Assembly (NCBI RefSeq): GCF_013409345.1
Contig: NZ_JACCBB010000001.1
Location: 4,154,001 to 4,218,000, forward strand
Reading direction: 5' to 3'
DNA length: 64,000 nt
From: Kineococcus aurantiacus
GTDB lineage: Bacteria > Actinomycetota > Actinomycetes > Actinomycetales > Kineococcaceae
Positions within the stretch are counted from its first letter, which is position 1, and every line of letters starts with the position of its first letter. Below, piece by piece: positions 1-64,000 of the stretch. The notes below the pieces were generated by a model. That model did not search any database, had not been told where the DNA came from, and saw only the letters and a program-made list of their open reading frames with translations. Position numbers and translations under genes: made by a program.

Positions 1-2
1 AC

Positions 3-347
3 GTGGTCTCGGTCCTGGCGCACGTGCCGCACTACCTCGGCGGCAGCGACTACCCCGACGCCGCCGCCGTCCTGGTGCGCACGCTGTCGGGGGCCACCGG
101 GGTGGGGGTCCCGGTGCAGTCGCTGCTGGAGGCGGCCTCCCAGACCCGCGTCGAGGTGGACCGGCAGGTCGCGGAGTCCCCCGAGGCCGCGGCCGTCGTG
201 ACGGCCCTGGAGGAGCAGTACGACGCCTTCGGCGACGAGGGCCGCGGCACGAGCGCCGCCAGCGCCTTCCTGCCCACGGCCGACGAGCTGGGCGAGGAGT
301 TCGAGCGGTTCCTGGCCAAGCACGAGGAGGACACCGACGAGGGGTGA
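3..347 (+). CDS. PAC2 family protein, C-terminal part (5' end outside window)
   Basis: Only the last 114 codons are present; the reading frame is open to the window edge, so the true start lies upstream. The segment carries the pattern typical of the C-terminal half of actinobacterial PAC2 (proteasome assembly chaperone-like) proteins: a buried VPHYL stretch, a run predicting which helix lines the hydrophobic core, and a charged helical tail ending in FERFLAKHEEDTDEG. In actinobacteria PAC2 proteins are common conserved proteins of uncertain role, often guessed to act with the proteasome or as ATP-grasp-like partners. Followed directly by a strong hairpin at 348-371. Family call is from recognition of the sequence pattern, function is not established. 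Confidence 0.6.
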   Translation: MVSVLAHVPHYLGGSDYPDAAAVLVRTLSGATGVGVPVQSLLEAASQTRVEVDRQVAESPEAAAVVTALEEQYDAFGDEGRGTSAASAFLPTADELGEEFERFLAKHEEDTDEG

Positions 348-371
348 GGCCCGGCGGGGGACCGCCGGGCC
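348..371. terminator. hairpin between convergent genes
   Basis: Perfect 10-bp stem (GGCCCGGCGG / CCGCCGGGCC) with a 4-nt loop, starting right after the PAC2 stop codon and ending 9 bp before the stop of the facing gene. No T-tract, as is usual in very GC-rich genomes. Probably serves both strands. Confidence 0.6.
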
Positions 372-380
372 GGCGGCGTC

Positions 381-836
381 TCAGGCCGGCAGCGTCGCGC
401 CGTCGGTCCCCACGCTGCCGCCGTCGGCGCCCGACAGGTGGTGCAGCAGCGCCAGCGCGTAGGCGTCGGAGGCGTCGGCGGCTTCGAAGGCGTCCGCGCC
501 CGCCTCGTCGAGCAGCAGCACCCGGTGCACCGTGCCGTCGCCGACGTCCCGCCGCTCCAGGCGCGTGAAGCGGTCCCCGAGCAGCTCCCGCAGCTGGTGC
601 TCGGCGGGCAGCCAGCACGCCTCGGGCTGGTCCACGGAGTCCAGCGCCCACTCGGTCGTGCCGTTGAAGCCGATGACCTGGCCGCCGGGGTGGTCGTGGA
701 CCTCGATGGTCATGTCCGACAGCGTGAACACGTCCGAGTCCATGTCCCGGTTCGGGATCACGAACCGGTCGCCCGAGGCGGGTCGCCACGGCAGGCCGGC
801 GTGCTTGAGGCGCAGGGCGAGATCGACGGAGATCAC
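381..836 (-). CDS. conserved actinobacterial protein of unknown function
   Basis: About 151 residues from a GTG at 834-836 (ISVDLALRLKHAG...). The frame stays open upstream on the minus strand, but that extension runs across the opposite-strand gene at 907 and is rejected. Visible conserved core: GDRFVIPNRDMDSDVF, then DMTIEVHD, then FNGTTEWALDSV, all typical of a family found in many actinobacteria. Relatives are sometimes labelled CpaE or pilus assembly protein; nothing here (no P-loop, no receiver-domain motif) supports that name. Soluble, acidic, no signal peptide or membrane segment. Convergent with the PAC2 gene and divergent from the DksA-like gene at 907. Confidence 0.7.
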   Translation of the reverse strand: MISVDLALRLKHAGLPWRPASGDRFVIPNRDMDSDVFTLSDMTIEVHDHPGGQVIGFNGTTEWALDSVDQPEACWLPAEHQLRELLGDRFTRLERRDVGDGTVHRVLLLDEAGADAFEAADASDAYALALLHHLSGADGGSVGTDGATLPA

Positions 837-906
837 CCGCCCAGCATGGACCCACGGGGCACCCCCGTCGTGCTGGAACGGCCGCGGCACGGTAGGAACG
901 TCCTTC

Positions 907-1257
907 ATGGACGACAGCTCCCTCGACCTCGACGCCGCCCGCGAGCGGCTGCTCACCATGCAGCGCGACCTGCGGGCCAGCATCGACGACCTCACCGCAC
1001 GGCTGGAGTCCGGGAGCACCCCCGACGCCGCCGAGGGCGGCCAGGACGCCGGGGACATGGGTTCCCACGAGCAGCAGGCCGCCGAGAACGAGGGCCTGCT
1101 GGAAGGCGCGCGCCGCCGCCTCGACAGCGTCGAGGACGCCCTCAAGCGGCTGGACGAGGGCACCTACGGCCTGTCCGTCGTCTCCGGCCGCCCCATCCCC
1201 CCCGAGCGCCTCGAGGCGCTGCCCGACGCCGCGACGCTGGTGGACGAGCAGGTCTGA
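907..1257 (+). CDS. DksA/TraR-like protein lacking all zinc-binding cysteines
   Basis: 116 residues from ATG 907. A long N-terminal helical half (residues about 8-80) leads into a C-terminal knuckle that aligns with the DksA/TraR zinc finger: YGLSVVSGRPIPPERLEALP matches the family pattern YGxCxxCGxxIxxxRLxAxP, but both first-pair cysteines are serine and the second pair is absent (TLVDEQ). DksA/TraR proteins enter the RNA polymerase secondary channel; in DksA an acidic coiled-coil tip is needed. Whether this cysteine-free form folds the same way is unknown. The protein is very acidic. No clear Shine-Dalgarno sequence is seen before the ATG. Confidence 0.75.
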   Translation: MDDSSLDLDAARERLLTMQRDLRASIDDLTARLESGSTPDAAEGGQDAGDMGSHEQQAAENEGLLEGARRRLDSVEDALKRLDEGTYGLSVVSGRPIPPERLEALPDAATLVDEQV

Positions 1258-1300
1258 GCCGGCGCCCGCCCGTGCGGGTGCGGCCGGCCGCACCCGTGCC

Positions 1301-1306
1301 TACGGT
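1301..1306 (+). promoter_or_regulatory. -10-like hexamer, leaderless start of the NAD(P)-binding gene
   Basis: TACGGT ends 6 nt before the GTG at 1313, with no Shine-Dalgarno between. The spacing suggests the transcript starts at or next to the start codon. One of many cases of the same layout in this window. Confidence 0.45.
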
Positions 1307-1312
1307 CGGGCG

Positions 1313-1987
1313 GTGCGCATCGTCATCGCCGGAGGACACGGGAAGATCGCCCTGCTGCTGGGGGCGCTGGCCGCCGGGCGCGGTGACGAGGTCGTGGGCC
1401 TCGTCCGCGACCCCGGCCACCTGGAGGACCTGCGCGCCGCGGGCGTGCGGGGGGTCGTGCGCGACCTGGAGTCGGCCACGGGCCCGGAGGTGGCCGACGA
1501 CCTCGCCGGCGCCGACGCCGTCGTCTTCGCCGCCGGGGCCGGCCCGGGCAGCGGCGCCGCCCGCAAGGACAGCGTCGACCACCGGGCCGCGGTGCTGCTG
1601 GCCGACGCCGCCGAGCGGGCCGGGGTGGGCGCCTACCTGCTGATCTCCTCGATCGGGGTCGACCGGGTGCGCGACGGTGCGGTCCCGGACGGCGTCGAGG
1701 AGGTGTTCGTGGCGTACCTGCGCGCCAAGCTGGCCGCCGAGGAGGACCTGCTGGCCCGCCGGGGCCTGCGGGTCGGGGTGCTGCGGCCGGCCTCGCTGAC
1801 CGACGACCCGCCCTCGGGGTCGGTGCTCCTGGACCCGGCGGTCGACACCGGCCGCGTGGCGCGCGCCGACGTCGCCGCGGTGTGCCTGGGGCTCCTGGAC
1901 CGGCTGGTGGCCGGCCCGGCCCCCGCGCCGGTGCTGGGGCTGGCCGCTGGGGACGTGCCCGTCGAGGAGGCCGTCGCCCGGGTGTGA
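1313..1987 (+). CDS. NAD(P)-binding atypical SDR (YwnB-like)
   Basis: 224 residues. The N-terminus MRIVIAGGHGKIALLL carries the glycine-rich NAD(P)-binding turn of atypical short-chain dehydrogenases (family norm GGTGKIG). A later LLISSIGVDR strand and a YLRAKLAAEEDL helix fit the extended-SDR fold; the tyrosine and lysine of a classical YxxxK site are at Y-L-R-A-K. Such proteins act as NAD(P)H-dependent oxidoreductases or as redox sensors; the substrate cannot be told from sequence. Full length for the family. The GTG start is favoured because TACGGT sits 6 nt upstream and the Rossmann strand begins immediately. Confidence 0.75.
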   Translation: MRIVIAGGHGKIALLLGALAAGRGDEVVGLVRDPGHLEDLRAAGVRGVVRDLESATGPEVADDLAGADAVVFAAGAGPGSGAARKDSVDHRAAVLLADAAERAGVGAYLLISSIGVDRVRDGAVPDGVEEVFVAYLRAKLAAEEDLLARRGLRVGVLRPASLTDDPPSGSVLLDPAVDTGRVARADVAAVCLGLLDRLVAGPAPAPVLGLAAGDVPVEEAVARV

Positions 1988-2108
1988 GGCGTTGGCGCGC
2001 AACCCGAAGCGCCCACGGGGTCGACCGCGGCGCGAACCCGGTCCCGCCGGGGGGTCCTCGTGCGCGAGACTGGGGGCCCACCTGAGTCGCTGAGCTGGAG
2101 GAACACGC

Positions 2109-3338
2109 GTGTCCGCCCCCGACCTGACGCCCGCCCGCACGGGGCGCGCGCTGCTGCTGGAGAACATCCACGCCGACGCCCGGACGCTGCTGTCCGAGGC
2201 CGGGTGGGAGGTCGAGACCGCGTCCGGGGCCCTCGACGAGTCCGAGCTGCTCGAGCGCCTCCCGGGCGTGTCCCTGCTGGGCATCCGCTCGCAGACCCAG
2301 GTCACCGCGAAGGTCCTGGAGAACGCCCCCGACCTGCGCGCCGTCGGGGCCTTCTGCATCGGCACCAACCAGATCGACCTGTTCGCCGCCGCCGCCCACG
2401 GCGTCGCGGTCTTCAACGCGCCGTACAGCAACACCCGCAGCGTCGTCGAGCTCGCCCTCGCCGAGATCATCGCGCTGACCCGCCGGCTGACCGTCAAGGA
2501 CCAGGCCATGCACGCCGGGGTGTGGGACAAGTCCGCCGCGGGTTCGCACGAGGTCCGCGGCCGGCGTCTGGGCATCATCGGCTACGGCAACATCGGCTCG
2601 CAGCTGTCCGTGGTCGCCGAGGCCCTCGGCATGAGCGTGTTCTTCTACGACCGCACCGACAAGCTCGCCCTGGGCAACGCGCGCCGCTGCGGCAGCCTGC
2701 ACGAGGTCCTCGAGATCGCCGACGTCGTGACGCTGCACGTCGACGGCCGGCAGTCCAACTCCGGGTTCTTCGGCGAGGAGGAGTTCGCCCGCATGCGGCC
2801 GGGCTCGATCTTCCTCAACCTCTCGCGCGGGTTCGTCGTCGACCACGAGGCGCTGGCCCGGCACGTCAGGAGCGGGCACATCGCCGGGGCGGCGATCGAC
2901 GTGTTCCCCACCGAGCCCAAGGGGTCCGGGCACGGCTTCGACTCCCAGCTGCGGGGCCTGCCCAACGTCATCCTGACCCCGCACGTCGGCGGTTCGACGG
3001 AGGAGGCCCAGGAGGACATCGGCCGCTTCGTGGCCGCCAAGCTGCGTGACTACGCCCTCTACGGCGCCACGACCCTGTCGGTGAACCTGCCCACGCTGGG
3101 CACCGAGACGACCCCCGGCACGGTCCGGCTGGCCCACCTGCACCGCAACGTCCCTGGAGTGCTGGCGGCGATCAACTCGGTCCTGGCCGAGGCCGGGGTG
3201 AACATCGAGGGGCAGCAGCTGGCGACCCGCGGGGACCTCGGCTACGTGGTGACCGACATCGCCGCGCCCGCCGCCGACGAGGTCGGCCGCCGGCTGCGCG
3301 AGCTGCCCGAGACCGTCCGGGTGCGTCAGCTCGGCTGA
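2109..3338 (+). CDS. serA: D-3-phosphoglycerate dehydrogenase
   Basis: 409 residues, the length of the E. coli-type SerA with one C-terminal ACT domain. It oxidises 3-phosphoglycerate to 3-phosphohydroxypyruvate, the first step of serine synthesis. Seen: the substrate-side motif AFCIGTNQID (about residues 82-91), the NAD-binding GYGNIG at 158-163, the LNLSRGFVVD segment with the catalytic Arg region, and LTPHVGGSTEEAQ containing the catalytic His. The ACT domain occupies roughly the last 75 residues (from about HLHRNVPGVLAAINSVL), where serine feedback binding would be expected. GTG start chosen from the ribosome site GGAGG at 2097-2101. The next gene starts on the last base of the stop codon (TGATG), so the two are translationally coupled. 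Confidence 0.93.
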   Translation: MSAPDLTPARTGRALLLENIHADARTLLSEAGWEVETASGALDESELLERLPGVSLLGIRSQTQVTAKVLENAPDLRAVGAFCIGTNQIDLFAAAAHGVAVFNAPYSNTRSVVELALAEIIALTRRLTVKDQAMHAGVWDKSAAGSHEVRGRRLGIIGYGNIGSQLSVVAEALGMSVFFYDRTDKLALGNARRCGSLHEVLEIADVVTLHVDGRQSNSGFFGEEEFARMRPGSIFLNLSRGFVVDHEALARHVRSGHIAGAAIDVFPTEPKGSGHGFDSQLRGLPNVILTPHVGGSTEEAQEDIGRFVAAKLRDYALYGATTLSVNLPTLGTETTPGTVRLAHLHRNVPGVLAAINSVLAEAGVNIEGQQLATRGDLGYVVTDIAAPAADEVGRRLRELPETVRVRQLG

Positions 3339-3877
3339 TGAGCAGGGTCGTGGTGGTCTCCGACACCCACCTCCCGGCGCGGGCGAAGGACCTGCCCGCG
3401 CCGGTGTGGGCGGCGGTCGAGGCGGCCGACGTCGTCGTGCACGCGGGGGACTGGTGCGACGCGGCGACCGTGCTGGCCCTGCGGGAGCGCTCGGGGCGGC
3501 TCGTGGGCGTCGCCGGCAACAACGACGGCGCCGACGTCCGGGCGCACCTGGACGAGTTCGCGACGTTCACCCTCGACGGGGTCCGGTTCGGGGTCGTCCA
3601 CGAGACCGGGGACAAGGCCGGCCGGGAACGGCGCTGCGACAGCGCCTACGCGCAGGACCTCGACGTGCTCCTGTTCGGCCACAGCCACATCCCCTGGGAC
3701 ACGACGACACCGCGCGGCCTGCGGCTGCTCAACCCCGGCTCACCCACCGACCGGCGGCGCCAGCCGACCGGGACGTGGATGGAGTTCACCGTTCGTGACG
3801 GGACCCTGTCGCCGGTTGAGCTGCACCGCGTCCCGCCTCGGCCGGTGTCCCGGGGCCGGGCGGCGCGTCAGAGGTAG
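3338..3877 (+). CDS. metallophosphoesterase, YfcE/MJ0936 type
   Basis: 179 residues. Metal-binding motifs of calcineurin-like phosphoesterases are all present in order: SDTHLP (D-x-H), HAGDW (GD), GNND (GNxD), VHE and FGHSHIP (GHSH). Members of this small group are Mn-dependent phosphodiesterases with broad activity in vitro; the true substrate is unknown. ATG overlaps the serA stop by one base, so it is probably co-translated with serA, although a link to serine metabolism is not established. The 3' end overlaps the facing small gene by 10 bp. Confidence 0.85.
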   Translation: MSRVVVVSDTHLPARAKDLPAPVWAAVEAADVVVHAGDWCDAATVLALRERSGRLVGVAGNNDGADVRAHLDEFATFTLDGVRFGVVHETGDKAGRERRCDSAYAQDLDVLLFGHSHIPWDTTTPRGLRLLNPGSPTDRRRQPTGTWMEFTVRDGTLSPVELHRVPPRPVSRGRAARQR

Positions 3878-4065
3878 ATGTCCACCCGGCCGGCCGGGTG
3901 CAGGTCGTCGGCGGGCCCGACCTCCACGGCGTCGCGCGCCGTGGGGCGGCGGATCACCAGGGCGGGACGACGCCGGCGCTCGCGGTCGGCGGGGGCGTGG
4001 GCGGAGGCGGGCGCAGGCGTGGTGACGGCCTGCGAGCCCCAGGTGGCGCTCTCGAGGCTGATCAT
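3868..4065 (-). CDS. small basic protein of unknown function
   Basis: 65 residues (MISLESATWGSQAVTTPAP...HPAGRVDIYL). Supported as a gene by a ribosome site (GGGAGG) 6 nt before the ATG and by a tidy position between two genes. It has a low-complexity Ala/Pro segment followed by an Arg-rich stretch RERRRRPALVIRRP; no known domain was recognised. It lies 65 bp downstream of the luciferase-like gene on the same strand and may be its operon partner. Confidence 0.5.
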   Translation of the reverse strand: MISLESATWGSQAVTTPAPASAHAPADRERRRRPALVIRRPTARDAVEVGPADDLHPAGRVDIYL

Positions 4066-4130
4066 GTCCTCCCATCGGCGCTCACGCTGGGTGCCTGAGT
4101 GGGCCGGCGGCGGTTCACCCGTCCGGCGCA

Positions 4131-5144
4131 TCAAGCCACCGCGCGCAGCGACCACTCCCGGGCGAGCAGCTCGTACGACAGGGCCCGCTCGGCCGGGTCG
4201 TGCACCTGGGTGAGCACCATGAGCTCGTCGGCCCCGCTGCGGTCGACGAGGTCGGCCAGCACCGGGACGACCTGGCCGGCGGTGCCCACGACGGGACGCG
4301 GCTCCAGCCGGCCGGCCGCGTTGCGCTCGGCCAGGGTCCACCGGTGGGCCGCGGCCTCCTCCGGGGTCGGCAGCGGACCCGCGGCCCCCAGCCGCAGCCG
4401 CACGGTCGCCAGCGTCGCGGCGTGGGCGAGCTCGGCGGCCCGCTGCGCGGTGGGCGCCACGACGACCGACACGGCCAGGACGGCGTGCGGCTGCGACCGC
4501 CACCGCGACGGCGCGAAACCGGCCCGGTAGGCCCGCAGGAGCGGCACCGGGTCCAGGGTCCCGAAGTGGCCCGCGTAGGCGTACCCGGTCCCCAGCGCGG
4601 CGGCGACCCGCGCGCCGTGGTCGCTGGACCCCAGCAGCCACACCGGCGGCAGCGGCACGTCGGTGGGCTGGGCGACGACGCCCGCGAAGGGGTGCCCCGG
4701 CTCGAAGCCGTCGACGTGGCCGCGCAGCTCGGCGAGCCGGTCCTCGAAGTCGTCGCGCACGAGGGCCTCGCGCGAGCCCCGCAGGGCCAGCGCGGTGCGC
4801 CCGTCGGTGCCGGGCGCGCGGCCGATCCCCAGGTCGACCCGCCCGGGGTGCAGCGCCTCCAGCGACCGGAACGTCTCGGCCACCTGCAGCGGGGAGTGGT
4901 TGGGCAGCATGACCCCGCCGGCGCCGACCCGCAGCGTCGTGGTCGCCGCGGCGATCGTCGCGACGAGGACGGCGGGGGCCGAGACGACCGCGGGGGAGTT
5001 GTGGTGCTCGGCGACCCAGTAGCGGTGGTAGCCGGCGCGCTCGGCGGCGCGGGCCAGGTCGACGCTGGCCCGCAGCGCCGCCGACGGCGGCCGCCCCGAG
5101 AGCACGGGCGAGAGGTCGAGGACGGACAGGGGCACGGGACTCAC
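4131..5144 (-). CDS. luciferase-like monooxygenase, MsnO8 type
   Basis: 337 residues. LLM-class flavin-dependent oxidoreductase: N-terminal LSVLDLSPV, then RYWVAEHHNSP, GAGGVMLPNHSPLQVAE and GRVDLGIGRAPGTD are the hallmark segments of the MsnO8/YceB-type branch of the bacterial luciferase (TIM-barrel) superfamily. These enzymes use reduced FMN or F420; cofactor and substrate here are unknown. GTG at 5144 is used; a second GTG three codons later (5135) is equally possible, since neither has a clear ribosome site. Divergent from the ABC exporter with only about 39 bp between starts. Confidence 0.85.
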   Translation of the reverse strand: MSPVPLSVLDLSPVLSGRPPSAALRASVDLARAAERAGYHRYWVAEHHNSPAVVSAPAVLVATIAAATTTLRVGAGGVMLPNHSPLQVAETFRSLEALHPGRVDLGIGRAPGTDGRTALALRGSREALVRDDFEDRLAELRGHVDGFEPGHPFAGVVAQPTDVPLPPVWLLGSSDHGARVAAALGTGYAYAGHFGTLDPVPLLRAYRAGFAPSRWRSQPHAVLAVSVVVAPTAQRAAELAHAATLATVRLRLGAAGPLPTPEEAAAHRWTLAERNAAGRLEPRPVVGTAGQVVPVLADLVDRSGADELMVLTQVHDPAERALSYELLAREWSLRAVA

Positions 5145-5169
5145 GGGGGCATGTGTCGCAGCTCGCGGT

Positions 5170-5175
5170 TAGTGT
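5170..5175 (+). promoter_or_regulatory. -10-like hexamer before the ABC exporter gene
   Basis: TAGTGT ends 8 nt before the GTG at 5184, which is therefore preferred over in-frame ATG 5151 and GTG 5172 (both would put the hexamer at or after the start). No Shine-Dalgarno is seen. Confidence 0.45.
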
Positions 5176-5183
5176 CGTCAACC

Positions 5184-8100
5184 GTGCCCTCGTCACGTCC
5201 CCAGGCCCCCGTCCCGGCCGGGGGGTGGCTGCGCCGGCTCGCCGGTCACTGCGCACGGCACCCCCGGGACCTCGTCCTGTCCTTCGGCGCCGCCGTCGTC
5301 GCCTACGTCGTCACCGCCCTCCTGCCGCTGGTCGTCCGGCACGTCGTCGACGACGTCATCGGCACGCCCGGCGCGTCCCTGTGGCCGTGGGCCGCGCTGC
5401 TGGTCGCGGCGGGCCTGCTCGTCTACGCCCTCGGCTTCGTCCGCCGGTTCACCGCCGGGAGGCTGTCCCTCGACGTCCAGTTCGACCTGCGCAACGAGGT
5501 CCACGCCGCCGTCCAGCGCATGGACGGCCGCCAGCTCGACGGCCTGTCCACCGGCCAGGTCGTCAGCCGCTCCATCAGCGACGTCCAGCTCGTCCAGGGC
5601 CTGCTGGCCTGGCTGCCCAACGTCACCGGCAGCGCCGTCCTGTTCGTGGTCTCCCTCGTCGTCATGGCCGTGCTGTCGCCGCCGCTGACGCTGGTGGCGC
5701 TGGCGATCGGCCCGGCGCTGTTCTGGATCGCCTGGCGCAGCCGGCGGGACCTGTTCCCCGCGAACTTCGCCGCGCAGGCGCGCGCGGCCGAGGTCGCCGC
5801 GCACGTCGAGGCCGCCGTCACCGGCGTCCGGGTGGTCAAGGGGTTCGGCCAGGAGGCCGCCGAGCTGCGCCGCCTCGAGGGCGTCGTGCAGGACCTGTTC
5901 ACCGAGCGGATGCGCGTGGTGCGGTACAACGCCCGCTACGGGCCCGCGCTGCAGGCCGTCCCGGCGCTGGGGCAGGTGGGGGTCCTGCTGTTCGGCGGGT
6001 GGCTGGCGCTGACCGGGCACCTGACGGTCGGCACCTTCCTGGCCTTCTCCACCTACCTGGGCAGCCTCGTGGCGCCCGTCCGGCAGCTGGCCGGTCTGCT
6101 GACGATGGGTCAGCAGGCCCGGGCCGGGGTCGAGCGGGTCCTGCAGGTGGTCGACACCGCCCCGCGGATCCTGGCCCCGGACCGCCGCCCGAGCGCCCAC
6201 CTGCCGCAGGGGCCGCTGTCGGTCGAGTTCGCCGGGGTGGGTTTCGGGTTCGCCCCGGACCGGCCGGTGCTCGACGGCGTCGACCTGTCGATCCCCGCCG
6301 GCGGCACCCTGGCCCTGGTCGGCACGGCCGGGTCGGGCAAGTCGACGCTGACGGGGCTGCTGGCCCGCTTCCACGACGTCGGCACCGGCGCGGTGCGCGT
6401 GGGGGGCGTCGACGTGCGCGACCTGGACCCCGAGGAGCTGCGCCGCGCCGTCGGGATGGTCTTCGAGGAGACGTTCCTGTTCTCCGACACCGTGCGCGCC
6501 AATGTCGCCTACTCGGTCCCCACGGCCACCGACGAGCAGGTCCGCGCGGCGCTGCGCACGGCGGCCGCCGAGGGGTTCGTCGACGCCCTCGACGACGGCT
6601 GGGACTCCCTGGTCGGTGAGCAGGGCCTGACGCTGTCCGGCGGGCAGCGCCAGCGCATCGGCCTGGCCCGGGCGCTGCTGGCGCGCCCGCGCGTCCTCGT
6701 CCTGGACGACGCCACCTCGGCGGTCGACCCGACGGTGGAGCAGCGGATCCTCACCGCCCTGGCCGACGAGCGCGAGCCCGGGCAGACGGTCCTGCTCGTC
6801 GCCCACCGGCGCTCCACGCTGCGGCTGGCCGACCGCGTCGTCGTGCTCGACGAGGGCCGTGTCGTCGACGCCGGGACGGAGGCCGAGCTCAGCGAGCGCT
6901 GCGCGGTGTTCCGCCGGCTGTTCGACCCGGACGCGGCGGGCGCCGCGCCCGTCCCCGAGCGCGTCCCGCACGCCACCCGCCCCGTCCCGGCCCCGCGCCG
7001 GGGCGGGCGGACCGCGGCCGCGGCCGCCGTGGACGCGGGGCTGCCCGTCTCGGCCGACCTGCTGCGTCGCATCGAGGCGCTGCCGGCCACCGGCGACGTG
7101 CCCGACGTGGACGTCGCGGCGGCCGAGCGGCCCGACCCGTCCTTCGGGCTCGGGTCGCTGCTGCGCCCGTTCCGCTGGGCGCTGGCGGCGGGGATGCTGC
7201 TGGTCGCCGGGGACGCCCTGGCCCAGCTGTTCCTGCCGCAGCTGGTCCGCGACGGCCTCGACGACGGCGTCGCGCGCGAGGACCTGCACGCCCTGGGCGT
7301 GGCCTCGGCGGTCGCCGCCGCCGTCGTGGTCCTGGACTGGCTCGTGACCCGGGGGCAGGGCCGCGTCACCGGCCGCACCGGGGAGCGGCTGCTGTTCAGC
7401 CTGCGCCTGAAGACGTTCGCGCAGCTGCAGCGCCTCGGGCTGGACTACTACGAGCGTGAGCAGGCCGGCCGGATCATGACCCGGATGACGACCGACGTCG
7501 ACGCGCTGTCGCAGTTCCTGCAGAGCGGGGTGGCCCAGAGCCTCGTCAGCCTGCTCTCCCTCGTGGGCGTGTTCGTCGCGATGTTCGTGCTGGAACCGGA
7601 GCTGGCGCTGGTGGTGGTGGGCGTCCTGCCGGTCCTGGTGGTGGCGACGCTGCTGTTCCGGTCCCGTTCCCGCCCGGCGTACACCGAGGCCCGCGAGCGC
7701 GTCAGCGCCGTCAACGTGCAGTTCCAGGAGTCCGTCGCCGGCGTCCGGGTGACGCAGGCGTTCGTGCGCACGCGCGAGGACACCGAGCGGTTCCGGGCCA
7801 GGGGGTGGGCCTACCGGCAGGCCCGGCTGCGCGCCCAGCGGTACATCGCGACGTACTTCCCGTTCGTGCAGTTCCTCAACGAGGCCACGGCCGCCCTGGT
7901 CCTGGTGACCGGCGGCCTCATGGTCCGCGACGGGCGCATCTCGGTGGGGGTGCTCGTGGCGTTCCTGCTGTACGTCGACCTGTTCTTCACCCCGGTGCAG
8001 CAGCTGTCGCAGGTCTTCGACGGCTACCAGCAGGCCGCGGTCGGGTTGCGCCGCCTGCGCGACCTGCTGCGCACCCCGACGACCGTGCCGGCCGCGGCGC

Positions 8101-8870
8101 ACCCCGCGCCGGTGGACCGGCTGGCCGGTGACCTGCGGTTCGAGGGCGTCGACTTCCACTACGGGGGCAGCGCGCGCCCGGCGCTGTCCGGGCTGGACCT
8201 GCACGTGCGGGCGGGGGAGACGGTGGCGCTGGTGGGGGAGACCGGCGCGGGGAAGTCGACGGTGGTCAAGCTCGTCGCGCGGTTCTACGACCCGACCGGC
8301 GGGCGGGTGCTCGTCGACGGCCGGGACCTGCGGGACCTGGACCTGGAGGGGTTCCGGCAGCGGCTGGGCGTCGTCCCGCAGGAGGCGTACCTGTTCGACG
8401 GGACGGTGGCGCAGGCCATCGCCTACGCCCGCCCGGGCGCGAGCCCGGAGCAGGTGCGGGCCGCGGCCGTCGCGGTCGGGGCGGACGCGGCCATCGCCGC
8501 GCTGCCGGGCGGGTACGGGTTCGTCGTCGGCGAGCGCGGCCGGAACCTGTCCACGGGTCAGCGCCAGCTCGTCGCCCTGGCCCGCGCCGAGCTCGTCGAC
8601 CCCGACGTGCTGCTGCTCGACGAGGCGACCGCGGCTCTCGACCCGGCCGCCGAGGCGGCGATCGCCGCGGCCAGCGACGCCGCCGCGAGCCGGCGCACGA
8701 CGATCGTCGTGGCGCACCGGCTGTCCACCGCGGCCCGCGCCGACCGGATCGTCGTCCTGGACCGCGGCCGGGTCGTGGAGGAGGGCACCCACGCCGAGCT
8801 GCTGGACCGGGGCGGGTACTACGCCCGGTTGTGGGCCTCCTTCGTGGCGGGCCGGGCCTCGGCGGCCTGA
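5184..8870 (+). CDS. single-chain double ABC exporter (two TMD-NBD halves)
   Basis: 1228 residues holding two complete type IV (ABCB-like) exporter halves. Half 1: membrane domain about 35-330, Walker A GTAGSGKST at 380, signature LSGGQ at 484, Walker B ending in LDDATS at 507. Half 2: membrane domain about 680-980, Walker A GETGAGKST at 1018, signature LSTGQ at 1122, Walker B LDEATA. NBD1 has Asp in place of the catalytic Glu and Glu in place of the Q-loop Gln (VFEET); NBD2 has Gln (VPQEA) but a degenerate signature. In the head-to-tail dimer these defects fall at the same composite ATP site, the pattern known from heterodimeric exporters such as TM287/288. Substrate unknown (drug, lipid or peptide). 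Homologues are commonly two genes; here they are fused by a linker of roughly 90 residues rich in Ala, Arg and Pro. Confidence 0.9.
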   Translation: MPSSRPQAPVPAGGWLRRLAGHCARHPRDLVLSFGAAVVAYVVTALLPLVVRHVVDDVIGTPGASLWPWAALLVAAGLLVYALGFVRRFTAGRLSLDVQFDLRNEVHAAVQRMDGRQLDGLSTGQVVSRSISDVQLVQGLLAWLPNVTGSAVLFVVSLVVMAVLSPPLTLVALAIGPALFWIAWRSRRDLFPANFAAQARAAEVAAHVEAAVTGVRVVKGFGQEAAELRRLEGVVQDLFTERMRVVRYNARYGPALQAVPALGQVGVLLFGGWLALTGHLTVGTFLAFSTYLGSLVAPVRQLAGLLTMGQQARAGVERVLQVVDTAPRILAPDRRPSAHLPQGPLSVEFAGVGFGFAPDRPVLDGVDLSIPAGGTLALVGTAGSGKSTLTGLLARFHDVGTGAVRVGGVDVRDLDPEELRRAVGMVFEETFLFSDTVRANVAYSVPTATDEQVRAALRTAAAEGFVDALDDGWDSLVGEQGLTLSGGQRQRIGLARALLARPRVLVLDDATSAVDPTVEQRILTALADEREPGQTVLLVAHRRSTLRLADRVVVLDEGRVVDAGTEAELSERCAVFRRLFDPDAAGAAPVPERVPHATRPVPAPRRGGRTAAAAAVDAGLPVSADLLRRIEALPATGDVPDVDVAAAERPDPSFGLGSLLRPFRWALAAGMLLVAGDALAQLFLPQLVRDGLDDGVAREDLHALGVASAVAAAVVVLDWLVTRGQGRVTGRTGERLLFSLRLKTFAQLQRLGLDYYEREQAGRIMTRMTTDVDALSQFLQSGVAQSLVSLLSLVGVFVAMFVLEPELALVVVGVLPVLVVATLLFRSRSRPAYTEARERVSAVNVQFQESVAGVRVTQAFVRTREDTERFRARGWAYRQARLRAQRYIATYFPFVQFLNEATAALVLVTGGLMVRDGRISVGVLVAFLLYVDLFFTPVQQLSQVFDGYQQAAVGLRRLRDLLRTPTTVPAAAHPAPVDRLAGDLRFEGVDFHYGGSARPALSGLDLHVRAGETVALVGETGAGKSTVVKLVARFYDPTGGRVLVDGRDLRDLDLEGFRQRLGVVPQEAYLFDGTVAQAIAYARPGASPEQVRAAAVAVGADAAIAALPGGYGFVVGERGRNLSTGQRQLVALARAELVDPDVLLLDEATAALDPAAEAAIAAASDAAASRRTTIVVAHRLSTAARADRIVVLDRGRVVEEGTHAELLDRGGYYARLWASFVAGRASAA

Positions 8871-8937
8871 GCGGCTCCGGACCCCCCGCCGGCGCCTCGC
8901 CGTGCGCATCGGCGCAGGTCGGAGCATCGTGGGGGGT

Positions 8938-9915
8938 GTGAGCAGAACGACTCGCCGAGACGACCTGTCCGTCCACCACCACGGTGAGGAGGCCGAGTCC
9001 CCCCAGCAGATCCCCGCCCGCGGCTGGCTGGCCGTCACCAAGCGCGCCTGGGCCGAGGCGAAGGAGGACCAGGTCCCCCTGCTGGCCGCCGGCGTCGCCT
9101 TCAAGGCGTTCCTGGCCATCTTCCCGGCGCTGACCGCCGCGTTCCTCGTCTGGGGGATCTTCGGGGACACCCGGAGCATCGTCGACCAGATCAACGGCGT
9201 CGAGGCGATCCCGCAGGCGGCGCGGGACCTGGTGACCAGCCAGGTGACGAACGTCGCGAACGGCAAGTCCGCGGCCGGCATCACGGCCGTCGTCGCGATC
9301 GTCCTGGCCCTGTGGAGCGCCTCCAGCGGCGTGCAGAACCTCATGGCCGCCACCAACACCGCCTACGACGAGAAGGAGACCCGCGGGTTCGTCAAGCTCA
9401 AGGGCACCGCCCTGCTGCTGACGGTCGGCGCGATCGTCTTCATGCTGCTGGCCATCGCCTTCATCGGGGTCGTCCCGGTGGCGGTCAAGGCGCTGGGGGC
9501 GGGCACCGTCGTGGGGCTCGTCGTCAACGTGCTGCGCTGGGTGCTGCTGCTGGCCCTCGTCGTCGTCGCCCTGGGCGTGGTGTACCGGGTCGCGCCCGAC
9601 CGCGACGCGCCGCGGCTGAAGTGGCTGTCGGTGGGCGCCGGGGTCGCGACCGTCCTGTGGCTCCTGGTCTCGATCGGCTTCTCGGTGTACGTCTCGGTCG
9701 CCGGGAGCACGTCGTACGCCAAGAACTACGGCTCGATGGCCGGGGTCGTCGTCCTGCTCATGTGGCTGTGGCTGACCAGCTACGCCATCCTGCTGGGGGC
9801 CGAGGTGAACGCGGAGTCGGAGAAGCAGACGAACCGCGACACGACCGTGGGTCCCTCGGAGCCGATGGGGCAGCGCGAAGCTGTGGCCGCCGACCGGAAG
9901 CCGCACGAGAGGTGA
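8938..9915 (+). CDS. YihY/BrkB family inner-membrane protein
   Basis: 325 residues with six predicted membrane helices. The family signature is visible: DQVPLLAAGVAFKAFLAIFPAL near residue 45 (helix 1) and YGSMAGVVVLLMWLWLTSYAILLGAEVNA near the C-terminus. YihY-type proteins were once called ribonuclease BN in error; their real role is uncertain, with proposals of a transport or envelope role. GTG start at 8938 is the first plausible start in frame after the exporter stop 68 bp upstream. Charged N-terminal extension of about 35 residues (histidine-containing SVHHHGEEAE). Confidence 0.85.
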   Translation: MSRTTRRDDLSVHHHGEEAESPQQIPARGWLAVTKRAWAEAKEDQVPLLAAGVAFKAFLAIFPALTAAFLVWGIFGDTRSIVDQINGVEAIPQAARDLVTSQVTNVANGKSAAGITAVVAIVLALWSASSGVQNLMAATNTAYDEKETRGFVKLKGTALLLTVGAIVFMLLAIAFIGVVPVAVKALGAGTVVGLVVNVLRWVLLLALVVVALGVVYRVAPDRDAPRLKWLSVGAGVATVLWLLVSIGFSVYVSVAGSTSYAKNYGSMAGVVVLLMWLWLTSYAILLGAEVNAESEKQTNRDTTVGPSEPMGQREAVAADRKPHER

Positions 9916-9926
9916 GGGAGCAGAAC

Positions 9927-10121
9927 GTGCCCGCAGCAGAGGAACGTCCCGCGGACGAGCAGGTCCACGACGCGGCGCCGGACAGCGCCGCCGAGCACCT
10001 GCGCAGGTCCCGGGAGCTGTCGCAGGAGGCCCGCGAGGGCTGGGAGGAACTGCCCGCGATCAACGAGGCCGACGACGCCCGCCACCCCGGTTCCCAGGGG
10101 CAGCAGGCGCCGGCGGACTGA
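9927..10121 (+). CDS. small acidic protein of unknown function
   Basis: 64 residues from GTG 9927, preceded at the right distance by GAGGGAG (9914-9920). Sequence is charged and hydrophilic (LRRSRELSQEAREGWEELPAINEADD), probably a helical soluble protein. It lies 11 bp after the YihY gene and is probably co-transcribed. No domain recognised. Its stop is 12 bp from the stop of the facing aldo/keto reductase gene. Confidence 0.55.
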   Translation: MPAAEERPADEQVHDAAPDSAAEHLRRSRELSQEAREGWEELPAINEADDARHPGSQGQQAPAD

Positions 10122-10133
10122 CCGGAACGGGTC

Positions 10134-11168
10134 TCAGCGGCCCCCGGTGAGCTTCCGGGACCGCTGGGTCGACCCCGGCCCGCCGTAGGGGTAGTCGGCG
10201 GGTTCGGGGTCGCTGGCCTCGTCGAGAGCGGCGAGCTCGGCGGCCTCGAGCTCCAGGTCGGCCGCCCCGAGGTTCTCCACCAGCTGGGCGGTGGTGCGGG
10301 CGCCGAGGATGACCGAGCTCACGGCCGGTTGCGCGGCCAGCCAAGCCAGCGCGACCTGCGCCATCGGCACCCCGCGGGCCTGGGCGACGTCCTGGACGGC
10401 CGCCACGACGGCCCAGGTGCGCTGCTGGGCGTTCCGCCGCGCGTAGGCCTCGACGCCGCGCTCGGGGTTCTCGCCCAGCCGGGTCGCCCCCGTCGGGGCC
10501 TGGTCCCGGGTGTACTTGCCCGACAGCCAGCCCCCGCCCAGCGGGGACCACGGCAGCAGGCCCAGGCCGTTCTCCTCCGCGGCCGGCACGATCTCCCACT
10601 CGATCTCGCGGACCAGCAGGTTGTACTGCGGCTGCAGCGTCACCGGCGGGGAGAAACCTCCCGCGTCGGCCACGTCGACGGCCTTCTGCAACTGCCACCC
10701 CGTGAAGTTGGACAGGCCGACGTGGTGGACCTTGCCGGCGCGGACGAAGGAGTCCAGCGTCGCGAGGGTCTCCTCGATCGGCGTCCACGGGTCCCAGGCG
10801 TGCACCTGGTACAGGTCGACGGCGTCCACCCCCAGCCGGCGCAGCGACGCGTCGAGCGCGCGCGTGAGGTGGCGGCGGGACAGGCCCACCCCGTTCGGTT
10901 CGGGCGAGGTGGGGAAACGGCCCTTGGTGGCCAGGACGACGCGTTCGGTGACGTCGGTGGGCCGGTCGGCCAGCCAGGCGCCGATGATCTCCTCCGAGAC
11001 GCCGCCGGAGTAGACGTCGGCGGTGTCCACGAGGGTGCCGCCGGCGGCCAGGAAGGTGTCGAGCTGCTCGAAGGCGACGTCGCGGTCGCTCTCGCTGCCG
11101 AAGGTCATGGTGCCGAGCGCGAGGTTCGACACCGACGTCCCGCTGTTGCCCAGGGTTCTGTGCTCCAT
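10134..11168 (-). CDS. aldo/keto reductase
   Basis: 344 residues. NADP-dependent oxidoreductase of the AKR superfamily, closest in pattern to the YajO/Tas branch. Catalytic tetrad segments visible: DTADVYSGG (Asp, Tyr), LATKGRF (Lys) and YQVHAWDPW (His). The cofactor-binding end is IPVILGARTTAQL-like (SVILGARTTAQLVENLGA). Start ATG at 11168; CAGGAT ends 6 nt before it with no ribosome site. Physiological substrate unknown. Divergent from the PfkB kinase gene. Confidence 0.88.
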   Translation of the reverse strand: MEHRTLGNSGTSVSNLALGTMTFGSESDRDVAFEQLDTFLAAGGTLVDTADVYSGGVSEEIIGAWLADRPTDVTERVVLATKGRFPTSPEPNGVGLSRRHLTRALDASLRRLGVDAVDLYQVHAWDPWTPIEETLATLDSFVRAGKVHHVGLSNFTGWQLQKAVDVADAGGFSPPVTLQPQYNLLVREIEWEIVPAAEENGLGLLPWSPLGGGWLSGKYTRDQAPTGATRLGENPERGVEAYARRNAQQRTWAVVAAVQDVAQARGVPMAQVALAWLAAQPAVSSVILGARTTAQLVENLGAADLELEAAELAALDEASDPEPADYPYGGPGSTQRSRKLTGGR

Positions 11169-11222
11169 GCCCGCATCCTGACCCCTGCTGCCACCGGGCG
11201 CCCGGCCTGACAGCATCGGGGG

Positions 11223-12293
11223 GTGCTGACGCAGCCGCCCCTGTTCGACGTCCACGTCCGAGGCACGGTGTTCCTCGACATCGTCCTCACCGGCCTCGAC
11301 TCCGAACCCCGCCTCGGCACCGAGGTGTGGACGTCGGGGATGGGCTCGTGCCCCGGCGGCATCGCGAACATGGCGGTCGCGGCGTCCCGGCTGGGGCTGT
11401 CGACGTCGCTGTCGGCGGCGTTCAGCACCGACGCCTACGGGCAGTTCTGCTGGCAGACGCTGGGGGAGCAGGAGGGCGTCGACCTGTCCACGTCCTACCG
11501 CGTCGACGACTGGCACTCGCCCGTGACGGTCTCGCTGGCCTACGGCGGGGACCGGGCGATGGTCACCCACGAGCACCCGGCCCCGGTGGACGAGCCGGAG
11601 GCGGTTCCCGCCGCCCGCAGCGTCCTGGTCCACCTCGCCGCCGTGCCGCAGCCGTGGGTGTTGCGGGCCCGCGAGCAGGGGTCGCTGGTGTTCGCCGACG
11701 TCGGCTGGGACTCCTCCACGCAGTGGAACCCCGACGTGCTGGCCGGTCTGGAGCACTGCCACGCGTTCCTGCCCAACCACGTCGAGGCCATGCGCTACAC
11801 CCGCACCGACTCGGCCGTCGCGGCCGTGGGGGCCCTGGCCGAGCGCGTGCAGGTGGCGGTGGTGACGTGCGGGCCCGACGGGGCCGTCGGCGTGGACGGC
11901 GGGACCGGTGAGCGCGCCGAGGTGCCCGGGCTGCGCCTGGAGGCGCTGGACGCCACGGGCGCCGGGGACGTGTTCGGGGCGGGTTTCCTCACCGCGACCC
12001 TGGAGGGGTGGGCCCTGGCCGAGCGGCTCTCGTTCGCCAACCTGTGCGCGGGGCTGTCGGTGCAGCAGTTCGGCGGGTCGCTGTCGGCGCCGGGCTGGGG
12101 GGACATCGCCGACTGGTGGTCGCACCTGCGCCGGGGACCGCGCACGTCGGCGACGTCGCAGCTGGTGCGCCAGTACGGGTTCCTCGACGACGTCCTCAAG
12201 CGGCACCCCAGCACCCGGGGCGCGCTGCGGCGCGCCAGCGCCACCCTGGCCGTGCGCAACGACCTGCCCACCGGTGGCAGCGCGTCCTTCTGA
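11223..12293 (+). CDS. PfkB-family carbohydrate/nucleoside kinase
   Basis: 356 residues. Ribokinase-type fold: N-terminal GSCPGGIANMAVAASRLG (sugar-binding di-glycine region) and C-terminal ATGAGDVFGAGFL, which is PfkB signature 2 with the catalytic Asp and the anion hole. Phosphorylates a sugar-like alcohol with ATP; the substrate is not evident. The C-terminal 60 residues extend beyond the usual domain (DDVLKRHPSTRGALRRASATLAVRNDLP). GTG start with CAGCAT 6 nt upstream. Confidence 0.85.
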   Translation: MLTQPPLFDVHVRGTVFLDIVLTGLDSEPRLGTEVWTSGMGSCPGGIANMAVAASRLGLSTSLSAAFSTDAYGQFCWQTLGEQEGVDLSTSYRVDDWHSPVTVSLAYGGDRAMVTHEHPAPVDEPEAVPAARSVLVHLAAVPQPWVLRAREQGSLVFADVGWDSSTQWNPDVLAGLEHCHAFLPNHVEAMRYTRTDSAVAAVGALAERVQVAVVTCGPDGAVGVDGGTGERAEVPGLRLEALDATGAGDVFGAGFLTATLEGWALAERLSFANLCAGLSVQQFGGSLSAPGWGDIADWWSHLRRGPRTSATSQLVRQYGFLDDVLKRHPSTRGALRRASATLAVRNDLPTGGSASF

Positions 12294-12329
12294 GGCGCGC
12301 ACCGGCCTGCGGGCGGTCATGATCGGGGG

Positions 12330-12971
12330 GTGAGCACCGAACGTCCCGGCGCGGCCGGGTTCGTCCCCGAGGGCGCCGACCTGGAGCAGCTGCGGCAGGC
12401 CGCCCCGGCGTGCCGCGGCTGCGAGCTGTGGGAACCGGCGACGCAGGTCGTGTTCTCCGCCGGGGCTCCCGACGGCCGGCTGGCGCTGGTGGGGGAGCAG
12501 CCGGGGGACCAGGAGGACCGGCGCGGGGTGCCCTTCGTGGGCCCGGCGGGCCGGTTGCTGCAGAAGGCCGTGGCCGAGGCCGGGATCGACGTGGCGACCA
12601 CGTACGTGACGAACGCCGTCAAGCACTTCCGGTTCACGCAGAAGGACCCCGGCAGCCGCCGCATCCACGCCTCGCCGGACGTCGGCCACGTCAACGCCTG
12701 CCGGCCGTGGCTGGCCGCCGAGCTGGCGGTGGTCAACCCCGACGTCATCGTGTGCCTCGGGGCGACGGCCGCCAAGGCGCTGCTGCCCAAGGACTTCCGG
12801 GTGACCAAGCACCGCGGTCAGCTGATCGTGCAGACCACGTCCCGGGGGGAGAAGACCTTCATGGGCACGATCCACCCCTCGGCGGTGCTGCGGGTGCCCG
12901 AGGCCGACCGCGACGCGGCGTACGCCGGCCTGGTCGCCGACCTGCGGACGGCGGCGGCCGCCCTGGGCTGA
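12330..12971 (+). CDS. UdgX-type uracil-DNA binding protein
   Basis: 213 residues of the uracil-DNA glycosylase superfamily. Characteristic of UdgX rather than family 4 UDG: GEQPGDQEDRRGVPFVGPAG (motif A), the inserted R-loop with SRRIH (the histidine that in mycobacterial UdgX forms a covalent bond with the excised uracil site), and HPSAVLR near the end. Four cysteines near the N-terminus and middle (CRGC, C in VNACRPW, and VIVCLG) fit the 4Fe-4S cluster of the family. Expected to bind uracil-containing DNA tightly and become cross-linked to it. GTG start preceded by CATGAT with 6-nt spacing, no ribosome site. Confidence 0.88.
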   Translation: MSTERPGAAGFVPEGADLEQLRQAAPACRGCELWEPATQVVFSAGAPDGRLALVGEQPGDQEDRRGVPFVGPAGRLLQKAVAEAGIDVATTYVTNAVKHFRFTQKDPGSRRIHASPDVGHVNACRPWLAAELAVVNPDVIVCLGATAAKALLPKDFRVTKHRGQLIVQTTSRGEKTFMGTIHPSAVLRVPEADRDAAYAGLVADLRTAAAALG

Positions 12972-13000
12972 CCCGCGGCGGGCTTGTGCTGACAAACGGC

Positions 13001-13018
13001 TAGCATGGATACACCATG
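13001..13018 (+). promoter_or_regulatory. -10 hexamer and overlapping inverted repeat at the GntR gene start
   Basis: TAGCAT (13001-13006) lies 9 nt before the GntR ATG. A perfect inverted repeat CATGG-ATACA-CCATG (13004-13018) overlaps both the hexamer and the start codon. The half-site length and the position suggest an operator for autoregulation by the GntR protein, though GntR sites are usually TNGTNNNACNA-like, so the assignment is inference. Confidence 0.4.
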
Positions 13019-13657
13019 GACACTGCGCTCCCCGCTGCTGAGCGGGTCTACGCCCACGTCAAGCACGCCATCCTCGACCGCACCCTGCCCGGCGGGCAGC
13101 TGCTGACCGAGGGCGACATCGCCGAACGCGTCGGCGTCTCGCGCACCCCCGTGCGCGAGGGCCTGCTCAAGCTGCAGTCCGAGGGGCTCGTGCAGCTCAT
13201 CCCCAAGCGCGGCGCCCTCGTCGTCCCCGTCTCCCCGCAGGAGGTCGAGGACGTGCTGGAGGCCCGCGAGCTCGTCGAGGTCCACACCGCCCGCCGCGCC
13301 TGGCCCGCGCGCCGCGAACTCACCCACCGGCTCACCCCGCACCTGCTCGCCATGCGCCGCGCCGCCGCGGCCGGTGACGCCTGGGCCTTCTCGGCGGCCG
13401 ACCGCGCCTTCCACGCCGAGGTCGTCCGCGCCGCCGGCAACGACGTCCTGTCCGCCCTGCACGACTCCCTGCGCGACCGGCAGATGCGCATGGGCGTGGC
13501 CGGCGTGGCCGGGTCCCCCGAGCGGACCGCGGCCGCGCTCGCCGAGCACGAGGAGCTGCGCGCCGCGCTGGGCCGCGACGACGAGGACGGCTGGGTCGAC
13601 CTCGTGCGCCGGCACGTTCGCCGCGCCGGTGAGCGGCTGCGGGCGGTGCGCGCGTGA
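13016..13657 (+). CDS. GntR-family regulator, FadR/FCD subfamily
   Basis: 213 residues: winged helix-turn-helix in the first 70 (DIAERVGVSRTPVREGLLKLQSEGLV is the recognition core) followed by an all-helical FCD domain (about 80-210) with E/H residues that usually bind a metal and a carboxylate effector. Regulates transport or metabolism genes, most likely the MFS gene that overlaps its stop codon by 4 bp (GTGA), and perhaps gnd. Effector not deducible. Confidence 0.88.
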   Translation: MDTALPAAERVYAHVKHAILDRTLPGGQLLTEGDIAERVGVSRTPVREGLLKLQSEGLVQLIPKRGALVVPVSPQEVEDVLEARELVEVHTARRAWPARRELTHRLTPHLLAMRRAAAAGDAWAFSAADRAFHAEVVRAAGNDVLSALHDSLRDRQMRMGVAGVAGSPERTAAALAEHEELRAALGRDDEDGWVDLVRRHVRRAGERLRAVRA

Positions 13658-14979
13658 GCGCCCGCTCCGTCAAGGGCGCCTGGGTCGTCTTCGCCGTCGG
13701 GGCGCTCGCCTACGTCGTCACCGTCGCCAACCGCACGTCGCTGGCCGCGGCCGGGCTCGACGCCCAGCACCGCTACGGCATCGCCGCCGGCACCCTGTCC
13801 AGCTTCGCCGTCCTGCAGTTCCTCGTCTACGCCGTCCTGCAGGTGCCCATCGGCGTCCTCATCGACCGGTGGGGCCCGCGCCGCCTCGTCGTCCTGGGCG
13901 CCACCACGATGGGCGCCGGCCAGGTCGTGCTCGCCCTGAGCACCGACACCTGGCAGGCGGTCCTGGCCCGCGTCCTCGTCGGCGCGGGGGACGCGGCCAC
14001 CTTCGTCAGCGTCCTGCGGGTGGTCACCAACTGGTTCCCCCCGCACCGGGTGCCGGTGATGACCCAGCTCGTCGGCCTCTTCGGCCAGCTCGGGCAGGTG
14101 TTCAGCTTCGTCCCGCTCGTCGCCCTCCTGCACGGGCCGGGCTGGGGACCGGCCTACACCGGGATGGGGGCGTTCACGCTGCTGGCCGCCGCGCTGTCGG
14201 TGATCGTGCTGCGCGACGTGCCGCCGGGCCGGGACAACCCCCGCGCCACCAAGACGCTGCGCGAGGTCGGCGGGGACCTGCGGGCCGCCCTGCGCCACCC
14301 CGGCACCCGCCTGGGGCTGTGGTCGCACTGGGCCACGCCGTTCTCCGGCAACGCCTTCGCCACGCTGTGGGGCTACCCGTTCCTCGTCTCCGGCCAGGGC
14401 CTGAGCACCGGGACCGCGAGCGCGGTGCTCACCCTGTACACCGTCACCGCGGCCGGCACCGGACCGCTGTTCGGCGCGTTCGTGGCCCGGCACCCGCTGC
14501 GCCGCTCGTGGCTGGTCCTGGCGATCGTCGGGTCCCAGGCCCTCGTGTGGGCCCTCGTGCTGCTGTGGCCCGGACCGGCCCCGCTGGTGCTGCTCGGGCT
14601 GCTCGTCGTCGTCGCCGCGACCGGGGTGCCCGGGTCGATGATCGGGTTCGACTACGCCCGGACCTCCAACCCGGCCCACCGCCTCGGCGGCGCCACGGGC
14701 ATGACCAACGTCATGGGGTTCACCGCCTCCGTCGTCCTCATCCTGCTCGTGGGGGTCCTGCTGGACGCCCAGGGGGCCGGGACCCCGGGCACCTACTCCC
14801 TGGACGCCTTCAAGGTGGCCTTCGCCGTGCAGTTCCCGCTGTGGGCCGTCGGCGTGGCCGGCATCCTCGTCAGCCGCCGCCAGACGCGCGCCCTCATGGC
14901 CCGCGACGGCGTCGTCGTCCCGCGGCTGCGCGACGTGCTGCGAGGTCGTGGTTCCCGTGCGGGGGCGGGCACGGCATGA
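13654..14979 (+). CDS. MFS transporter
   Basis: 441 residues with about 12 hydrophobic segments. Major facilitator signature between helices 2 and 3 is visible: GVLIDRWGPRRLVVLG. Overlaps the GntR gene by 4 bp and is followed at once by gnd. The GntR-MFS pairing suggests uptake of an organic acid or sugar acid, but substrate is not readable from sequence. The last residues are Arg/Gly rich and cytoplasmic. Confidence 0.85.
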   Translation: MSARSVKGAWVVFAVGALAYVVTVANRTSLAAAGLDAQHRYGIAAGTLSSFAVLQFLVYAVLQVPIGVLIDRWGPRRLVVLGATTMGAGQVVLALSTDTWQAVLARVLVGAGDAATFVSVLRVVTNWFPPHRVPVMTQLVGLFGQLGQVFSFVPLVALLHGPGWGPAYTGMGAFTLLAAALSVIVLRDVPPGRDNPRATKTLREVGGDLRAALRHPGTRLGLWSHWATPFSGNAFATLWGYPFLVSGQGLSTGTASAVLTLYTVTAAGTGPLFGAFVARHPLRRSWLVLAIVGSQALVWALVLLWPGPAPLVLLGLLVVVAATGVPGSMIGFDYARTSNPAHRLGGATGMTNVMGFTASVVLILLVGVLLDAQGAGTPGTYSLDAFKVAFAVQFPLWAVGVAGILVSRRQTRALMARDGVVVPRLRDVLRGRGSRAGAGTA

Positions 14980-14987
14980 TGCGGCGG

Positions 14988-16460
14988 GTGAGCGATGAGA
15001 CGACGCAGAAGGCGCAGATCGGCGTGACCGGCCTGGCGGTGATGGGGCGCAACCTGGCCCGCAACATCGCCCGGCACGGGTACGTGACCGCGGTGCACAA
15101 CCGCACCGACGCCAAGACGAAGGCGCTGGTCGAGGAGTTCGGCCACGAGGGCACGTTCGTCCCGGGCTACACCGCCCAGGAGTTCGTCGACTCCCTGGAA
15201 TCGCCCCGGACCATCGTCATCATGGTCAAGGCCGGCGCCCCCACCGACGCGGTCATCGACGAGCTGGCCCCGCTGCTGAGCGAGGGCGACATCCTCGTCG
15301 ACGGCGGCAACGCCCACTTCCTCGACACCCGCCGCCGCGAGGCCGCGCTGCGCGAGAAGGGCATCCACTTCGCCGGCGTCGGCGTCTCCGGCGGTGAGGA
15401 GGGCGCGCTGCTGGGCCCCTCGATCATGCCCGGCGGCTCCGAGCACGCCTACGCCAAGCTCGGCCCGATCCTCGCCGACATCGCCGTGTCCGTCGACGGC
15501 ACCCCGTGCTCCACGCACGTCGGTCCCGACGGCGCGGGCCACTTCGTGAAGATGGTCCACAACGGCATCGAGTACGCCGACATGCAGCTCATCGCCGAGG
15601 CCTACGACCTGCTGCGCCACGGCCTGGGCCGCACCCCGAAGCAGCTCGCCGAGGTCTTCACCTCCTGGAACTCCGGGGACCTGGAGTCCTTCCTCATCGA
15701 GATCACCGCCCGGGTGCTGGAGAAGGACGACCCGACCCAGGAGGGCGTCGCCCTCGTCGACGTCATCCTCGACGAGGCCGAGCAGAAGGGCACCGGCCGC
15801 TGGACGGTGCAGACCGCCCTGGACCTGGGCACGCCCGTCTCGGGCATCGCCGAGGCCGTCTTCGCCCGCGCCCTGTCCGGGCACGCCGAGCAGCGCGGGG
15901 CCGCCCAGGGCGTGCTGCCCGGCCCGGGCGCCGGCGCCGAGGGCACCGGCGGGTTCGTCGCCGAGGCCGACGCCGACGCGTTCGTCGACGACGTGCGCGC
16001 GGCCCTGTACGCCTCCAAGGTCGTCGCCTACGCCCAGGGCTTCGACATGATCCGCGCCGGGTCCCTCGAGTACGGCTGGGGCGTCGACCCCGGCGCCATG
16101 GCGACGATCTGGCGCGGGGGCTGCATCATCCGCGCCAAGTTCCTCGACCGCATCAAGGACGCGTACGCCAAGAACCCCGAGCTGCCCTCGCTGCTGCTCG
16201 ACCCGTACTTCGCCGACGCCGTGACCAGGGGGCAGGAGGCCTGGCGCCGCGTCGTGGTGCACTCGGTGACCGCCGGCATCCCCGCCCCCGGGTTCGCCTC
16301 GGCGCTGGCCTACTACGACGGCCTGCGCCGCGAGCGGTCCTCGGCCGCGCTGGTGCAGGGACTGCGCGACCTGTTCGGCGCCCACACCTACAAGCGCACC
16401 GACCGCGAGGGCTCCTTCCACGTCCAGTGGTCCAGCGACGGCACCGAGGTCCGGTCCTGA
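14988..16460 (+). CDS. gnd: 6-phosphogluconate dehydrogenase, NADP-dependent decarboxylating
   Basis: 490 residues. Converts 6-phosphogluconate to ribulose 5-phosphate with CO2 release in the oxidative pentose phosphate pathway. Seen: GLAVMGRNLARNIA (dinucleotide fold), NRT after strand 2 (NADP preference), DGGNAHF, GVGVSGGEEGA, the catalytic lysine segment FVKMVHNGIEYADMQ, and a complete helical domain ending in HTYKRTDREGSFHVQW. GTG 14988 is preferred because CATGAT lies 7 nt upstream and the family N-terminus starts here; ATG 14976 or 14979, overlapping the MFS stop, would add a few residues. Follows the MFS gene without a gap. Confidence 0.92.
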   Translation: MSDETTQKAQIGVTGLAVMGRNLARNIARHGYVTAVHNRTDAKTKALVEEFGHEGTFVPGYTAQEFVDSLESPRTIVIMVKAGAPTDAVIDELAPLLSEGDILVDGGNAHFLDTRRREAALREKGIHFAGVGVSGGEEGALLGPSIMPGGSEHAYAKLGPILADIAVSVDGTPCSTHVGPDGAGHFVKMVHNGIEYADMQLIAEAYDLLRHGLGRTPKQLAEVFTSWNSGDLESFLIEITARVLEKDDPTQEGVALVDVILDEAEQKGTGRWTVQTALDLGTPVSGIAEAVFARALSGHAEQRGAAQGVLPGPGAGAEGTGGFVAEADADAFVDDVRAALYASKVVAYAQGFDMIRAGSLEYGWGVDPGAMATIWRGGCIIRAKFLDRIKDAYAKNPELPSLLLDPYFADAVTRGQEAWRRVVVHSVTAGIPAPGFASALAYYDGLRRERSSAALVQGLRDLFGAHTYKRTDREGSFHVQWSSDGTEVRS

Positions 16461-16502
16461 CCGGTCCCTGACCCGCTCCGGACCCCTCGCGGCTCCCGGA
16501 GC

Positions 16503-16551
16503 GCGCGACGACGGCGGTGGTCCCGGCCCGGGACCACCGCCGTCGTCGCGC
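16503..16551. terminator. long bidirectional terminator hairpin
   Basis: Perfect 22-bp stem with a 5-nt loop (GGCCC). It sits in the 92 bp between the convergent gnd and DedA genes and ends 2 bp before the DedA stop codon. Its symmetry makes it suitable for stopping transcription from both sides. No T-tract. Confidence 0.75.
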
Positions 16552-16552
16552 C

Positions 16553-17203
16553 TCAGCCGACCCGCTCGGCGCGGCGGCGGCGCACCCGGCGCGCCACCGC
16601 CCACACCAGCACCCCGGCGATCGCGGCGTAGAAGGCGTAGTCGAGGAAGTGCCCGTACCGCTCGACGAGCTCGTACTGGGTGCCCAGGGCCATGCCCAGG
16701 CCGATGAGCAGCCCGTTCCACAGCCCGCTGCCGGCCACCGTGAAGAGCGAGAACTTCACCAGGTTCATCCCCGCCGCCCCCGCCGGCAGCGAGATGAGGC
16801 TGCGCACGCCCGGCACGAACCGGCCGGTGAACACCGCGGCCCCCTCGTGGCGGTGGAACCAGTCGGCCGACCTCGTGACGTCCGAGGCGTCCATCAGGGG
16901 GATGCGGTCGGCGACGCGGGCCGCCCGCTCCAGGCCCACCGCCCGCCCCAGCCAGTACAGCAGCAGCGACCCCACGTACGAGCCCAGCGTCGACAGCAGC
17001 AGCACCGCCGTCAGCCCGATCGCGCCGGTCTGGACGAGGAACCCCGCCAGCGGCAGGACCACCTCGCTGGGGATCGGGGGGAACACCACCTCCGCCAGGC
17101 TCAGCAGCCCCACCCCCGGGGCGCCGAGGGCCTCGACGGTGCCGAGGACGAACCCGGTCAGGCCCCCCGTGTCGGTGCTGACGGTCTCGGCCGTGGTGCT
17201 CAT
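16553..17203 (-). CDS. DedA family membrane protein
   Basis: 216 residues with four to five hydrophobic segments. DedA/VTT (SNARE-associated) hallmarks: EVVFPPIPSEVVLPLAGFL (the re-entrant E...P..P loop), GSYVGSLLLYWLGR and FTGRFVPGVRSLISLPAGAAGM with the conserved R and the amphipathic FxGRxxPxxR motif. Known members are flippases for polyprenyl phosphate or phosphatidylethanolamine and depend on proton motive force. Its ATG overlaps the stop of the spermidine-synthase-like gene by 4 bp (ATGA), so the two are translationally coupled. Confidence 0.88.
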   Translation of the reverse strand: MSTTAETVSTDTGGLTGFVLGTVEALGAPGVGLLSLAEVVFPPIPSEVVLPLAGFLVQTGAIGLTAVLLLSTLGSYVGSLLLYWLGRAVGLERAARVADRIPLMDASDVTRSADWFHRHEGAAVFTGRFVPGVRSLISLPAGAAGMNLVKFSLFTVAGSGLWNGLLIGLGMALGTQYELVERYGHFLDYAFYAAIAGVLVWAVARRVRRRRAERVG

Positions 17204-18090
17204 GCGGGGGAGTCCTCCTGGGGATCGGGCTCGGGCTCGGGCACGGTCTCGTCCCGCAGAACGCCCGACCCCGCGCAGAAGTGCCGGGCGTCGTCGTCCA
17301 GCAGCAGCCGCGCTGGCGCCGCACCCCCCGACAGGGCCCGCACGAGGGCCTGCTCCGGCAGCGGCACCTGCGAGGCCACCACCAGGGCGTTGCCGTAGCG
17401 CCGGCCCCGGAACACGCCCGGCTCGGCCAGCACCCCCGCGTGCGCGAAGACCTCCAGCGCGCTCGCCAGCTCCGCCCGCGAGTTCGGCATCGGCGGCCGG
17501 TCGGCCAGGTTCGCGACCCACAGCCCGCCCGGGGCCAGCACCCGGTCCACCTCCCGCAGGAACTCCACCGTCCGCAGGTGCGCCGGCACCTGGTCGCCGG
17601 CGAACGCGTCGCGCACCACGACGTCCTGCGTCCCGGCGGGCACCGCCGCCAGCCCGGCGCGGGCGTCGGCGACCTTCAGCTTGAACCCCGCCGCGCCGGC
17701 GGCGCCGAAGCTGCGGCGCACCACGTCGACGAGCTGGGCGTCCACCTCCAGGACCAGCTGCCGCGAGGACGGCCGCGTCGCCGCGAGGTAGCGGGGGAAG
17801 GCGCACCCGGCCCCACCCAGGTGCACCGCCCGCAGCGGCCCGGGCGGGTGCACCGCGTCGATCACCGCCGCCGTCCACTGCTGGTACTCGAAGACCAGCC
17901 GCGTCGGGTCGCCCACGTCGACGTAGGAGCTGGGGACGCCGTTGACCAGCACCGTCCAGCCGTCGGGGTCGTCGCGGTCCTGCTCGAAGCGGACGGTGCC
18001 CGTCGCGATGGGCTCCTCGCCCTCGACGGGCTGGACGGGCTGGGGGGACCGGGGGGCCCGCTGGCGGCGGGGGGAGGGGCGGTCGGGCAC
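17200..18090 (-). CDS. spermidine synthase-like SAM-dependent transferase
   Basis: About 296 residues from GTG 18090. The middle has the Rossmann-fold transferase pattern: VHLGGAGCAFPRYLA (in spermidine synthase GGGDGxxxRE), VLEVDAQLVDVVRR (cofactor acidic residue) and DVVVRDAFAGDQVPAHL. The D of GGGDG and the catalytic Asp context differ, so polyamine synthesis is doubtful; many actinobacterial members of this group are of unknown role. No membrane segments, unlike the MFS-fused branch. In-frame upstream ATG (18162) is rejected because it overlaps the divergent gene at 18155; TTGGAT lies 6 nt before the chosen GTG. Confidence 0.72.
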   Translation of the reverse strand: MPDRPSPRRQRAPRSPQPVQPVEGEEPIATGTVRFEQDRDDPDGWTVLVNGVPSSYVDVGDPTRLVFEYQQWTAAVIDAVHPPGPLRAVHLGGAGCAFPRYLAATRPSSRQLVLEVDAQLVDVVRRSFGAAGAAGFKLKVADARAGLAAVPAGTQDVVVRDAFAGDQVPAHLRTVEFLREVDRVLAPGGLWVANLADRPPMPNSRAELASALEVFAHAGVLAEPGVFRGRRYGNALVVASQVPLPEQALVRALSGGAAPARLLLDDDARHFCAGSGVLRDETVPEPEPDPQEDSPA

Positions 18091-18154
18091 CCCGCGATCC
18101 AACCAGGCGCGGGGGGCGCTTGAGTCCGGCGAGCGTCCTGCCGAGGTACTGAGC

Positions 18155-18382
18155 ATGTCCACCTTCCTGGAGATGTGCCTGCTCGCCCTGTTCGTCGTGC
18201 CCTTCGTCCGCGACCGCCGGGCGATGCGCCGCCGCCTCGACGCCTCGCGCTTCCCGCAGCTGGACCGCCCGCCGGTCGCCGCCGCGCAGCGCCTGCCCCG
18301 CGGGTGGGCCCGCCGCCGCTACGTCGACGCCGGCGTCGCCGAGGTCGCGGCCTACCTCAACGAGCAGGACCCCGCGCGCTGA
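18155..18382 (+). CDS. small protein with N-terminal membrane helix
   Basis: 75 residues: MSTFLEMCLLALFVVPFVRD forms a probable membrane anchor, followed by a basic segment RRAMRRRLDAS and a cytoplasmic tail ending YLNEQDPAR. No known domain. Starts 64 bp from the divergent spermidine-synthase-like gene and lies upstream of the EcsC gene with its own promoter in between. Confidence 0.5.
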   Translation: MSTFLEMCLLALFVVPFVRDRRAMRRRLDASRFPQLDRPPVAAAQRLPRGWARRRYVDAGVAEVAAYLNEQDPAR

Positions 18383-18416
18383 CCCCGGCCCCGCCCGGTC
18401 CGCTCCGCTCCTGTGC

Positions 18417-18444
18417 TTGCGGGCGGCGGGCCAGCGGTTAGCGT
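18417..18444 (+). promoter_or_regulatory. promoter of the EcsC-like gene
   Basis: -35 TTGCGG (18417-18422) and -10 TAGCGT (18439-18444) separated by 16 bp. The -10 ends 7 nt before GTG 18452, so the mRNA should be leaderless. This is the clearest complete promoter of the leaderless type in the window. Confidence 0.6.
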
Positions 18445-18451
18445 CGGAGTC

Positions 18452-19150
18452 GTGAGCCCCGACGTTCCCCGTGACGAACCCACCCCCGCCGCAGCCCCCG
18501 ACGCCCAGGCCTCCGGCCTGGACCGGCGCGCCGCCGACCTCGTCCAGCGCCTGCTGGCCGTCGGCATCGACGGCCTCGGCCCCTTCGACGGGGCCGCGGA
18601 GGTCGCCCGCGCCGCGCGCGAGGCCCACCCCACCACCGAGTCGGCCGTGCACGCCGTCGTGCGCCAGCACTCCCGCCTCATCGCCGGCAACGGGTTCGTC
18701 ACCGGCCTCGGCGGGCTGCTGACCCTGCCGGTCGCGCTCCCGGCCAACGTCTTCGCCTTCCACGTCCTGGCCGTGCGCGCCGTCGCCGCCGTCGCCGAGC
18801 TGCGCGGTCACGACACCAGCCGCCCCGAGGTGCGCTCGACGGTCCTGCTGACCCTGGTCGGCGCCGACGCCACCGACGTCCTCAAGAGCGCGGGCCTGCC
18901 CACCGGCGGCCGCCTCACCGGGCTCCTCACCTCCCGCGTGCCCCGGCCCGTCCTCATGCTCGTCAACAAGGGCGTGGGGTTCCGGATCATCGCCCGGTTC
19001 GGCACCCAGGGGCTGCTGCGGCTGCCGCAGCGCGCGCTGCCCGTGGTCGGCGGCGTCGTGGGGGCCGGCGTCGACACCGTCATGTTCCGGCGCATCGCCA
19101 AGGCCGCCGAGCACGCGCTGCCCCCGCGCACCCCCGAGCAGCTCGCGTGA
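18452..19150 (+). CDS. EcsC family protein
   Basis: 232 residues. Helical protein with the EcsC pattern: a long helix containing HPTTESAVHAVVRQHSRL, then GNGFVTGLGGLLTLPVALPANV with the conserved Gly/Pro run, and a C-terminal IPxxGGxxGxxxD-like stretch (LPVVGGVVGAGVDTVMFRRIA). EcsC proteins are membrane-associated and were named from the Bacillus ecs operon; biochemical role unknown. Stop overlaps the start of the YkvA-like gene by 4 bp (GTGA). Confidence 0.8.
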   Translation: MSPDVPRDEPTPAAAPDAQASGLDRRAADLVQRLLAVGIDGLGPFDGAAEVARAAREAHPTTESAVHAVVRQHSRLIAGNGFVTGLGGLLTLPVALPANVFAFHVLAVRAVAAVAELRGHDTSRPEVRSTVLLTLVGADATDVLKSAGLPTGGRLTGLLTSRVPRPVLMLVNKGVGFRIIARFGTQGLLRLPQRALPVVGGVVGAGVDTVMFRRIAKAAEHALPPRTPEQLA

Positions 19151-19482
19151 GGGCACCCCTGCGGGCGGTGCCCGTCGTCGACGTCCGCACCGCGGGCCGG
19201 CTGCGCCTCCTGCCGGCCATGGCCCGCGACGCCGTCACCGGCCGCTGGACCGGGCCCGGGCGCCGTCGGCTGGCGGCCGCCGCCGCGGGGACGCTCTACC
19301 TGATCGCCCCGGTCGACGCCGTGCCCGAGCTGTGGCTGCCGTTCGTCGGCTGGCTCGACGACGGCCTCGTGGCCACCGCCGTGGCCGCCTCGGTCCGTGC
19401 CGCGACGGAGCAGTACGTACAGGACCGCGTGCGCCGGCCCGCGGGGGACCACCCGCGGGTGCACAGGGGGCCGCGGGGCTGA
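19147..19482 (+). CDS. YkvA/DUF1232 family protein
   Basis: 111 residues. Core is the DUF1232 motif: a hydrophobic helix LAAAAAGTLYLIAPVDAVPEL followed by GWLDDGLVATAVAA, corresponding to YLxxPxDxIPDxxPxxGxxDD of YkvA-like proteins. Function unknown; often single-pass or hairpin membrane proteins. Translationally coupled to the EcsC gene. Confidence 0.8.
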   Translation: MRAPLRAVPVVDVRTAGRLRLLPAMARDAVTGRWTGPGRRRLAAAAAGTLYLIAPVDAVPELWLPFVGWLDDGLVATAVAASVRAATEQYVQDRVRRPAGDHPRVHRGPRG

Positions 19483-19544
19483 ACCGGGCCCCCGCCTGTG
19501 GACGGCGGGCCGGGCCGGGGGACCACGCCGCCCAGGCTGGCGGC

Positions 19545-20672
19545 ATGACCCCCGCACCTCCTCCCGCACTCCCTCCCGCTCTCCCGGAGCCACCCGGCCC
19601 GGTCGTCGCCCGCGACGCGGGCGAGCTCGTGGCGCTGGTGCCCTTCGCCCTGGGGTTCCACCCCGCCGACAGCCTCGTCGTCCTGGCGCTGGGCCCACCC
19701 GGAGCCGGTGGCCGGCAGCCGCTGCTCCTCCTGGGCCGGGCCGACCTGCCGTCCACGACCCGTGCCCAGGACGTCGCCGCGGCGGTCGCCCCGCTGCTCG
19801 ACCTCGCCCACCGGCACCGGGAACCCGGCACGCACCTGCGGGTGCTGCTGCACGACCCCGACGCCGCCGAGCGCGCCGGGAGCCTGGACCCGGGTCCCCG
19901 CGCGGCCGCCGCCCTCGCGCACCTGCGGGCGTCCCTGACCGGCGGCGAGCTGCACGAGGTGCTGCTCGTGACGGGCGAGCGGTGGCGGTCGCTGAGCTGC
20001 GACCGGCCCTGCTGCCCGCCCGCCGGCCGCCCGCGCACCGACGCCGGTGCGGCGCGGGTGGCCGCCGAGGCCGTCTGGCGGGGGATGACCGCCGCCCCCG
20101 ACCGCGACGCGACCCTGCCCCCGACCCGGCCCGTCGGCACCACCCGGCGGGAGGCCGCCGCCCGAGCCGCCCGGACCGCCCGCACCGGGGCGCGTCCGCG
20201 CCGCGAGGTCGTCGACGCCTTCGCGACCGCCGTCGGGGAACGGCTGGAGAGCCCACACCCCGGACCGCCCCCCGCCGCCTGGTGCGGCCGCGTCCTGGAG
20301 GGGCTGCAGGACGTCGGCGTGCGCGACGCCGTCCTGCTGACCTGCGGGCACGGTCCGGCCACCGGCGCGGCCCAGGACGCCGCGCTCGCGGGGCGGCCCG
20401 GTGCCGGCGAACTGCTCGAGCAGGCCCTGGCGCGGGAGTTCGACCCGCTCCGGGCGGCCGTCGCCGCGGCGCTCGCGGTCGACGTCGCCCGGCACGCCGC
20501 GGGCCCGCGGGCGGCCGCCGCGTGGGCCGCCGCGGCCTGGCTGGAGTGGCAGGGGGGCCGGTCGGCCCGCGCCGGGGCGTGCGTGGAGCAGGCGCTGCGG
20601 CTGGACCCGCGGCACCGCCTCGCGGGGCTGGTCGCGCAGGCCGTGCACCGGGCCGTGGCGCCGCACCGGTGA
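19545..20672 (+). CDS. DUF4192 family protein
   Basis: 375 residues. Actinobacterial DUF4192: RDAGELVALVPFALGFHPADSLVVLAL is the family's N-terminal hallmark, and the C-terminal half has repeated Ala-rich helices with RAGACVEQALRLDPRHRLAGLV. No catalytic motif known. Starts with Pro-rich MTPAPPPALPPALPEPPGP. Followed by a short hairpin. Confidence 0.82.
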   Translation: MTPAPPPALPPALPEPPGPVVARDAGELVALVPFALGFHPADSLVVLALGPPGAGGRQPLLLLGRADLPSTTRAQDVAAAVAPLLDLAHRHREPGTHLRVLLHDPDAAERAGSLDPGPRAAAALAHLRASLTGGELHEVLLVTGERWRSLSCDRPCCPPAGRPRTDAGAARVAAEAVWRGMTAAPDRDATLPPTRPVGTTRREAAARAARTARTGARPRREVVDAFATAVGERLESPHPGPPPAAWCGRVLEGLQDVGVRDAVLLTCGHGPATGAAQDAALAGRPGAGELLEQALAREFDPLRAAVAAALAVDVARHAAGPRAAAAWAAAAWLEWQGGRSARAGACVEQALRLDPRHRLAGLVAQAVHRAVAPHR

Positions 20673-20692
20673 CGCCGCCCCCGCGGCGGCGT
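20672..20692 (+). terminator. short GC hairpin after DUF4192 gene
   Basis: ACGCCGCC / GGCGGCGT arms of 8 bp with a 5-nt loop, beginning at the stop codon. Weak terminator candidate without T-tract. Confidence 0.4.
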
Positions 20693-20732
20693 AGTACGGT
20701 CACCCATCGTCTACGACGTTGGAGGGCGCGGC

Positions 20733-21134
20733 ATGGGGATCGTCGTCGGGTACGTGGCCAACCCCGAGGGCCGTGCGGCCCTCGAGCGCGCCGGGGCGGC
20801 CGCCGTGCGGCTGTCGGCGCCGTTGGTCGTCGTGCACAGCCAGCGGCCCGGCCGCGAGGTCGACGCCGAGGAGGCCGAGGCGTTGAAGGCCGTGCACGAG
20901 CGCGTGCGCGAGCAGGTCACGGCGGCCGGGCTGGGCGTCGAGCTGCGCGACGTCCCCGACTCCGACGACCCGGCGGACGACCTGATCACGGCAGCCGAGG
21001 AGACCGGCGCCTCCCTCATCGTCATCGGTCTGCGCCGCCGGACCCCCGTCGGCAAGCTCATCCTGGGGGCCAGCGCGCAGCGCATCCTGCTCGACGCCCC
21101 CTGCCCGGTCCTGGCGGTCAAGCCCGAGGACTGA
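20733..21134 (+). CDS. universal stress protein (UspA family)
   Basis: 133 residues, one Usp domain. GIVVGYVANPEGRAALERA at the N-terminus and the C-terminal ATP-loop type motif GLRRRTPVGKLILGASAQRILLDAPCPVLAVK (family G-2x-G-9x-G-S/T). Binds ATP; role in stress adaptation is not defined. A true ribosome site (GGAGG, about 20717-20722) precedes ATG 20733, unlike many neighbours. Confidence 0.88.
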   Translation: MGIVVGYVANPEGRAALERAGAAAVRLSAPLVVVHSQRPGREVDAEEAEALKAVHERVREQVTAAGLGVELRDVPDSDDPADDLITAAEETGASLIVIGLRRRTPVGKLILGASAQRILLDAPCPVLAVKPED

Positions 21135-21310
21135 GCCGCCCGCCGTGCGCCCCGGCTGGGGCGCACGGGTGGTGTCGTGCGCCCCCCGGCGCCGATCCGT
21201 GCAAGAATCGGGGTTTGTCTCCCACGTGGGCATAAGCACTCGCCCGCCGGTGTTGACGTTGTCGGCTGCTGCCCGCGCAGCCTCGTTCCGCCCACGACGA
21301 AAGGCAGTCC

Positions 21311-22881
<1,571 letters not shown>

Positions 22882-22894
<13 letters not shown>

Positions 22895-23901
22895 TCGCCC
22901 GGGACACGCACGGCCCGGTCGGGTTCCCCGGCCGGGCCGTCGTGCGTCCGCCCCGGTCGCACCGGGCCCCCGACGGCGGAGAACCGGTCCGCCAGCGTCG
23001 CGAACGCGGCCCGCAGCGCTGCGGGGGAGGCCTGCTCGACCGGCGCGTCGAACCGCCCGACGGCGGCCGCCAGCGCGATCCACGACCAGGACCCCAGGGC
23101 GACCCGGCAGCGGTCCGCGTCGAGCGCCTCGACCGTCGCGTCGCCGGGGAGGGCGGCGACCTCCGCGGCGGGCCGGCGCAGCACGACCTGCCCCGAGCAC
23201 GGCCACGCGTCACGGACCGCGGACCCCTTGAACCGCGCCTCGAGGAAGGCGGCCGGGTCGTCACCGGGGAGCCGTCGTGGCGTGAACCGGGGACCGGTGG
23301 GCAGCTTCGGGGTGATGCGGTCGACCCGGAACGTGCGCCAGTCGTCGCGGTCGAGGTCCCAGGCCAGCAGGTACCAGCGGCCGCGGCGGTGCAGCAGGTG
23401 GTGCGGTTCGACCCGGCGCGGCTCCCCGCGCAGGTCCAGCCGCAGCAGGTCGCGCGCCTGCACGGCACGCCCGAGGGCCAGCAGCACCCCGGGGTCCGCC
23501 CCGGCGCCCGGGTCGTCGACGACGGTGGCCTCGGCGAGGACGTCGACGCGGTGCCGCAGGCGCGACGGCAGGACCTGCCGCACGGTGGTCAGCGCCCGGG
23601 CCGCCCCCTCGCCGGTCCCGGAGCCGGCCGCGGCGGCGGTCCGCAGCGCGAGGGTCAGCGCGACGGCCTGCTCGTCGTCGAACAGCAGGGGCGGCAGGTC
23701 CTCACCGGCGTCGAGGCGGTACCCGCCGTCGGGTCCCTTAGTGGCCCGCACCGGGTAGCCGAGGCCGCGCAGCCGTTCGACGTCGCGCCGCAGCGTCCGC
23801 GGGCTGACCTCCAGCCGGTCGGCCAGCACCGGGCCGGGCCAGTCGCGGCGTGCCTGCAGCAGCGACAGCAGCGACAGCAGACGTCCCGGGGTCCCGCTCA
23901 C
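22882..23901 (-). CDS. WYL-domain transcriptional regulator
   Basis: 339 residues: N-terminal winged HTH ([20 protein letters not shown], then [16 protein letters not shown]) and a WYL domain (about 145-225; [30 protein letters not shown]), plus a C-terminal WCX region. WYL proteins sense small ligands or nucleic acid fragments and often regulate neighbours. GTG start with CATGAT 6 nt upstream. Divergent from the VOC gene, which is a likely target. Its 3' end overlaps the sigA stop by 13 bp. Confidence 0.87.
22906..22947 (+). terminator. imperfect hairpin downstream of sigA
   Basis: A 13-bp stem (ACGCACG + GCCCGG paired with CCGGGC + CGTGCGT) with a 3-nt bulge on the right side, 12 bp after the sigA stop and inside the last codons of the facing WYL gene. 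Plausible sigA terminator, no T-tract. Confidence 0.4.
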
Positions 23902-24005
23902 GGTTCCATCATGGCCGCAGAAGAGGCCAGGACCTGACCGCCACCCCCGGCAGAGTTCCTCCTGACCCCGGGACAGACCCGGCGGCCGAACCGGAGGAGC
24001 CCACC

Positions 24006-24428
24006 GTGAGCACCGTCACCACCACCCACCTGAACTTCCGCGGCGAGGCCGGCGAGGCCCTGGCGTTCTACGGCGACGTCTTCGGCGCGGAGCCGACGCT
24101 CGTCACCTACGGGCAGGCGCACGACCCGCAGGGGGAACCGGGGCACGTCCTGTGGGGCGAGGTGCGCAGCCCGGGCGGCTTCCACGTCATGGCCTACGAC
24201 GTCCAGACCGACCGGGACTTCGACCCGGGCGTGCACGCGGTCTACGTCTCGCTGCGCTGCGGGAGCGCCGAGGAGGTCGAGGCGGCCTACACGGGGCTCG
24301 CCCGCGGGGCCCGGCACGTCCGGACCCCGCTGGGGCCGTCGCCGTTCTCCCCGCTGTACGGCATGCTCACCGACCGGTTCGGGGTGACCTGGGTGATCGA
24401 CCAGGCCGTGGCCTTCAGCGCAGGCTGA
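24006..24428 (+). CDS. VOC family protein (PhnB/glyoxalase-like)
   Basis: 140 residues of two vicinal-oxygen-chelate modules: LNFRGEAGEALAFYGDVFG and, near the end, LYGMLTDRFGVTWVID, as in PhnB-like proteins. Metal ligands are not obvious in all positions; activity unknown. Ribosome site GGAGG about 8 nt before GTG 24006. Divergent from the WYL gene. The last codons and the stop (from 24415) lie inside the DUF456-derived repeat, so the gene's present 3' end was formed or fixed by that junction. Confidence 0.82.
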   Translation: MSTVTTTHLNFRGEAGEALAFYGDVFGAEPTLVTYGQAHDPQGEPGHVLWGEVRSPGGFHVMAYDVQTDRDFDPGVHAVYVSLRCGSAEEVEAAYTGLARGARHVRTPLGPSPFSPLYGMLTDRFGVTWVIDQAVAFSAG

Positions 24429-24668
24429 GCGCCCCGACGGCCCAGACGATCGCGGCGAGCGTCCCGGCGCCCGCCTCGATCGCCACGCCGAGCCCGACGT
24501 TCTTCAGGGCCACGACGGTCGAGCGCTAGGCCGAGCGCGCCCGGTGCGGGCCCCGGCCGGTCCCGGCCAGCTCGCCGAGGAAGACGCCGAGCACGAAGCC
24601 CAGCGGCAGTCCCACGACGGGGACGGCGAAGAACCCCACGACGCCGAGGACCGCGCCGAGCAGGAGGG
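24415..24668. repeat. 254-bp direct repeat, left copy
   Basis: Matches 43156-43409 in the same orientation with 6 mismatches (about 97.6 percent identity, no gaps, constant offset of 18741). The sequence is the 3' half of the DUF456 gene. It begins at the position of the DUF456 stop codon and ends abruptly at 24668/24669, where sigA-derived sequence starts. Together the two copies bracket the polysaccharide gene cluster. Confidence 0.92.
24415..24668 (-). pseudogene. DUF456 gene fragment (3' part, nonsense mutated)
   Basis: On the minus strand this reads the second half of the DUF456 protein encoded intact at 43156-43650: [21 protein letters not shown] continuing to GTGRGP. A TGG codon of the intact gene is TAG here (about 24528), so translation would stop early, and the 5' half is missing. 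Several further substitutions. Not expected to make a functional protein. The short open frame crossing the junction (24526-24723) is an accident of the fusion. Confidence 0.88.
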
Positions 24669-24670
24669 GC

Positions 24671-24829
24671 AAGCGTCTTGGGCTGACCGACGGCCCGCCC
24701 AAGATGTTCGACGAGATCGGCATGGTCTATGGCGCGACCCGCGAGCGGATCCGCCAGATCGAGTCCAGGACGATGTTGAGGCGACGCCACCCGTCGCGCT
24801 CGCAAGTCCTGCGGGACTACCTGGACTGA
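24671..24829 (+). pseudogene. sigA 3'-end fragment (last 52 codons)
   Basis: Aligns without gaps to sigA 22736-22894, stop codon included, and homology stops within about 7 bp after the stop. I count 19 mismatches in 159 bp (about 88 percent). The frame is still open, but 11 of 52 residues differ, including changes in region 4.2 that are nearly invariant in real principal sigma factors (K to M, S to L, L to R). No start codon or promoter of its own. The DNA-recognition segment [10 protein letters not shown] is unchanged. Directly joined to the DUF456 fragment upstream. Confidence 0.9.
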
Positions 24830-24840
24830 CCGCCCGCAGC

Positions 24841-24882
24841 CCCGCACTACTCGGTCGGATCCTTCTGATCGAGTAGTGCGGG
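24841..24882. terminator. hairpin at the left edge of the island
   Basis: Perfect 13-bp stem (CCCGCACTACTCG / CGAGTAGTGCGGG) with a 16-nt loop, 11 bp after the sigA-fragment stop. It could be a terminator for either strand. Homology to the sigA downstream region has already ended here. Confidence 0.6.
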
Positions 24883-24897
24883 CTAGCTCGTTCAACC

Positions 24898-25290
24898 TCA
24901 GCTGGGACCCGTACCTGCTACTCGAGCCGGGGCGACGGCCACCAACGTCTCAGGTGCACATCGCGCGTCAGGACGGCGTGGGCTGCGACGATCGAGCGTT
25001 TGCCGATCGTCACCTCCCGAGGACCGCGGCCTTTGACCTCATCCAGAAGTGATCATCGCTGCAGCTCGTCTCGGACCCGGTGGCTTACGTCGTCCTGCAC
25101 GGTCACCCGTCCCCCGACCGCGACGTCGCGATCCACCGGTGGGACGACAGTCGCAGTGCATCGTCGGCGAAACCGCTGCCGAGCGCAGGATGTCCTCCCC
25201 GTGCACGCAGACGTGGATGTCCGTGTAGACCGACACGTCCTTCTCGACTTCGAAGCAACCCCCCGTCAGGACGACCAATGGCGATCGGGG
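24898..25290 (-). pseudogene. decayed hexapeptide-repeat acyltransferase (WbbJ/DapH type)
   Basis: No intact frame, but pieces of one protein appear in order on the minus strand in different frames. From the 5' side: EKDVSVYTDIHVCVHGEDIL, then GGRVTVQDDVSHRVRD, then VTIGKRSIVAAHAVLTRDV (25013-24957), then PETLVAVAPARVAGTGPS and stop at 24898. The last two are the classic C-terminal coils and tail of left-handed beta-helix O-acetyltransferases. At least three frameshifts or small indels separate them. The N-terminal part above about 25290 is not recognisable. Such enzymes decorate surface polysaccharides, which fits the island, so this is probably a dead island gene. Confidence 0.62.
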
Positions 25291-25473
25291 TAAGCCGGCT
25301 GTCACCCTCGGGCAGGCTCTAGGTCGAACTGACCGCGGACTGGACCACCCCACGGGCCGCGGTCAGTCCGCCGCCGCAGTCAAGCCACACACGTGCACAC
25401 GGCATCACCCTCCGCAACAGCCCACGCGCCCTGCCACCGAGAATGCAAGTGGTGGAGCGGGGGACGGGGAACG
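25291..25473. other. noncoding stretch downstream of wzt
   Basis: Apart from the hairpin listed separately, no gene was found. Open frames here are short and have no supported start or family resemblance. Together with the pseudogene zone, about 640 bp (24830-25473) carries no intact gene, which is unusual in this dense window. Confidence 0.5.
25328..25367 (-). terminator. hairpin downstream of the wzm-wzt operon
   Basis: Perfect 11-bp inverted repeat (ACTGACCGCGG / CCGCGGTCAGT) with an 18-nt loop, about 107 bp past the wzt stop on the minus strand. Probable terminator of the exporter operon. Confidence 0.5.
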
Positions 25474-26676
25474 TCACGCTCCGACGTCTCGGGGGCGCAG
25501 AGTCACGGGCAGTTCCAGGGCCACCACCCGCGCCGGCCGCCCCTGGTCGCTGCCGTGGACGGTGAACGGGACGAGGGAAGGTTCGTCGAGCATGTCGCTG
25601 TACGGGGTGCCCAGCCACAACCCCAAGGTGTGCTCACCCACGTTCAGCACCGGCGGAATCAGCATCCTCAGCCGGTACCGGCCCGGCAGCCGCCGGGCGA
25701 CCTGGTCACGATCCAAGGCCTCATCGAGCAGGCGCACCCCGGATGCCGTGGTCACGATGACCGCCGCGTCCAGGTCGCGCACCTCCTCCGACAGTGTCAG
25801 GTCCACTTCGACCGTGGTGCTGGTGTCCCGCAGCACCGGGTCCCCGGCAACCCCGCCCTCCGGAGTCAGTCGCACGGCCTCCACCCGCACCGGACCGCGC
25901 TCGAGCAGTCCCGTTCCACCCTCGGCGCTCGCCAGCCCTGAGGCGAGGTACCGGCGCACGATCTGTCGGGTGGGACCCTCCTCGCGCACCTGCCCGGCAT
26001 CCAGCCACAACGACCGCTCGCACAACCGGCTGAGCGCTTCCAGGTCGTGGCTGACGAACACCACGGTGCGGCCCTCGGCCTCGGCCTCGGCCATCCGGCC
26101 CAGGCAGCGGCGCTGGAACTCCGCATCCCCGACGGCCAGGATCTCGTCGACGACGAGGATGTCCGGTTCGAGGTGCGCGGCGACTGCGAAGGCCAGGCGT
26201 AAGTACATGCCGCTGGAGTAGCGCTTGACCGGGGTGTCCAGGAAGCGCTCCACCCCGGCGAACTCCACGATGGAGTCGAACCGCCGGATGATGTCGCGCC
26301 GGCCCATCCCCAGGATCGCCCCGTTGAGCAGGACGTTCTCGCGTCCGCTGAGTTCGGGGTGGAAGCCGGTGCCGACCTCCAGCAGGGCTGCCACCCGTCC
26401 GCGCGTGCGGGAGACCCCCAGGGTGGGGGAGGTGATGCGGGCCAGGATCTTCAAGATCGTGCTCTTGCCGGCCCCGTTGCGACCCACGATTCCCAAGGAC
26501 TGGCCGCTGGACAGCTCGAAGTCGACGTCCCGCAGCGACCACAGCTCCCGCGTGGTGGGGGCGGGCACTCCGCGCAAGCGGCCTGCGGCGGCCGAGATCG
26601 CCTCCCGAGCCGTCGTCCCACTGCGCCCCAGCACGTACCGCTTGCTGACTCCGCGGAACTCGACGCGGTCGGCCAT
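25474..26676 (-). CDS. wzt: polysaccharide/teichoic acid ABC exporter, ATPase subunit
   Basis: 400 residues. NBD of the ABC-2 O-antigen/teichoic acid export family: Walker A GRNGAGKST (about 67), long A-loop region, signature YSSGM (about 165) in the usual degenerate form of Wzt/TagH, Walker B ILVVDEILAVGD, and switch FVSHDLE. After about residue 250 there is a C-terminal beta-sandwich-like domain of about 130 residues, as in Wzt proteins that recognise the modified chain end. Exports a lipid-linked glycan made in the cytoplasm. Its ATG shares one base with the wzm stop (TGATG), so the pair is coupled. Confidence 0.9.
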   Translation of the reverse strand: MADRVEFRGVSKRYVLGRSGTTAREAISAAAGRLRGVPAPTTRELWSLRDVDFELSSGQSLGIVGRNGAGKSTILKILARITSPTLGVSRTRGRVAALLEVGTGFHPELSGRENVLLNGAILGMGRRDIIRRFDSIVEFAGVERFLDTPVKRYSSGMYLRLAFAVAAHLEPDILVVDEILAVGDAEFQRRCLGRMAEAEAEGRTVVFVSHDLEALSRLCERSLWLDAGQVREEGPTRQIVRRYLASGLASAEGGTGLLERGPVRVEAVRLTPEGGVAGDPVLRDTSTTVEVDLTLSEEVRDLDAAVIVTTASGVRLLDEALDRDQVARRLPGRYRLRMLIPPVLNVGEHTLGLWLGTPYSDMLDEPSLVPFTVHGSDQGRPARVVALELPVTLRPRDVGA

Positions 26677-27512
26677 CAGACCACATCCGCGAAGGATCGC
26701 TCGGCGCGCTGGAAGTACCAGCTGCCGCTGAGGAAGAGCGCCAGGGCGACCGGGACGGAGACGGCCAGCTGCCAGCCCGGCCAGGGGGTCCCCAGCAAGG
26801 ACCAGCGGCCGAGCTCGACGACCCCTGCCACGGGGTTGACCACGTAGACCCAACGGACTCCCTCGGGCAGGGAGCCCGAGGAGTACGCCACCGGGCTGGC
26901 GAAGAGCCACAGCTGCATGACCGGGCCCAGGGCGTGCTTGACGTCGCGGTAGCGCACGTTGAGGGCCGACAGCCACAGGCACACCCCCAGGGCCGTCACC
27001 ACCAGCAGCAGCAGCCACGCCGGCAGCGCCAGCAGGTTCCACGTCGGGGGTTGCCGGTACACGACGGCCAACACTGCGAGCAGTGCCAGGCCAACGCCGA
27101 GGTCGACCAGCGGGGGCAGCAAGGCGGACGCGGGAGCCGCGAGCCGGGGGAAGTGCACCTTCGTGATGAGCGAGGCGTTGTCGACGAGGACGAGGCTGCC
27201 CTGGCTGACGACGGCGGCGAAGTACGTCCAGGTGACGAGACCAGCCATCGCGAAGACGGGGTAGGGGATGCCATCGGTCGCGGTGCGGGCGACGTGGTGG
27301 AAGACGAGCGTGAAGACGAGCACGGCGGCCGCGGGTTGCGCTGCAGCCCACACGACTCCCAGGACGGCCTGCTTGTAGCGCACCCGCAGGTCGCGCAACG
27401 CGAAGAAGCCGATGAGTTCGCGCGCCGACCAGAGCTCCCGCAGCGGGCGGAACGAGCGCTTGAGGTCCGGCGAGTTCTCCGTCCACTCGACACCGGGGGC
27501 TGCAGTGGGCAC
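26676..27512 (-). CDS. wzm: polysaccharide ABC exporter, permease subunit
   Basis: 278 residues, ABC-2 type permease with six hydrophobic segments. Family motifs: ELIGFFALRDLRVRYKQAVLGVVWA at the cytoplasmic N-terminus, LVTWTYFAAVVSQGSLVLVDNASLITKVHFPR, and YSSGSLPEGVRWVYVVNPVAGVVELGRW near the end. Partner of the adjacent Wzt; together they carry lipid-linked polysaccharide (O-antigen, teichoic acid or galactan type) across the membrane. First gene of the minus-strand pair. Confidence 0.9.
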   Translation of the reverse strand: MPTAAPGVEWTENSPDLKRSFRPLRELWSARELIGFFALRDLRVRYKQAVLGVVWAAAQPAAAVLVFTLVFHHVARTATDGIPYPVFAMAGLVTWTYFAAVVSQGSLVLVDNASLITKVHFPRLAAPASALLPPLVDLGVGLALLAVLAVVYRQPPTWNLLALPAWLLLLVVTALGVCLWLSALNVRYRDVKHALGPVMQLWLFASPVAYSSGSLPEGVRWVYVVNPVAGVVELGRWSLLGTPWPGWQLAVSVPVALALFLSGSWYFQRAERSFADVV

Positions 27513-27609
27513 CTCAGCACCCTAGCCGCGCCGGCCCGGACCGCTCGTCCAGGCGGCTGAGTTGCTGCCAGGGCTCCAGTCGGCGTCCCGGGGCGCCGAG
27601 GTTCTCAGC

Positions 27610-28878
27610 ATGCGCCGTGCCTGCCTGGTCACCATCCTGGTCCTCGTGGGCCTGATCTCGAGCGTCCCGGCGGCCGCCGCCACCGCAGCCGCCCCAGTGG
27701 CCGCCTCCAGCGCGACCCCGACGACCGGCACGGCTGCACGCACGCTCTCGCCGTTGACCTTCGGTGCCCGCGGTGACGGTGTCACCGACGACACGGCGGC
27801 CCTGCAGCACGCCCTCGACGCCCTGCGGGCCGGAGACACGCTCGCGCTGCCGGCCGGGCGCACCTTCCGCCACACCGATGTCCTGCGCATCGGCGTGGCC
27901 GGGGTGCGAGTGACCGGTCCGGGCGTGCTGCTGGCCACCGCGGAGTCCCGCTCGGCCGTCCTCGTGGCCGCCGACCGGGTCGTCCTGGACGGGGGGCTGG
28001 TCCTGCGCGCAGGCCCCACCACTCGGCGCTGGGACGCCTTTGAGCAGATGAAGCTGCGCATCGCCGCCAACGGGGTCGTCGTGCGCCGGGTCACCGTGGA
28101 GGGCGCCGCCGCTGCTGGCGTCTACGTCGGCACCGGCGCCCACGACTTCCTCCTGGAGGACGTCGTGGTCCGCGGCACCCGTGCCGACGGCATCCACATC
28201 ACCGGTGGAGCTCACGACGGCGTCGTGCGCCGGCCCGTCGTGCAGCGCAGCGGGGACGACGGCGTGGCGGTCGTGTCCTACCAGGGCGACGGCGTCCCGG
28301 TGCGCCGGGTGCTGGTGGACTCCCCCAACGTCTCCGACACCACCTGGGGGCGAGGGGTGACCGTGGTGGGCGGCGAGGACATCACCTACCGCGACGTCAC
28401 CGTCCGCCGTTCCAACGCCGCCGCCGTCTACATCGCCTCCGAAGGGGCTCCCTACTTCACGTTCGCCCCGCGCCGGGTGACCGTGGAGGGAGCCTTGCTG
28501 GAAGGCGCGAACATCAACGCATCGGTCGGCCACGGCGCCGTCCTGGTGTACGCGGGGCGTCCCAACCACTCGCCGTCCCAGATCTCCCTGTCCTCGGTCA
28601 CCGTCCGCAGCACCCGCACCACGGCCCCTTGGCAGGTCGGGGTCGTCGGCGAGCGGGGGAGCTCGGTGCAGGACCTCCGTTTCGCCCGGTTCGACGTCCA
28701 CGGAGCCCCCGCGCCCTTCAGCAGCAACCTCGGGACGGCCGCGTGCTCGCTCGTCGGCTGGACGGTCAACGGCAGCGCGGTCGCCGACACGCTGTCGGCC
28801 ACCACCCCGGCCGTGCCCGCTGCCGCGACCGTCCGGGGCGGCAGTCGCACCCTGCGCAGCGCCCCTCTCACGCGCTGA
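27610..28878 (+). CDS. secreted right-handed beta-helix protein (pectate lyase/GH28-like)
   Basis: 422 residues. Signal peptide MRRACLVTILVLVGLISSVPAAAA, cleavage likely after AAA near residue 25. The mature part starts with FGARGDGVTDDTAALQHALDAL, the GH28/pectate-lyase_3 entry motif, followed by repeated beta-helix rungs (residues about 130-370; e.g. VVVRRVTVEGAAAAGVYVG). Likely binds or cuts the glycan made by this cluster, at the cell surface; catalytic residues cannot be named safely. ATG 27610 chosen because it gives a clean signal peptide; the longer frame from 27562 does not. Ends in an 11-bp overlap with the facing glycosyltransferase gene. Confidence 0.75.
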   Translation: MRRACLVTILVLVGLISSVPAAAATAAAPVAASSATPTTGTAARTLSPLTFGARGDGVTDDTAALQHALDALRAGDTLALPAGRTFRHTDVLRIGVAGVRVTGPGVLLATAESRSAVLVAADRVVLDGGLVLRAGPTTRRWDAFEQMKLRIAANGVVVRRVTVEGAAAAGVYVGTGAHDFLLEDVVVRGTRADGIHITGGAHDGVVRRPVVQRSGDDGVAVVSYQGDGVPVRRVLVDSPNVSDTTWGRGVTVVGGEDITYRDVTVRRSNAAAVYIASEGAPYFTFAPRRVTVEGALLEGANINASVGHGAVLVYAGRPNHSPSQISLSSVTVRSTRTTAPWQVGVVGERGSSVQDLRFARFDVHGAPAPFSSNLGTAACSLVGWTVNGSAVADTLSATTPAVPAAATVRGGSRTLRSAPLTR

Positions 28879-29935
28879 GGCCGACGACCCGCCGGTAGAG
28901 CCCGTCGTAGCGCCTCGCCATGGCGGTGACCGAGAACAGCTCGTCCGCTCGAACCCTGGCTCGGGTCGCCAGCCGGGCCCGCAGACCGGGGTCGTCCAGC
29001 AGCGTGCGGCACGCTCCGGCCAGGGCGACGGCGTCGCCGGCGGGGACCAGCAGACCGGTCTGCCCGTCCAGGACCGCCTCCGGGATGCCGCCGACCCGGC
29101 TGGCCACCACGGGGACACCGCCGTGCATCGCCTCCAGCACGACCAGCGGCAGGGCCTCGAACCGGGAGGGAACTACCAGGACGTCGACGTCGCTGAGCAG
29201 GTCCGCCGCGTCAGGCACACGGCCGCGGAAGCGCACCCGGTCGGTCAACCCCAGCGCCGCGGCCTGCTGCTGCAGGTCCGCGCAGCCAGACCCTTCGCCG
29301 GCCACGTGCAGTTCCACTCCCGGCAGGGCGGTCAGTGCCTCGAGCAGGACGTCGACCCCCTTCTGCGGCTCCAGTCGGGCCAGCACGCCCAGCGCGGGCC
29401 GCCGCACCTGCGGCGCGGGCCGCACGCGAGGAACCGGGACGCCATTGGGGATGGCCAGCACGGATCCCGGACGCAACCCGCCCAGCTGCTCGACCGCCCG
29501 GGCGGAGGAGGCGCTGACCGAGACCCGGGCTGCCGCCCACGTCGTCACCAGGCGTTGCAGGCTCCGGCCGCGCCACGTCAGGCCGGGGGTGGGCAGGTGG
29601 TCGACCAGGACGCTGGGCACTCGTGCCGCGGCTGCGGCAAGCAGCACCGGACGGCAGCTGGTGAAGGCGGTGAGGTTGACGTGCAGGACGTCGGGACGCT
29701 GCGCGTGCAACACCCGCAACGTCCCGGCCGGACCCGGGGCGGGCACGGCCCAGCGGACCGGGGTGCCGGCGCACACGGCGCGCAGCACGGACGGGGAGCT
29801 GCCCAAGACGGAGACCTCGACGTCGTCGGGCAGTCCTCGCAGCAGGTGCTGCAGGAAGACCTCCGCGCCCCCCAGCACTTGCGCGTCGGTCGCCACCGAC
29901 AACCGGTAGGCGGGCCGGTTCCCCCGAGGTCGCAC
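28868..29935 (-). CDS. glycosyltransferase family 4
   Basis: 355 residues, GT-B fold. N-terminal GGAEVFLQHLLRGL (acceptor side) and C-terminal LARLEPQKGVDVLLEAL, then PSRFEALPLVVLEAMHGGVPVVAS with the E-x7-E donor-binding motif. Retaining glycosyltransferase using a nucleotide sugar; sugar unknown. GTG start; TAGCCT ends exactly 6 nt before it on the minus strand. Divergent from the methyltransferase gene. Confidence 0.87.
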   Translation of the reverse strand: MRPRGNRPAYRLSVATDAQVLGGAEVFLQHLLRGLPDDVEVSVLGSSPSVLRAVCAGTPVRWAVPAPGPAGTLRVLHAQRPDVLHVNLTAFTSCRPVLLAAAAARVPSVLVDHLPTPGLTWRGRSLQRLVTTWAAARVSVSASSARAVEQLGGLRPGSVLAIPNGVPVPRVRPAPQVRRPALGVLARLEPQKGVDVLLEALTALPGVELHVAGEGSGCADLQQQAAALGLTDRVRFRGRVPDAADLLSDVDVLVVPSRFEALPLVVLEAMHGGVPVVASRVGGIPEAVLDGQTGLLVPAGDAVALAGACRTLLDDPGLRARLATRARVRADELFSVTAMARRYDGLYRRVVGLSA

Positions 29936-29958
29936 CGTCGCAGGCTACTGTCGACAGG
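29936..29958. promoter_or_regulatory. divergent pair of leaderless promoters with overlapping -10 boxes
   Basis: Only 23 bp separate two divergent GTG starts (29935 minus, 29959 plus). Plus-strand TACTGT at 29946-29951 ends 7 nt before its GTG; minus-strand TAGCCT at 29947-29942 ends 6 nt before the other. The two hexamers share the central TA, so RNA polymerase could occupy only one at a time. The -35 regions would lie inside the opposite genes. Confidence 0.5.
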
Positions 29959-30657
29959 GTGCTGAAGCAGGAGTTGCGTCGTGCCAAGTCAGCCCTGGGC
30001 CGCCGTTCGGTCGCCCGGTCCGCGCTCGCCCGGCGGGTGACCCTGCTGCTGCGCTCGGTGGACCTGCGGCGCGCCGACCCGCTCAGCGAGTGGGGGTTCG
30101 AGCGCGGGACGCCCGTCGACCGCTTCTACATCGAACGGTTCCTCCAGGAACAACGGGAGCACGTCCACGGCCGCGTCCTGGAGGTCAAGGAGGACCAGTA
30201 CGCGACCGCGTCGGGAGCCTCGGCCGTGGACGTCCTGGACATCGACCCCGCCAACCCGCTGGCCACGGTCGTCGGAGACCTCTGCGACGAGGTGACCTTG
30301 GCCGCGGGCACCTACGACGCAGCAGTGGTGACCCAGACGCTGCAGTACGTCCCCGACCCGCGCGCCGCCCTGCGCAACCTGTTGGTGGCCCTGCGGCCGC
30401 AGGGCCGGCTGCTCGTCACCGTCCCCTGCTTGAGCCGGCTGGCCGGGGAGGGCGACCGCTGGCGCTGGACGGCGCGGGGGTTCAGCGACCTGGTCGCGGC
30501 GGCGGGCGGGGCCGGGGACGTCCGGGCCGTCGGCAACGGCGCGGCCGCGCGGGCTTTCTTGCTGGGGGCCGCGGCCGAGGAGCTGCCGCGCGCGACGCTG
30601 CTGACCGACGACCCCGAGGTGCCGCTGCTGGTCACCGCGGTCCTGCACCGCGCCTGA
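29959..30657 (+). CDS. class I SAM-dependent methyltransferase-like protein
   Basis: 232 residues. Methyltransf_11-like order: GRVLEVKEDQYA (motif I, normally VLEIGxG; glycines are missing here), DVLDIDPANPLA (motif II), VTQTLQYVPDPRAALRNLLVALRPQGRLLVTVP (motifs IV-V, the most typical part), and a C-terminal strand-rich end. This is the shape of methyltransferase-like proteins in glycan clusters that often follow WbsX/FkbM types. The altered motif I leaves SAM binding uncertain. Possible target: a sugar or the end of the polysaccharide. Confidence 0.7.
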   Translation: MLKQELRRAKSALGRRSVARSALARRVTLLLRSVDLRRADPLSEWGFERGTPVDRFYIERFLQEQREHVHGRVLEVKEDQYATASGASAVDVLDIDPANPLATVVGDLCDEVTLAAGTYDAAVVTQTLQYVPDPRAALRNLLVALRPQGRLLVTVPCLSRLAGEGDRWRWTARGFSDLVAAAGGAGDVRAVGNGAAARAFLLGAAAEELPRATLLTDDPEVPLLVTAVLHRA

Positions 30658-30679
30658 GCATCTGCCACCGGTCCGTCAG

Positions 30680-31555
30680 TCACTGCCAGCGCTGCGTGCT
30701 CCCCGGCAGGACGCGGCCGAGGAGCCCCTCCACGCGGCCGACCGAGCGGGCGATGGCCAGCCGCAGCGACAGTCGCAGGTCGGGGTCGTGCGAGGCCGGG
30801 TGCAGCCAGGGCCCGGCCACCGTCCGCCAGCGCACCAGCGAAGAGTAGGGGTGCGAGCGGTAGACGTGCCCCGTTCCCCGGGCGTAGGCGCGGTGCTTGC
30901 GCACCAGGGCGTCGGGGGCCAGGGAGCGACGCTCTCCGGGGCCGTCCACCTCCAGGTCCGGCCGGCTCAGAACGCGCCCGCCCGCCGACATCAGGCGCAG
31001 CAGCAGGTCCGTGCCTTCCCCGGACTGCCAGGGCGTGGGGGCCCCCGTGCCGAGGTCGGCCCGGAACCCGCCGACGGCGTCGAAGGCCGCGGCCCGGATG
31101 AACATGGACGGTTCGATCGCCCGCCAGACCGACCGGTCGTCCAGGGCCGTGCCCGCGGGGGGCAGCTGGAAGCGGGGGGTGCCCTGCTCCACCAGGGTGC
31201 ACGCCACGGCGACCACGTCAGGTGCTCGGAACGCCGCAGCCACGGCCCCCAGGGTGCCGGCGGGCAGGCTGCTGTCGTCATTGGGGAAGCCCAGGACCTC
31301 GGCGCGCCCGAGCAGCGCGCGGACGGCGTCGTTGCGCCCCGCCGAGGCACCGCCCTCGCTGGGCACCACGCGCAGCTCGTACGGCGGGTCGACCGGACCA
31401 GTCGGCAGCTTCGTCCCGGGCGGTGACTGGTCGGCCACCGCGACGGCCACCGGGGGCACGAGCGACTCCGCCGCCGACCGCAGCAACCCGGCCAGCGCCG
31501 GGCGGCCGATGGTGGTGATCGCCAGGCCGACGGTCGGCAGTTCCGCGCCGCTCAC
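30680..31555 (-). CDS. glycosyltransferase family 2
   Basis: 291 residues, GT-A fold. VGLAITTIGRPALAGLL at the N-terminus, GGASAGRNDAVRAL (N in the nucleotide-binding loop), and GFPNDDSSLPAGTL, where NDD replaces the usual DDD/DxD metal-binding motif. Middle part EPSMFIRAAAFDAVGGFRADLGTG is typical of rhamnosyl/galactofuranosyl-like GT2 enzymes. GTG start overlaps the stop of the flippase gene (GTGA), so it is translated after it. Confidence 0.82.
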   Translation of the reverse strand: MSGAELPTVGLAITTIGRPALAGLLRSAAESLVPPVAVAVADQSPPGTKLPTGPVDPPYELRVVPSEGGASAGRNDAVRALLGRAEVLGFPNDDSSLPAGTLGAVAAAFRAPDVVAVACTLVEQGTPRFQLPPAGTALDDRSVWRAIEPSMFIRAAAFDAVGGFRADLGTGAPTPWQSGEGTDLLLRLMSAGGRVLSRPDLEVDGPGERRSLAPDALVRKHRAYARGTGHVYRSHPYSSLVRWRTVAGPWLHPASHDPDLRLSLRLAIARSVGRVEGLLGRVLPGSTQRWQ

Positions 31556-32715
31556 GTGGCCCTGCGCAGCAGTACGACGTAGGTCACGGCCAGCAGCACC
31601 TCGGCGGCGGCCAGACCGGCCACTGCACCGTCGAGCCCATCCACCAGACCCCCCACGACCAGCATCGACAGTGCGAGCCCCGCAGCGATCACGTCCAGCA
31701 CGCCGATGCGGTGTGCCGACAGCAGCGGGATGAGGAGCATAGCTCCGATGGAACTGACGGCCAGGGCTGCGCGCTGCGTGGTCATCAGGGGCAGGATCTC
31801 CAGGACGAGGGGGGTGACCGGTCCCAGGAAGACGCGGAGGAGCCCCTCGGGCGCGAGGGCCAGCACCAGCCCGTTGAGCCCGGCGACCGCGGCACCGAGC
31901 GCCGCCCCGCGCGAGTACGCGCGGCGGGGGGCGCTGCTGCCCTGCGTGAGCAGGGTCTGAGAGGCCACTCCGATGAGAAGGTTCGTGCCGCCGAACGCCA
32001 GTTCCCCTGCGCGGTAGACGCTCGTGGCGGTGTAGCCCGCTGTCGCCGAGAGCACGACCGGGATGCTCTGCACGAGGGCGACCCCGGCGCTCACCCCGAC
32101 GACGTAGGGCCACCAGGAGCCGCGGCGGGGGCCCCACCACTCCCGGGCGCCGGACCAGGACAGTTTTCGGTCACGCATCAGCAGCAACCCCGTGAGGGCG
32201 ACGAGCAGCAGCGCGGCGAACGGGGCGAGCACCACCCAACGGCTCGGCAACCAGGGAGCCGCGGCGGCCACCAGGACGGCCTGGCCGGCGTACGCCACTG
32301 CCAGGTGCACCCCCGCCGGACGGGCCCCGTCGAGGAAGACACGTCGCCAGTAGGAGCTTTCCACCAGCATGACGGCTGGTAAGCCCAGGGCCGCACCCGT
32401 GAGGGCGAGCTGCGTCAGCCCGCTGGTGATCGAGGCCGCTGCCGCAACCACCACCGCCAGCAGCAGCGTGGCCAACAGGGCCGCGGACTGCGCCAGTGGG
32501 GCGGCGCGTCGGCGCCCGTCCTCGTCGGTCAGCGCTGCCATCGGCTTGCCGATCATGGCAGGTGCCAGCGCAGCAGGGGCCGAGCACACGGCGGTCGCGA
32601 GGGCGAGCGCTCCCAGTTCCGACGCGCTGCACCGGTTGGCGGCGACAGCGAAGACACCTACGGAGACGAGGCGTGAGGTGGCTTGAGGGAGGAGAACCCA
32701 CGCGCCAGCGCGCAC
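31552..32715 (-). CDS. Wzx-like polysaccharide flippase (MOP superfamily)
   Basis: About 387 residues with roughly 12 hydrophobic segments. Sequence is weakly conserved; the N-terminal WVLLPQATSRLVSVGVFAVAANRCSASELGALALATAV pattern, together with its position among glycosyltransferases, marks it as an O-antigen/teichoic acid flippase-like protein. It would move the lipid-linked repeat unit to the outer leaflet. GTG 32715 is preferred because GGGGAGGA is correctly spaced 7 nt upstream; GTG 32721 is too close and the 32805 start has no ribosome site. Confidence 0.75.
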   Translation of the reverse strand: MRAGAWVLLPQATSRLVSVGVFAVAANRCSASELGALALATAVCSAPAALAPAMIGKPMAALTDEDGRRRAAPLAQSAALLATLLLAVVVAAAASITSGLTQLALTGAALGLPAVMLVESSYWRRVFLDGARPAGVHLAVAYAGQAVLVAAAAPWLPSRWVVLAPFAALLLVALTGLLLMRDRKLSWSGAREWWGPRRGSWWPYVVGVSAGVALVQSIPVVLSATAGYTATSVYRAGELAFGGTNLLIGVASQTLLTQGSSAPRRAYSRGAALGAAVAGLNGLVLALAPEGLLRVFLGPVTPLVLEILPLMTTQRAALAVSSIGAMLLIPLLSAHRIGVLDVIAAGLALSMLVVGGLVDGLDGAVAGLAAAEVLLAVTYVVLLRRAT

Positions 32716-32896
32716 ACGCACTCCTCCCCGTTGGCACGGTCGGACGATTAGAACCAGGATGATCGCAGACCAGTATGGCGGTGTGCATGCATTGTGCGCG
32801 TCCACGACTTCCGGTCATGGACGGCGACCGGACCGCCTACGCTGGTGAGTGCTGTCGCCGGTTCCGCCGGCCGGATCGACACCCGAAGGGACCACG

Positions 32897-33664
32897 GTGA
32901 CGCAGACACCTCCGGAGGCGGGGCTCGACGGGCAGCGAGGGGCGACCGGGGTGGGTACTCCTCGGCGGGGGCCGGCGCGCTGGGCACTCCCCGTTCTCGT
33001 GCTGGCCGTCCTCGGCGCCCTCGTCGGTGTCGTCGTGGGCGCTGTGCGTGTCCCAAACCCGCAAGCCGTGGCTCGAGTCCTTCTAGCATCCGACCCGACC
33101 CTGCCGGGGGAGCAGGAGGCCGCCGCCGAACCCGACCGCTTCATCCAGACGCAACTGCTGCTCATCGCTAGCCCGGACGTCCTGACCGCTGTGCGCGACC
33201 GCGTCGGGGACGACACCGTCCACGACCTCGGCGCGACCCAGGTCGGGGTCACCGACGTCATCGAGGTCAGCGCGTCCGCGCCGACGGCGGCAACCGCCCG
33301 CGATGCGGTGACCGCGGCCCTGGCCGTCTACGACGAGCGCCGCGCGGCCGAACTCACGGTCCGCGCAGACGCGATCTCCGGCGTCCTGGACGACCAGCTG
33401 GCCGCCCTCGCCGCGGCCTCCGGCGGCACCGACCCGGCTGGGACGGAAGCCAGCAGGCTGCTGGCCGAGCGCAACGAGCTGGCGCTGGCTGCGGATTCGG
33501 CGACCGTCGGTTCCACCGTGGTGCAGGCCCCGGTGGTGGTCGAGACCAGCCGGTGGGGTGGGGCCGCACGCGCCGGGGTCACCGGCTTGGTGCTCGGCGC
33601 GCTGCTGGGACTCCTGTTCGCGCTCGCGCGGGCCCGGTCCGGCGGTGCGGCACGCGAGGGGTGA
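32897..33664 (+). CDS. Wzz/YveK-like chain-length or copolymerase protein
   Basis: 255 residues with two membrane segments (about 30-52: LPVLVLAVLGALVGVVVGAV; about 230-248: AGVTGLVLGALLGLLFALA) and a roughly 180-residue outside domain rich in Ala and coiled-coil-like helices (QTQLLLIASPDVLTAVRDRVG; ADAISGVLDDQLAALAAASGG). This is the layout of Wzz/polysaccharide copolymerase proteins without the kinase domain. Start GTG 32897 gives a Pro/Arg cytoplasmic leader; TACGCT at about 32839 is a possible -10. Overlaps the Wzy-like gene by 4 bp. Confidence 0.75.
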   Translation: MTQTPPEAGLDGQRGATGVGTPRRGPARWALPVLVLAVLGALVGVVVGAVRVPNPQAVARVLLASDPTLPGEQEAAAEPDRFIQTQLLLIASPDVLTAVRDRVGDDTVHDLGATQVGVTDVIEVSASAPTAATARDAVTAALAVYDERRAAELTVRADAISGVLDDQLAALAAASGGTDPAGTEASRLLAERNELALAADSATVGSTVVQAPVVVETSRWGGAARAGVTGLVLGALLGLLFALARARSGGAAREG

Positions 33665-34974
33665 GCGCCGCGGACGGGCGGGCGGGCGTGTGGTGGCTCT
33701 CCCCGGCGGGCGCGGTCCTCTTGGTCGTACCGGCCACGCTGGTTCTCGCCGTCTTCTTCGACGACGCGTACTTCCGGCAGAGCTGGGGCACGCCGAAGGT
33801 GCTGACGCCGGCGACGGCGTGGCTGTTCGCCCTGGGGGCGGCACTGTTCTGCCTCGGGGCGCTGTGGCCGCTCCTGCGAAGCCCGGCCTCCGCAGCTGGC
33901 GGCTGGCCACAGCTCACCGCAGCGCAGCGGTCCCGGCTCCGCCGCGCCGCGACGGTCGTGTTCCGGCTGACGGTGGTGGGGTATCTGGCCATGGCGGCGG
34001 CCGGGGTGGCACGAGGGGCCCGGCCGGCTCAGCTGCTGACGGTGCTGACCGACCAGGACGCCTTCGACTCGACCCTGCGGTTGCAGTTCGCCCCCGTCAC
34101 GGGGGTGACGACGTTGACCCAGCTCGGCATCGCCTACGTCGTCCTGGCTGCTGTTCTGCTGTCCAGCGGCCGTGACCGGGGCTTGGAGCTCCGGTTGGCC
34201 CTGGTCCTCTTCCTGGCGCTGCTGCGCACCTACTTCCTCACCGAGCGGCTGGCCGTCCTCGAACTGCTCATCCCGCTGGTCGCCGTGGCTGCCCTGGCGA
34301 TCTCGTACCGGGCCGGACGGATTCCAGCGCGACTGGTCCAGTTGGCCCCCTTCCTGCTGGTCCCGGCGGTCGTGGCCGTCTTCAGCGCCTTCGAGTACTC
34401 CCGCAGCTGGGTGTTCTACTCCCAGCACCGCGGCGGGTCGTTCGTGCAGTTCGCCTTGGACCGGCTGGCTGGTTACTACGGCACGGCCTACAACAACGGG
34501 CAGCTGGCCCTGCTGCATGACGAGGGCGGGAGCGTCCCCTACGGCAGCATCGAAGGCTTCTGGACGGCGCCGGGGATCGCTCAGCTGCACCTGTACACCC
34601 TGCTGACCGGACGCTCCGAACCCGACGACTTCTCCACCCTGCTGCAGCAGTACGGAAACCCGGAGTTCAACAGCCCGGGCGGGGTCGCGATCCCCTTCCT
34701 GGACTACGGGACCGTCGGGGGTCTGGCCTTCTTCCTGGTGGTGGGCAGCCTGCTGGGCCTGGCCTACCGTGCCTGCTGCGACGGACACCTCCTGGCCGTC
34801 CTGCTGTACCCCGTGCTCGCGACGGGGTTGTTCGAGATGCCGCGGTACCTGTACTGGGGTCAGGGTCGCGTCCTGCCGACGCTCCTGGCGCTGCTCCTGA
34901 CCTGGTGGTACGTCAGCCGGGCCCGGCCGCCCCGTCCCACGTCCCCGCGACCGACCCTGAGGAGCACGACGTGA
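33661..34974 (+). CDS. Wzy-like oligosaccharide repeat-unit polymerase
   Basis: 437 residues with about 11 hydrophobic segments and one large outside loop (about 245-370, YSRSWVFYSQHRGGSFVQFALDRL to YGNPEFNSPGGVAIPFLDYG). That loop between late membrane helices, and a sequence otherwise poorly conserved, is characteristic of O-antigen polymerases (the LALLRTYFLTERLAVLELLIPLVAVAAL segment matches the R-containing helix seen in the family). It joins flipped repeat units at the outer face. GTGA overlaps on both sides (Wzz-like gene before, glycosyltransferase after). Confidence 0.76.
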   Translation: MSAADGRAGVWWLSPAGAVLLVVPATLVLAVFFDDAYFRQSWGTPKVLTPATAWLFALGAALFCLGALWPLLRSPASAAGGWPQLTAAQRSRLRRAATVVFRLTVVGYLAMAAAGVARGARPAQLLTVLTDQDAFDSTLRLQFAPVTGVTTLTQLGIAYVVLAAVLLSSGRDRGLELRLALVLFLALLRTYFLTERLAVLELLIPLVAVAALAISYRAGRIPARLVQLAPFLLVPAVVAVFSAFEYSRSWVFYSQHRGGSFVQFALDRLAGYYGTAYNNGQLALLHDEGGSVPYGSIEGFWTAPGIAQLHLYTLLTGRSEPDDFSTLLQQYGNPEFNSPGGVAIPFLDYGTVGGLAFFLVVGSLLGLAYRACCDGHLLAVLLYPVLATGLFEMPRYLYWGQGRVLPTLLALLLTWWYVSRARPPRPTSPRPTLRSTT

Positions 34975-36068
34975 ACCGCCCGCTGACCTGGTTGATGCTC
35001 GCGACCCACGTCCCGGCGTCCGGTGCGGGCGGCGGCATCGTGCGGTACACGGTCGGGCTGGCGCGTGCGCTGGACGCCCGGCCCGACGTCGAGGTGTCGG
35101 TGCTGGCCGAACCGGCGGCGCGGCCCTTCTTCACCGACCTCCTGGGCGATCCGCGGCGGGTGCACGTCGTGCCCGCGGCTCCCACGCCGGTGCGGTCGCT
35201 GGCCGAGCGGGCCGGGGTGTTGCCGGCCTTCCACCGCGACGTCGACGTCGTGCACGGCACCAAGCACCTGCTGCCGCGCTGGGGCCGCGGCCGGCGGGTG
35301 CTGACCGTCCACGACATGCTGCCCCTGGACCGGCCGCACGAGTTCGGCACGCTGAAGCGGCGCCTCCTGACCGGTCCGTACCTGGCTTCGGTGCGCCAGG
35401 CCGAGACCGTCGTCTGCGTCAGCGCGGCCACCCGGGAACGGCTGGTGCACCACGTCCCCTCGGTCGCGGACCGGACCGCCGTCGTCCCGCTGGCGGCCTC
35501 ACCGGCACTGCTGTCGGCCGACCCCGTCCCGGTCCCCGCCCTGGTGGGTCGGGAGTTCGCGGTGGTCGTCGGGGACCCGTCGCCGCGCAAGAACCTGGGT
35601 TTCCTCGTCGACCTGTGGCCCGAGGTGGTCCGCCGGCGGCCCGGTGCGGTCCTGGCGGTGGTGGGGCCGCCCAGCTGGGGCCCCACCCGGACGGGGCAGG
35701 AGCACAGTCGGCTGGTCGCCCGTGGGGACCTGGCGGCGCTGGGGTTCCTCTCCGACGCCGAGCTGCGCTGGTGCTACGAGAACGCCACCGTCGTCCTGTG
35801 CCCCAGCCTGGCCGAGGGGTTCGGGTTGCCCGCCGCTGAGGCGCTCGCGCTGGGGGCGCCACTGATCACCTCCGAGGACCCCGCGCTGCGGGAGGTCGCC
35901 GGGCCGGGGGCGGTCCACGTGCCCGGGACCGACGCCGCGGGGTGGGCGGAGGCCGTGGTCACCGCCTTCGCCGCCCCCCGGGTACCGCGACGCGCACCCG
36001 AGCGGGTGCGCAGCTGGGACGACGTGGCTTTGGAGACCCTGCGGACCGTCGTGCCGACTGCCCGCTGA
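34971..36068 (+). CDS. glycosyltransferase family 4/1
   Basis: 365 residues, GT-B. GAGGGIVRYTVGLARAL (acceptor loop), LTVHDMLPLDRP, VVVGDPSPRKNLGFLV (donor domain start) and CPSLAEGFGLPAAEALALGAPLI with the E-x7-E motif. Resembles mannosyl- or rhamnosyltransferases of the WbpY/MtfB group. GTG overlaps the Wzy-like stop codon; last gene of a three-gene coupled run. Its stop is 16 bp from that of the facing fusion gene. Confidence 0.85.
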   Translation: MNRPLTWLMLATHVPASGAGGGIVRYTVGLARALDARPDVEVSVLAEPAARPFFTDLLGDPRRVHVVPAAPTPVRSLAERAGVLPAFHRDVDVVHGTKHLLPRWGRGRRVLTVHDMLPLDRPHEFGTLKRRLLTGPYLASVRQAETVVCVSAATRERLVHHVPSVADRTAVVPLAASPALLSADPVPVPALVGREFAVVVGDPSPRKNLGFLVDLWPEVVRRRPGAVLAVVGPPSWGPTRTGQEHSRLVARGDLAALGFLSDAELRWCYENATVVLCPSLAEGFGLPAAEALALGAPLITSEDPALREVAGPGAVHVPGTDAAGWAEAVVTAFAAPRVPRRAPERVRSWDDVALETLRTVVPTAR

Positions 36069-36084
36069 GGAGCCTGCCGGGTGG

Positions 36085-38388
36085 TCAGGTCCCGGTGCTC
36101 CCGGCGGGCGGGCCGGTGTCCTCGGTCGGCAGACCCAAGTGCCGGCGGGCGACGCGCTGCACGGCAGCGCGCGCGACCTCCGGGCGGTAGCGCTGCTCGT
36201 GCAAGCGCTGCGCGGCCTCGGCCAGCCGGGTGCCCAGCCCTTCCTCCTGCAGGACGCGACGGCAGGCTTCGGCCATCTCCCCGGGCGTGTTCCCGTGCAG
36301 CAGGTGCACCCCGTCCAGCGCGTCGAGCCCCTCGCTGCCCAGGCGCGTGCTCACCACGGGGACCCCGTGGGCGAACGCCTCGAGGACCTTGACGCGGGTC
36401 CCTCCCCCGTAGCGGACGGGGACGAGCGCCACGTCGGCCCCGGCCAGTTCCGCGTCGATGTCCTCGACGTCCCCGACGACCTCCACCCCCGGCAGCCCGT
36501 TCAGGTCGGCCAGCAGGTCCACACCGCCCCGGCCCACCAGCCGCAGCCGGGTGCCGGGCACGAGCTCGCGCACCAGGGGCAGGACGCGGGTGGCGGCGTG
36601 CACGGCCGCGTCCACGTTCGGGGGGTAGTGGTACGTGCCGACGACGAGCAGGACGGGCCGCTCGGGGAGCGGCCGGGCTGGTCGCGGCTGCGCGGGTGGG
36701 GGGTAGGAGTTGGGCACCACCTCGGTGCGGGGCCCGGCGACGCGGGTCCTGTCGAGGTCGCTGCAGACGACCACGGTGTCGGCGATCCGCCGGACGCGCT
36801 CCTCCACGGCGGCCCACAGCGGCCGCTCGACGCGACGCTGCCAGCGCACGGCCCGGCGGGTGGTGGGGGAGTCCGCGGGCAGCGCCAGGAACGAGCGCAG
36901 CTTGGCGGTCTCCACGTCGTCCATGTCGACGACGGTGCGGCACCCGCGCAGGGTCCGGCCCAGGCTGACCGCGTGGTCGGAGTAGCCGAACCACACCAGG
37001 TCGTAGCGCTGGTCGCGCAGCGGTCGCAGGGCGCGTCGAGCCACGCCCCAGCGCACGACGGCGATCTGCCACGGAACCACCCGCACCGCGGAGGCGAGCA
37101 TCCCCGGCAGCCGGCGCCGCGGCCCGGCGTCGACCTGGAGCACCGTGGCGACGCGCACCCCGGGCGGCAGCGGTCGCGGCACGGGGGGCCCGGCGAACAG
37201 GACGGCGACGTCGAGGTCGACGCCGGGCAGGTCCGCCAGGGCCCGCAGCGTCGTGGAGCAACGCAGGCGCTTGCCGCCGTCAGCGGGCCAGGGTCGGTCG
37301 GGCAGGGTGAGCAGGACCCTGGGCCGCCGCGGGGCGGGTGCGGCGGCCGGTGGCTCAGGAGCGGTTGTGCGCGGCAGCCTCACGTCGCCGGGACCGATCC
37401 AGGTGCGGGTGTCGCGGTGCGACTGCACGCGGCCGACGAGCCCGGGGGCGACGCCGGCCAGGCCCGCGATCGCCCGGGACCGGACCGGTTGCCCGGTGTC
37501 GGTGAGCACCCGCCAAGCGGCCGCGCGCGTCGCGGGGCCCTGGGTGGCGAGCCGGGACTTCAGCCGGTACCGGGCGGCCTGCCGGTCCTGCTCGCGAGCA
37601 GTGCCCTCGGCCGTGACCCGCTCCGCCGCGGTGAGAGGGAGCTCGTGCAGCCGCCGACGCAGAAACGTTGCGATCGACGAGGCCATGGCACCGCGGTCCG
37701 AGCTCAAGCTGCCCTCGTGCAGGTGGTAGCGGGCCAGTGGCTCAGGGACCAGGCCGAGCCGGGCACCGGCGAAGGCCATCCGGATCCAGCAGTCCCAGTC
37801 GGTGGCGTGCCGGACGGCCGGGTCGAAGCCGCCGACGGCCAGGAAAGCCTCCCGGCGCACCACCACGTGCCCGAAGACGAAGTTGCGCTCCAGCAGCTTC
37901 CGCCGCTGGTCCTCCCACGCGAAGGGGTAGTGCGGTCCGTACCAGCGGCCCAGCACGCGGCCGTCGTGAACGAGCTGGGCGTCGGTGGTGACCAGGTCCA
38001 GCTCGGGTCGTCTCGTCAGCAGGTCCCGCACGGCCTGCAGCCGGCCGGGCAGCCACTCGTCGTCGGCGTCCAGGACGGCCACCCACGGGGAGGTCGCGGT
38101 GCGGACCGCGGTGTTCTTGGCCGCGGCCTCGCCCTGGTTGGTCCGGTGCCGCACGAGCCGCACGGCCGGGCCGAAGGAAGCGGCCACCGTCGCGCTGGCG
38201 TCCTTGGAGCCGTCGTCGCAGACGACCACCTCCGCGGGCGGCGGGTCTTGGGCCAAAGCCGATCGGATCGCCCGGGCCAGGTGTTGTTCCGCGTCGTGGC
38301 AGGCGATGACGACTGAGATCGCGAGAGGGTCTTGGCCCGCGGTGGCCGGTGCGGCCGCCCCGTCGTTAGTGTGGGCGGTCTTCGACAC
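36085..38388 (-). CDS. two-domain glycosyltransferase: GT2 fused to GT4
   Basis: 767 residues. Residues about 20-330 are a GT-A family 2 domain: ISVVIACHDAEQHLARAI, EVVVCDDGSKDASATV, VAVLDADDEWLPGR (DxD) and ATDWDCWIRMAFAG. Residues about 370-750 are a GT-B domain with VLLVVGTYHYPPNVDAA and VPVRYGGGTRVKVLEAFAHGVPVVSTRLGSEGLD. A roughly 45-residue Pro/Ala linker (TTAPEPPAAAPAPRRPR) joins them. Two sequential transfers in one chain are likely. GTG start; TAGGAT ends 6 nt before it. The GT2 half resembles the separate GT2 at 39395. Confidence 0.88.
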   Translation of the reverse strand: MSKTAHTNDGAAAPATAGQDPLAISVVIACHDAEQHLARAIRSALAQDPPPAEVVVCDDGSKDASATVAASFGPAVRLVRHRTNQGEAAAKNTAVRTATSPWVAVLDADDEWLPGRLQAVRDLLTRRPELDLVTTDAQLVHDGRVLGRWYGPHYPFAWEDQRRKLLERNFVFGHVVVRREAFLAVGGFDPAVRHATDWDCWIRMAFAGARLGLVPEPLARYHLHEGSLSSDRGAMASSIATFLRRRLHELPLTAAERVTAEGTAREQDRQAARYRLKSRLATQGPATRAAAWRVLTDTGQPVRSRAIAGLAGVAPGLVGRVQSHRDTRTWIGPGDVRLPRTTAPEPPAAAPAPRRPRVLLTLPDRPWPADGGKRLRCSTTLRALADLPGVDLDVAVLFAGPPVPRPLPPGVRVATVLQVDAGPRRRLPGMLASAVRVVPWQIAVVRWGVARRALRPLRDQRYDLVWFGYSDHAVSLGRTLRGCRTVVDMDDVETAKLRSFLALPADSPTTRRAVRWQRRVERPLWAAVEERVRRIADTVVVCSDLDRTRVAGPRTEVVPNSYPPPAQPRPARPLPERPVLLVVGTYHYPPNVDAAVHAATRVLPLVRELVPGTRLRLVGRGGVDLLADLNGLPGVEVVGDVEDIDAELAGADVALVPVRYGGGTRVKVLEAFAHGVPVVSTRLGSEGLDALDGVHLLHGNTPGEMAEACRRVLQEEGLGTRLAEAAQRLHEQRYRPEVARAAVQRVARRHLGLPTEDTGPPAGSTGT

Positions 38389-38426
38389 GCAGTGATCCTA
38401 AGCGCCGCCGACCCCGGGAGCCCCCT

Positions 38427-39398
38427 GTGACGCCGAGCTTGCCGGGCCTGTCCGCTGTGCTCGCACGGCGGCCGCGCTGGCCCCAGCGGTTCCGCGCGCG
38501 GGGCGCCAACGTCGTGGTGCTCTACCACCGCATCGCCGACGACCCGCAAGACGCGGCCGGCATGACGGTCCCTCCTGAGCTGTTCGCGCGGCAGGTCGCC
38601 GCGCTGGCGGAGCGCTTCGACATCGTCCCGGCGGCGCAGGTGCACCGGGTGGGCCCGCGGCCCGCTGCCGCGATCACCTTCGACGACGGGTACGCCGACA
38701 ACGACGAGGTCGCGCTGCCGCTGCTGCGGCGCCTGGGGCTGCCGGCCACGCTTTTCGTGGTCAGCGGTGTACTGGACGACCCTCAGGAGTTCTGGTGGGA
38801 TCGGCTCGAGCATCTGGTCCTGGAGCGCCTGCCGGCGCACGGGGTGCGGGTGGTGGTGGGGCGCCGCCCGTTCGCGCTGCCGTTGTCGGGCGGGTCGGAG
38901 CGCACCCGGTCCCTGCAGCGGCTGAGCACTGCGCTGATGACGCGGCACCGCTCGGAGATCGAGCGGGTGCTGGCCGAGCTGGAGCGTCGGGCCGGTCCTC
39001 CCGATCCTGGTCCCTGCCGCCGGCACGCGAGGGTGCCGGCTCACCGGCTCGCCGCGCTCGCAGCGGAGCCCCTCCTGGAGATCGGCTCGCACACCTGCAC
39101 CCACGCCGCGCTGGGTCGGCTGTCGCGGGCGGCCAGCGGCCGGGAGCTGCGGGACAGCCGCGAGCGGTTGCACGAGGTCCTGGGGCACCGGCCCCGGCTG
39201 CTGGCCTACCCCTTCGGAGCGCCCGGCACGGTGCGCCGGCGTGAAGCGGCCGAGGCTCGCCGGGCCGGGTACGAGCGGGCGTTCGTCAACGTCACGGGGC
39301 CGGCGGAGGGGGCTGACCCGTTCGCTGTGCCGCGGGTGAGCGTGGGCCGCTGGGAACCGCAGCAGTTCCTCGCGGCGCTGACCAGGTGGTCGCGGTGA
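38427..39398 (+). CDS. polysaccharide deacetylase (NodB family)
   Basis: 323 residues. NodB motifs: VVLYHRIADDPQD at the N-terminus, AITFDDGYADN (motif 1: catalytic and metal Asp) and IGSHTCTHAAL (motif 2: metal-binding His pair), then RLLAYPFGAPG (motif 3). Removes N-acetyl groups from an aminosugar polymer or precursor. No signal peptide, so it may act inside the cell on a lipid-linked intermediate, though that is inference. GTG start; the gene overlaps the following GT2 by 4 bp. Confidence 0.85.
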   Translation: MTPSLPGLSAVLARRPRWPQRFRARGANVVVLYHRIADDPQDAAGMTVPPELFARQVAALAERFDIVPAAQVHRVGPRPAAAITFDDGYADNDEVALPLLRRLGLPATLFVVSGVLDDPQEFWWDRLEHLVLERLPAHGVRVVVGRRPFALPLSGGSERTRSLQRLSTALMTRHRSEIERVLAELERRAGPPDPGPCRRHARVPAHRLAALAAEPLLEIGSHTCTHAALGRLSRAASGRELRDSRERLHEVLGHRPRLLAYPFGAPGTVRRREAAEARRAGYERAFVNVTGPAEGADPFAVPRVSVGRWEPQQFLAALTRWSR

Positions 39399-40384
39399 CA
39401 GGGGGAGTCGCGGTGGGCGGACGCTGGCCCTACCTGGCTCCCGCCGGGGTGGAAGTGACCCGTCCTGACCGGCTCACCGTGGGCGTCCTCGTCACGGCGT
39501 GCAACGTGGCCGAGCACCTGCCGCAGGCGCTGGCCTCGATCGCCGCGCAGACCCGCGCTCCCGAGCAGGTGGTCGTGTGCGACGACGCTTCCGACGACGA
39601 CGTGGCGGCGGCTGTGGCCCCCTTCGCCGACCGTGTGGAGCTGGTGCGGCGTGCGGTGCGTGGCGGTGAGGGGGCGGCCAAGAACACCGCGCTGGCGGCG
39701 TTGGTGACCGACCTGGTCGTGGTGCTCGACGGCGACGACACCATGAGCCCGCACCGGCTGGAGGCCGTGGCCCAGGTGGCCGAGGTGCGGCCGGACCTGG
39801 CGATCGTCACGACGGCCTGGGAGGAATTCGGTCCGGCCGCCGACGGGTCCTGGTCGCTGGCCGACCACTTCCCGGTGCAGGATCAGCGGACGCAGATCCT
39901 GCGCTGGAACTTCCTGCCGGCCCCAGCCCTGCGCCGGCGCGAGCTGCTGGCGGCCGGTGGTTTCGCCGAGGACTTGCGGTACGGCCCGGACTGGGAGTGC
40001 TACGCGCGGATGTTCCTGCGCGGGGCGCGTGCGGGGCTGGTGCCCTCCCCGCTGTACGGGTACCGCCGGTGGAACGGGCAGCAGACCGCTGACCGCGACC
40101 GTGTGCTGCGTGGCCGGGTCGAGGTGGTTCGGCGCATCGCGGCGCAGGACCTGCTGACGGACGCCGACCGCCGCACTCTGCGCGGCACGCTGGCCGGTGC
40201 CCGGTACGACCGCTGGGTGGCGCGTCTGCCCCAGGCGGACCGGCGTGAGGCGGCCGCGCTGCTGACCGGGGCCGGAACGAGCGTGCGTCGGCGGGTCCTG
40301 GCCGGTGCAGGCTTGATCCACCCCCCGCTGGCCGCGGTCCTGGCCCAACGGGTCGCGCCGGGGCGCCGCGTGGGCGCCCGGTGA
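39395..40384 (+). CDS. glycosyltransferase family 2
   Basis: 329 residues. GVLVTACNVAEHLPQALASIAAQ, QVVVCDDASDDDVAAAV, LVVVLDGDDTMSPHRL (DxD) and YGPDWECYARMFLRGARAG. Start GTG 39395 overlaps the deacetylase stop (GTGA); an earlier in-frame GTG at 39386 is possible. The architecture is like the GT2 half of the fusion protein at 36085, so the two may share an ancestor or act on related acceptors. Confidence 0.86.
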   Translation: MTGGVAVGGRWPYLAPAGVEVTRPDRLTVGVLVTACNVAEHLPQALASIAAQTRAPEQVVVCDDASDDDVAAAVAPFADRVELVRRAVRGGEGAAKNTALAALVTDLVVVLDGDDTMSPHRLEAVAQVAEVRPDLAIVTTAWEEFGPAADGSWSLADHFPVQDQRTQILRWNFLPAPALRRRELLAAGGFAEDLRYGPDWECYARMFLRGARAGLVPSPLYGYRRWNGQQTADRDRVLRGRVEVVRRIAAQDLLTDADRRTLRGTLAGARYDRWVARLPQADRREAAALLTGAGTSVRRRVLAGAGLIHPPLAAVLAQRVAPGRRVGAR

Positions 40385-40408
40385 TCGTCGAGTCACGAGG
40401 AGGAAGCC

Positions 40409-41521
40409 GTGCGGGTGCTGCACGTGACCCAGCCGACCGTCGCCGGGGTCCCGGTCGTGGTGCGGCAGCTGGTGGCTGACCAGCTCGCGCACGGGTTGCA
40501 GGTCGTGGTGGCCTCCCCGCAGGAGGGGGATCTGCCGGGTTGGCTGGCCCACGACGGGGTGGAGTACCGGCCTTGGGCGGCGACGCGGTCCCCCGGCCCG
40601 GCGGTGGTGGGGGAGGTGGCCCGGTTGCGGGCTCTCGTCGCGGACGTCGACCCGGATCTGGTCCACCTGCACAGCGCGAAGGCGGGGCTGGCCGGACGGC
40701 TCGCCGTCCGTGGGCGGCGGCCCACGGTCTTCCAGCCGCACGCGTGGTCGTTCGAGGCCGTCGAGGGGCTGGTGGGGGCGGCGAGCCTGCGCTGGGAGCG
40801 TTTCGCCGTCCGTTGGACCTCGCTGACGGTGTGCGTGAGCGAGGACGAGCGGCGCCGTGGGGAGGCGGTAGGGGTGCGTGGTGCGACCGTGGTGGTGCCC
40901 AACGGGATCGACGTCCGGGCGCTCGTGCCGGCCGGGGAGACCGAGCGTGCCGCGGCCCGCGCCGAGCTGGGGTTGCCGGCCGGGCCGCTGATCGTCTGCG
41001 TGGGGCGGCTGGCGCGGCAGAAGGGCCAGGACCTGCTGCTGCGGGCTCTGCCCGCCGTTCGCTCAGTGGTGCCGGGGTCCCGTCTGGTCCTCGTCGGGGA
41101 CGGTCCGGACGCCGACGTGCTGCGGGTTGCAGCGCCGGAGGACGTCGTGTTCGCCGGTCACCGCCATGACGTGCGGCGCTGGCTGGTCGCGGCCGACGTC
41201 GTCGCGCTGCCCAGTCGGTGGGAGGCCGGGCTGCCGCTGGTGGCGATGGAGGCGATGGCCTTGGCGCGCTCCGTGGTCTCCACGCGGGTGGCCGGTGTCG
41301 CCGAGCTGCTGCCGGGAGCCGGGGCGGTGGTGGAGCTGGAGGACGTCACGGGTTTGGCGGAGGCCATCGCCGCCCGGCTCGCCAACCCGACCGTCGCCGC
41401 GGCGGAAGGCGCTCACGGCCGCCGCACGGTCGAGGAGCAGCGTGACGTCGTGCGCACGGCAAGACGCGTCCGGCAGGCGTACCAGCAGGCCGTGAGCGTG
41501 TCGGCCACAAGCGCCCAGTGA
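40409..41521 (+). CDS. glycosyltransferase family 4
   Basis: 370 residues, GT-B. HVTQPTVAGVPVVVRQLVADQL, LVHLHSAKAGLAGRLAVRGRRP, VVVPNGIDVRALVP, VGRLARQKGQDLLLRAL and PSRWEAGLPLVAMEAMALARSVVST with E-x7-E. Strong ribosome site AGGAGGAA (about 40398-40405) before GTG 40409. Most like WcaI/CapM-type transferases using UDP-GlcNAc or GDP-mannose type donors, but the sugar is unknown. Confidence 0.87.
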   Translation: MRVLHVTQPTVAGVPVVVRQLVADQLAHGLQVVVASPQEGDLPGWLAHDGVEYRPWAATRSPGPAVVGEVARLRALVADVDPDLVHLHSAKAGLAGRLAVRGRRPTVFQPHAWSFEAVEGLVGAASLRWERFAVRWTSLTVCVSEDERRRGEAVGVRGATVVVPNGIDVRALVPAGETERAAARAELGLPAGPLIVCVGRLARQKGQDLLLRALPAVRSVVPGSRLVLVGDGPDADVLRVAAPEDVVFAGHRHDVRRWLVAADVVALPSRWEAGLPLVAMEAMALARSVVSTRVAGVAELLPGAGAVVELEDVTGLAEAIAARLANPTVAAAEGAHGRRTVEEQRDVVRTARRVRQAYQQAVSVSATSAQ

Positions 41522-41706
41522 CGGTCTGTTGATAGATCCTTGCGCTCAGTGAATGTGAGCAAGTCGTGCAGCTGGATGTGGGGGTTTCGGCCTGCTCGGT
41601 GAGGACCTTGTGCCTACAGTTGTTGAACGGCGCAGGATCCACCAGGGACCCGGGCACGGACTGCCGGCTCGGGGCGCCGAATCACTCCAGCTTCAGGGGG
41701 CGATGG
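41522..41706. other. AT-richer spacer before the initiating transferase
   Basis: 185 bp without a gene. The first 60 bp (41521-41580) are only about 52 percent GC by direct count, far below the surroundings. It probably holds the promoter of the phosphoglycosyltransferase gene; no pair of promoter hexamers is convincing. The ribosome site AGGGGG (41695-41700) belongs to the next gene. Confidence 0.5.
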
Positions 41707-43149
41707 ATGGCCGACGGTGAGACGAGGTCCGTGGGAACCGGGGTCAGCGAGCAGGAGGTCCCGGTGGGAGAACCGGTTCCGGCGGCCCGAACGTTCGATC
41801 CGCGGGCTTTGCGCCCTCGCTTCCTCAAGGGACCGGTCGGGCCTTACCTGCTGTTGGGGGACCTGGCCGCCTTCGCCGTCTCAGCGTTGGCCAGCGGGGT
41901 GTTCGCCCCCGTCCAAGCGGTTGCCCTGGTCGCAGTGGTCGTGTGCTTCTGGGTGTTCGGGCTGTACCGCTCACGCCTGTCGTTGTCGCTGCTGGACGAC
42001 CTGCCCTACTTGCTGGCTGGCGCCGTCCTGTGCCTGACCACTGAGCTCTCGCTGTCGGCGCTGCTCCTGGAACCGCGTCCCCGCTTGGACGCCGTCGAGC
42101 AGTCCCTGGTCTTGCTGCTGGGGGTCCTGGTGCTCCGGCGGCTGGCCTACACCGTGGTCAAGACGGCCCGCCAGATGGGGCTGGTCCGCCACGCTGCCCT
42201 CGTCCTGGGGGCTGGCAACGTGGGTGAGCGGCTCGTCGCCGACCTGCAGGCGCACCGGGAGTACGGCGTCGACCCGGTGGGTTTCGTCGACTCGCTGCCC
42301 CGGCGCGACCCCGAGCTCCTGCCGGCCCCCCTGCTGGGCGGGTATGCAGAACTGGCTGAACTCATCGAGGACTTCGCGGTCCGGGTCGTCGTGGTCGCCT
42401 TCGGCAACCGGCGCGAGGCCGACCTGGTCGACATCCTTCGCACCTGCGACCGCTTGGACTGCGAGATCTTCGTAGTACCCCGCCTGTTCGAGGTGCATAC
42501 GACCACCCGTGACACCGACCAGGTCTGGGGTCTGCCTCTCGTCCGGGTTCGGCGGGCGCCGTTCCGCACCTTCAGCTGGCAGATCAAGCGGGCCGTCGAC
42601 GTCGCGCTCTCCGGTGCCGCTCTGCTGGCGCTGTCGCCTGTGATGCTGGCGTGCGCGCTGGCCGTGCGGTTCGAAGGGGGCCCTGGGATCATCTTCCGGC
42701 AGGTCCGGGTCGGTCTGGACGGGTCCCCGTTCGAGGTGCTGAAGTTCCGCTCGCTGAAACCGGTGGACGACACCGAGTCGGCGACGAACTGGAACATCAA
42801 GCACGACGACCGCCTCGGCCCGGTCGGCCGTTTCCTGCGCAAGTCCTCCCTCGACGAGCTCCCGCAACTGTGGAACATCCTGCGCGGCGACATGAGCTTG
42901 GTCGGACCCCGGCCCGAACGACCGCACTTCGTCGACGAGTTCACTGCCCGCGTCCCGCGCTACATGGCTCGGCACCGGGTGCCAGCCGGTCTGACCGGCT
43001 GGGCGCAGGTCCACGGTCTGCGGGGGGACACCTCGATCGAGGACCGGGCCAGCTTCGACAACTACTACATCGAGAACTGGTCGCTCTGGGGCGATCTGAA
43101 GATCATGGCCCGTACGATCAGCCAGGTCGTGGGGGCTCGCGGCGGCTGA
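41707..43149 (+). CDS. polyprenyl-phosphate glycosyl-1-phosphate transferase (WbaP-like)
   Basis: 480 residues. N-terminus: about four membrane helices (from about residue 38), then a CoA-binding-like Rossmann part (ALVLGAGNVGERLVADL, about 160), and a C-terminal bacterial sugar transferase domain from about 295: RAVDVALSGAALLALSPVMLA (membrane hairpin), IIFRQVRVGLDG, FEVLKFRSLKP, SSLDELPQLWNILRGDMSLVGPRP and AGLTGWAQVHGLRG. It transfers a sugar-1-phosphate to undecaprenyl phosphate and so starts synthesis. Long N-terminal region places it in the WbaP/CpsE group. ATG 41707 chosen for the ribosome site AGGGGG at 6-nt spacing. Stop lies 6 bp before the DUF456 repeat. Confidence 0.9.
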   Translation: MADGETRSVGTGVSEQEVPVGEPVPAARTFDPRALRPRFLKGPVGPYLLLGDLAAFAVSALASGVFAPVQAVALVAVVVCFWVFGLYRSRLSLSLLDDLPYLLAGAVLCLTTELSLSALLLEPRPRLDAVEQSLVLLLGVLVLRRLAYTVVKTARQMGLVRHAALVLGAGNVGERLVADLQAHREYGVDPVGFVDSLPRRDPELLPAPLLGGYAELAELIEDFAVRVVVVAFGNRREADLVDILRTCDRLDCEIFVVPRLFEVHTTTRDTDQVWGLPLVRVRRAPFRTFSWQIKRAVDVALSGAALLALSPVMLACALAVRFEGGPGIIFRQVRVGLDGSPFEVLKFRSLKPVDDTESATNWNIKHDDRLGPVGRFLRKSSLDELPQLWNILRGDMSLVGPRPERPHFVDEFTARVPRYMARHRVPAGLTGWAQVHGLRGDTSIEDRASFDNYYIENWSLWGDLKIMARTISQVVGARGG

Positions 43150-43155
43150 GCGCGC

Positions 43156-43409
43156 TCAGCGCAGGCTGAGCGCCCCGACGGCCCAGACGATCGCGGCGAG
43201 CGTCCCGGCGCCCGCCTCGATCGCCACGCCGAGCCCGACGTTCTTCAGGGCCACGACGGTCGAGCGCCAAGCCGAGCGCCCCCGGTCCGGGCCCCGGCCG
43301 GTCCCGGCCAGCTCGCCGAGGAAGACGCCGAGCACGAAGCCCAGCGGCAGCCCCACGACGGGGACGGCGAAGAACCCCACGACGCCCAGGACCGCGCCGA
43401 GCAGGAGGG
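43156..43409. repeat. 254-bp direct repeat, right copy
   Basis: The intact member of the pair; the left copy is at 24415-24668. It is the 3' half of the functional DUF456 gene. Together the repeats define a unit of 18741 bp (repeat start to repeat start). Confidence 0.92.
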
Positions 43410-43650
43410 TGGTGCGGCGGATGCCGGCGCGGGTCATGCGCCGGCCGGGCAGCAGGTACATCGCGACCTGGCCGGCGGCCAGGACCAGCGCGGACCCGGC
43501 GAAGAACCACCACGCGGCGCCGCCCTCGACGAGCGCCCACGCGAGGGTCGCCACGGCGATCAGGACGGTGCCGGGCAGCACCGGGACGACGACGCCGACG
43601 AGCCCGACGGCGATCGCCAGCGCGACGACGACGAGCCCGGCGTCACCCAC
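43156..43650 (-). CDS. DUF456 family membrane protein
   Basis: 164 residues with about five hydrophobic segments. DUF456 hallmarks: LVGVVVPVLPGTVLIAVATLAWAL at the N-terminus and [30 protein letters not shown], where the glycine-zipper/P-x-x-G pattern is typical. Function unknown. Its 3' half is the source of the fragment at 24415-24668. Faces the last island gene with 6 bp between stop codons. Confidence 0.85.
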   Translation of the reverse strand: MGDAGLVVVALAIAVGLVGVVVPVLPGTVLIAVATLAWALVEGGAAWWFFAGSALVLAAGQVAMYLLPGRRMTRAGIRRTTLLLGAVLGVVGFFAVPVVGLPLGFVLGVFLGELAGTGRGPDRGRSAWRSTVVALKNVGLGVAIEAGAGTLAAIVWAVGALSLR

Positions 43651-43689
43651 GGTGACGCCGGGCTCGCCGGTGGAACGGGTCGATCTCGA

Positions 43690-43926
43690 TCAGCGCTCGT
43701 CGGGCGCCGCGGTCGACGACGTGGCCGCGAGCTTCTGCGACTCGTCGTGGACGTGGGCGCCCGCGGCGCGCAGGGCCTGGCCGTGCTCGCGGCCGTGGTG
43801 AGCGCAGAAGAGGAGCTCACCACCGGCGGAGAGCACGACCCGCACGTAGGCCTGGGCACCGCACCGGTCGCACCGGTCCGAGGCGGTCATGGGGGCGTTG
43901 CTGAGGGTGGTCGTGGCGGTGGTCAT
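43690..43926 (-). CDS. DUF7455 zinc-ribbon-like protein
   Basis: 78 residues (MTTATTTLSNAPMTASDRC...). Contains CDRCGAQAYV and FCAHHG, a CxxC...CxxH zinc-ribbon of the small actinobacterial family found next to the ParE-type topoisomerase and sigA genes. AAGGAG ribosome site lies about 8 nt before ATG 43926. Function unknown. Divergent from parE across a 214-bp spacer. Confidence 0.85.
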   Translation of the reverse strand: MTTATTTLSNAPMTASDRCDRCGAQAYVRVVLSAGGELLFCAHHGREHGQALRAAGAHVHDESQKLAATSSTAAPDER

Positions 43927-44140
43927 CCGCGCGGCTCCTTCCGGGTCGTGCACGCTGGCGGGCAGCTGCTGCTCCCACCGGACACTCTTCCCCAACCCGC
44001 GGCGCCCCGCGCGCGTTCCCACGCCGTCGGAGCAACGCGTTCGCTCGTAGCGGAGGTGGTCTCGGTCACACGGCCCGCGTCGCGGGCCCCGCCGCGCGCC
44101 GCCGGCCCGGTGCCGCCGCCGTGCCCCGTAGGCTTCCGGG
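43927..44140. promoter_or_regulatory. divergent promoter region of DUF7455 and parE
   Basis: 214-bp spacer. On the plus strand TAGGCT (44129-44134) ends 6 nt before the parE GTG, the leaderless layout. The minus-strand side carries the AAGGAG ribosome site of the DUF7455 gene, so that transcript has a leader. No repeat of note. Confidence 0.45.
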
Positions 44141-46240
44141 GTGACTCCGCCCCGTTCGCCGTCCGCCGGTCCCGCCGGTGCCGAGGACAAGTACACCGCC
44201 GCCAACCTGCTCGTCCTCGAGGGGCTCGAGGCGGTCCGCAAGCGCCCCGGCATGTACATCGGCTCGACCGACTCGCGCGGTCTCATGCACTGCCTGTGGG
44301 AGATCATCGACAACTCCGTCGACGAGGCGCTGGGCGGTCACTGCTCCTCCATCACCGTGGTCCTGCACGCCGACGGCTCCGTGGAGGTCCACGACGACGG
44401 TCGCGGCATCCCCGTCGACGTCGAGCGGCGCACGGGCCTGTCGGGCGTGGAGGTCGTCTTCACCCACCTGCACGCCGGCGGCAAGTTCGGCGGCGGGTCG
44501 TACTCGGCCTCGGGGGGCCTGCACGGCGTGGGGGCCAGCGTCGTCAACGCGCTGAGCTCGCGGCTGGACGTCCAGGTCGACCGCGGCGGCAAGACGTACG
44601 CCACGAGCTTCCGGCGCGGGGCTCCCGGCCGCTACGCCGGCGAGGGCCCGGACGCGCCGTTCACCCCGGCCACGGGCCTGGAGGTCGTGGGCCGCGCCAA
44701 GCGCGGGGTCACGGGCACCCGGGTGCGGTACTGGGCCGACACGCAGGTCTTCCTCAAGGACGCGAAGTTCTCCTACGAGGACCTCACGGCCCGCGCCCGC
44801 CAGACGTCCTTCCTCGTCCCGGGGCTGCGGATCGTGCTGCGCGACGAGCGGTCGGGGGAGGCGGTCGAGGAGGTCTTCCAGCACGACGGCGGGATCGGCG
44901 AGTACGCCGACTTCCTCACCCCCGACGCACCGGTCACGAGCGTGTGGCGCCTGCAGGGCGAGGACGTCTTCACCGAGACGGTCCCCGTCCTGGACGACTC
45001 CGGGCACATGGACATGCAGGACGTCGAGCGCCGCTGCGCCGTCGACGTCGCGCTGCGCTGGGGCACCGGCTACGACCAGACGGTCCGCTCGTTCGTCAAC
45101 ATCATCGCCACGCCCAAGGGCGGCTCGCACCTGTCCGGCTTCGAGCAGGGCCTGTTCGCGGCCGTGAAGAAGCAGGTTGACGCCCAGGCGCGCCGGCTGA
45201 AGGTGGGCAAGGACGAGAAGCTGGAGAAGGACGACATCCTCGCCGGCATGACGGCCGTGGTGACCGTCCGGCTGGCCGAGCCGCAGTTCGAGGGGCAGAC
45301 CAAGGAGGTCCTGGGGACCGCGGCCGTGCGGGCCATCGTCCGCAAGGTGGTGGAGAACCAGCTGGGGGAGATCCTCACCAGCCCCGGGCGGGACCAGAAG
45401 GCGCAGGCCACGGCGGTGCTGGACAAGGTCGTCACGGAGATGAAGTCGCGCATCTCGGCGCGGCTGCACAAGGAGACCCAGCGCCGCAAGAACGCGCTGG
45501 AGAGCTCCTCGCTGCCGCCGAAGCTGAAGGACTGCCGCTCCGACGACGTCACCAACACCGAGCTGTTCCTCGTCGAGGGCGACTCGGCGCTGGGCACGGC
45601 CATGGGGGCGCGCGACTCGGAGTACCAGGCGCTGCTGCCGTTGCGGGGCAAGATCCTCAACGTCCAGAAGGCGTCCGTGACGGACATGCTGAAGAACGCC
45701 GAGTGCGCCTCGATCATCCAGGTGGTGGGCGGGGGGTCGGGCCGCAGCTTCGACCTCGACGCGGTGCGCTACGGCAAGGTCGTGCTCATGACGGACGCGG
45801 ACGTGGACGGCGCGCACATCCGCACGCTGCTGCTGACGCTGTTCTTCCGGTACATGCGCCCGCTCATCGACGCGGGCCGGGTCTTCGCGGCCGTCCCGCC
45901 GCTGCACCGGCTCGAGGTGACGCAGGCCGGGAAGAAGGGCAAGGAGGTGGTCTACACGTACTCCGACGCCGAGCTGCGCCGCGTCACGGCCGACCTGGCC
46001 CGGCGCGGCCGCACCTACCGGGAGCCGCAGCGCTACAAGGGGCTGGGGGAGATGGACGAGGACCAGCTGGCCGAGACGACGATGGAGCGTCAGCACCGCA
46101 CCCTGCGCCGGGTGACGGTGTCGGACGGCGCGGCGGCCGAGCGGGTCTTCGAGCTGCTCATGGGCAACGACGTCGCCCCGCGCAAGGACTTCATCATCGC
46201 CGGCGCCGAGGGCATCGACCGGGACCGCATCGACGCCTGA
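44141..46240 (+). CDS. parE: DNA topoisomerase IV-type subunit B (ParE/GyrB2)
   Basis: 699 residues. GHKL ATPase (about 25-240): KRPGMYIGST, EIIDNSVDEAL, HDDGRGIPVD, GGLHGVGASVVNAL. Transducer follows, then the TOPRIM part with TELFLVEGDSALGTAM and VLMTDADVDGAHIRTLLLTLFFR and the C-terminal RYKGLGEMDEDQLAETTM. Passes DNA and separates daughter chromosomes together with the ParC-type subunit encoded at 56626. Actinobacteria that carry this gene also have a gyrBA pair near dnaA, which is outside this window, so ParE is the likelier label. GTG start with TAGGCT 6 nt upstream. Confidence 0.93.
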   Translation: MTPPRSPSAGPAGAEDKYTAANLLVLEGLEAVRKRPGMYIGSTDSRGLMHCLWEIIDNSVDEALGGHCSSITVVLHADGSVEVHDDGRGIPVDVERRTGLSGVEVVFTHLHAGGKFGGGSYSASGGLHGVGASVVNALSSRLDVQVDRGGKTYATSFRRGAPGRYAGEGPDAPFTPATGLEVVGRAKRGVTGTRVRYWADTQVFLKDAKFSYEDLTARARQTSFLVPGLRIVLRDERSGEAVEEVFQHDGGIGEYADFLTPDAPVTSVWRLQGEDVFTETVPVLDDSGHMDMQDVERRCAVDVALRWGTGYDQTVRSFVNIIATPKGGSHLSGFEQGLFAAVKKQVDAQARRLKVGKDEKLEKDDILAGMTAVVTVRLAEPQFEGQTKEVLGTAAVRAIVRKVVENQLGEILTSPGRDQKAQATAVLDKVVTEMKSRISARLHKETQRRKNALESSSLPPKLKDCRSDDVTNTELFLVEGDSALGTAMGARDSEYQALLPLRGKILNVQKASVTDMLKNAECASIIQVVGGGSGRSFDLDAVRYGKVVLMTDADVDGAHIRTLLLTLFFRYMRPLIDAGRVFAAVPPLHRLEVTQAGKKGKEVVYTYSDAELRRVTADLARRGRTYREPQRYKGLGEMDEDQLAETTMERQHRTLRRVTVSDGAAAERVFELLMGNDVAPRKDFIIAGAEGIDRDRIDA

Positions 46241-46261
46241 GCCGCTGCGGCACCGCACGAG

Positions 46262-46297
46262 ACCCCGGCCCGGGTGACGGGGCCGGGGTTTTTGTTT
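46262..46297 (+). terminator. Rho-independent terminator after parE
   Basis: Stem ACCCCGGCC / GGCCGGGGT (9 bp, 10-nt loop) followed by TTTTTGTTT. This is the best classical terminator in the window and separates parE from the fructose PTS operon. Confidence 0.85.
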
Positions 46298-46333
46298 GCC
46301 TCCGGACCCCGTGTCCGTTCCCTTCCGAACGTG

Positions 46334-46363
46334 TTGACTTCATGTCCGGGGAGGGCGTAGAAC
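46334..46363 (+). promoter_or_regulatory. promoter of the fruR-fruK-fru-ptsHI operon
   Basis: -35 TTGACT (46334-46339) and -10-like TAGAAC (46358-46363) with an 18-bp spacer. Transcription would begin about 46370 and read the 14-bp palindrome before the first ATG at 46416. Confidence 0.5.
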
Positions 46364-46373
46364 TGTCCTCGCA

Positions 46374-46387
46374 CGACCGATCGGTCG
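46374..46387. promoter_or_regulatory. palindromic operator candidate for the DeoR-type regulator
   Basis: Perfect 14-bp palindrome CGACCGATCGGTCG just downstream of the predicted start point and 28 bp before the fruR ATG. A second inverted repeat GTTC-N6-GAAC lies at about 46317-46331 upstream of the -35. Either fits repression by the operon's own DeoR protein. Confidence 0.4.
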
Positions 46388-46415
46388 ACGAAGACGTCAG
46401 CGCGGGAGCCAGCCC

Positions 46416-47177
46416 ATGTACGCACCGGAGCGCCACCAGGCCATCCTCCGGGTGGCGCGCGAGGCCGGCCGCGCCGAGGTCGCCGCGCTGGCCGACCTGC
46501 TCGACGTGACGCCCGAGACGATCCGCCGCGACCTGACCGTCCTGGAGCGCCGGGGGGTCCTGCGCCGCGTCCACGGCGGGGCCATCCCCGTCGAGCGCCT
46601 CGGCGCGGAGCTGGCCGTGCCCGAGCGTCAGGACGTCGCCGGCGCCGAGAAGGACCGCATCGCCAAGACCGCCCTGGCCGAGCTGCCCGACGGCGGGACC
46701 CTGCTCGTCGACGCCGGCACGACGACCGCGCGCTTCGCCGAGCTCCTGCCGACCGACCGGGAGCTGGTCGTCGTGACCCACGCCCTGCCGATCGCGCTGG
46801 TCGTGGCCAGCCGCCCGAACCTCACGCTGCACCTGGTCGGGGGGACCGTCCGCGGCCGCACCCTGGCGGCCGTCGGCGGCTGGGCCGAGCGGGCCCTGGC
46901 CGAGGTGTTCGCCGATGTCGCCTTCCTCGGCACCAACGCCCTGACCGTCGAGCACGGCCTCACCACGCCCGACCTGGCCGAGGCGGCCGTCAAGCGCGCC
47001 CTCATCTCCTCCGCCCGGCGCACCGTCGTCCTGGCCGACCACACCAAGTTCGGCCGCGACGACTTCGCCCACGTCGCAGACCTGGAGGCTGTCGACACCG
47101 TGATCACCGACACCACGACCGATCCCGACCTCGTCTCCGACATCGAGGCCGCCGGCCCCCGGGTCGTGCGCGCATGA
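46416..47177 (+). CDS. fruR: DeoR-family repressor of fructose utilisation
   Basis: 253 residues. DeoR HTH at 5-60 (RHQAILRVAREAGRAEVAALADLLDVTPETIRRDLTVLERRGVLRRVHGGAIPVE), then a phosphosugar isomerase-like effector domain with DAGTTTARFAELL, LVGGTVRGRTLAAVGGWAE and the typical end RRTVVLADHTKFGRDDFAHVADLEAVDTVITDT. The effector is probably fructose 1-phosphate, from the gene context. Its stop overlaps the fruK start by 4 bp, so it is the first gene of the operon and likely self-regulating. Confidence 0.86.
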   Translation: MYAPERHQAILRVAREAGRAEVAALADLLDVTPETIRRDLTVLERRGVLRRVHGGAIPVERLGAELAVPERQDVAGAEKDRIAKTALAELPDGGTLLVDAGTTTARFAELLPTDRELVVVTHALPIALVVASRPNLTLHLVGGTVRGRTLAAVGGWAERALAEVFADVAFLGTNALTVEHGLTTPDLAEAAVKRALISSARRTVVLADHTKFGRDDFAHVADLEAVDTVITDTTTDPDLVSDIEAAGPRVVRA

Positions 47178-48133
47178 GGTTCCTGACCGTCACCCCCAAC
47201 CCCAGCGTCGACCACACGGTCGAGCTGCACGCCCTGACCCGCGGCGAGGTGCACCGCGCCCTCGCGGGGTCGGTCGAGGCCGGCGGCAAGGGCGTCAACG
47301 TCGCCCGGGTCCTGGCCCGCCACGGGCACGCCGCCGGCGCCGTCCTGCCCTCGGGCGGGGTCGACGGCACCCGGCTGGAGACCCTGCTGGCCCCGCAGGA
47401 CGTGCGCGCCGTCACCGTCCCCATCGCCGGTTCCGTGCGGACGAACACCACGATCGTCGAGCACGACGGCACGACGACCAAGCTCAACGAACCCGGCCCG
47501 GAACTGCGCGCCGCCGACGTGGAAGCGCTGCAGGACACCGTGTCCCGCGAGCTCGCCGCGAACCCCGACTGGCTGGTGAGCAGCGGCTCGCTGCCCCCGG
47601 GGGCCCCGGCCGACCTGCACGCGCGGTTCGTGCGCGCCGCCCGCCGGCTCGGCGTCCGCTCCGCCGTCGACACCAGCGGCGCGGCCCTGGCCGCCGCCGT
47701 CGAGGCGGGCCCGGACGTCCTGAAGCCGAACGAGGACGAGCTCGCCGAGCTCCTGGGCCGGGAGCTGCACACCGTCGGCGACGTCGTCGCGGCGGCCGCC
47801 GAACTGCGCACCCGTGGCGTCGGCGAGGTCCTCGTGAGCCTCGGCGGCGCCGGTGCCCTCCTCGTCGGCGACGAGGGCACCGCGTGGGCCGGCGGGCCGG
47901 CCCTCGTGCCGCTGAGCACCGTCGGCGCCGGGGACTGCACCCTCGCCGGTTTCCTGCACGCGCGCGGGACCGCGACGCAGCGCCTGGCGACGGCCGTGGC
48001 CTGGGGACGGGCCGCCGTGCTGCTGCCGGGCAGCACCGTCCCCGGACCCGCCGGGACCTCCGCCGCGGCCGCCGCCGTCCGAACCCTCGACGACCCCCAC
48101 CCCGACACCCTCGTGAAGGACCTCCAGCGATGA
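47174..48133 (+). CDS. fruK: 1-phosphofructokinase
   Basis: 319 residues, PfkB family. LTVTPNPSVDHTVELHALTRGEVHRA (N-terminal TxNPxxD...), GGKGVNVARVLARHGH, KPNEDELAELLGREL, and GAGDCTLAGFLHA with the catalytic Asp. Phosphorylates fructose 1-phosphate to fructose 1,6-bisphosphate with ATP, so PTS-imported fructose enters glycolysis. The substrate assignment rests on the family motifs and on flanking fructose PTS genes. ATGA overlaps on both sides. Confidence 0.92.
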   Translation: MRFLTVTPNPSVDHTVELHALTRGEVHRALAGSVEAGGKGVNVARVLARHGHAAGAVLPSGGVDGTRLETLLAPQDVRAVTVPIAGSVRTNTTIVEHDGTTTKLNEPGPELRAADVEALQDTVSRELAANPDWLVSSGSLPPGAPADLHARFVRAARRLGVRSAVDTSGAALAAAVEAGPDVLKPNEDELAELLGRELHTVGDVVAAAAELRTRGVGEVLVSLGGAGALLVGDEGTAWAGGPALVPLSTVGAGDCTLAGFLHARGTATQRLATAVAWGRAAVLLPGSTVPGPAGTSAAAAAVRTLDDPHPDTLVKDLQR

Positions 48134-48588
48134 CCGACCTGACCGCGCCCGAACTCGTCCTCGTCGACCTGCGGGCCACCGACCGCGTCGACGCGACCCG
48201 CCAGCTCGCCCGGACCCTCGCCGAGGCCGGCCGCGTCACCGACCTCGAGCAGTTCCTCGCCGACGTCGCCGCCCGCGAGCAGCAGATGGCCACGGGCATT
48301 CCCGGGGGCATCGGCCTGCCGCACGCCCGCTCCGCGGCCGTCACCGTCCCCAGCCTGGCCATCGGCCGCGTCGTGGACGGCGCGGGCATCGACTGGGGCG
48401 CCGAGGACGGCCCGGCGAACCTCGTCTTCCTCATCGCCGCCCCCGCCGAGGGCGAGGCCGACCACCTGCAGATCCTCGCCCAGCTCGCCCGCAAGCTCGT
48501 GCACGTCTCCTTCCGCCAGTCCCTCCTCGAGGCCCCCGACGCCGCCGCCGTCGCCTCGACCGTCATGAAAGAGGTGTACGGACGATGA
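48130..48588 (+). CDS. fructose-specific PTS Enzyme IIA
   Basis: 152 residues, PTS EIIA of the mannitol/fructose (Ntr-like) class. GIPGGIGLPHARSAAV holds the phosphorylated histidine; EGEADHLQILAQLARKL is the family's helix after the active site. Takes phosphate from HPr and gives it to the EIIB domain of the next gene. Separate EIIA plus fused EIIBC is an alternative to the fused FruA. Starts with ATGA overlap after fruK. Confidence 0.88.
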   Translation: MTDLTAPELVLVDLRATDRVDATRQLARTLAEAGRVTDLEQFLADVAAREQQMATGIPGGIGLPHARSAAVTVPSLAIGRVVDGAGIDWGAEDGPANLVFLIAAPAEGEADHLQILAQLARKLVHVSFRQSLLEAPDAAAVASTVMKEVYGR

Positions 48589-50069
48589 AGTTCGTCGCGA
48601 TCACCAGCTGCCCCACGGGCATCGCGCACACGTACATGGCCGCCGAGGCCCTGGAGCAGGCCGGCAAGGCCGCCGGGCACGACGTCCAGGTCGAGACCCA
48701 GGGGTCGGCCGGTTCGGCCCCCTTCGACCCGGCCGTCATCGCCGCCGCCGACGGCGTCATCTTCGCCGCCGACCTGGAGGTCCGCGACAAGGACCGCTTC
48801 ACGGGCCTGCCGTCCGTCGACGTCGGGGTGAAGAAGGCCGTCGCCGACGCCCCCGGGGTCCTCGCCGCCGCGGTCGCCGCGGTCGAGGCCGCGCCCAAGG
48901 GCGCCCCCGCCCCGGCCGCCGGTCCCGCGCTGGCCACGAAGGTCACCTCCGGCGCCGGGGTCGGGACCCGCGTGCGCCAGTGGCTCATGACCGGGGTCAG
49001 CTACATGATCCCGTTCGTCGCCGCCGGCGGGATCATGATCGCCCTCGCCTTCCTCATCGGCGGGTACCAGATCACCGACGTCACGGCCACCGACCTCATC
49101 TCGGGGTTCGACCCGCTGTCCAGCCGCGACTGGGCCGGGCTGCTGTTCGTCCTGGGCGCCGCGGCCTTCGGGTTCCTCGTCCCCGTCCTGGCCGGGTTCA
49201 TCGCCTTCGGCATCGCCGACCGCCCGGGCATCGCGCCCGGTTTCGTCGGCGGCACCATCGCCGTGACGGTCGGCAGCGGGTTCCTCGGCGGCCTCGTCGC
49301 CGGGTTCCTCGGCGGTTTCGTGGCCCTGGCCCTCGCGCGGCTGAAGGTCCCGAACGCGGTGCGCGGCATCATGCCCGTCGTCGTCATCCCGCTGGTCGCG
49401 ACGTTCATCACCGCCGGCGCCATGCTCGTCGTCCTCGGCCGGCCCATCGCCTGGCTCATGGACGAGCTCACCGCGGGCCTGAACTCGCTGTCCGGCAGCG
49501 GCATCGTCCTGCTCGGCGTCATCCTCGGCGTCATGATGGCCGCCGACCTCGGCGGCCCGATCAACAAGGTCGCCTACACGTTCGCCACGACGGGCCTGGC
49601 CACCGTCGCCACCGCCTCCGGCAGCCCCGTCGAGCTGAAGGTCATGGCCGCGGTCATGGCGGCCGGCATGACCCCGCCGCTGGGCATCGCGCTGGCGACG
49701 TTCGTCCGCCGCAACCTGTTCACCGAGGCCGAGCGGCAGAACGGCAAGGCCGCGGTCCTGCTGGGGGCGTTCTTCATCACCGAGGGCGCCATCCCGTTCG
49801 CGGCCGCCGCCCCGCTGCGCATCATCCCCGCCGCGATGATCGGTTCCGGTCTCACCGGCGGTCTGACGATGGCTTTCGGCAACACGCTGCGCGCCCCCCA
49901 CGGCGGCGTCGTCGTCTTCGGCCTCGTCGGCCAGCCCCTGCTGTACCTGGTGGCGATCCTCGTCGGCACCGCCGTGACCGCCGTGGCCGTCATCGTCCTC
50001 AAGGGCCTGCACCGCAAGGCCCCCGAGGCCCAGGCCACCCCCGCCGCCGCCCAGCCCGCGACCGTCTGA
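48585..50069 (+). CDS. fruA: fructose-specific PTS Enzyme IIBC
   Basis: 494 residues. EIIB domain (1-110): AITSCPTGIAHTYMAAEAL with the phosphorylated cysteine, FAADLEVRDKDRF. EIIC domain (from about 125): WLMTGVSYMIPFVAAGGIMIALAFLIGGY and about nine membrane segments, with DLGGPINKVAYTF and FITEGAIPFAAAAPLRIIPA, both typical of the fructose-class channel. Moves fructose in and phosphorylates it to fructose 1-phosphate. ATGA overlap with EIIA gene. Confidence 0.92.
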   Translation: MKFVAITSCPTGIAHTYMAAEALEQAGKAAGHDVQVETQGSAGSAPFDPAVIAAADGVIFAADLEVRDKDRFTGLPSVDVGVKKAVADAPGVLAAAVAAVEAAPKGAPAPAAGPALATKVTSGAGVGTRVRQWLMTGVSYMIPFVAAGGIMIALAFLIGGYQITDVTATDLISGFDPLSSRDWAGLLFVLGAAAFGFLVPVLAGFIAFGIADRPGIAPGFVGGTIAVTVGSGFLGGLVAGFLGGFVALALARLKVPNAVRGIMPVVVIPLVATFITAGAMLVVLGRPIAWLMDELTAGLNSLSGSGIVLLGVILGVMMAADLGGPINKVAYTFATTGLATVATASGSPVELKVMAAVMAAGMTPPLGIALATFVRRNLFTEAERQNGKAAVLLGAFFITEGAIPFAAAAPLRIIPAAMIGSGLTGGLTMAFGNTLRAPHGGVVVFGLVGQPLLYLVAILVGTAVTAVAVIVLKGLHRKAPEAQATPAAAQPATV

Positions 50070-50083
50070 GGAGAACACCCGAG

Positions 50084-50362
50084 ATGAGCACCCCCACCGC
50101 CACCCGCACCGCTGTGGTCGCCTCCCGCGTCGGCCTGCACGCCCGCCCCGCCTCGCTGTTCGTCCAGGCCGCCGCGGCCACCGGGCTGCCCGTGACCATC
50201 GCCGTCGGCGACGGCGACGCGGTCGACGCGCGCAGCATCCTCATGGTCATGGGCCTGGGCGCCAAGCACGGCGACCAGGTCACCCTGTCCGCCGAGGGCG
50301 AGGGGGCCGAGGCCGCCCTGGAGTCGCTCGCGACGCTGGTCGAGACCGACCACGATGCCTGA
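50084..50362 (+). CDS. ptsH: phosphocarrier protein HPr
   Basis: 92 residues. SRVGLHARPASLFVQAAA has the active histidine and the following Arg; DARSILMVMGLGAKHGDQV carries the regulatory Ser of HPr. Transfers phosphate from Enzyme I to EIIA. Only HPr and EI are general PTS parts, and here they are encoded in the fructose operon itself. AGGAG-type ribosome site (GAGGAG) before ATG 50084. Its 3' end overlaps ptsI by 8 bp. Confidence 0.92.
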   Translation: MSTPTATRTAVVASRVGLHARPASLFVQAAAATGLPVTIAVGDGDAVDARSILMVMGLGAKHGDQVTLSAEGEGAEAALESLATLVETDHDA

Positions 50363-52007
50363 GCTGACCGGTGTCGGGGTGGGGACGGGGGCCGCGGTCG
50401 GCGTGGCCGTCGTCCTGGCCCCCGCCGCCCGGCCCCCGGCCGACGAACCCGCCGACCCCGGCGCCGGGCCCCGCGTCCGGGAGGCCTTCGAGGCCGTCGC
50501 CGCCTCGCTGCGCGACCGCGCGCAGCGCGCCGGCGGCACGACGGCCGACGTCCTGCAGGCCACGGCGCTGATGGCCGCCGACCCCGGCCTGCTCGCCGTC
50601 GTCGACCAGCGGCTGGCCGCCGGGGCCGGCCCGGCCACCGCCGTCGACCAGGCCGTCGAGCAGTTCTGCGAGGTGCTGGCCGCCTCCGGCCCGTACCTGG
50701 CCGAGCGGGTCACCGACCTGCGCGACGTCCGCGACCGCGTCGTCGCCCGGGTCCTGGGCCTGCCCGAACCCGGTGTCCCGCAGCTGAGCGGGCCGTCGGT
50801 CGTCGTCGCCCGCGACCTCGCCCCGGCCGACACCGCCGCGCTGGACCTGTCCCTCGTCGTGGGCATCGTCACCGAGCTCGGCGGCCCGACGAGCCACACC
50901 GCGATCATCGCGGCGCAGTTCGACATCCCCTGCCTCGTGCGCGTCGCCGGGGCCCTGGACCTGCCGGCCGGCACCGAGCTCGCCCTCGACGCCCGCGCCG
51001 GCACCGTGACCCCCGACCCCTCGCCGGCGCTGCGCGAGCAGGTCGCCGCCCGGGCCGCGGCCCGGGCGGCGCTGGCCGCGGCCGCCGGTGGGCCCGGCCG
51101 CACCGCCGACGGCACCGCGGTGCAGCTGCTGGCCAACGTCGGGACCCTCGAGGACGCCGAACGCGCTGCCGCGCAGGACGTCGAGGGCGTCGGCCTGTTC
51201 CGCACCGAGGTCCTCTTCCTGGACCGCAGCAGCGCCCCCACGCTGCAGGAGCAGACCGAGGCCTACGCCCGGGTGTTCACGGCGTTCGGGGACCGCAAGG
51301 TCGTCGTCCGCACGCTGGACGCCGGGGCGGACAAACCGCTGGCCTTCGTGGACGTCGCCGCCGAGGAGAACCCCGCCCTGGGCGTGCGCGGGTTGCGGAC
51401 GGCCCGCCGGCACCCCGAGCTGCTGCAGACGCAGCTCGCGGCCCTGGCCGCGGCGGCCAAGCAGACCGGGACCACCCCGTGGGTGATGGCCCCCATGGTC
51501 TCGACCCCGGCCGAGGCCGCCGAGTTCGCCCTCACGGCCCGCGCCGCCGGGCTGGAGACGGTCGGCGCGATGGTCGAGGTCCCCGCCGCGGCGCTGCGCG
51601 CGCACCGGCTCGTCGCCGCGGGCCTGGACTTCGTGAGCCTGGGCACCAACGACCTGACGCAGTACGCGATGGCCGCCGACCGCCTCGAGGGTGATCTGGC
51701 CGACCTGCTGGACCCGTGGCAACCCGCTGTCCTGCAACTGGTCGCGGCCACCGGCTCGGTGGACGTGCCGGTGGGGGTGTGCGGGGAGGCCGCGCGCGAC
51801 CCGCTGCTGGCCCTGGTCCTGGTGGGCCTGGGCGTGCGGAGCCTGTCGATGGCCCCGGCCGCGGTGCCCGCCGTCCGGTTCGCGCTGTCGCGCACGTCCC
51901 TGGCGACGTGCCGCGCGATGGCGGAGGCGGCCCTGTCGGCGGACTCCCCGCAGGAGGCGCGCGACCTCGCGGCGCGTTCGGCGGACCCGGACGTCCTGGC
52001 GCTGTAG
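50355..52007 (+). CDS. ptsI: phosphoenolpyruvate-protein phosphotransferase (Enzyme I)
   Basis: 550 residues. N-terminal HPr-binding helices, GIVTELGGPTSHTAIIA with the phosphorylated histidine, then the PEP-binding barrel with FRTEVLFLDR, RTLDAGADKPL, NPALGVRGLR, FVSLGTNDLTQYAMAADR and VCGEAARDP (the catalytic Cys of this motif reads C-G-E-A). Takes phosphate from PEP and passes it to HPr. Slightly shorter than E. coli EI (575). Last gene of the operon, followed by a hairpin. Confidence 0.93.
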   Translation: MPELTGVGVGTGAAVGVAVVLAPAARPPADEPADPGAGPRVREAFEAVAASLRDRAQRAGGTTADVLQATALMAADPGLLAVVDQRLAAGAGPATAVDQAVEQFCEVLAASGPYLAERVTDLRDVRDRVVARVLGLPEPGVPQLSGPSVVVARDLAPADTAALDLSLVVGIVTELGGPTSHTAIIAAQFDIPCLVRVAGALDLPAGTELALDARAGTVTPDPSPALREQVAARAAARAALAAAAGGPGRTADGTAVQLLANVGTLEDAERAAAQDVEGVGLFRTEVLFLDRSSAPTLQEQTEAYARVFTAFGDRKVVVRTLDAGADKPLAFVDVAAEENPALGVRGLRTARRHPELLQTQLAALAAAAKQTGTTPWVMAPMVSTPAEAAEFALTARAAGLETVGAMVEVPAAALRAHRLVAAGLDFVSLGTNDLTQYAMAADRLEGDLADLLDPWQPAVLQLVAATGSVDVPVGVCGEAARDPLLALVLVGLGVRSLSMAPAAVPAVRFALSRTSLATCRAMAEAALSADSPQEARDLAARSADPDVLAL

Positions 52008-52021
52008 CCTCGGGCCAGGAT

Positions 52022-52056
52022 CCCTCGGCGGGACGTCCCCCCGGCCTCGCCGAGGG
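52022..52056 (+). terminator. hairpin after ptsI
   Basis: Perfect 9-bp stem CCCTCGGCG / CGCCGAGGG with a 17-nt loop, 15 bp after the ptsI stop. No T-tract. Likely end of the fructose operon. Confidence 0.5.
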
Positions 52057-52071
52057 ATCCGCAGCAACGGT

Positions 52072-53682
52072 GTGCCACCGGTGGAGGTGCGGGGTTTGCC
52101 CAGGGTCGTCGTGACGACCGCAGGTGGGGTGCGTGGGACGGCCGCCCGGCGCGGTGTCGTGAGTTTCCGCGGGATCCCCTACGCCGCCGCTCCCGTGGGG
52201 CCGCTGCGCTTCGCCGCCCCCGCCCCGCCGCGCAGCTGGCAGGGCGTCCGCGAGGCCCGCGACCCCTCGCCGGTGGCGCCGCAGGACCCCCGCTCGGGCT
52301 ACGGCTGGACGCACGCGGCGGGCGAGGACCACCTCACGGTCGACGTGCACGTGCCGGCCGACTTCCCGCGCGACCTGCCGGTCCTGGTCTGGATCCACGG
52401 CGGCGGCTGGGTCTCGGGGTCCGGCTCGGCGCCGGGGTACCACCCCGGGGCGTGGGTGCGGCGGGGTTTCGTCGTGGTGTCGATGAACTACCGGCTCGGT
52501 TTCGAGGGTTTCGGCGCGGTGCCCGGGGCCCCGCACAACCGGGGGCTGCTGGACCAGGTCGCCGCCCTGCGCTGGGTCGCGGAGAACGTCCGCGCCTTCG
52601 GCGGCGACCCCGGCCGGGTCACGATCGCCGGGCAGTCGGCGGGAGCGAGTTCGGTGGCCGCCCTGATGTGCGCCCCGGCGGCGCGGGGGCTGTTCTCCCG
52701 GGCCATCGCGGCGAGCATCACGGGGGAGACGTACTCCGTGGCCCAGGCCGAGCGCGTGGCCGAGCGCGTCGCGCGCGCCGCCCGCGTCCCGAACTCCCGC
52801 GAGGGTTTCGCGGGGCTGCCGCCCGTGCGCCTGCTCGCGGCCTCCGACGCCGTCGCGCAGGACCTCGCGGCCGAGCCGGGCGCGGGCCCGCGCGGGGCGG
52901 TGCCCCTGATCTACCACCCCGTCGTCGACGGCGACGTCGTCGCCGGGCCCTTCGTGGAGGGTCCCCACGCCGGCGGGGACCCGGCCGTGCAGCTCCTCGT
53001 CCAGACCGTCGCCGACGAGTGGACCCTGTTCTCCCGCAGCGGGTTCGCCCCCGTGGCGCAGGACTTCGGGCAGGTCGAGGCGTTCGCGGCGGCCGTGGGC
53101 TTGCCCGCCTCGGCCGTCGCCGGGTACCGCGCCCTCATGCCCGGCGCCGACCCCGGCGCGGTGGGTGACGCCCTGCTGTCGGACGGCCTGTTCGCCGAGC
53201 CCTCGCGCCGGTTCGCCCGCGCCCACACCGCCCGCGGGGGCCGGACCCACCTGGCGCGCTTCACGTGGCGCTCGCCGTTCATGGGCGGCAGGTTCGGCGC
53301 GACCCACGCCCTCGACGTCCCCTTCGCCCTCGGGAACCCGCAGGCCATGGAACCGTTCCTGCACGCCGTGCCCGTCCTGCCGCTGGCGCGTCGGGTGCCG
53401 GGGGTGTCCGGGCACCTGCGGGGCCTGTTCCCGACCCCGTCGGCGGCGGCGCTGTCGCAGCGCCTGGTGCGGGCCTGGACGGGTTTCGCCGCCGACGGGG
53501 ACCCCGGGTGGCCCGAGATCTCCCCGGCCGGGGTCCCCGTCCGCGTCTGGGGCGCCACCGACTCCCTGGAGCAGGTCCCCGACCCGCGCGAGCGGATCTG
53601 GGCCGGGGTGGAGTTCCGGCCCTACGACGAGGTCCTGGTCCGCGCGGGTGCGCCGTCGGCGGGGCCGGCGGGAGCGGCGTAG
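52072..53682 (+). CDS. type B carboxylesterase
   Basis: 536 residues from GTG 52072 (GTG 52081 or 52087 possible). Carboxylesterase/lipase fold: VVSFRGIPYAAAPVGPLRF, oxyanion hole HGGGWVSG, NYRLGFEGF, nucleophile elbow IAGQSAGASSV, and THALDVPFALGN near the C-terminus, which holds the catalytic His region. No signal peptide was found, so it is probably cytoplasmic. Substrate is not predictable. Stands alone after the fructose operon. Confidence 0.85.
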   Translation: MPPVEVRGLPRVVVTTAGGVRGTAARRGVVSFRGIPYAAAPVGPLRFAAPAPPRSWQGVREARDPSPVAPQDPRSGYGWTHAAGEDHLTVDVHVPADFPRDLPVLVWIHGGGWVSGSGSAPGYHPGAWVRRGFVVVSMNYRLGFEGFGAVPGAPHNRGLLDQVAALRWVAENVRAFGGDPGRVTIAGQSAGASSVAALMCAPAARGLFSRAIAASITGETYSVAQAERVAERVARAARVPNSREGFAGLPPVRLLAASDAVAQDLAAEPGAGPRGAVPLIYHPVVDGDVVAGPFVEGPHAGGDPAVQLLVQTVADEWTLFSRSGFAPVAQDFGQVEAFAAAVGLPASAVAGYRALMPGADPGAVGDALLSDGLFAEPSRRFARAHTARGGRTHLARFTWRSPFMGGRFGATHALDVPFALGNPQAMEPFLHAVPVLPLARRVPGVSGHLRGLFPTPSAAALSQRLVRAWTGFAADGDPGWPEISPAGVPVRVWGATDSLEQVPDPRERIWAGVEFRPYDEVLVRAGAPSAGPAGAA

Positions 53683-53716
53683 CGGCCCGGCCTGGCCCGC
53701 CACCCCGCCGGCGTCG

Positions 53717-53722
53717 TAGCTT
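53717..53722 (+). promoter_or_regulatory. -10-like hexamer of the AAA+ ATPase gene
   Basis: TAGCTT ends 6 nt before ATG 53729; no ribosome site is present. Leaderless layout. Confidence 0.45.
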
Positions 53723-53728
53723 CGCGGG

Positions 53729-55054
53729 ATGACCGACACCGGCAACGACGTGGAACTGGGCCCCGTGCTGGCCCGCCGGCTCTCCTCCGAGCCCGCGGAG
53801 GTGCGCCGCGCCGTCGCGGTCCTGGGCGAGCTGCTGTCCGGCGGCAGCCGCAGCGCCACGACCGCCAACGGCTTCGTCGAGACCCACCTCGGCCTGGCGC
53901 ACACCTCCCTCGTCTCCGAGCGCGTCGACCTCACGAACACCCGGGCGGTCTCGGTGGGGGCGGCGCTGGCCGACCTCGTGGACCTGCACGGCGCCGCCCT
54001 GGGCCCGGTGGAGGACGACGAACCGCCCACGTGGCAGCGCATCGACCTGCTCGACGAGCACGTCTCGGTGCCCACCTCGGCGGCGGCGTTCTTCCCCGCC
54101 GGCACGGCCACCACCGCCGACGTCGTCGTCCAGCTCGCCGAGCACGAGTACGAACCCCAGCCCGCCTCGCTGCGGGTGCTGTCCCGGCCCGGTGACCACG
54201 CCGCGGCCCGTTCCGTCGCCGACTCGCTGCTGGCCACCGCCCGCCGCGACAAGGGGTTCTACCGCGGTCGCGTCCTGCACGCCGACGCCCATCTGCCGCT
54301 GAAGCTGAAACCCACCGCGCTGGGCCCGGGGGGCCGGGAGGACCTGGTGCTGCCGGCGCACGTGTGGGCCGAGGTCGACGCCAACGTCGCGGCGCTGACG
54401 ACCCGGGCCGGACTGCTGCGGGACCTGGGCCTGGGCACCAACCGCGGGGTGCTGCTGGCCGGTCCGCCCGGCGTCGGCAAGAGCGCGCTGAGCCGCGTCG
54501 TGGCGCGTGAGCTGGTGGGGGAGTTCACCGTCATCATCGTCGACGCGGCCGCGGCGTCGACGGTGCTGCGCCAGGTGTTCCGGGAGACCACGGACCTGGG
54601 GCCCTGCGTCGTCGTGCTGGAGGACGTCGACCTGTACCTGGGGGACCGCAAGGCCGGGGCCCGCGGCACCGCCCTGGCCGACTTCCTCGCCGTCCTGGAC
54701 GGGACCGAGGAGTACCGCGACGTGCTGACCATCGCCAGCACCAACGACCCCGCCGCGCTGGACGCCGCCGCCACCCGCTCGGCCCGCTTCGACGCCGTCA
54801 TCCACCTCGACACCCCCGACCAGGAGGCCTGCGAGGCCATCCTGCGCCGGCTGCTGGGCCGCTTCGGGCGCTCGGCGGTGGACTGCGCCGCCGTGGCGGC
54901 CGCGCTGCCGCCGGGGGTCACGGGGGCCGACCTGCGCGAGGTCGTGCGCCGCACGGTCCTCAGCCACGGCGCGGACCTGACGACCGGGGCCGTCCTGCAG
55001 GTCGTGCGGGACGGCCGCTGGCAGCCGGCGCCGCTGACGGGCAACTACCTGTGA
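53729..55054 (+). CDS. AAA+ ATPase with uncharacterised N-terminal domain
   Basis: 441 residues. Residues 1-225 have no recognised domain. The AAA module covers about 235-430: Walker A GPPGVGKS at 245-252, Walker B VVVLEDVD (E298-D299, an ED order instead of the usual DE), sensor-1 IASTNDPAALD, arginine-finger-type RSARFDAVI and a C-terminal helical lid (GVTGADLREVVRRTVL). Resembles classic-clade (BCS1/CDC48/proteasomal-like) AAA proteins. Substrate or partner unknown; the gene is not in an operon with an obvious client. Ends GNYL. Confidence 0.78.
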   Translation: MTDTGNDVELGPVLARRLSSEPAEVRRAVAVLGELLSGGSRSATTANGFVETHLGLAHTSLVSERVDLTNTRAVSVGAALADLVDLHGAALGPVEDDEPPTWQRIDLLDEHVSVPTSAAAFFPAGTATTADVVVQLAEHEYEPQPASLRVLSRPGDHAAARSVADSLLATARRDKGFYRGRVLHADAHLPLKLKPTALGPGGREDLVLPAHVWAEVDANVAALTTRAGLLRDLGLGTNRGVLLAGPPGVGKSALSRVVARELVGEFTVIIVDAAAASTVLRQVFRETTDLGPCVVVLEDVDLYLGDRKAGARGTALADFLAVLDGTEEYRDVLTIASTNDPAALDAAATRSARFDAVIHLDTPDQEACEAILRRLLGRFGRSAVDCAAVAAALPPGVTGADLREVVRRTVLSHGADLTTGAVLQVVRDGRWQPAPLTGNYL

Positions 55055-55057
55055 CCC

Positions 55058-55175
55058 CCCTCCCCGCTCGAAGCACGCTTCGGGCCCGGAGGGACGCCTC
55101 ACGAGGGCGCGCAGCACGCTCCGGGCCCGGAGGGACGCCTCACGAGGGCGCTGACCGTGCTTCGAGCGGGGAGGG
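55058..55175. repeat. palindromic element: 20-bp inverted repeat enclosing a tandem 39-bp repeat
   Basis: Arms 55058-55077 and 55156-55175 are perfect reverse complements. Between them two copies of a 39-bp unit (55072-55110 and 55113-55151) differ at one base; the first unit overlaps the left arm. The unit itself contains the palindrome CCGGGCCCGG-like core. It lies between the AAA gene and the facing amidohydrolase gene and could form a long hairpin; it may serve as terminator or be one copy of a dispersed intergenic repeat. Confidence 0.85.
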
Positions 55176-55208
55176 CGGGCTCCGGATCGCGGCACCCGCC
55201 GAGAACCC

Positions 55209-56552
55209 TCAGCCGAGGAACGCCTCGACGTCCAGCACCCCGCCGGCCGCCTCGAACTCCGCCCGCACGGCCGCCAGGAGACCGGGGTCGGCCAGCACGT
55301 CGAGCGCCGTCAGCGCCAGCCCCACGGCCCCGTCGAGCACGCCCGCGTCCCCGGTGGGCGAGCCCGCCGCCGCCGCGAACTCCGCGGTGTGCAGCGACAC
55401 CTCCGGGGCGCTGATGCCCAGCATGGGGTGGATGGAGGGGACCCGGACGCTCACGTTCCCCAGGTCCGTGGACCCCGCGAGGGACTCGGGGACCACCCCC
55501 GGCGGCAGCGCGGTGCGCCCGCGACGGGCCTGGTGGGTGGTCCAGCGGGCGGCCAGCTCCCGGTTCGCCCGGATCGGCAGGTACGCCGGCTGCCGGTCCC
55601 ACTCCAGCTCCACGCCCGTGCCCGTCATGGCCGCCGCGGCCCGCAGCACCAGTTCCACGCGCGAGCACAGGTCGGCCAGCGTCGCCGGCTCGGCCGAGCG
55701 GACGTAGTACTCCGCGCTCGCCGTCGCGGGCACCACGTTGGGCCGCTGCCCGCCGTCCACGACGATGCCGTGGACGCGGTCGCTGGGCGTGATGTGCTGG
55801 CGCAGCATCGCGATGCCGTTGTACCCGGCGACCACGGCGTCGAGGGCGTTGCGGCCCATGAACGGCTGCGCCGAGGCGTGGGCGGGCACCCCGCGGTACG
55901 TGGCGCGCACCTGGCGACGGCCCAGGAACGGCTGCACGGCCACGTCGTAGGAGAACGGGTGCAGCATGACGACGGCGTCCACGCCCTCGAACGCGCCGTC
56001 GCGGGCCAGGAACTCCTTGCCGCCGCCGCCCTCCTCGGCGGGCGTCCCCAGCAGGACCGCGGTGCCGGTGACCGCCCCGGAGCGCAGCGCCCCCGCGACC
56101 CCCAGGAACCCGCCGACGGCGGTGGAGCAGATGACGTTGTGCCCGCAGCCGTGACCGATGCCCGGCAGGGCGTCGTACTCGGCCAGGAAGGCGACCGTGG
56201 GCCCGGGCCCGTTCGCCACGACGGCCCGTAGCGCCGTGCCCAGCCCGTGCACCCCCACCTCGGCCTCGACCCCGTGCCGGACCAGGACGGCGGCGACGGC
56301 CCCCGCCGACCGGTGCTCGGCGAAGGCCTCCTCGGGGTGGGCGTGCAGGTCGTGGCTCAGCGCCAGCAGCTCCGGTCCCAGGTCCTGCACCGCGGCCTCG
56401 ACCGCGGCCAGCGCCTCCTCCGGCGCGCCCTCGTGGTCGCTGGACAGCGGCGTCGCGGTGGCCGCGGCCCGTTCGATCGCGGCCCGCACCCCGTCCAGGT
56501 ACGTCGGGTCCGGACGGGTGGGCAGGGACTCGTCACGGGTCGGTGCGGCCAT
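55209..56552 (-). CDS. M20 family amidohydrolase/peptidase (AbgB-like)
   Basis: 447 residues. Zinc-peptidase pattern: LAEYDALPGIGHGCGHNV (D and H metal ligands), GTPAEEGGGGK (catalytic Glu pair), MLHPFSYDVA and a C-terminal VSLHTAEFAAAAG. Dimerisation domain (about 230-350) with YRGVPAHASAQPFMGRNALDAV. M20D proteins cut amide bonds, e.g. p-aminobenzoyl-glutamate or N-acyl amino acids. ATG 56552 is chosen as the first Met after TAGGCC, which ends 8 nt upstream on the minus strand; the longer frame runs under the parC 3' end. Confidence 0.88.
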   Translation of the reverse strand: MAAPTRDESLPTRPDPTYLDGVRAAIERAAATATPLSSDHEGAPEEALAAVEAAVQDLGPELLALSHDLHAHPEEAFAEHRSAGAVAAVLVRHGVEAEVGVHGLGTALRAVVANGPGPTVAFLAEYDALPGIGHGCGHNVICSTAVGGFLGVAGALRSGAVTGTAVLLGTPAEEGGGGKEFLARDGAFEGVDAVVMLHPFSYDVAVQPFLGRRQVRATYRGVPAHASAQPFMGRNALDAVVAGYNGIAMLRQHITPSDRVHGIVVDGGQRPNVVPATASAEYYVRSAEPATLADLCSRVELVLRAAAAMTGTGVELEWDRQPAYLPIRANRELAARWTTHQARRGRTALPPGVVPESLAGSTDLGNVSVRVPSIHPMLGISAPEVSLHTAEFAAAAGSPTGDAGVLDGAVGLALTALDVLADPGLLAAVRAEFEAAGGVLDVEAFLG

Positions 56553-56625
56553 GGGGCACAGGCCTACCGCGCTACGACCGGGCGGGGCCAGCCGCCACGC
56601 CCGGCGCCGGCCCGCGCGGGGGCCC

Positions 56626-59100
56626 TCAGGACGTCGAGGGCGTCCCGCCCAGCGCCGCGACCGGCTTGTCCAGGGCCGTCCCGGACCCGTCGCGCCGCCC
56701 CTGCGCACCCGGCAGCGCCACCGCCGCACCCGTCGACGTCGCCGCCTCGGGGTTCGACCCCGCCCACGCCAGCAGCAGGGTGTCCTCCCCGCGGGCGAAC
56801 CGGTGGCAGCGCACCCCGCCCGTCGCCCGCCCCTTGGACGGGTACTCCGACAGCGGCGTCACCTTCGCCGACCCCACCTGCGAGACCCCGCCGCCGGACT
56901 CCCCGGCGACCGTCACGACCACCGGGTCAACCGCGTCGGGGCCGACCGCCGACATCGACACCACGCGCGCACCGGGCGACAGCTTGATCCCCGCCATGCC
57001 CGCCGCGCCCCGGCCCTGCGGGCGCACCAGCGAGGCCGGGAACCGCAGCAGCTGCGCGTCGGTGGTGATGAAGACCAGGTCCTCCTGGCCCGAGGTCAGG
57101 CTCACCGCCGCGACGACCTCGTCCTTCTGCCGGGCGCTGAGGTCCTTCAGGGCGATGACGTCCACCTCGGGCCTGGTCAGCGGCTCCGGCAGGAGGCGCT
57201 TGACGACGCCGGAGGCCGTCGCGAGGGCGAAACCGGGGTCGTCGGGATCCTCCACGCCCGGCACCGGCAGCGGCACGATCGTCAGGGCCCGCTCGCCCTT
57301 GGCGAACGTCACGAACTCCTTCACGCCGGTCCCGCCGGACACGTTGGGCCGGCCCGCCACCGGCGGCAGCGTCGGCAGCTCCAGCACCGACACCTTCACC
57401 AGGCGCCCGGCGGAGGTGATGACCCCGACGTCCCCGCGGGCCGTGGCGGGGGCCACCGCCACGACGAGGTCGTGCCGCGACCGGCGCCCCTCGGTGCCCA
57501 GGGGCTCGATGGAGCTGGTCCGGGCCAGCAGGCCCGTCGAGCTCATGAGGACCCAGCACGGGTCGTCCTCGATCTCCAGCTGCGTCGCGCCCGCCGCGGG
57601 CGAGGGGCCGGAGGAGGTCAGCAGCACCGTCCGGCGCGGGGTCCCGTGCTCGGCGGCGACCTGGCCGAGCTCCTCGCCGACCAGCGTCCGCAGCTTCTGC
57701 TCGTCGGCCAGGATCGACTCCAGGTCGGCGATGAGCGCCTGCAGCTCCGCCTGCTCGCGCTCCAGCTCGATCCGGGAGAACCGCGTCAGCCGGCGCAGCT
57801 GCATGTCGAGGATGTACCGGCCCTGGTTCTCCGACAGCGAGAACCGCTCCACCAGCCGCGCCAGCGCCGCCGCGGCGTCGTCGGAGGACCGCACGATGGC
57901 GATGACCTCGTCGATGTCGACGATCGCCAGGAGCAGCCCGTCGACCAGGTGCAGCCGGTCCTGGGCCTTGCGCAGCCGGAACGCCGTCCGGCGCCGCACC
58001 ACGTCCAGGCGGTGCCCGATGAACACCTCGAGCAGTTCCTTCAGCCCCAGCGTGCGGGGCTGGCCCTCGACGAGGGCGACGTTGTTGATGCCGAAGGACT
58101 CCTCCATCGGCGTCAGCCGGTACAGGTGCTCCAGCACGGCCTCGGGGACGAAACCGTTCTTGACCTCGATGACCAGCCGCAGGCCCTTGTGCCGGTCGGA
58201 CAGGTCGGTGACGTCCGCGATGCCCTGCAGGCGCTTGTTCTTGACGTTGTCGGCGATCTTCTCGACGAGGCGCTCGGGCCCGACGCCGTAGGGCAGCTCG
58301 GTGACGACGATGCCCTGGCGGCGCCCGATCTTCTCGATCCGCACCGTCGCGCGGGTGCGGAACGTGCCGCGGCCGGTGGCGTAGGCGTCCTTGATGCCCT
58401 CCAGGCCCACGATGCGGCCCCCGGTGGGGAAGTCCGGGCCCGGGACGTGCCGCATGAGCGCCGGGAGGTCGGCCTCGGGGTGCTTGAGCAGGTGCCGGGC
58501 GGCGCCCACGACCTCGACGAGGTTGTGCGGCGGCATGTTCGTCGCCATGCCGACCGCGATGCCGCTGGCCCCGTTGACGAGCAGGTTCGGGAACGCCGCG
58601 GGCAGGACCCCCGGCTCCTTGAGCCGGTCGTCGTAGTTGGGGACGAAGTCGACGACGTCCTCGTCCAGGCCGGTCGTCATGAGCAGCGCCGCGGGCGCCA
58701 TGCGCGCCTCGGTGTACCGCTGGGCGGCCGGGCCGGCGTCCAGGGAGCCGAAGTTGCCGTGCCCGTCGACCAGGGGCAGGCGCATCGTGAACGGCTGGGC
58801 CTGGCGCACCAGCGCGTCGTAGATGGCGACGTCGCCGTGCGGGTGCAGCTTGCCCATGACCTCGCCGACCACCCGGGCCGACTTCACGTGCGCCCGGACG
58901 GGGACCAGCCCCATGTCCTGCATCATGAACAGGATGCGGCGCTGGACGGGTTTGAGGCCGTCGCGGGCGTCGGGCAGGGCCCGGGAGTAGATGACCGAGT
59001 AGGCGTACTCCAGGAACGCGCCCTGCATCTCCTGCTCGACGTCGATGTCGACGATCCGTTCGCGGACGTCGTTCGGCGGAGGTGCGGATCGGCTGGGCAT
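56626..59100 (-). CDS. parC: DNA topoisomerase IV-type subunit A (ParC)
   Basis: 824 residues. Cleavage core: [45 protein letters not shown], and catalytic Tyr in [11 protein letters not shown] (about residue 130). The GyrA-specific QRRGGKG box is not found in the C-terminal beta-pinwheel (from about 490), supporting ParC rather than GyrA. Acts with the ParE protein encoded at 44141, 12 kb away. ATG 59100 is preferred over 59109: CAGAAT ends 7 nt before it and no ribosome site is seen. Confidence 0.92.
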
Positions 59101-59128
59101 GCACGGCATTCTGCCGCCCCGCGCGGGG

Positions 59129-59737
59129 TCAGCCGCCCCAGGGCGCGCCGAACCGGCCGTCGTGCAGCGTGTCCGCGACCGTCCGCCGGTGCCGGCGCGA
59201 GGGCCGGGAGGCGTCGTCGGCCGCGGGGTGGCCCACGGTCAGCGCCGCCACCAGGCGGCGGTCGGCCGGGACGCCGAACGCCGCGAGCACCGCCTCCCGC
59301 GCCGCCGACGGCACCCCGAACAGGCAGGCCCCCAGCCCCGCGTCGACCGCCGCGAGCAGCACCAGCAGACCCGACATCGCCGTGTCGACGTCCGGCCAGG
59401 ACACCTCCCAGCCGGCCGCGTCGCGGTCCGGCCCCGGCTTGTCCGCCGCGGCGTACCGGCGCGCGTACGCGCCCGGGTCGGCCAGCAGCAGCACCACCAC
59501 CGGGGCCGTGCGCATCCCCGTCAGCCAGCGGTCGGCCGGGCCGGGCGCCGTCAGCGACCAGAAGCGCTCGCGGTCGGCCCCCGTGCGCAGCACCAGCAGG
59601 TCCCGGCCCTGGCTGTTGCCGGCGCTGGGGGCCCGCAGCGCCGCGCCCAGCACCGCCGTCAGGACCTCCTCGCCGACCGGTGAGCCGTCGTAGCGCCGGA
59701 CCATGCGCCGTCCCCGCAGGACCTCCAGGAATTCCAC
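59129..59737 (-). CDS. nitroreductase family oxidoreductase
   Basis: 202 residues, FMN-dependent. Starts with LEVLRGRRMVRRYDG (R-R-x-R-x-Y FMN site), APSAGNSQGRDLLVL, and ends with LTVGHPAADD(ASRPSRRH), the GxP...R segment contacting the flavin phosphate. Likely reduces quinones or nitro compounds with NAD(P)H. GTG start; GAGGAT ends 6 nt upstream on the minus strand. Divergent from the Pat gene. Confidence 0.85.
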   Translation of the reverse strand: MEFLEVLRGRRMVRRYDGSPVGEEVLTAVLGAALRAPSAGNSQGRDLLVLRTGADRERFWSLTAPGPADRWLTGMRTAPVVVLLLADPGAYARRYAAADKPGPDRDAAGWEVSWPDVDTAMSGLLVLLAAVDAGLGACLFGVPSAAREAVLAAFGVPADRRLVAALTVGHPAADDASRPSRRHRRTVADTLHDGRFGAPWGG

Positions 59738-59763
59738 CCCCGCATCCTCGTAGGATCGGGACC
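59738..59763. promoter_or_regulatory. divergent leaderless promoters between nitroreductase and Pat genes
   Basis: 26 bp separate the two start codons. Plus-strand TAGGAT (59751-59756) ends 7 nt before ATG 59764. Minus-strand GAGGAT (59749-59744) ends 6 nt before its GTG. The two hexamers are parts of an inverted repeat ATCCT-N3-AGGAT, so both starts probably compete for polymerase. Confidence 0.5.
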
Positions 59764-62457
59764 ATGCCGCTGCCGCCCGTGGGTTACCCGACCCGGTGGG
59801 AGGCCGACGTGGCCCTGCGCGACGGGGGCACCGCCCACGTGCGGCCCATCCGGCCCGAGGACGCCGACGCCGTGGCCCAGTTCCACGACCGGCAGTCCGA
59901 GGAGTCGCGCTACTTCCGCTTCTTCGCCCCCATGCCGCGCCTGTCCCGGCGCGACCTGGCCCGCTTCACCCAGGTCGACCACGTCGACCGCGTCGCGCTG
60001 GTGGCCACCGTCGGGGACGACATCGTCGGCATCGCCCGCTTCGACGCCGCCCCCGTGCGCCCCGGCCGCCCCCGCTCGGCCGAGGTCGCCTTCAACATCT
60101 CCGACGCCCACCAGGGGCGCGGGCTGGGGTCGGTGCTCCTGGAGCACCTGGCCGCCGCGGCCCGCGAGCGCGGCATCCGCCGCTTCACCGCCGACGTCCT
60201 GCCCACCAACGCCAAGATGATCGGCGTCTTCCGCGAGGCCGGGTTCGAGGTCCGCCAGGGGTACTCCGACGGGGTGCTGGAGGTGTCCTTCGACATCCAC
60301 CCCACCGAGCGCTCCGTCGACGTCATGCGCGCCCGCGAGCAGCGCGCCGAGGCCCGCAGCCTCAACGCCCTGCTGACCCCGGCGTCCGTGGTCGTGGTGG
60401 GGGCCCGGCGCACGCCGGGGACCGTCGGGCACCGGCTGCTGGCCGACCTGGTGGCCGGCGGCTTCGCCGGCACCGTGCACGCCGTCAACCCCGCCGGGGC
60501 GGGGGAGGAGCTGCTGGGGGTGCGGCTGCTGGCCTCGGTCCGCGACATCGGCCGGCCCGTCGACCTGGCCGTCGTCGCCGTCTCGCCCCCCTCCGTGCTG
60601 GCGGCCGTGGAGGACTGCGCCGCAGCGGGTGTGCGCGGCCTGGTGGTGGTCTCCAGCGGTTTCGCCGAGACCGGTCCCGAGGGCGTGGAGCTGCAGCGCC
60701 GGCTCGTGCGGATCGCCCGCGCCAACGGCATGCGGGTCATCGGCCCGAACTCCTTCGGCGTCCTGAACACCGCCCCCGACGTGCGGCTGAACGCGACGCT
60801 GGCCGAGGACGTCCCCCCGCCGGGGCGCTTCGGGCTGTTCAGCCAGTCCGGGGCGCTGGCCGTCACGGTGCTCAGCTCGGCGCACCGGCGCGGGCTGGGG
60901 CTGTCGACGTTCGTCTCGGCCGGCAACCGCGCCGACGTCTCCGGCAACGACCTCATGCAGTTCTGGCACGACGACGAGGCCACCGCCGCCGTCGGGCTGT
61001 ACCTGGAGAGCGTGGGCAACCCCCGCAAGTTCAGCCGGGTCGCCCGCGGCCTGGCCCGGCGCAAACCCGTCATCGTCGTCAAGTCCGGCGCGTCCGGGTT
61101 CGGCGTGCCGCCCGGGCACACCGTGCGCCGCTCGCAGGTGCCGTTCGAGGTCGTCGACTCGATGCTGCGCCAGGCCGGCGTCATCCGCGTCGAGAACGTC
61201 CACCAGCTCTTCGACGTCGCGCAGGTGACCGTCGAGCAGCCGCTGCCGGCGGGGGCCCGCATCGCCATCGTCGGCAACTCCGACGCCCTGGGGACGCTGG
61301 CCGCCGACGCCTGCGTCAGCTGGGGCCTGCAGGTCGTCCACGGCCCCACCTCGGTGCACCCCCAGGCCGGTGTCGAGGTGTTCACCGACGCGCTGCGCCG
61401 GGCGTTCGCCGACCCCGGGGTCGACGCCGTCGTGGCCAGCTGGGTGCCCCCGACGGCCACCGTCGACGCGGCCGTGGCCACCGCCGTGGCCCGGACCGCG
61501 GCCGAGGGCGGCAAGACGTGCGTGACGTGCTTCCTGGGCACCCGGTCGGTCTCCGCGGCGCGCGTGGGGTCCCTGGGGGCCGAGGGGGCCGACGAGGACG
61601 ACTGCCCCACCGTGCCCAGCTTCCCCACCCCCGAGGACGCCGTGCGGGCCCTGGCCGCCGTCGTGCGGTACGCCCAGTGGCGGCGCAAGGACCGCGGGCA
61701 CCCCGTGGCCCCCGAGGGCGTCGACCTGGCCCTGGCCCGCACCGTCGTGGAGCACGCCCTGGCCGAGCACCCGGACGGCACCACCCTGGCCGGGGAGGCC
61801 CGCGACGCCCTCCTGGAGGCCGTGGGCATCCCCCTGCTGCCGCGCGCGGAGGTGCGCGGGGTGGAGGAGGCCCTGGAGGCCGCCGAGCGGTTCGGCTGGC
61901 CCGTGGCGCTGAAGACGGTGGGGGAGGCCCTGTCGGGGCGCCAGGACCTGCGCGGGGTCCGGCTGGGGCTGTCCTCGCCGGAGGCGCTGCGGCTGGCCGT
62001 GGAGGAGATGCACGGCGTCTTCGGGGCCGAGGCGCGCACCCTGGCCGTCCAGCCCATGGCCCCCCTGGGCGTGCCGTGCCTGGTCCGCAGCACCGAGGAC
62101 CCCCTCTTCGGGCCGGTCCTGGCCTTCGGCGTCGAGGGCGACCCCATCGACCTCATGGGCGACGTGGCCTACCGGATCCCGCCGCTGACCGACGTCGACG
62201 TCGCCGACCTCGTCCGCTCGGTCAAGGCCGCCCCCAAGCTGTTCGGGCACCGCGGGTCCCCGGCCCTGGACGTGCCCGCCCTGCAGGACGTCGTGGCGCG
62301 CGTCGCGGTCCTGGCCGACGCCCTGCCCGAGATCGCCGAGCTGCGGCTGAGCCCCGTCCTGGTCGCCGAGCGGGGCGTGACGTGCCTGGACGCGGTGGTC
62401 CGCGTCGCCGCGCCGCAGGGCCGGGCCGACCCCGACCGGCGCACCCTGCCCCTGTGA
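59764..62457 (+). CDS. bifunctional GNAT acetyltransferase / acyl-CoA synthetase-like protein (Pat)
   Basis: 897 residues. N-terminal GNAT (about 18-180): HVRPIRPEDADAV, GHQGRGLGSVLLEHL-type acetyl-CoA loop (SDAHQGRGLGSVLLEHL). From about 200: NDP-forming acyl-CoA synthetase modules, CoA-binding (SVVVVGARRTPGTVGHRLL), succinyl-CoA ligase-like (LFSQSGALAVTVLSS; VKSGASGFGVPPGHTV, where the His sits at the usual phospho-His position), and ATP-grasp (KTVGEALSGRQDLRGVRLGL) to the end. In the Salmonella Pat the GNAT domain is C-terminal; actinobacterial PatA-type proteins have it first, as here. It acetylates lysines such as that of acetyl-CoA synthetase. Leaderless ATG after TAGGAT. Confidence 0.92.
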   Translation: MPLPPVGYPTRWEADVALRDGGTAHVRPIRPEDADAVAQFHDRQSEESRYFRFFAPMPRLSRRDLARFTQVDHVDRVALVATVGDDIVGIARFDAAPVRPGRPRSAEVAFNISDAHQGRGLGSVLLEHLAAAARERGIRRFTADVLPTNAKMIGVFREAGFEVRQGYSDGVLEVSFDIHPTERSVDVMRAREQRAEARSLNALLTPASVVVVGARRTPGTVGHRLLADLVAGGFAGTVHAVNPAGAGEELLGVRLLASVRDIGRPVDLAVVAVSPPSVLAAVEDCAAAGVRGLVVVSSGFAETGPEGVELQRRLVRIARANGMRVIGPNSFGVLNTAPDVRLNATLAEDVPPPGRFGLFSQSGALAVTVLSSAHRRGLGLSTFVSAGNRADVSGNDLMQFWHDDEATAAVGLYLESVGNPRKFSRVARGLARRKPVIVVKSGASGFGVPPGHTVRRSQVPFEVVDSMLRQAGVIRVENVHQLFDVAQVTVEQPLPAGARIAIVGNSDALGTLAADACVSWGLQVVHGPTSVHPQAGVEVFTDALRRAFADPGVDAVVASWVPPTATVDAAVATAVARTAAEGGKTCVTCFLGTRSVSAARVGSLGAEGADEDDCPTVPSFPTPEDAVRALAAVVRYAQWRRKDRGHPVAPEGVDLALARTVVEHALAEHPDGTTLAGEARDALLEAVGIPLLPRAEVRGVEEALEAAERFGWPVALKTVGEALSGRQDLRGVRLGLSSPEALRLAVEEMHGVFGAEARTLAVQPMAPLGVPCLVRSTEDPLFGPVLAFGVEGDPIDLMGDVAYRIPPLTDVDVADLVRSVKAAPKLFGHRGSPALDVPALQDVVARVAVLADALPEIAELRLSPVLVAERGVTCLDAVVRVAAPQGRADPDRRTLPL

Positions 62458-62513
62458 ACGGCCCCCTGGCGCCGCTGCGCGGGGGGCCGCGCCGGGTACG
62501 GGATGATGAGCGG

Positions 62514-63110
62514 ATGCGCGAGCGCACCGACACCCGTGCCGGGTCCGACCTCCCCGTCGCCCTGCTCACCGACCTCGAACGGGCCGGGTACTACCCCGAC
62601 CTCGTCGCCGACTGCCTGCGCACCGCCGTGGCGGGCGAACCCGTCGACGCGCACCTCGTGCACCCCGAGACGACCTTCGACGCCAACGAGGTCCGCCGGC
62701 ACGTCACCGTGCTGGCCACCACCCCCACCCGCCTCGTCGTCGCCCACGCCGACGACCACGGCCCCGACGAGACCGCGAGCGAGCCCTACGCGGTCTGCTC
62801 GACCGAGTCGGTCGCCCTGTCCCGCGTGCACTCCGTCGTGGTGTCCCAGGTCGTGACCCGGCCCGCCGACCACCGGACCGGCCGGACCCCCGCCGAGGTC
62901 AGCCTCACCCTGGGGTGGGGCGCGGTGCACCGGGTCGACCTCGAACCGGCGTCCTGCCCCGACCCGGACTGCGAGGCCGACCACGGGTACACCGGCTCCC
63001 TGACCGGCGACGACCTGACCGTCCGCATCGCCAGCGCCGCCGAGGGCGCCGACGCGGTGTCCGCCGCGCTCGCCTTCGCCCGCGCCCTGTCGGCCGTCAC
63101 GGCCCGCTGA
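62514..63110 (+). CDS. DUF5998 family protein
   Basis: 198 residues. Actinobacterial family of unknown function: LTDLERAGYYPDLVADCLRTAVAGEPVDAHLVHPETTFD, RHVTVLATTPTRLVVAHADDH, and a C-terminal CPDPDCEADHGYTGSLTGDDL with a Cys pair. Always beside the phosphodiesterase gene in related genomes, as far as I recall. ATG 62514 preceded by GATGAT with 6-nt spacing. Gap of 3 bp to the next gene. Confidence 0.85.
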   Translation: MRERTDTRAGSDLPVALLTDLERAGYYPDLVADCLRTAVAGEPVDAHLVHPETTFDANEVRRHVTVLATTPTRLVVAHADDHGPDETASEPYAVCSTESVALSRVHSVVVSQVVTRPADHRTGRTPAEVSLTLGWGAVHRVDLEPASCPDPDCEADHGYTGSLTGDDLTVRIASAAEGADAVSAALAFARALSAVTAR

Positions 63111-63113
63111 CCC

Positions 63114-64000
63114 GTGCTCCTGCCCGCCCCGGCGTACGGCCGCGACACCCTGGCCGACCTGCTGCCCGCGGTGGGCCGCGCCCTGGGGGTCCCCGACCTC
63201 GCCGGCGCGTCGCCGGAGCTGGTGCTGCCCGCGGCGCAGCGGGTCTGCTTCGTCCTCGTCGACGGCCTGGGGGAGCTGCTGCTGGCCGCGCGGTCGGGGC
63301 ACACCGGCACCCTGCGGCGCTGGCGCGCCGACGGCCTGCACCGCGTCCTGACCGCCGGGTTCCCCACGACGACGGCCACCAGCATGGGGCTGATCGGCAC
63401 CGGCCTGCCGCCCGGCGGCCACGGGCTGGTGGGCTACGAGGTGCTCGACCCCGACCGCGACGAGCTGCTCAACGAGCTGCAGTGGGACGCGGCCGTCGAC
63501 CCGCGCCGCTGGCAGCCGCACACCACCGTCTTCCAGCGCGTCGCCGCCGCCGGGGTCGACGTCGTGCGCGTCGCCCCGCCGCACTTCGACGGTTCCGGGC
63601 TCACCGAGGCCGCGCTGCGCGGCGGCCGGTTCGTCGGCACCCCCGACCGGCTGCCGGCGCGCGTCGACGCCGCCGTCACCGCCGTGCGGTCCGCGCCGCG
63701 CCAGCTGACCTACCTGTACTGGGGCGGGCTCGACCACACCGGCCACGGCCACGGCGTGGACTCGGCGCAGTGGACGGCCGAGCTCGAACGCGTCGACGAG
63801 GCGCTCGCCGAGCTCGCCCGGCGCCTGCCGCGCGGGACGCTGCTCGTCGTCACGGCCGACCACGGGATGGTCGACGTCCACCCCCCGCAGCGGCTGGACC
63901 TGGCCGGCGAACCGGACCTGCGCAAGGGTGTCCGGCACGTCGGGGGAGAACCCCGGACCGTCCAGCTGTACACCGAACCCGGTGCGGCCGAACAGGTCGC
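63114..64000 (+). CDS. type I phosphodiesterase/nucleotide pyrophosphatase (3' end outside window)
   Basis: First 295 codons; no stop reached. Alkaline-phosphatase superfamily: FVLVDGLGELLL (first metal Asp), GFPTTTATSMGLIGTGLPPGGHGLVGY with the catalytic Thr, TYLYWGGLDHTGHGHG (Asp, His ligands) and VVTADHGMVDVHP (Asp-His). Hydrolyses phosphodiester or pyrophosphate bonds; the substrate is not known. GTG start 3 bp after DUF5998, so probably one transcript. Not annotated by simple ORF finding because the stop lies beyond the window. Confidence 0.88.
   Translation, partial: MLLPAPAYGRDTLADLLPAVGRALGVPDLAGASPELVLPAAQRVCFVLVDGLGELLLAARSGHTGTLRRWRADGLHRVLTAGFPTTTATSMGLIGTGLPPGGHGLVGYEVLDPDRDELLNELQWDAAVDPRRWQPHTTVFQRVAAAGVDVVRVAPPHFDGSGLTEAALRGGRFVGTPDRLPARVDAAVTAVRSAPRQLTYLYWGGLDHTGHGHGVDSAQWTAELERVDEALAELARRLPRGTLLVVTADHGMVDVHPPQRLDLAGEPDLRKGVRHVGGEPRTVQLYTEPGAAEQV

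Follow-up and report, generated by a model that had tools for sequence, protein, structure and literature searches.

In pneumococci, the variable capsule genes of the cps locus are exchanged between fixed flanks. The cps island of Neisseria meningitidis carries an intact galE1, a truncated galE2, and Regions D and D′; in galE2 the initial 402 nt are missing, and the authors proposed that the island entered a resident galE by illegitimate recombination (PMC5349592, in excerpt). In binary-capsulated pneumococci and merodiploids, transformation generates tandem duplications of about 100-900 kb through alternative repeat pairing, and one that was followed proved unstable (PMC3784515, in excerpt). 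In homology-facilitated illegitimate recombination, linear DNA is integrated through one homologous and one illegitimate end (PMC3240628, in excerpt).

The window analyzed here is a stretch of 64,000 nucleotides of the Kineococcus aurantiacus genome (NZ_JACCBB010000001.1, positions 4,154,001 to 4,218,000). Between sigA and DUF456 it holds a glycan cluster of about 18 kb, comprising a Wzt/Wzm transporter, five glycosyltransferase genes, a methyltransferase, a beta-helix protein, a deacetylase, four genes without a Pfam match and a priming transferase (Table 1). As in the meningococcal island, in the account excerpted above, the cluster is bounded by an intact and a truncated copy of a housekeeping gene, and DUF456′ keeps the 3′ part of its gene as galE2 does; by analogy, the galE1/galE2 island would be a close precedent. 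According to the same account, D and D′ are inverted repeats that allow inversion of the cassette, whereas the Kineococcus copies are direct repeats, and the genes involved are unrelated. New here are a second stump, sigA′, which comes from the opposite flank, and the locus itself. The part of the pneumococcal literature cited above describes two polysaccharide-locus alleles kept together after DNA uptake; the arrangement in Kineococcus is similar in that respect, but consists of a small, decayed scar with a non-homologous joint. In contrast to pneumococcal cps, the flanks are sigA and DUF456-parE, the host is an actinomycete, and the cluster in the window is of the ABC-transporter (Wzm/Wzt) type. 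A literature search found no description of a polysaccharide exchange locus in Kineococcus, and the present analysis names one in this genus.

Table 1. Features of the sigA-DUF456 locus, from left to right (coordinates are those of the window)
Coordinates	Strand	Feature	Basis
21311..22894	+	Complete sigA (primary sigma factor), conserved flank on the left	ORF; present in all 12 genomes
22882..23901	-	WYL-domain regulator with HTH_11	Pfam PF13280, PF08279; of the loci inspected, shared with just G001 and G005
24006..24428	+	VOC/glyoxalase-family protein, stop overlaps DUF456 3′ end	Pfam PF00903
24415..24668	-	DUF456′, 3′ half	98% to 43156-43409; six substitutions, one stop
24669..24669		Putative illegitimate joint, single base	Sequence and alignment
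24670..24829	+	sigA′, last 52 codons, apparently decayed	141/160 nt identical to intact gene
24841..24882	+	Perfect 13-bp inverted repeat (24841-24853/24870-24882), candidate terminator just past sigA′	Read by eye
24837..25473		Spacer between sigA′ and island (637 bp)	Short weak matches only to relatives' spacers
25474..26676	-	Wzt-type ABC ATPase	Pfam ABC_tran (on longer frame)
26676..27512	-	Wzm-type ABC-2 permease	Pfam PF01061; 66.5% aa in G007
27610..28878	+	Pectate-lyase-like right-handed beta helix protein	Pfam PF12708
28868..29935	-	Family 4 glycosyltransferase	Pfam; 56% aa in G007
29959..30657	+	Methyltransferase	Pfam PF13489
30680..34974		Four predicted genes lacking any Pfam match: 30680-31555 (-), 31552-32556 (-), 32999-33664 (+), 33661-34974 (+)	Codon-usage gene calls
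34905..36068	+	Family 4 glycosyltransferase	Pfam; 66% aa in G007
36085..38388	-	GT2-GT4 double glycosyltransferase	Pfam
38427..39398	+	Polysaccharide deacetylase	Pfam PF01522
39386..40384	+	Family 2 glycosyltransferase	Pfam PF00535; 52% aa in G007
40409..41521	+	Family 4 glycosyltransferase	77% aa to G007, 56% to G005
41707..43149	+	Priming sugar transferase (Bac_transf), locus marker	Pfam PF02397
42995..43170		Right-hand transition: G007-like leftward, G005-like (own clade) rightward	Site affinity counts
43156..43650	-	Intact DUF456, right conserved flank	Pfam PF04306
43690..43926	-	DUF7455 gene	Pfam PF24254
44141..46240	+	Gene that we take to be parE, conserved beyond the locus	ORF; conserved in relatives

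The left edge of the island reads as an illegitimate joint. A repeat finder returned two direct repeats within the window: 24415-24668 matches 43156-43409 over 254 nt at 98% identity, and 24670-24836 matches 22735-22901 over 167 nt at 88% identity, the latter extending 7 nt beyond the sigA stop codon. The first-pass annotation had taken the first fragment for the 3′ half of DUF456, which the 98% copy bears out, and had described the last 52 codons of sigA as joined to it directly; the 88% copy does span 52 codons, but it starts at 24670, and one base, 24669, intervenes. Apart from this extra base no shared run crosses the joint in the sequence and alignment, and just 6 of the first 10 nt of sigA′ match intact sigA. 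The 3′ ends of VOC and DUF456 overlap in the window in the same way as in G001, so VOC-DUF456′ is a native adjacency and the break lies at 24668/24670, in the middle of DUF456. DUF456′ contains one in-frame TAG, and it and intact DUF456 form direct repeats 18,741 bp apart. A fused reading frame across the joint was ruled out, since DUF456′ is antisense and sigA′ is sense.

When the fragments were searched against the whole genome (5,027,298 bases, 2 contigs), the only strong matches besides the query itself were the two parent loci (E 1.9e-121 and 8.1e-53; next best, E 1.2e-5). This was the BLASTN-type check that the first-pass annotation had proposed, and it ruled out a better match at another genomic locus. 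Chance was likewise ruled out as a source of the fragments, with log10 P of about -130 and -58 in a simple binomial calculation. The joint, whose presence in distant relatives lacking an island would have spoken against the first-pass reading, is absent from all 10 of the other genus genomes searched (G011 lay outside that search), and among the genomes searched with a DUF456 profile a second copy was found only in this one, leaving aside a palindromic contig end of G007. At that contig end (L069:12166-12353) the DUF456 3′ end occurs on both strands, and this looks like an assembly artefact.

The variable, island-like gene content could by itself suggest an ordinary genomic island borne by an integrase or transposase, or an error of assembly, both of which we consider highly improbable. 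No tRNA lies within 18000-48000, and no integrase or transposase family was found among the scanned proteins, four island genes being without a Pfam match; in this the earlier statement that neither enzyme is needed agrees with the data. The repeats are gene fragments, not att sites, and the copies bear private differences in a genome assembled into two contigs, which argues against misassembly.

We compared the interval in 12 genomes, 11 of the genus (including this one, G000) and one other of the family; a part of the genes in these intervals, not every one, was scanned for families. No gene lies between sigA and DUF456 in G003, G004 and G009, and WYL-VOC alone is found in G001. In G007 a glycan cluster directly follows sigA and reaches DUF456, and in G005 WYL-VOC is followed by a glycan island that differs from that of the window. 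Other content was found in G008 (one 151-aa gene without a Pfam match), G011 (one 523-aa gene, also without a match) and G006 (genes for a sugar transporter and an aldehyde dehydrogenase, plus a third gene outside the family scan), while G002 and G010 have glycan genes beyond sigA and beside DUF456 on different contigs, with breaks between them. Glycan genes with both flanks reached are thus found in G000, G005 and G007. In an rpoB tree (all nine inner branches starred) this genome pairs with G005, its nearest relative in the sample, followed by G001 and G003, and G007 lies far off with G006. G003 is without WYL-VOC though it belongs to the same rpoB clade, which implies either loss of the two genes from that genome or more than one gain of them.

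The first-pass annotation had predicted relatives with an island directly between sigA and DUF456, with WYL-VOC only, and with a bare spacer, and these are exemplified by G007, by G001, and by G003, G004 and G009, respectively. Fixed flanks with differing glycan content were found in the 12-genome comparison, and its proposal that sigA-DUF456 is an exchangeable surface-glycan locus holds up, judged by gene content. The interval from sigA to DUF456/parE offers a practical coordinate pair for typing glycan variation across these actinomycetes.

The two stumps differ in how far they have decayed. Over 160 sites, sigA′ departs from the intact gene at 19, of which 16 are private; 13 of the private changes fall in codons with an altered amino acid, and 11 residues are changed. 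We read these private, amino-acid-changing substitutions as decay. At sites 10-115 that vary with respect to 10 relatives (4-8 sites per relative), sigA′ always has the base of its own genome and never that of the relative, and therefore that copy did not come from a distant island source. In the last 40 nt, three synonymous changes are also seen in relatives. When 19 random changes were simulated, three or more relative-type changes in the last 40 nt occurred with P = 0.0016 and anywhere with P = 0.09, the choice of region being post hoc. This is no more than suggestive of an own-type sigA that received its final bases together with the island, since at one of the three sites intact sigA itself may have changed. 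A second sigA-like gene in G010 (L047:9-962), 79% identical in amino acids to the window sigA over residues 211-527, was excluded from the site comparison; its last 160 nt match the sigA of its own genome at 152 sites.

DUF456′ differs from intact DUF456 at six of 254 sites, three of which were judged to be derived in the stump. With counts set by hand from the alignments and the first 10 nt of sigA′ left out, derived sites number 12/150 in sigA′ and 3/254 in DUF456′ (Fisher p = 0.0007), and unpolarized differences 15/150 and 6/254 (p = 0.0017); private changes are about seven times denser in sigA′. By crude rates, sigA′ would be about half as old as the split from G005 (about 0.3 at 4-fold sites), and DUF456′ far younger. 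A single event does not fit such unequal decay unless DUF456′ was converted later. If both stumps date from one event, the sequence of DUF456′ was later overwritten, the template being either intact DUF456, at a distance of 18.7 kb, or conspecific DNA. Over its first 112 nt DUF456′ shows no difference from the intact copy (chance 0.03), which is compatible with a conversion tract but no proof of one. An own-type, decayed sigA′ beside a nearly unchanged DUF456′ makes it possible to separate the order of events from the homogenization of repeats.

These results bear directly on one of two mechanisms that the first-pass annotation offered, Campbell-like integration of a circle, taken here in its plain form as a single crossover in DUF456 by which a foreign circle carrying a foreign sigA′, the island and DUF456 was inserted. 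Such a crossover yields exactly the gene order observed, the allele types it predicts exist, and a direct repeat of the crossover gene is found around the insert in the form of DUF456′ and DUF456. One-step insertion of a foreign circle is nonetheless not borne out: the own-type sigA′ weakens it, and the two stumps have decayed unequally. In addition, of the 77 plasmid records with a match, not one spans 80% of 22700-25500, and contig 2 of this genome gave no match; among the best 10 of the 77 records, the top ones are WYL-VOC matches. We regard this mechanism, in its plain form, as very unlikely.

The right edge differs in kind from the left. Along the priming transferase and on into DUF456, sites at which this genome agrees with just one of G005 and G007 divide 88/154 (G005/G007) to the left of 42995 and 40/23 to its right, a switch in affinity with Fisher p = 0.00016; the cut was picked after the table was seen, which makes this p-value too favorable. 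Either the last part of the priming transferase gene, at its 3′ end, or DUF456 holds the point of change. It looks like a homologous switch of the kind left by a crossover between flanking homologies.

Both the right-edge switch and the own-type DUF456 on either side of the island are accounted for if an end-joining tandem duplication came first, as in the other mechanism of the first-pass annotation. This would have given sigA-WYL-VOC-DUF456′/sigA′-WYL-VOC-DUF456, in which the island then replaced the second WYL-VOC through crossovers in sigA′ and at DUF456, and an own-type sigA′ with relative-type bases in its last 40 nt would be explained as well. The scheme requires a crossover within a 160-nt sigA′ that was already decaying, leaves the unequal decay unexplained too, and has no intermediate to show for it, no close second VOC 3′ end being seen in 11 genus genomes. 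We hold it to be unlikely.

The island itself appears to come from a distant lineage of the genus. It is collinear with that of G007, with Wzt, Wzm, three family 4 and one family 2 glycosyltransferases and the priming transferase in the same order at 52-79% amino acid identity. Island gene models are codon-usage gene calls, which supersede earlier query frames; some queries were antisense (i3, i5, i8, i9, i11) or too long (i1, i6, i7), and their matches are taken as collinear DNA only. At least three of the four Pfam-less gene regions (30680..34974) match DNA at the equivalent place in the G007 island, in part through antisense frames. Wzt is 68% identical in amino acids to its G007 counterpart, and the best match in each other genome is at most 52%. 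For the priming transferase, relatives at or above 70% were found only in G007, G005 and G002 among the 12 genomes, all others being at most 51%; those at or above 70% are enclosed by the flanks, except that of G002, which shares a contig with sigA.

Between this genome and G005, the priming transferase differs at 0.62 of 4-fold sites, and sigA, parE, VOC, DUF456 and WYL at 0.26-0.40; to the distant G007, the priming transferase differs at 0.53. This contrast favors transfer between lineages. In trees, the protein places the priming transferase of G000 with that of G007 (support 66/36), the DNA weakly favors G000 with G005 (77/32), and an AU test does not reject the latter clade (p = 0.113). 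Topology is not decisive, and the case for a horizontal origin therefore rests on the divergence contrast together with the right-edge switch. G007 was not the direct donor, since the 637-bp spacer has no counterpart there, and the exact donor lies outside the sampled genomes. Against the spacers of six relatives, 24837-25473 gave a best E of 7e-4 (G010) and a 27-bp match in G005; its GC is below that of the left flank, and G007 has an acyltransferase gene between sigA and Wzt. The 27-bp match is in reverse orientation, to a hexapeptide transferase gene beside VOC in G005 (E 0.002), and hints at a decayed gene.

Taken together, these observations are probably best explained if DUF456′ and sigA′ together are a scar that marks where two alternative alleles of the locus were fused in tandem, one side by homology and the other by end-joining, with homogenization of DUF456′ afterwards. 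The alleles would be sigA-WYL-VOC-DUF456, as in G001, and sigA-glycan island-DUF456, as in G007, both from the same or a very close lineage; the island, of distant origin, would already have been coupled to a sigA of own type when the fusion took place. WYL-VOC is shared by G005 and G001 of the same rpoB clade, and is therefore probably the resident content. Incoming DNA, linear or circular, consisting of the end of sigA, the island and DUF456, would have entered a cell with the WYL-VOC allele, by uptake or conjugation from a strain of the same or a close lineage that already had the island allele. Its right end would have recombined homologously around the boundary between the priming transferase and DUF456, and its left end, inside sigA, would have been linked illegitimately to a point midway along the resident DUF456. 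What remained would be the resident DUF456 as the left stump, 52 codons of the incoming sigA as the other, and both genes in a single intact copy; sigA′ would since have decayed freely, and DUF456′ was probably re-homogenized by conversion with intact DUF456. Of 11 genus genomes, 7 have a Ku gene and 9 a competence gene of the ComEC type, this genome being among them in both cases, so that end-joining and DNA uptake would be possible.

The pattern resembles homology-facilitated illegitimate recombination, with one homologous end at 42995-43170 (the post-hoc cut) and an end joined without extended homology at DUF456′/sigA′. In the source excerpted above that process is known from laboratory crosses, whereas here it would be read from a natural scar in which part of a resident gene has been duplicated. 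The same map can result from a linear fragment with one homologous end, from tandem duplication and exchange, or from Campbell insertion of a conspecific circle. Counting against a fusion of two alleles are the unequal decay of the stumps, unless DUF456′ was converted later, the lack of WYL-VOC in G003, a donor outside the sample, the AU p-value of 0.113 and a spacer unlike that of G007. If the fusion is right, the scar shows how a glycan cluster may be acquired next to the gene for the primary sigma factor, apparently with no help from an enzyme of a mobile element.

G005, which likewise carries WYL-VOC and an island, raises the question of when such a fusion took place. The roughly 100 bp after its VOC gene resemble the DUF456 5′ end in the right orientation, a tentative remnant. 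In local alignment with G001 DUF456, no other of the 5318 pieces lying outside DUF456 scored as high as this stretch (49, against 46 for the runner-up), and its score was reached by none of 1000 shuffles with the G001 and G003 queries and by 19-67 of 1000 with five others. With two clade profiles nhmmer gave E 0.18-0.23, bettered by opposite-strand matches elsewhere in G005 (E 0.001-0.003), and neither a G001-only profile (E up to 20) nor an all-genus profile (E below 1) picked up the stretch. For a sigA′ remnant after the G005 VOC, no score rose above shuffles and no profile match had E below 1. If the remnant is true, both genomes with WYL-VOC and an island carry a DUF456 stump between them.

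One reading of this is that the fusion predates the split from G005, that sigA′ and all but a little of the left DUF456 then disappeared from G005, and that the islands were swapped later. A spacing of 6-7 nt before the DUF456 stop, common to G000 and G005 and not found in G007, agrees with a shared ancestor in the same way as the putative remnant does; the weakness of that remnant by nhmmer and the different content of the two islands speak against it, and we think it quite unlikely. A further proposal, which we put forward tentatively and hold to be less likely than not, is that sigA-DUF456 is a stacking site where alleles are added in tandem instead of being swapped, and the left DUF456 stump is held close to identity with the intact gene by repeated conversion, as a homology arm for later exchange of glycan clusters; G005 would then be a second, separately decayed product.

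Among the top five of 77 matching records, WYL and VOC DNA (23045-24408) occurs together on large replicons of Nonomuraea, Embleya and Streptomyces at about 68-72% identity, and in two of these five records the WYL/VOC neighbors are annotated. The pair itself may be a travelling regulator-enzyme module. Elsewhere in the window, 55066-55147 consists of two adjoining 41-nt copies that are 93% alike, within an inverted-repeat region at 55048-55185.
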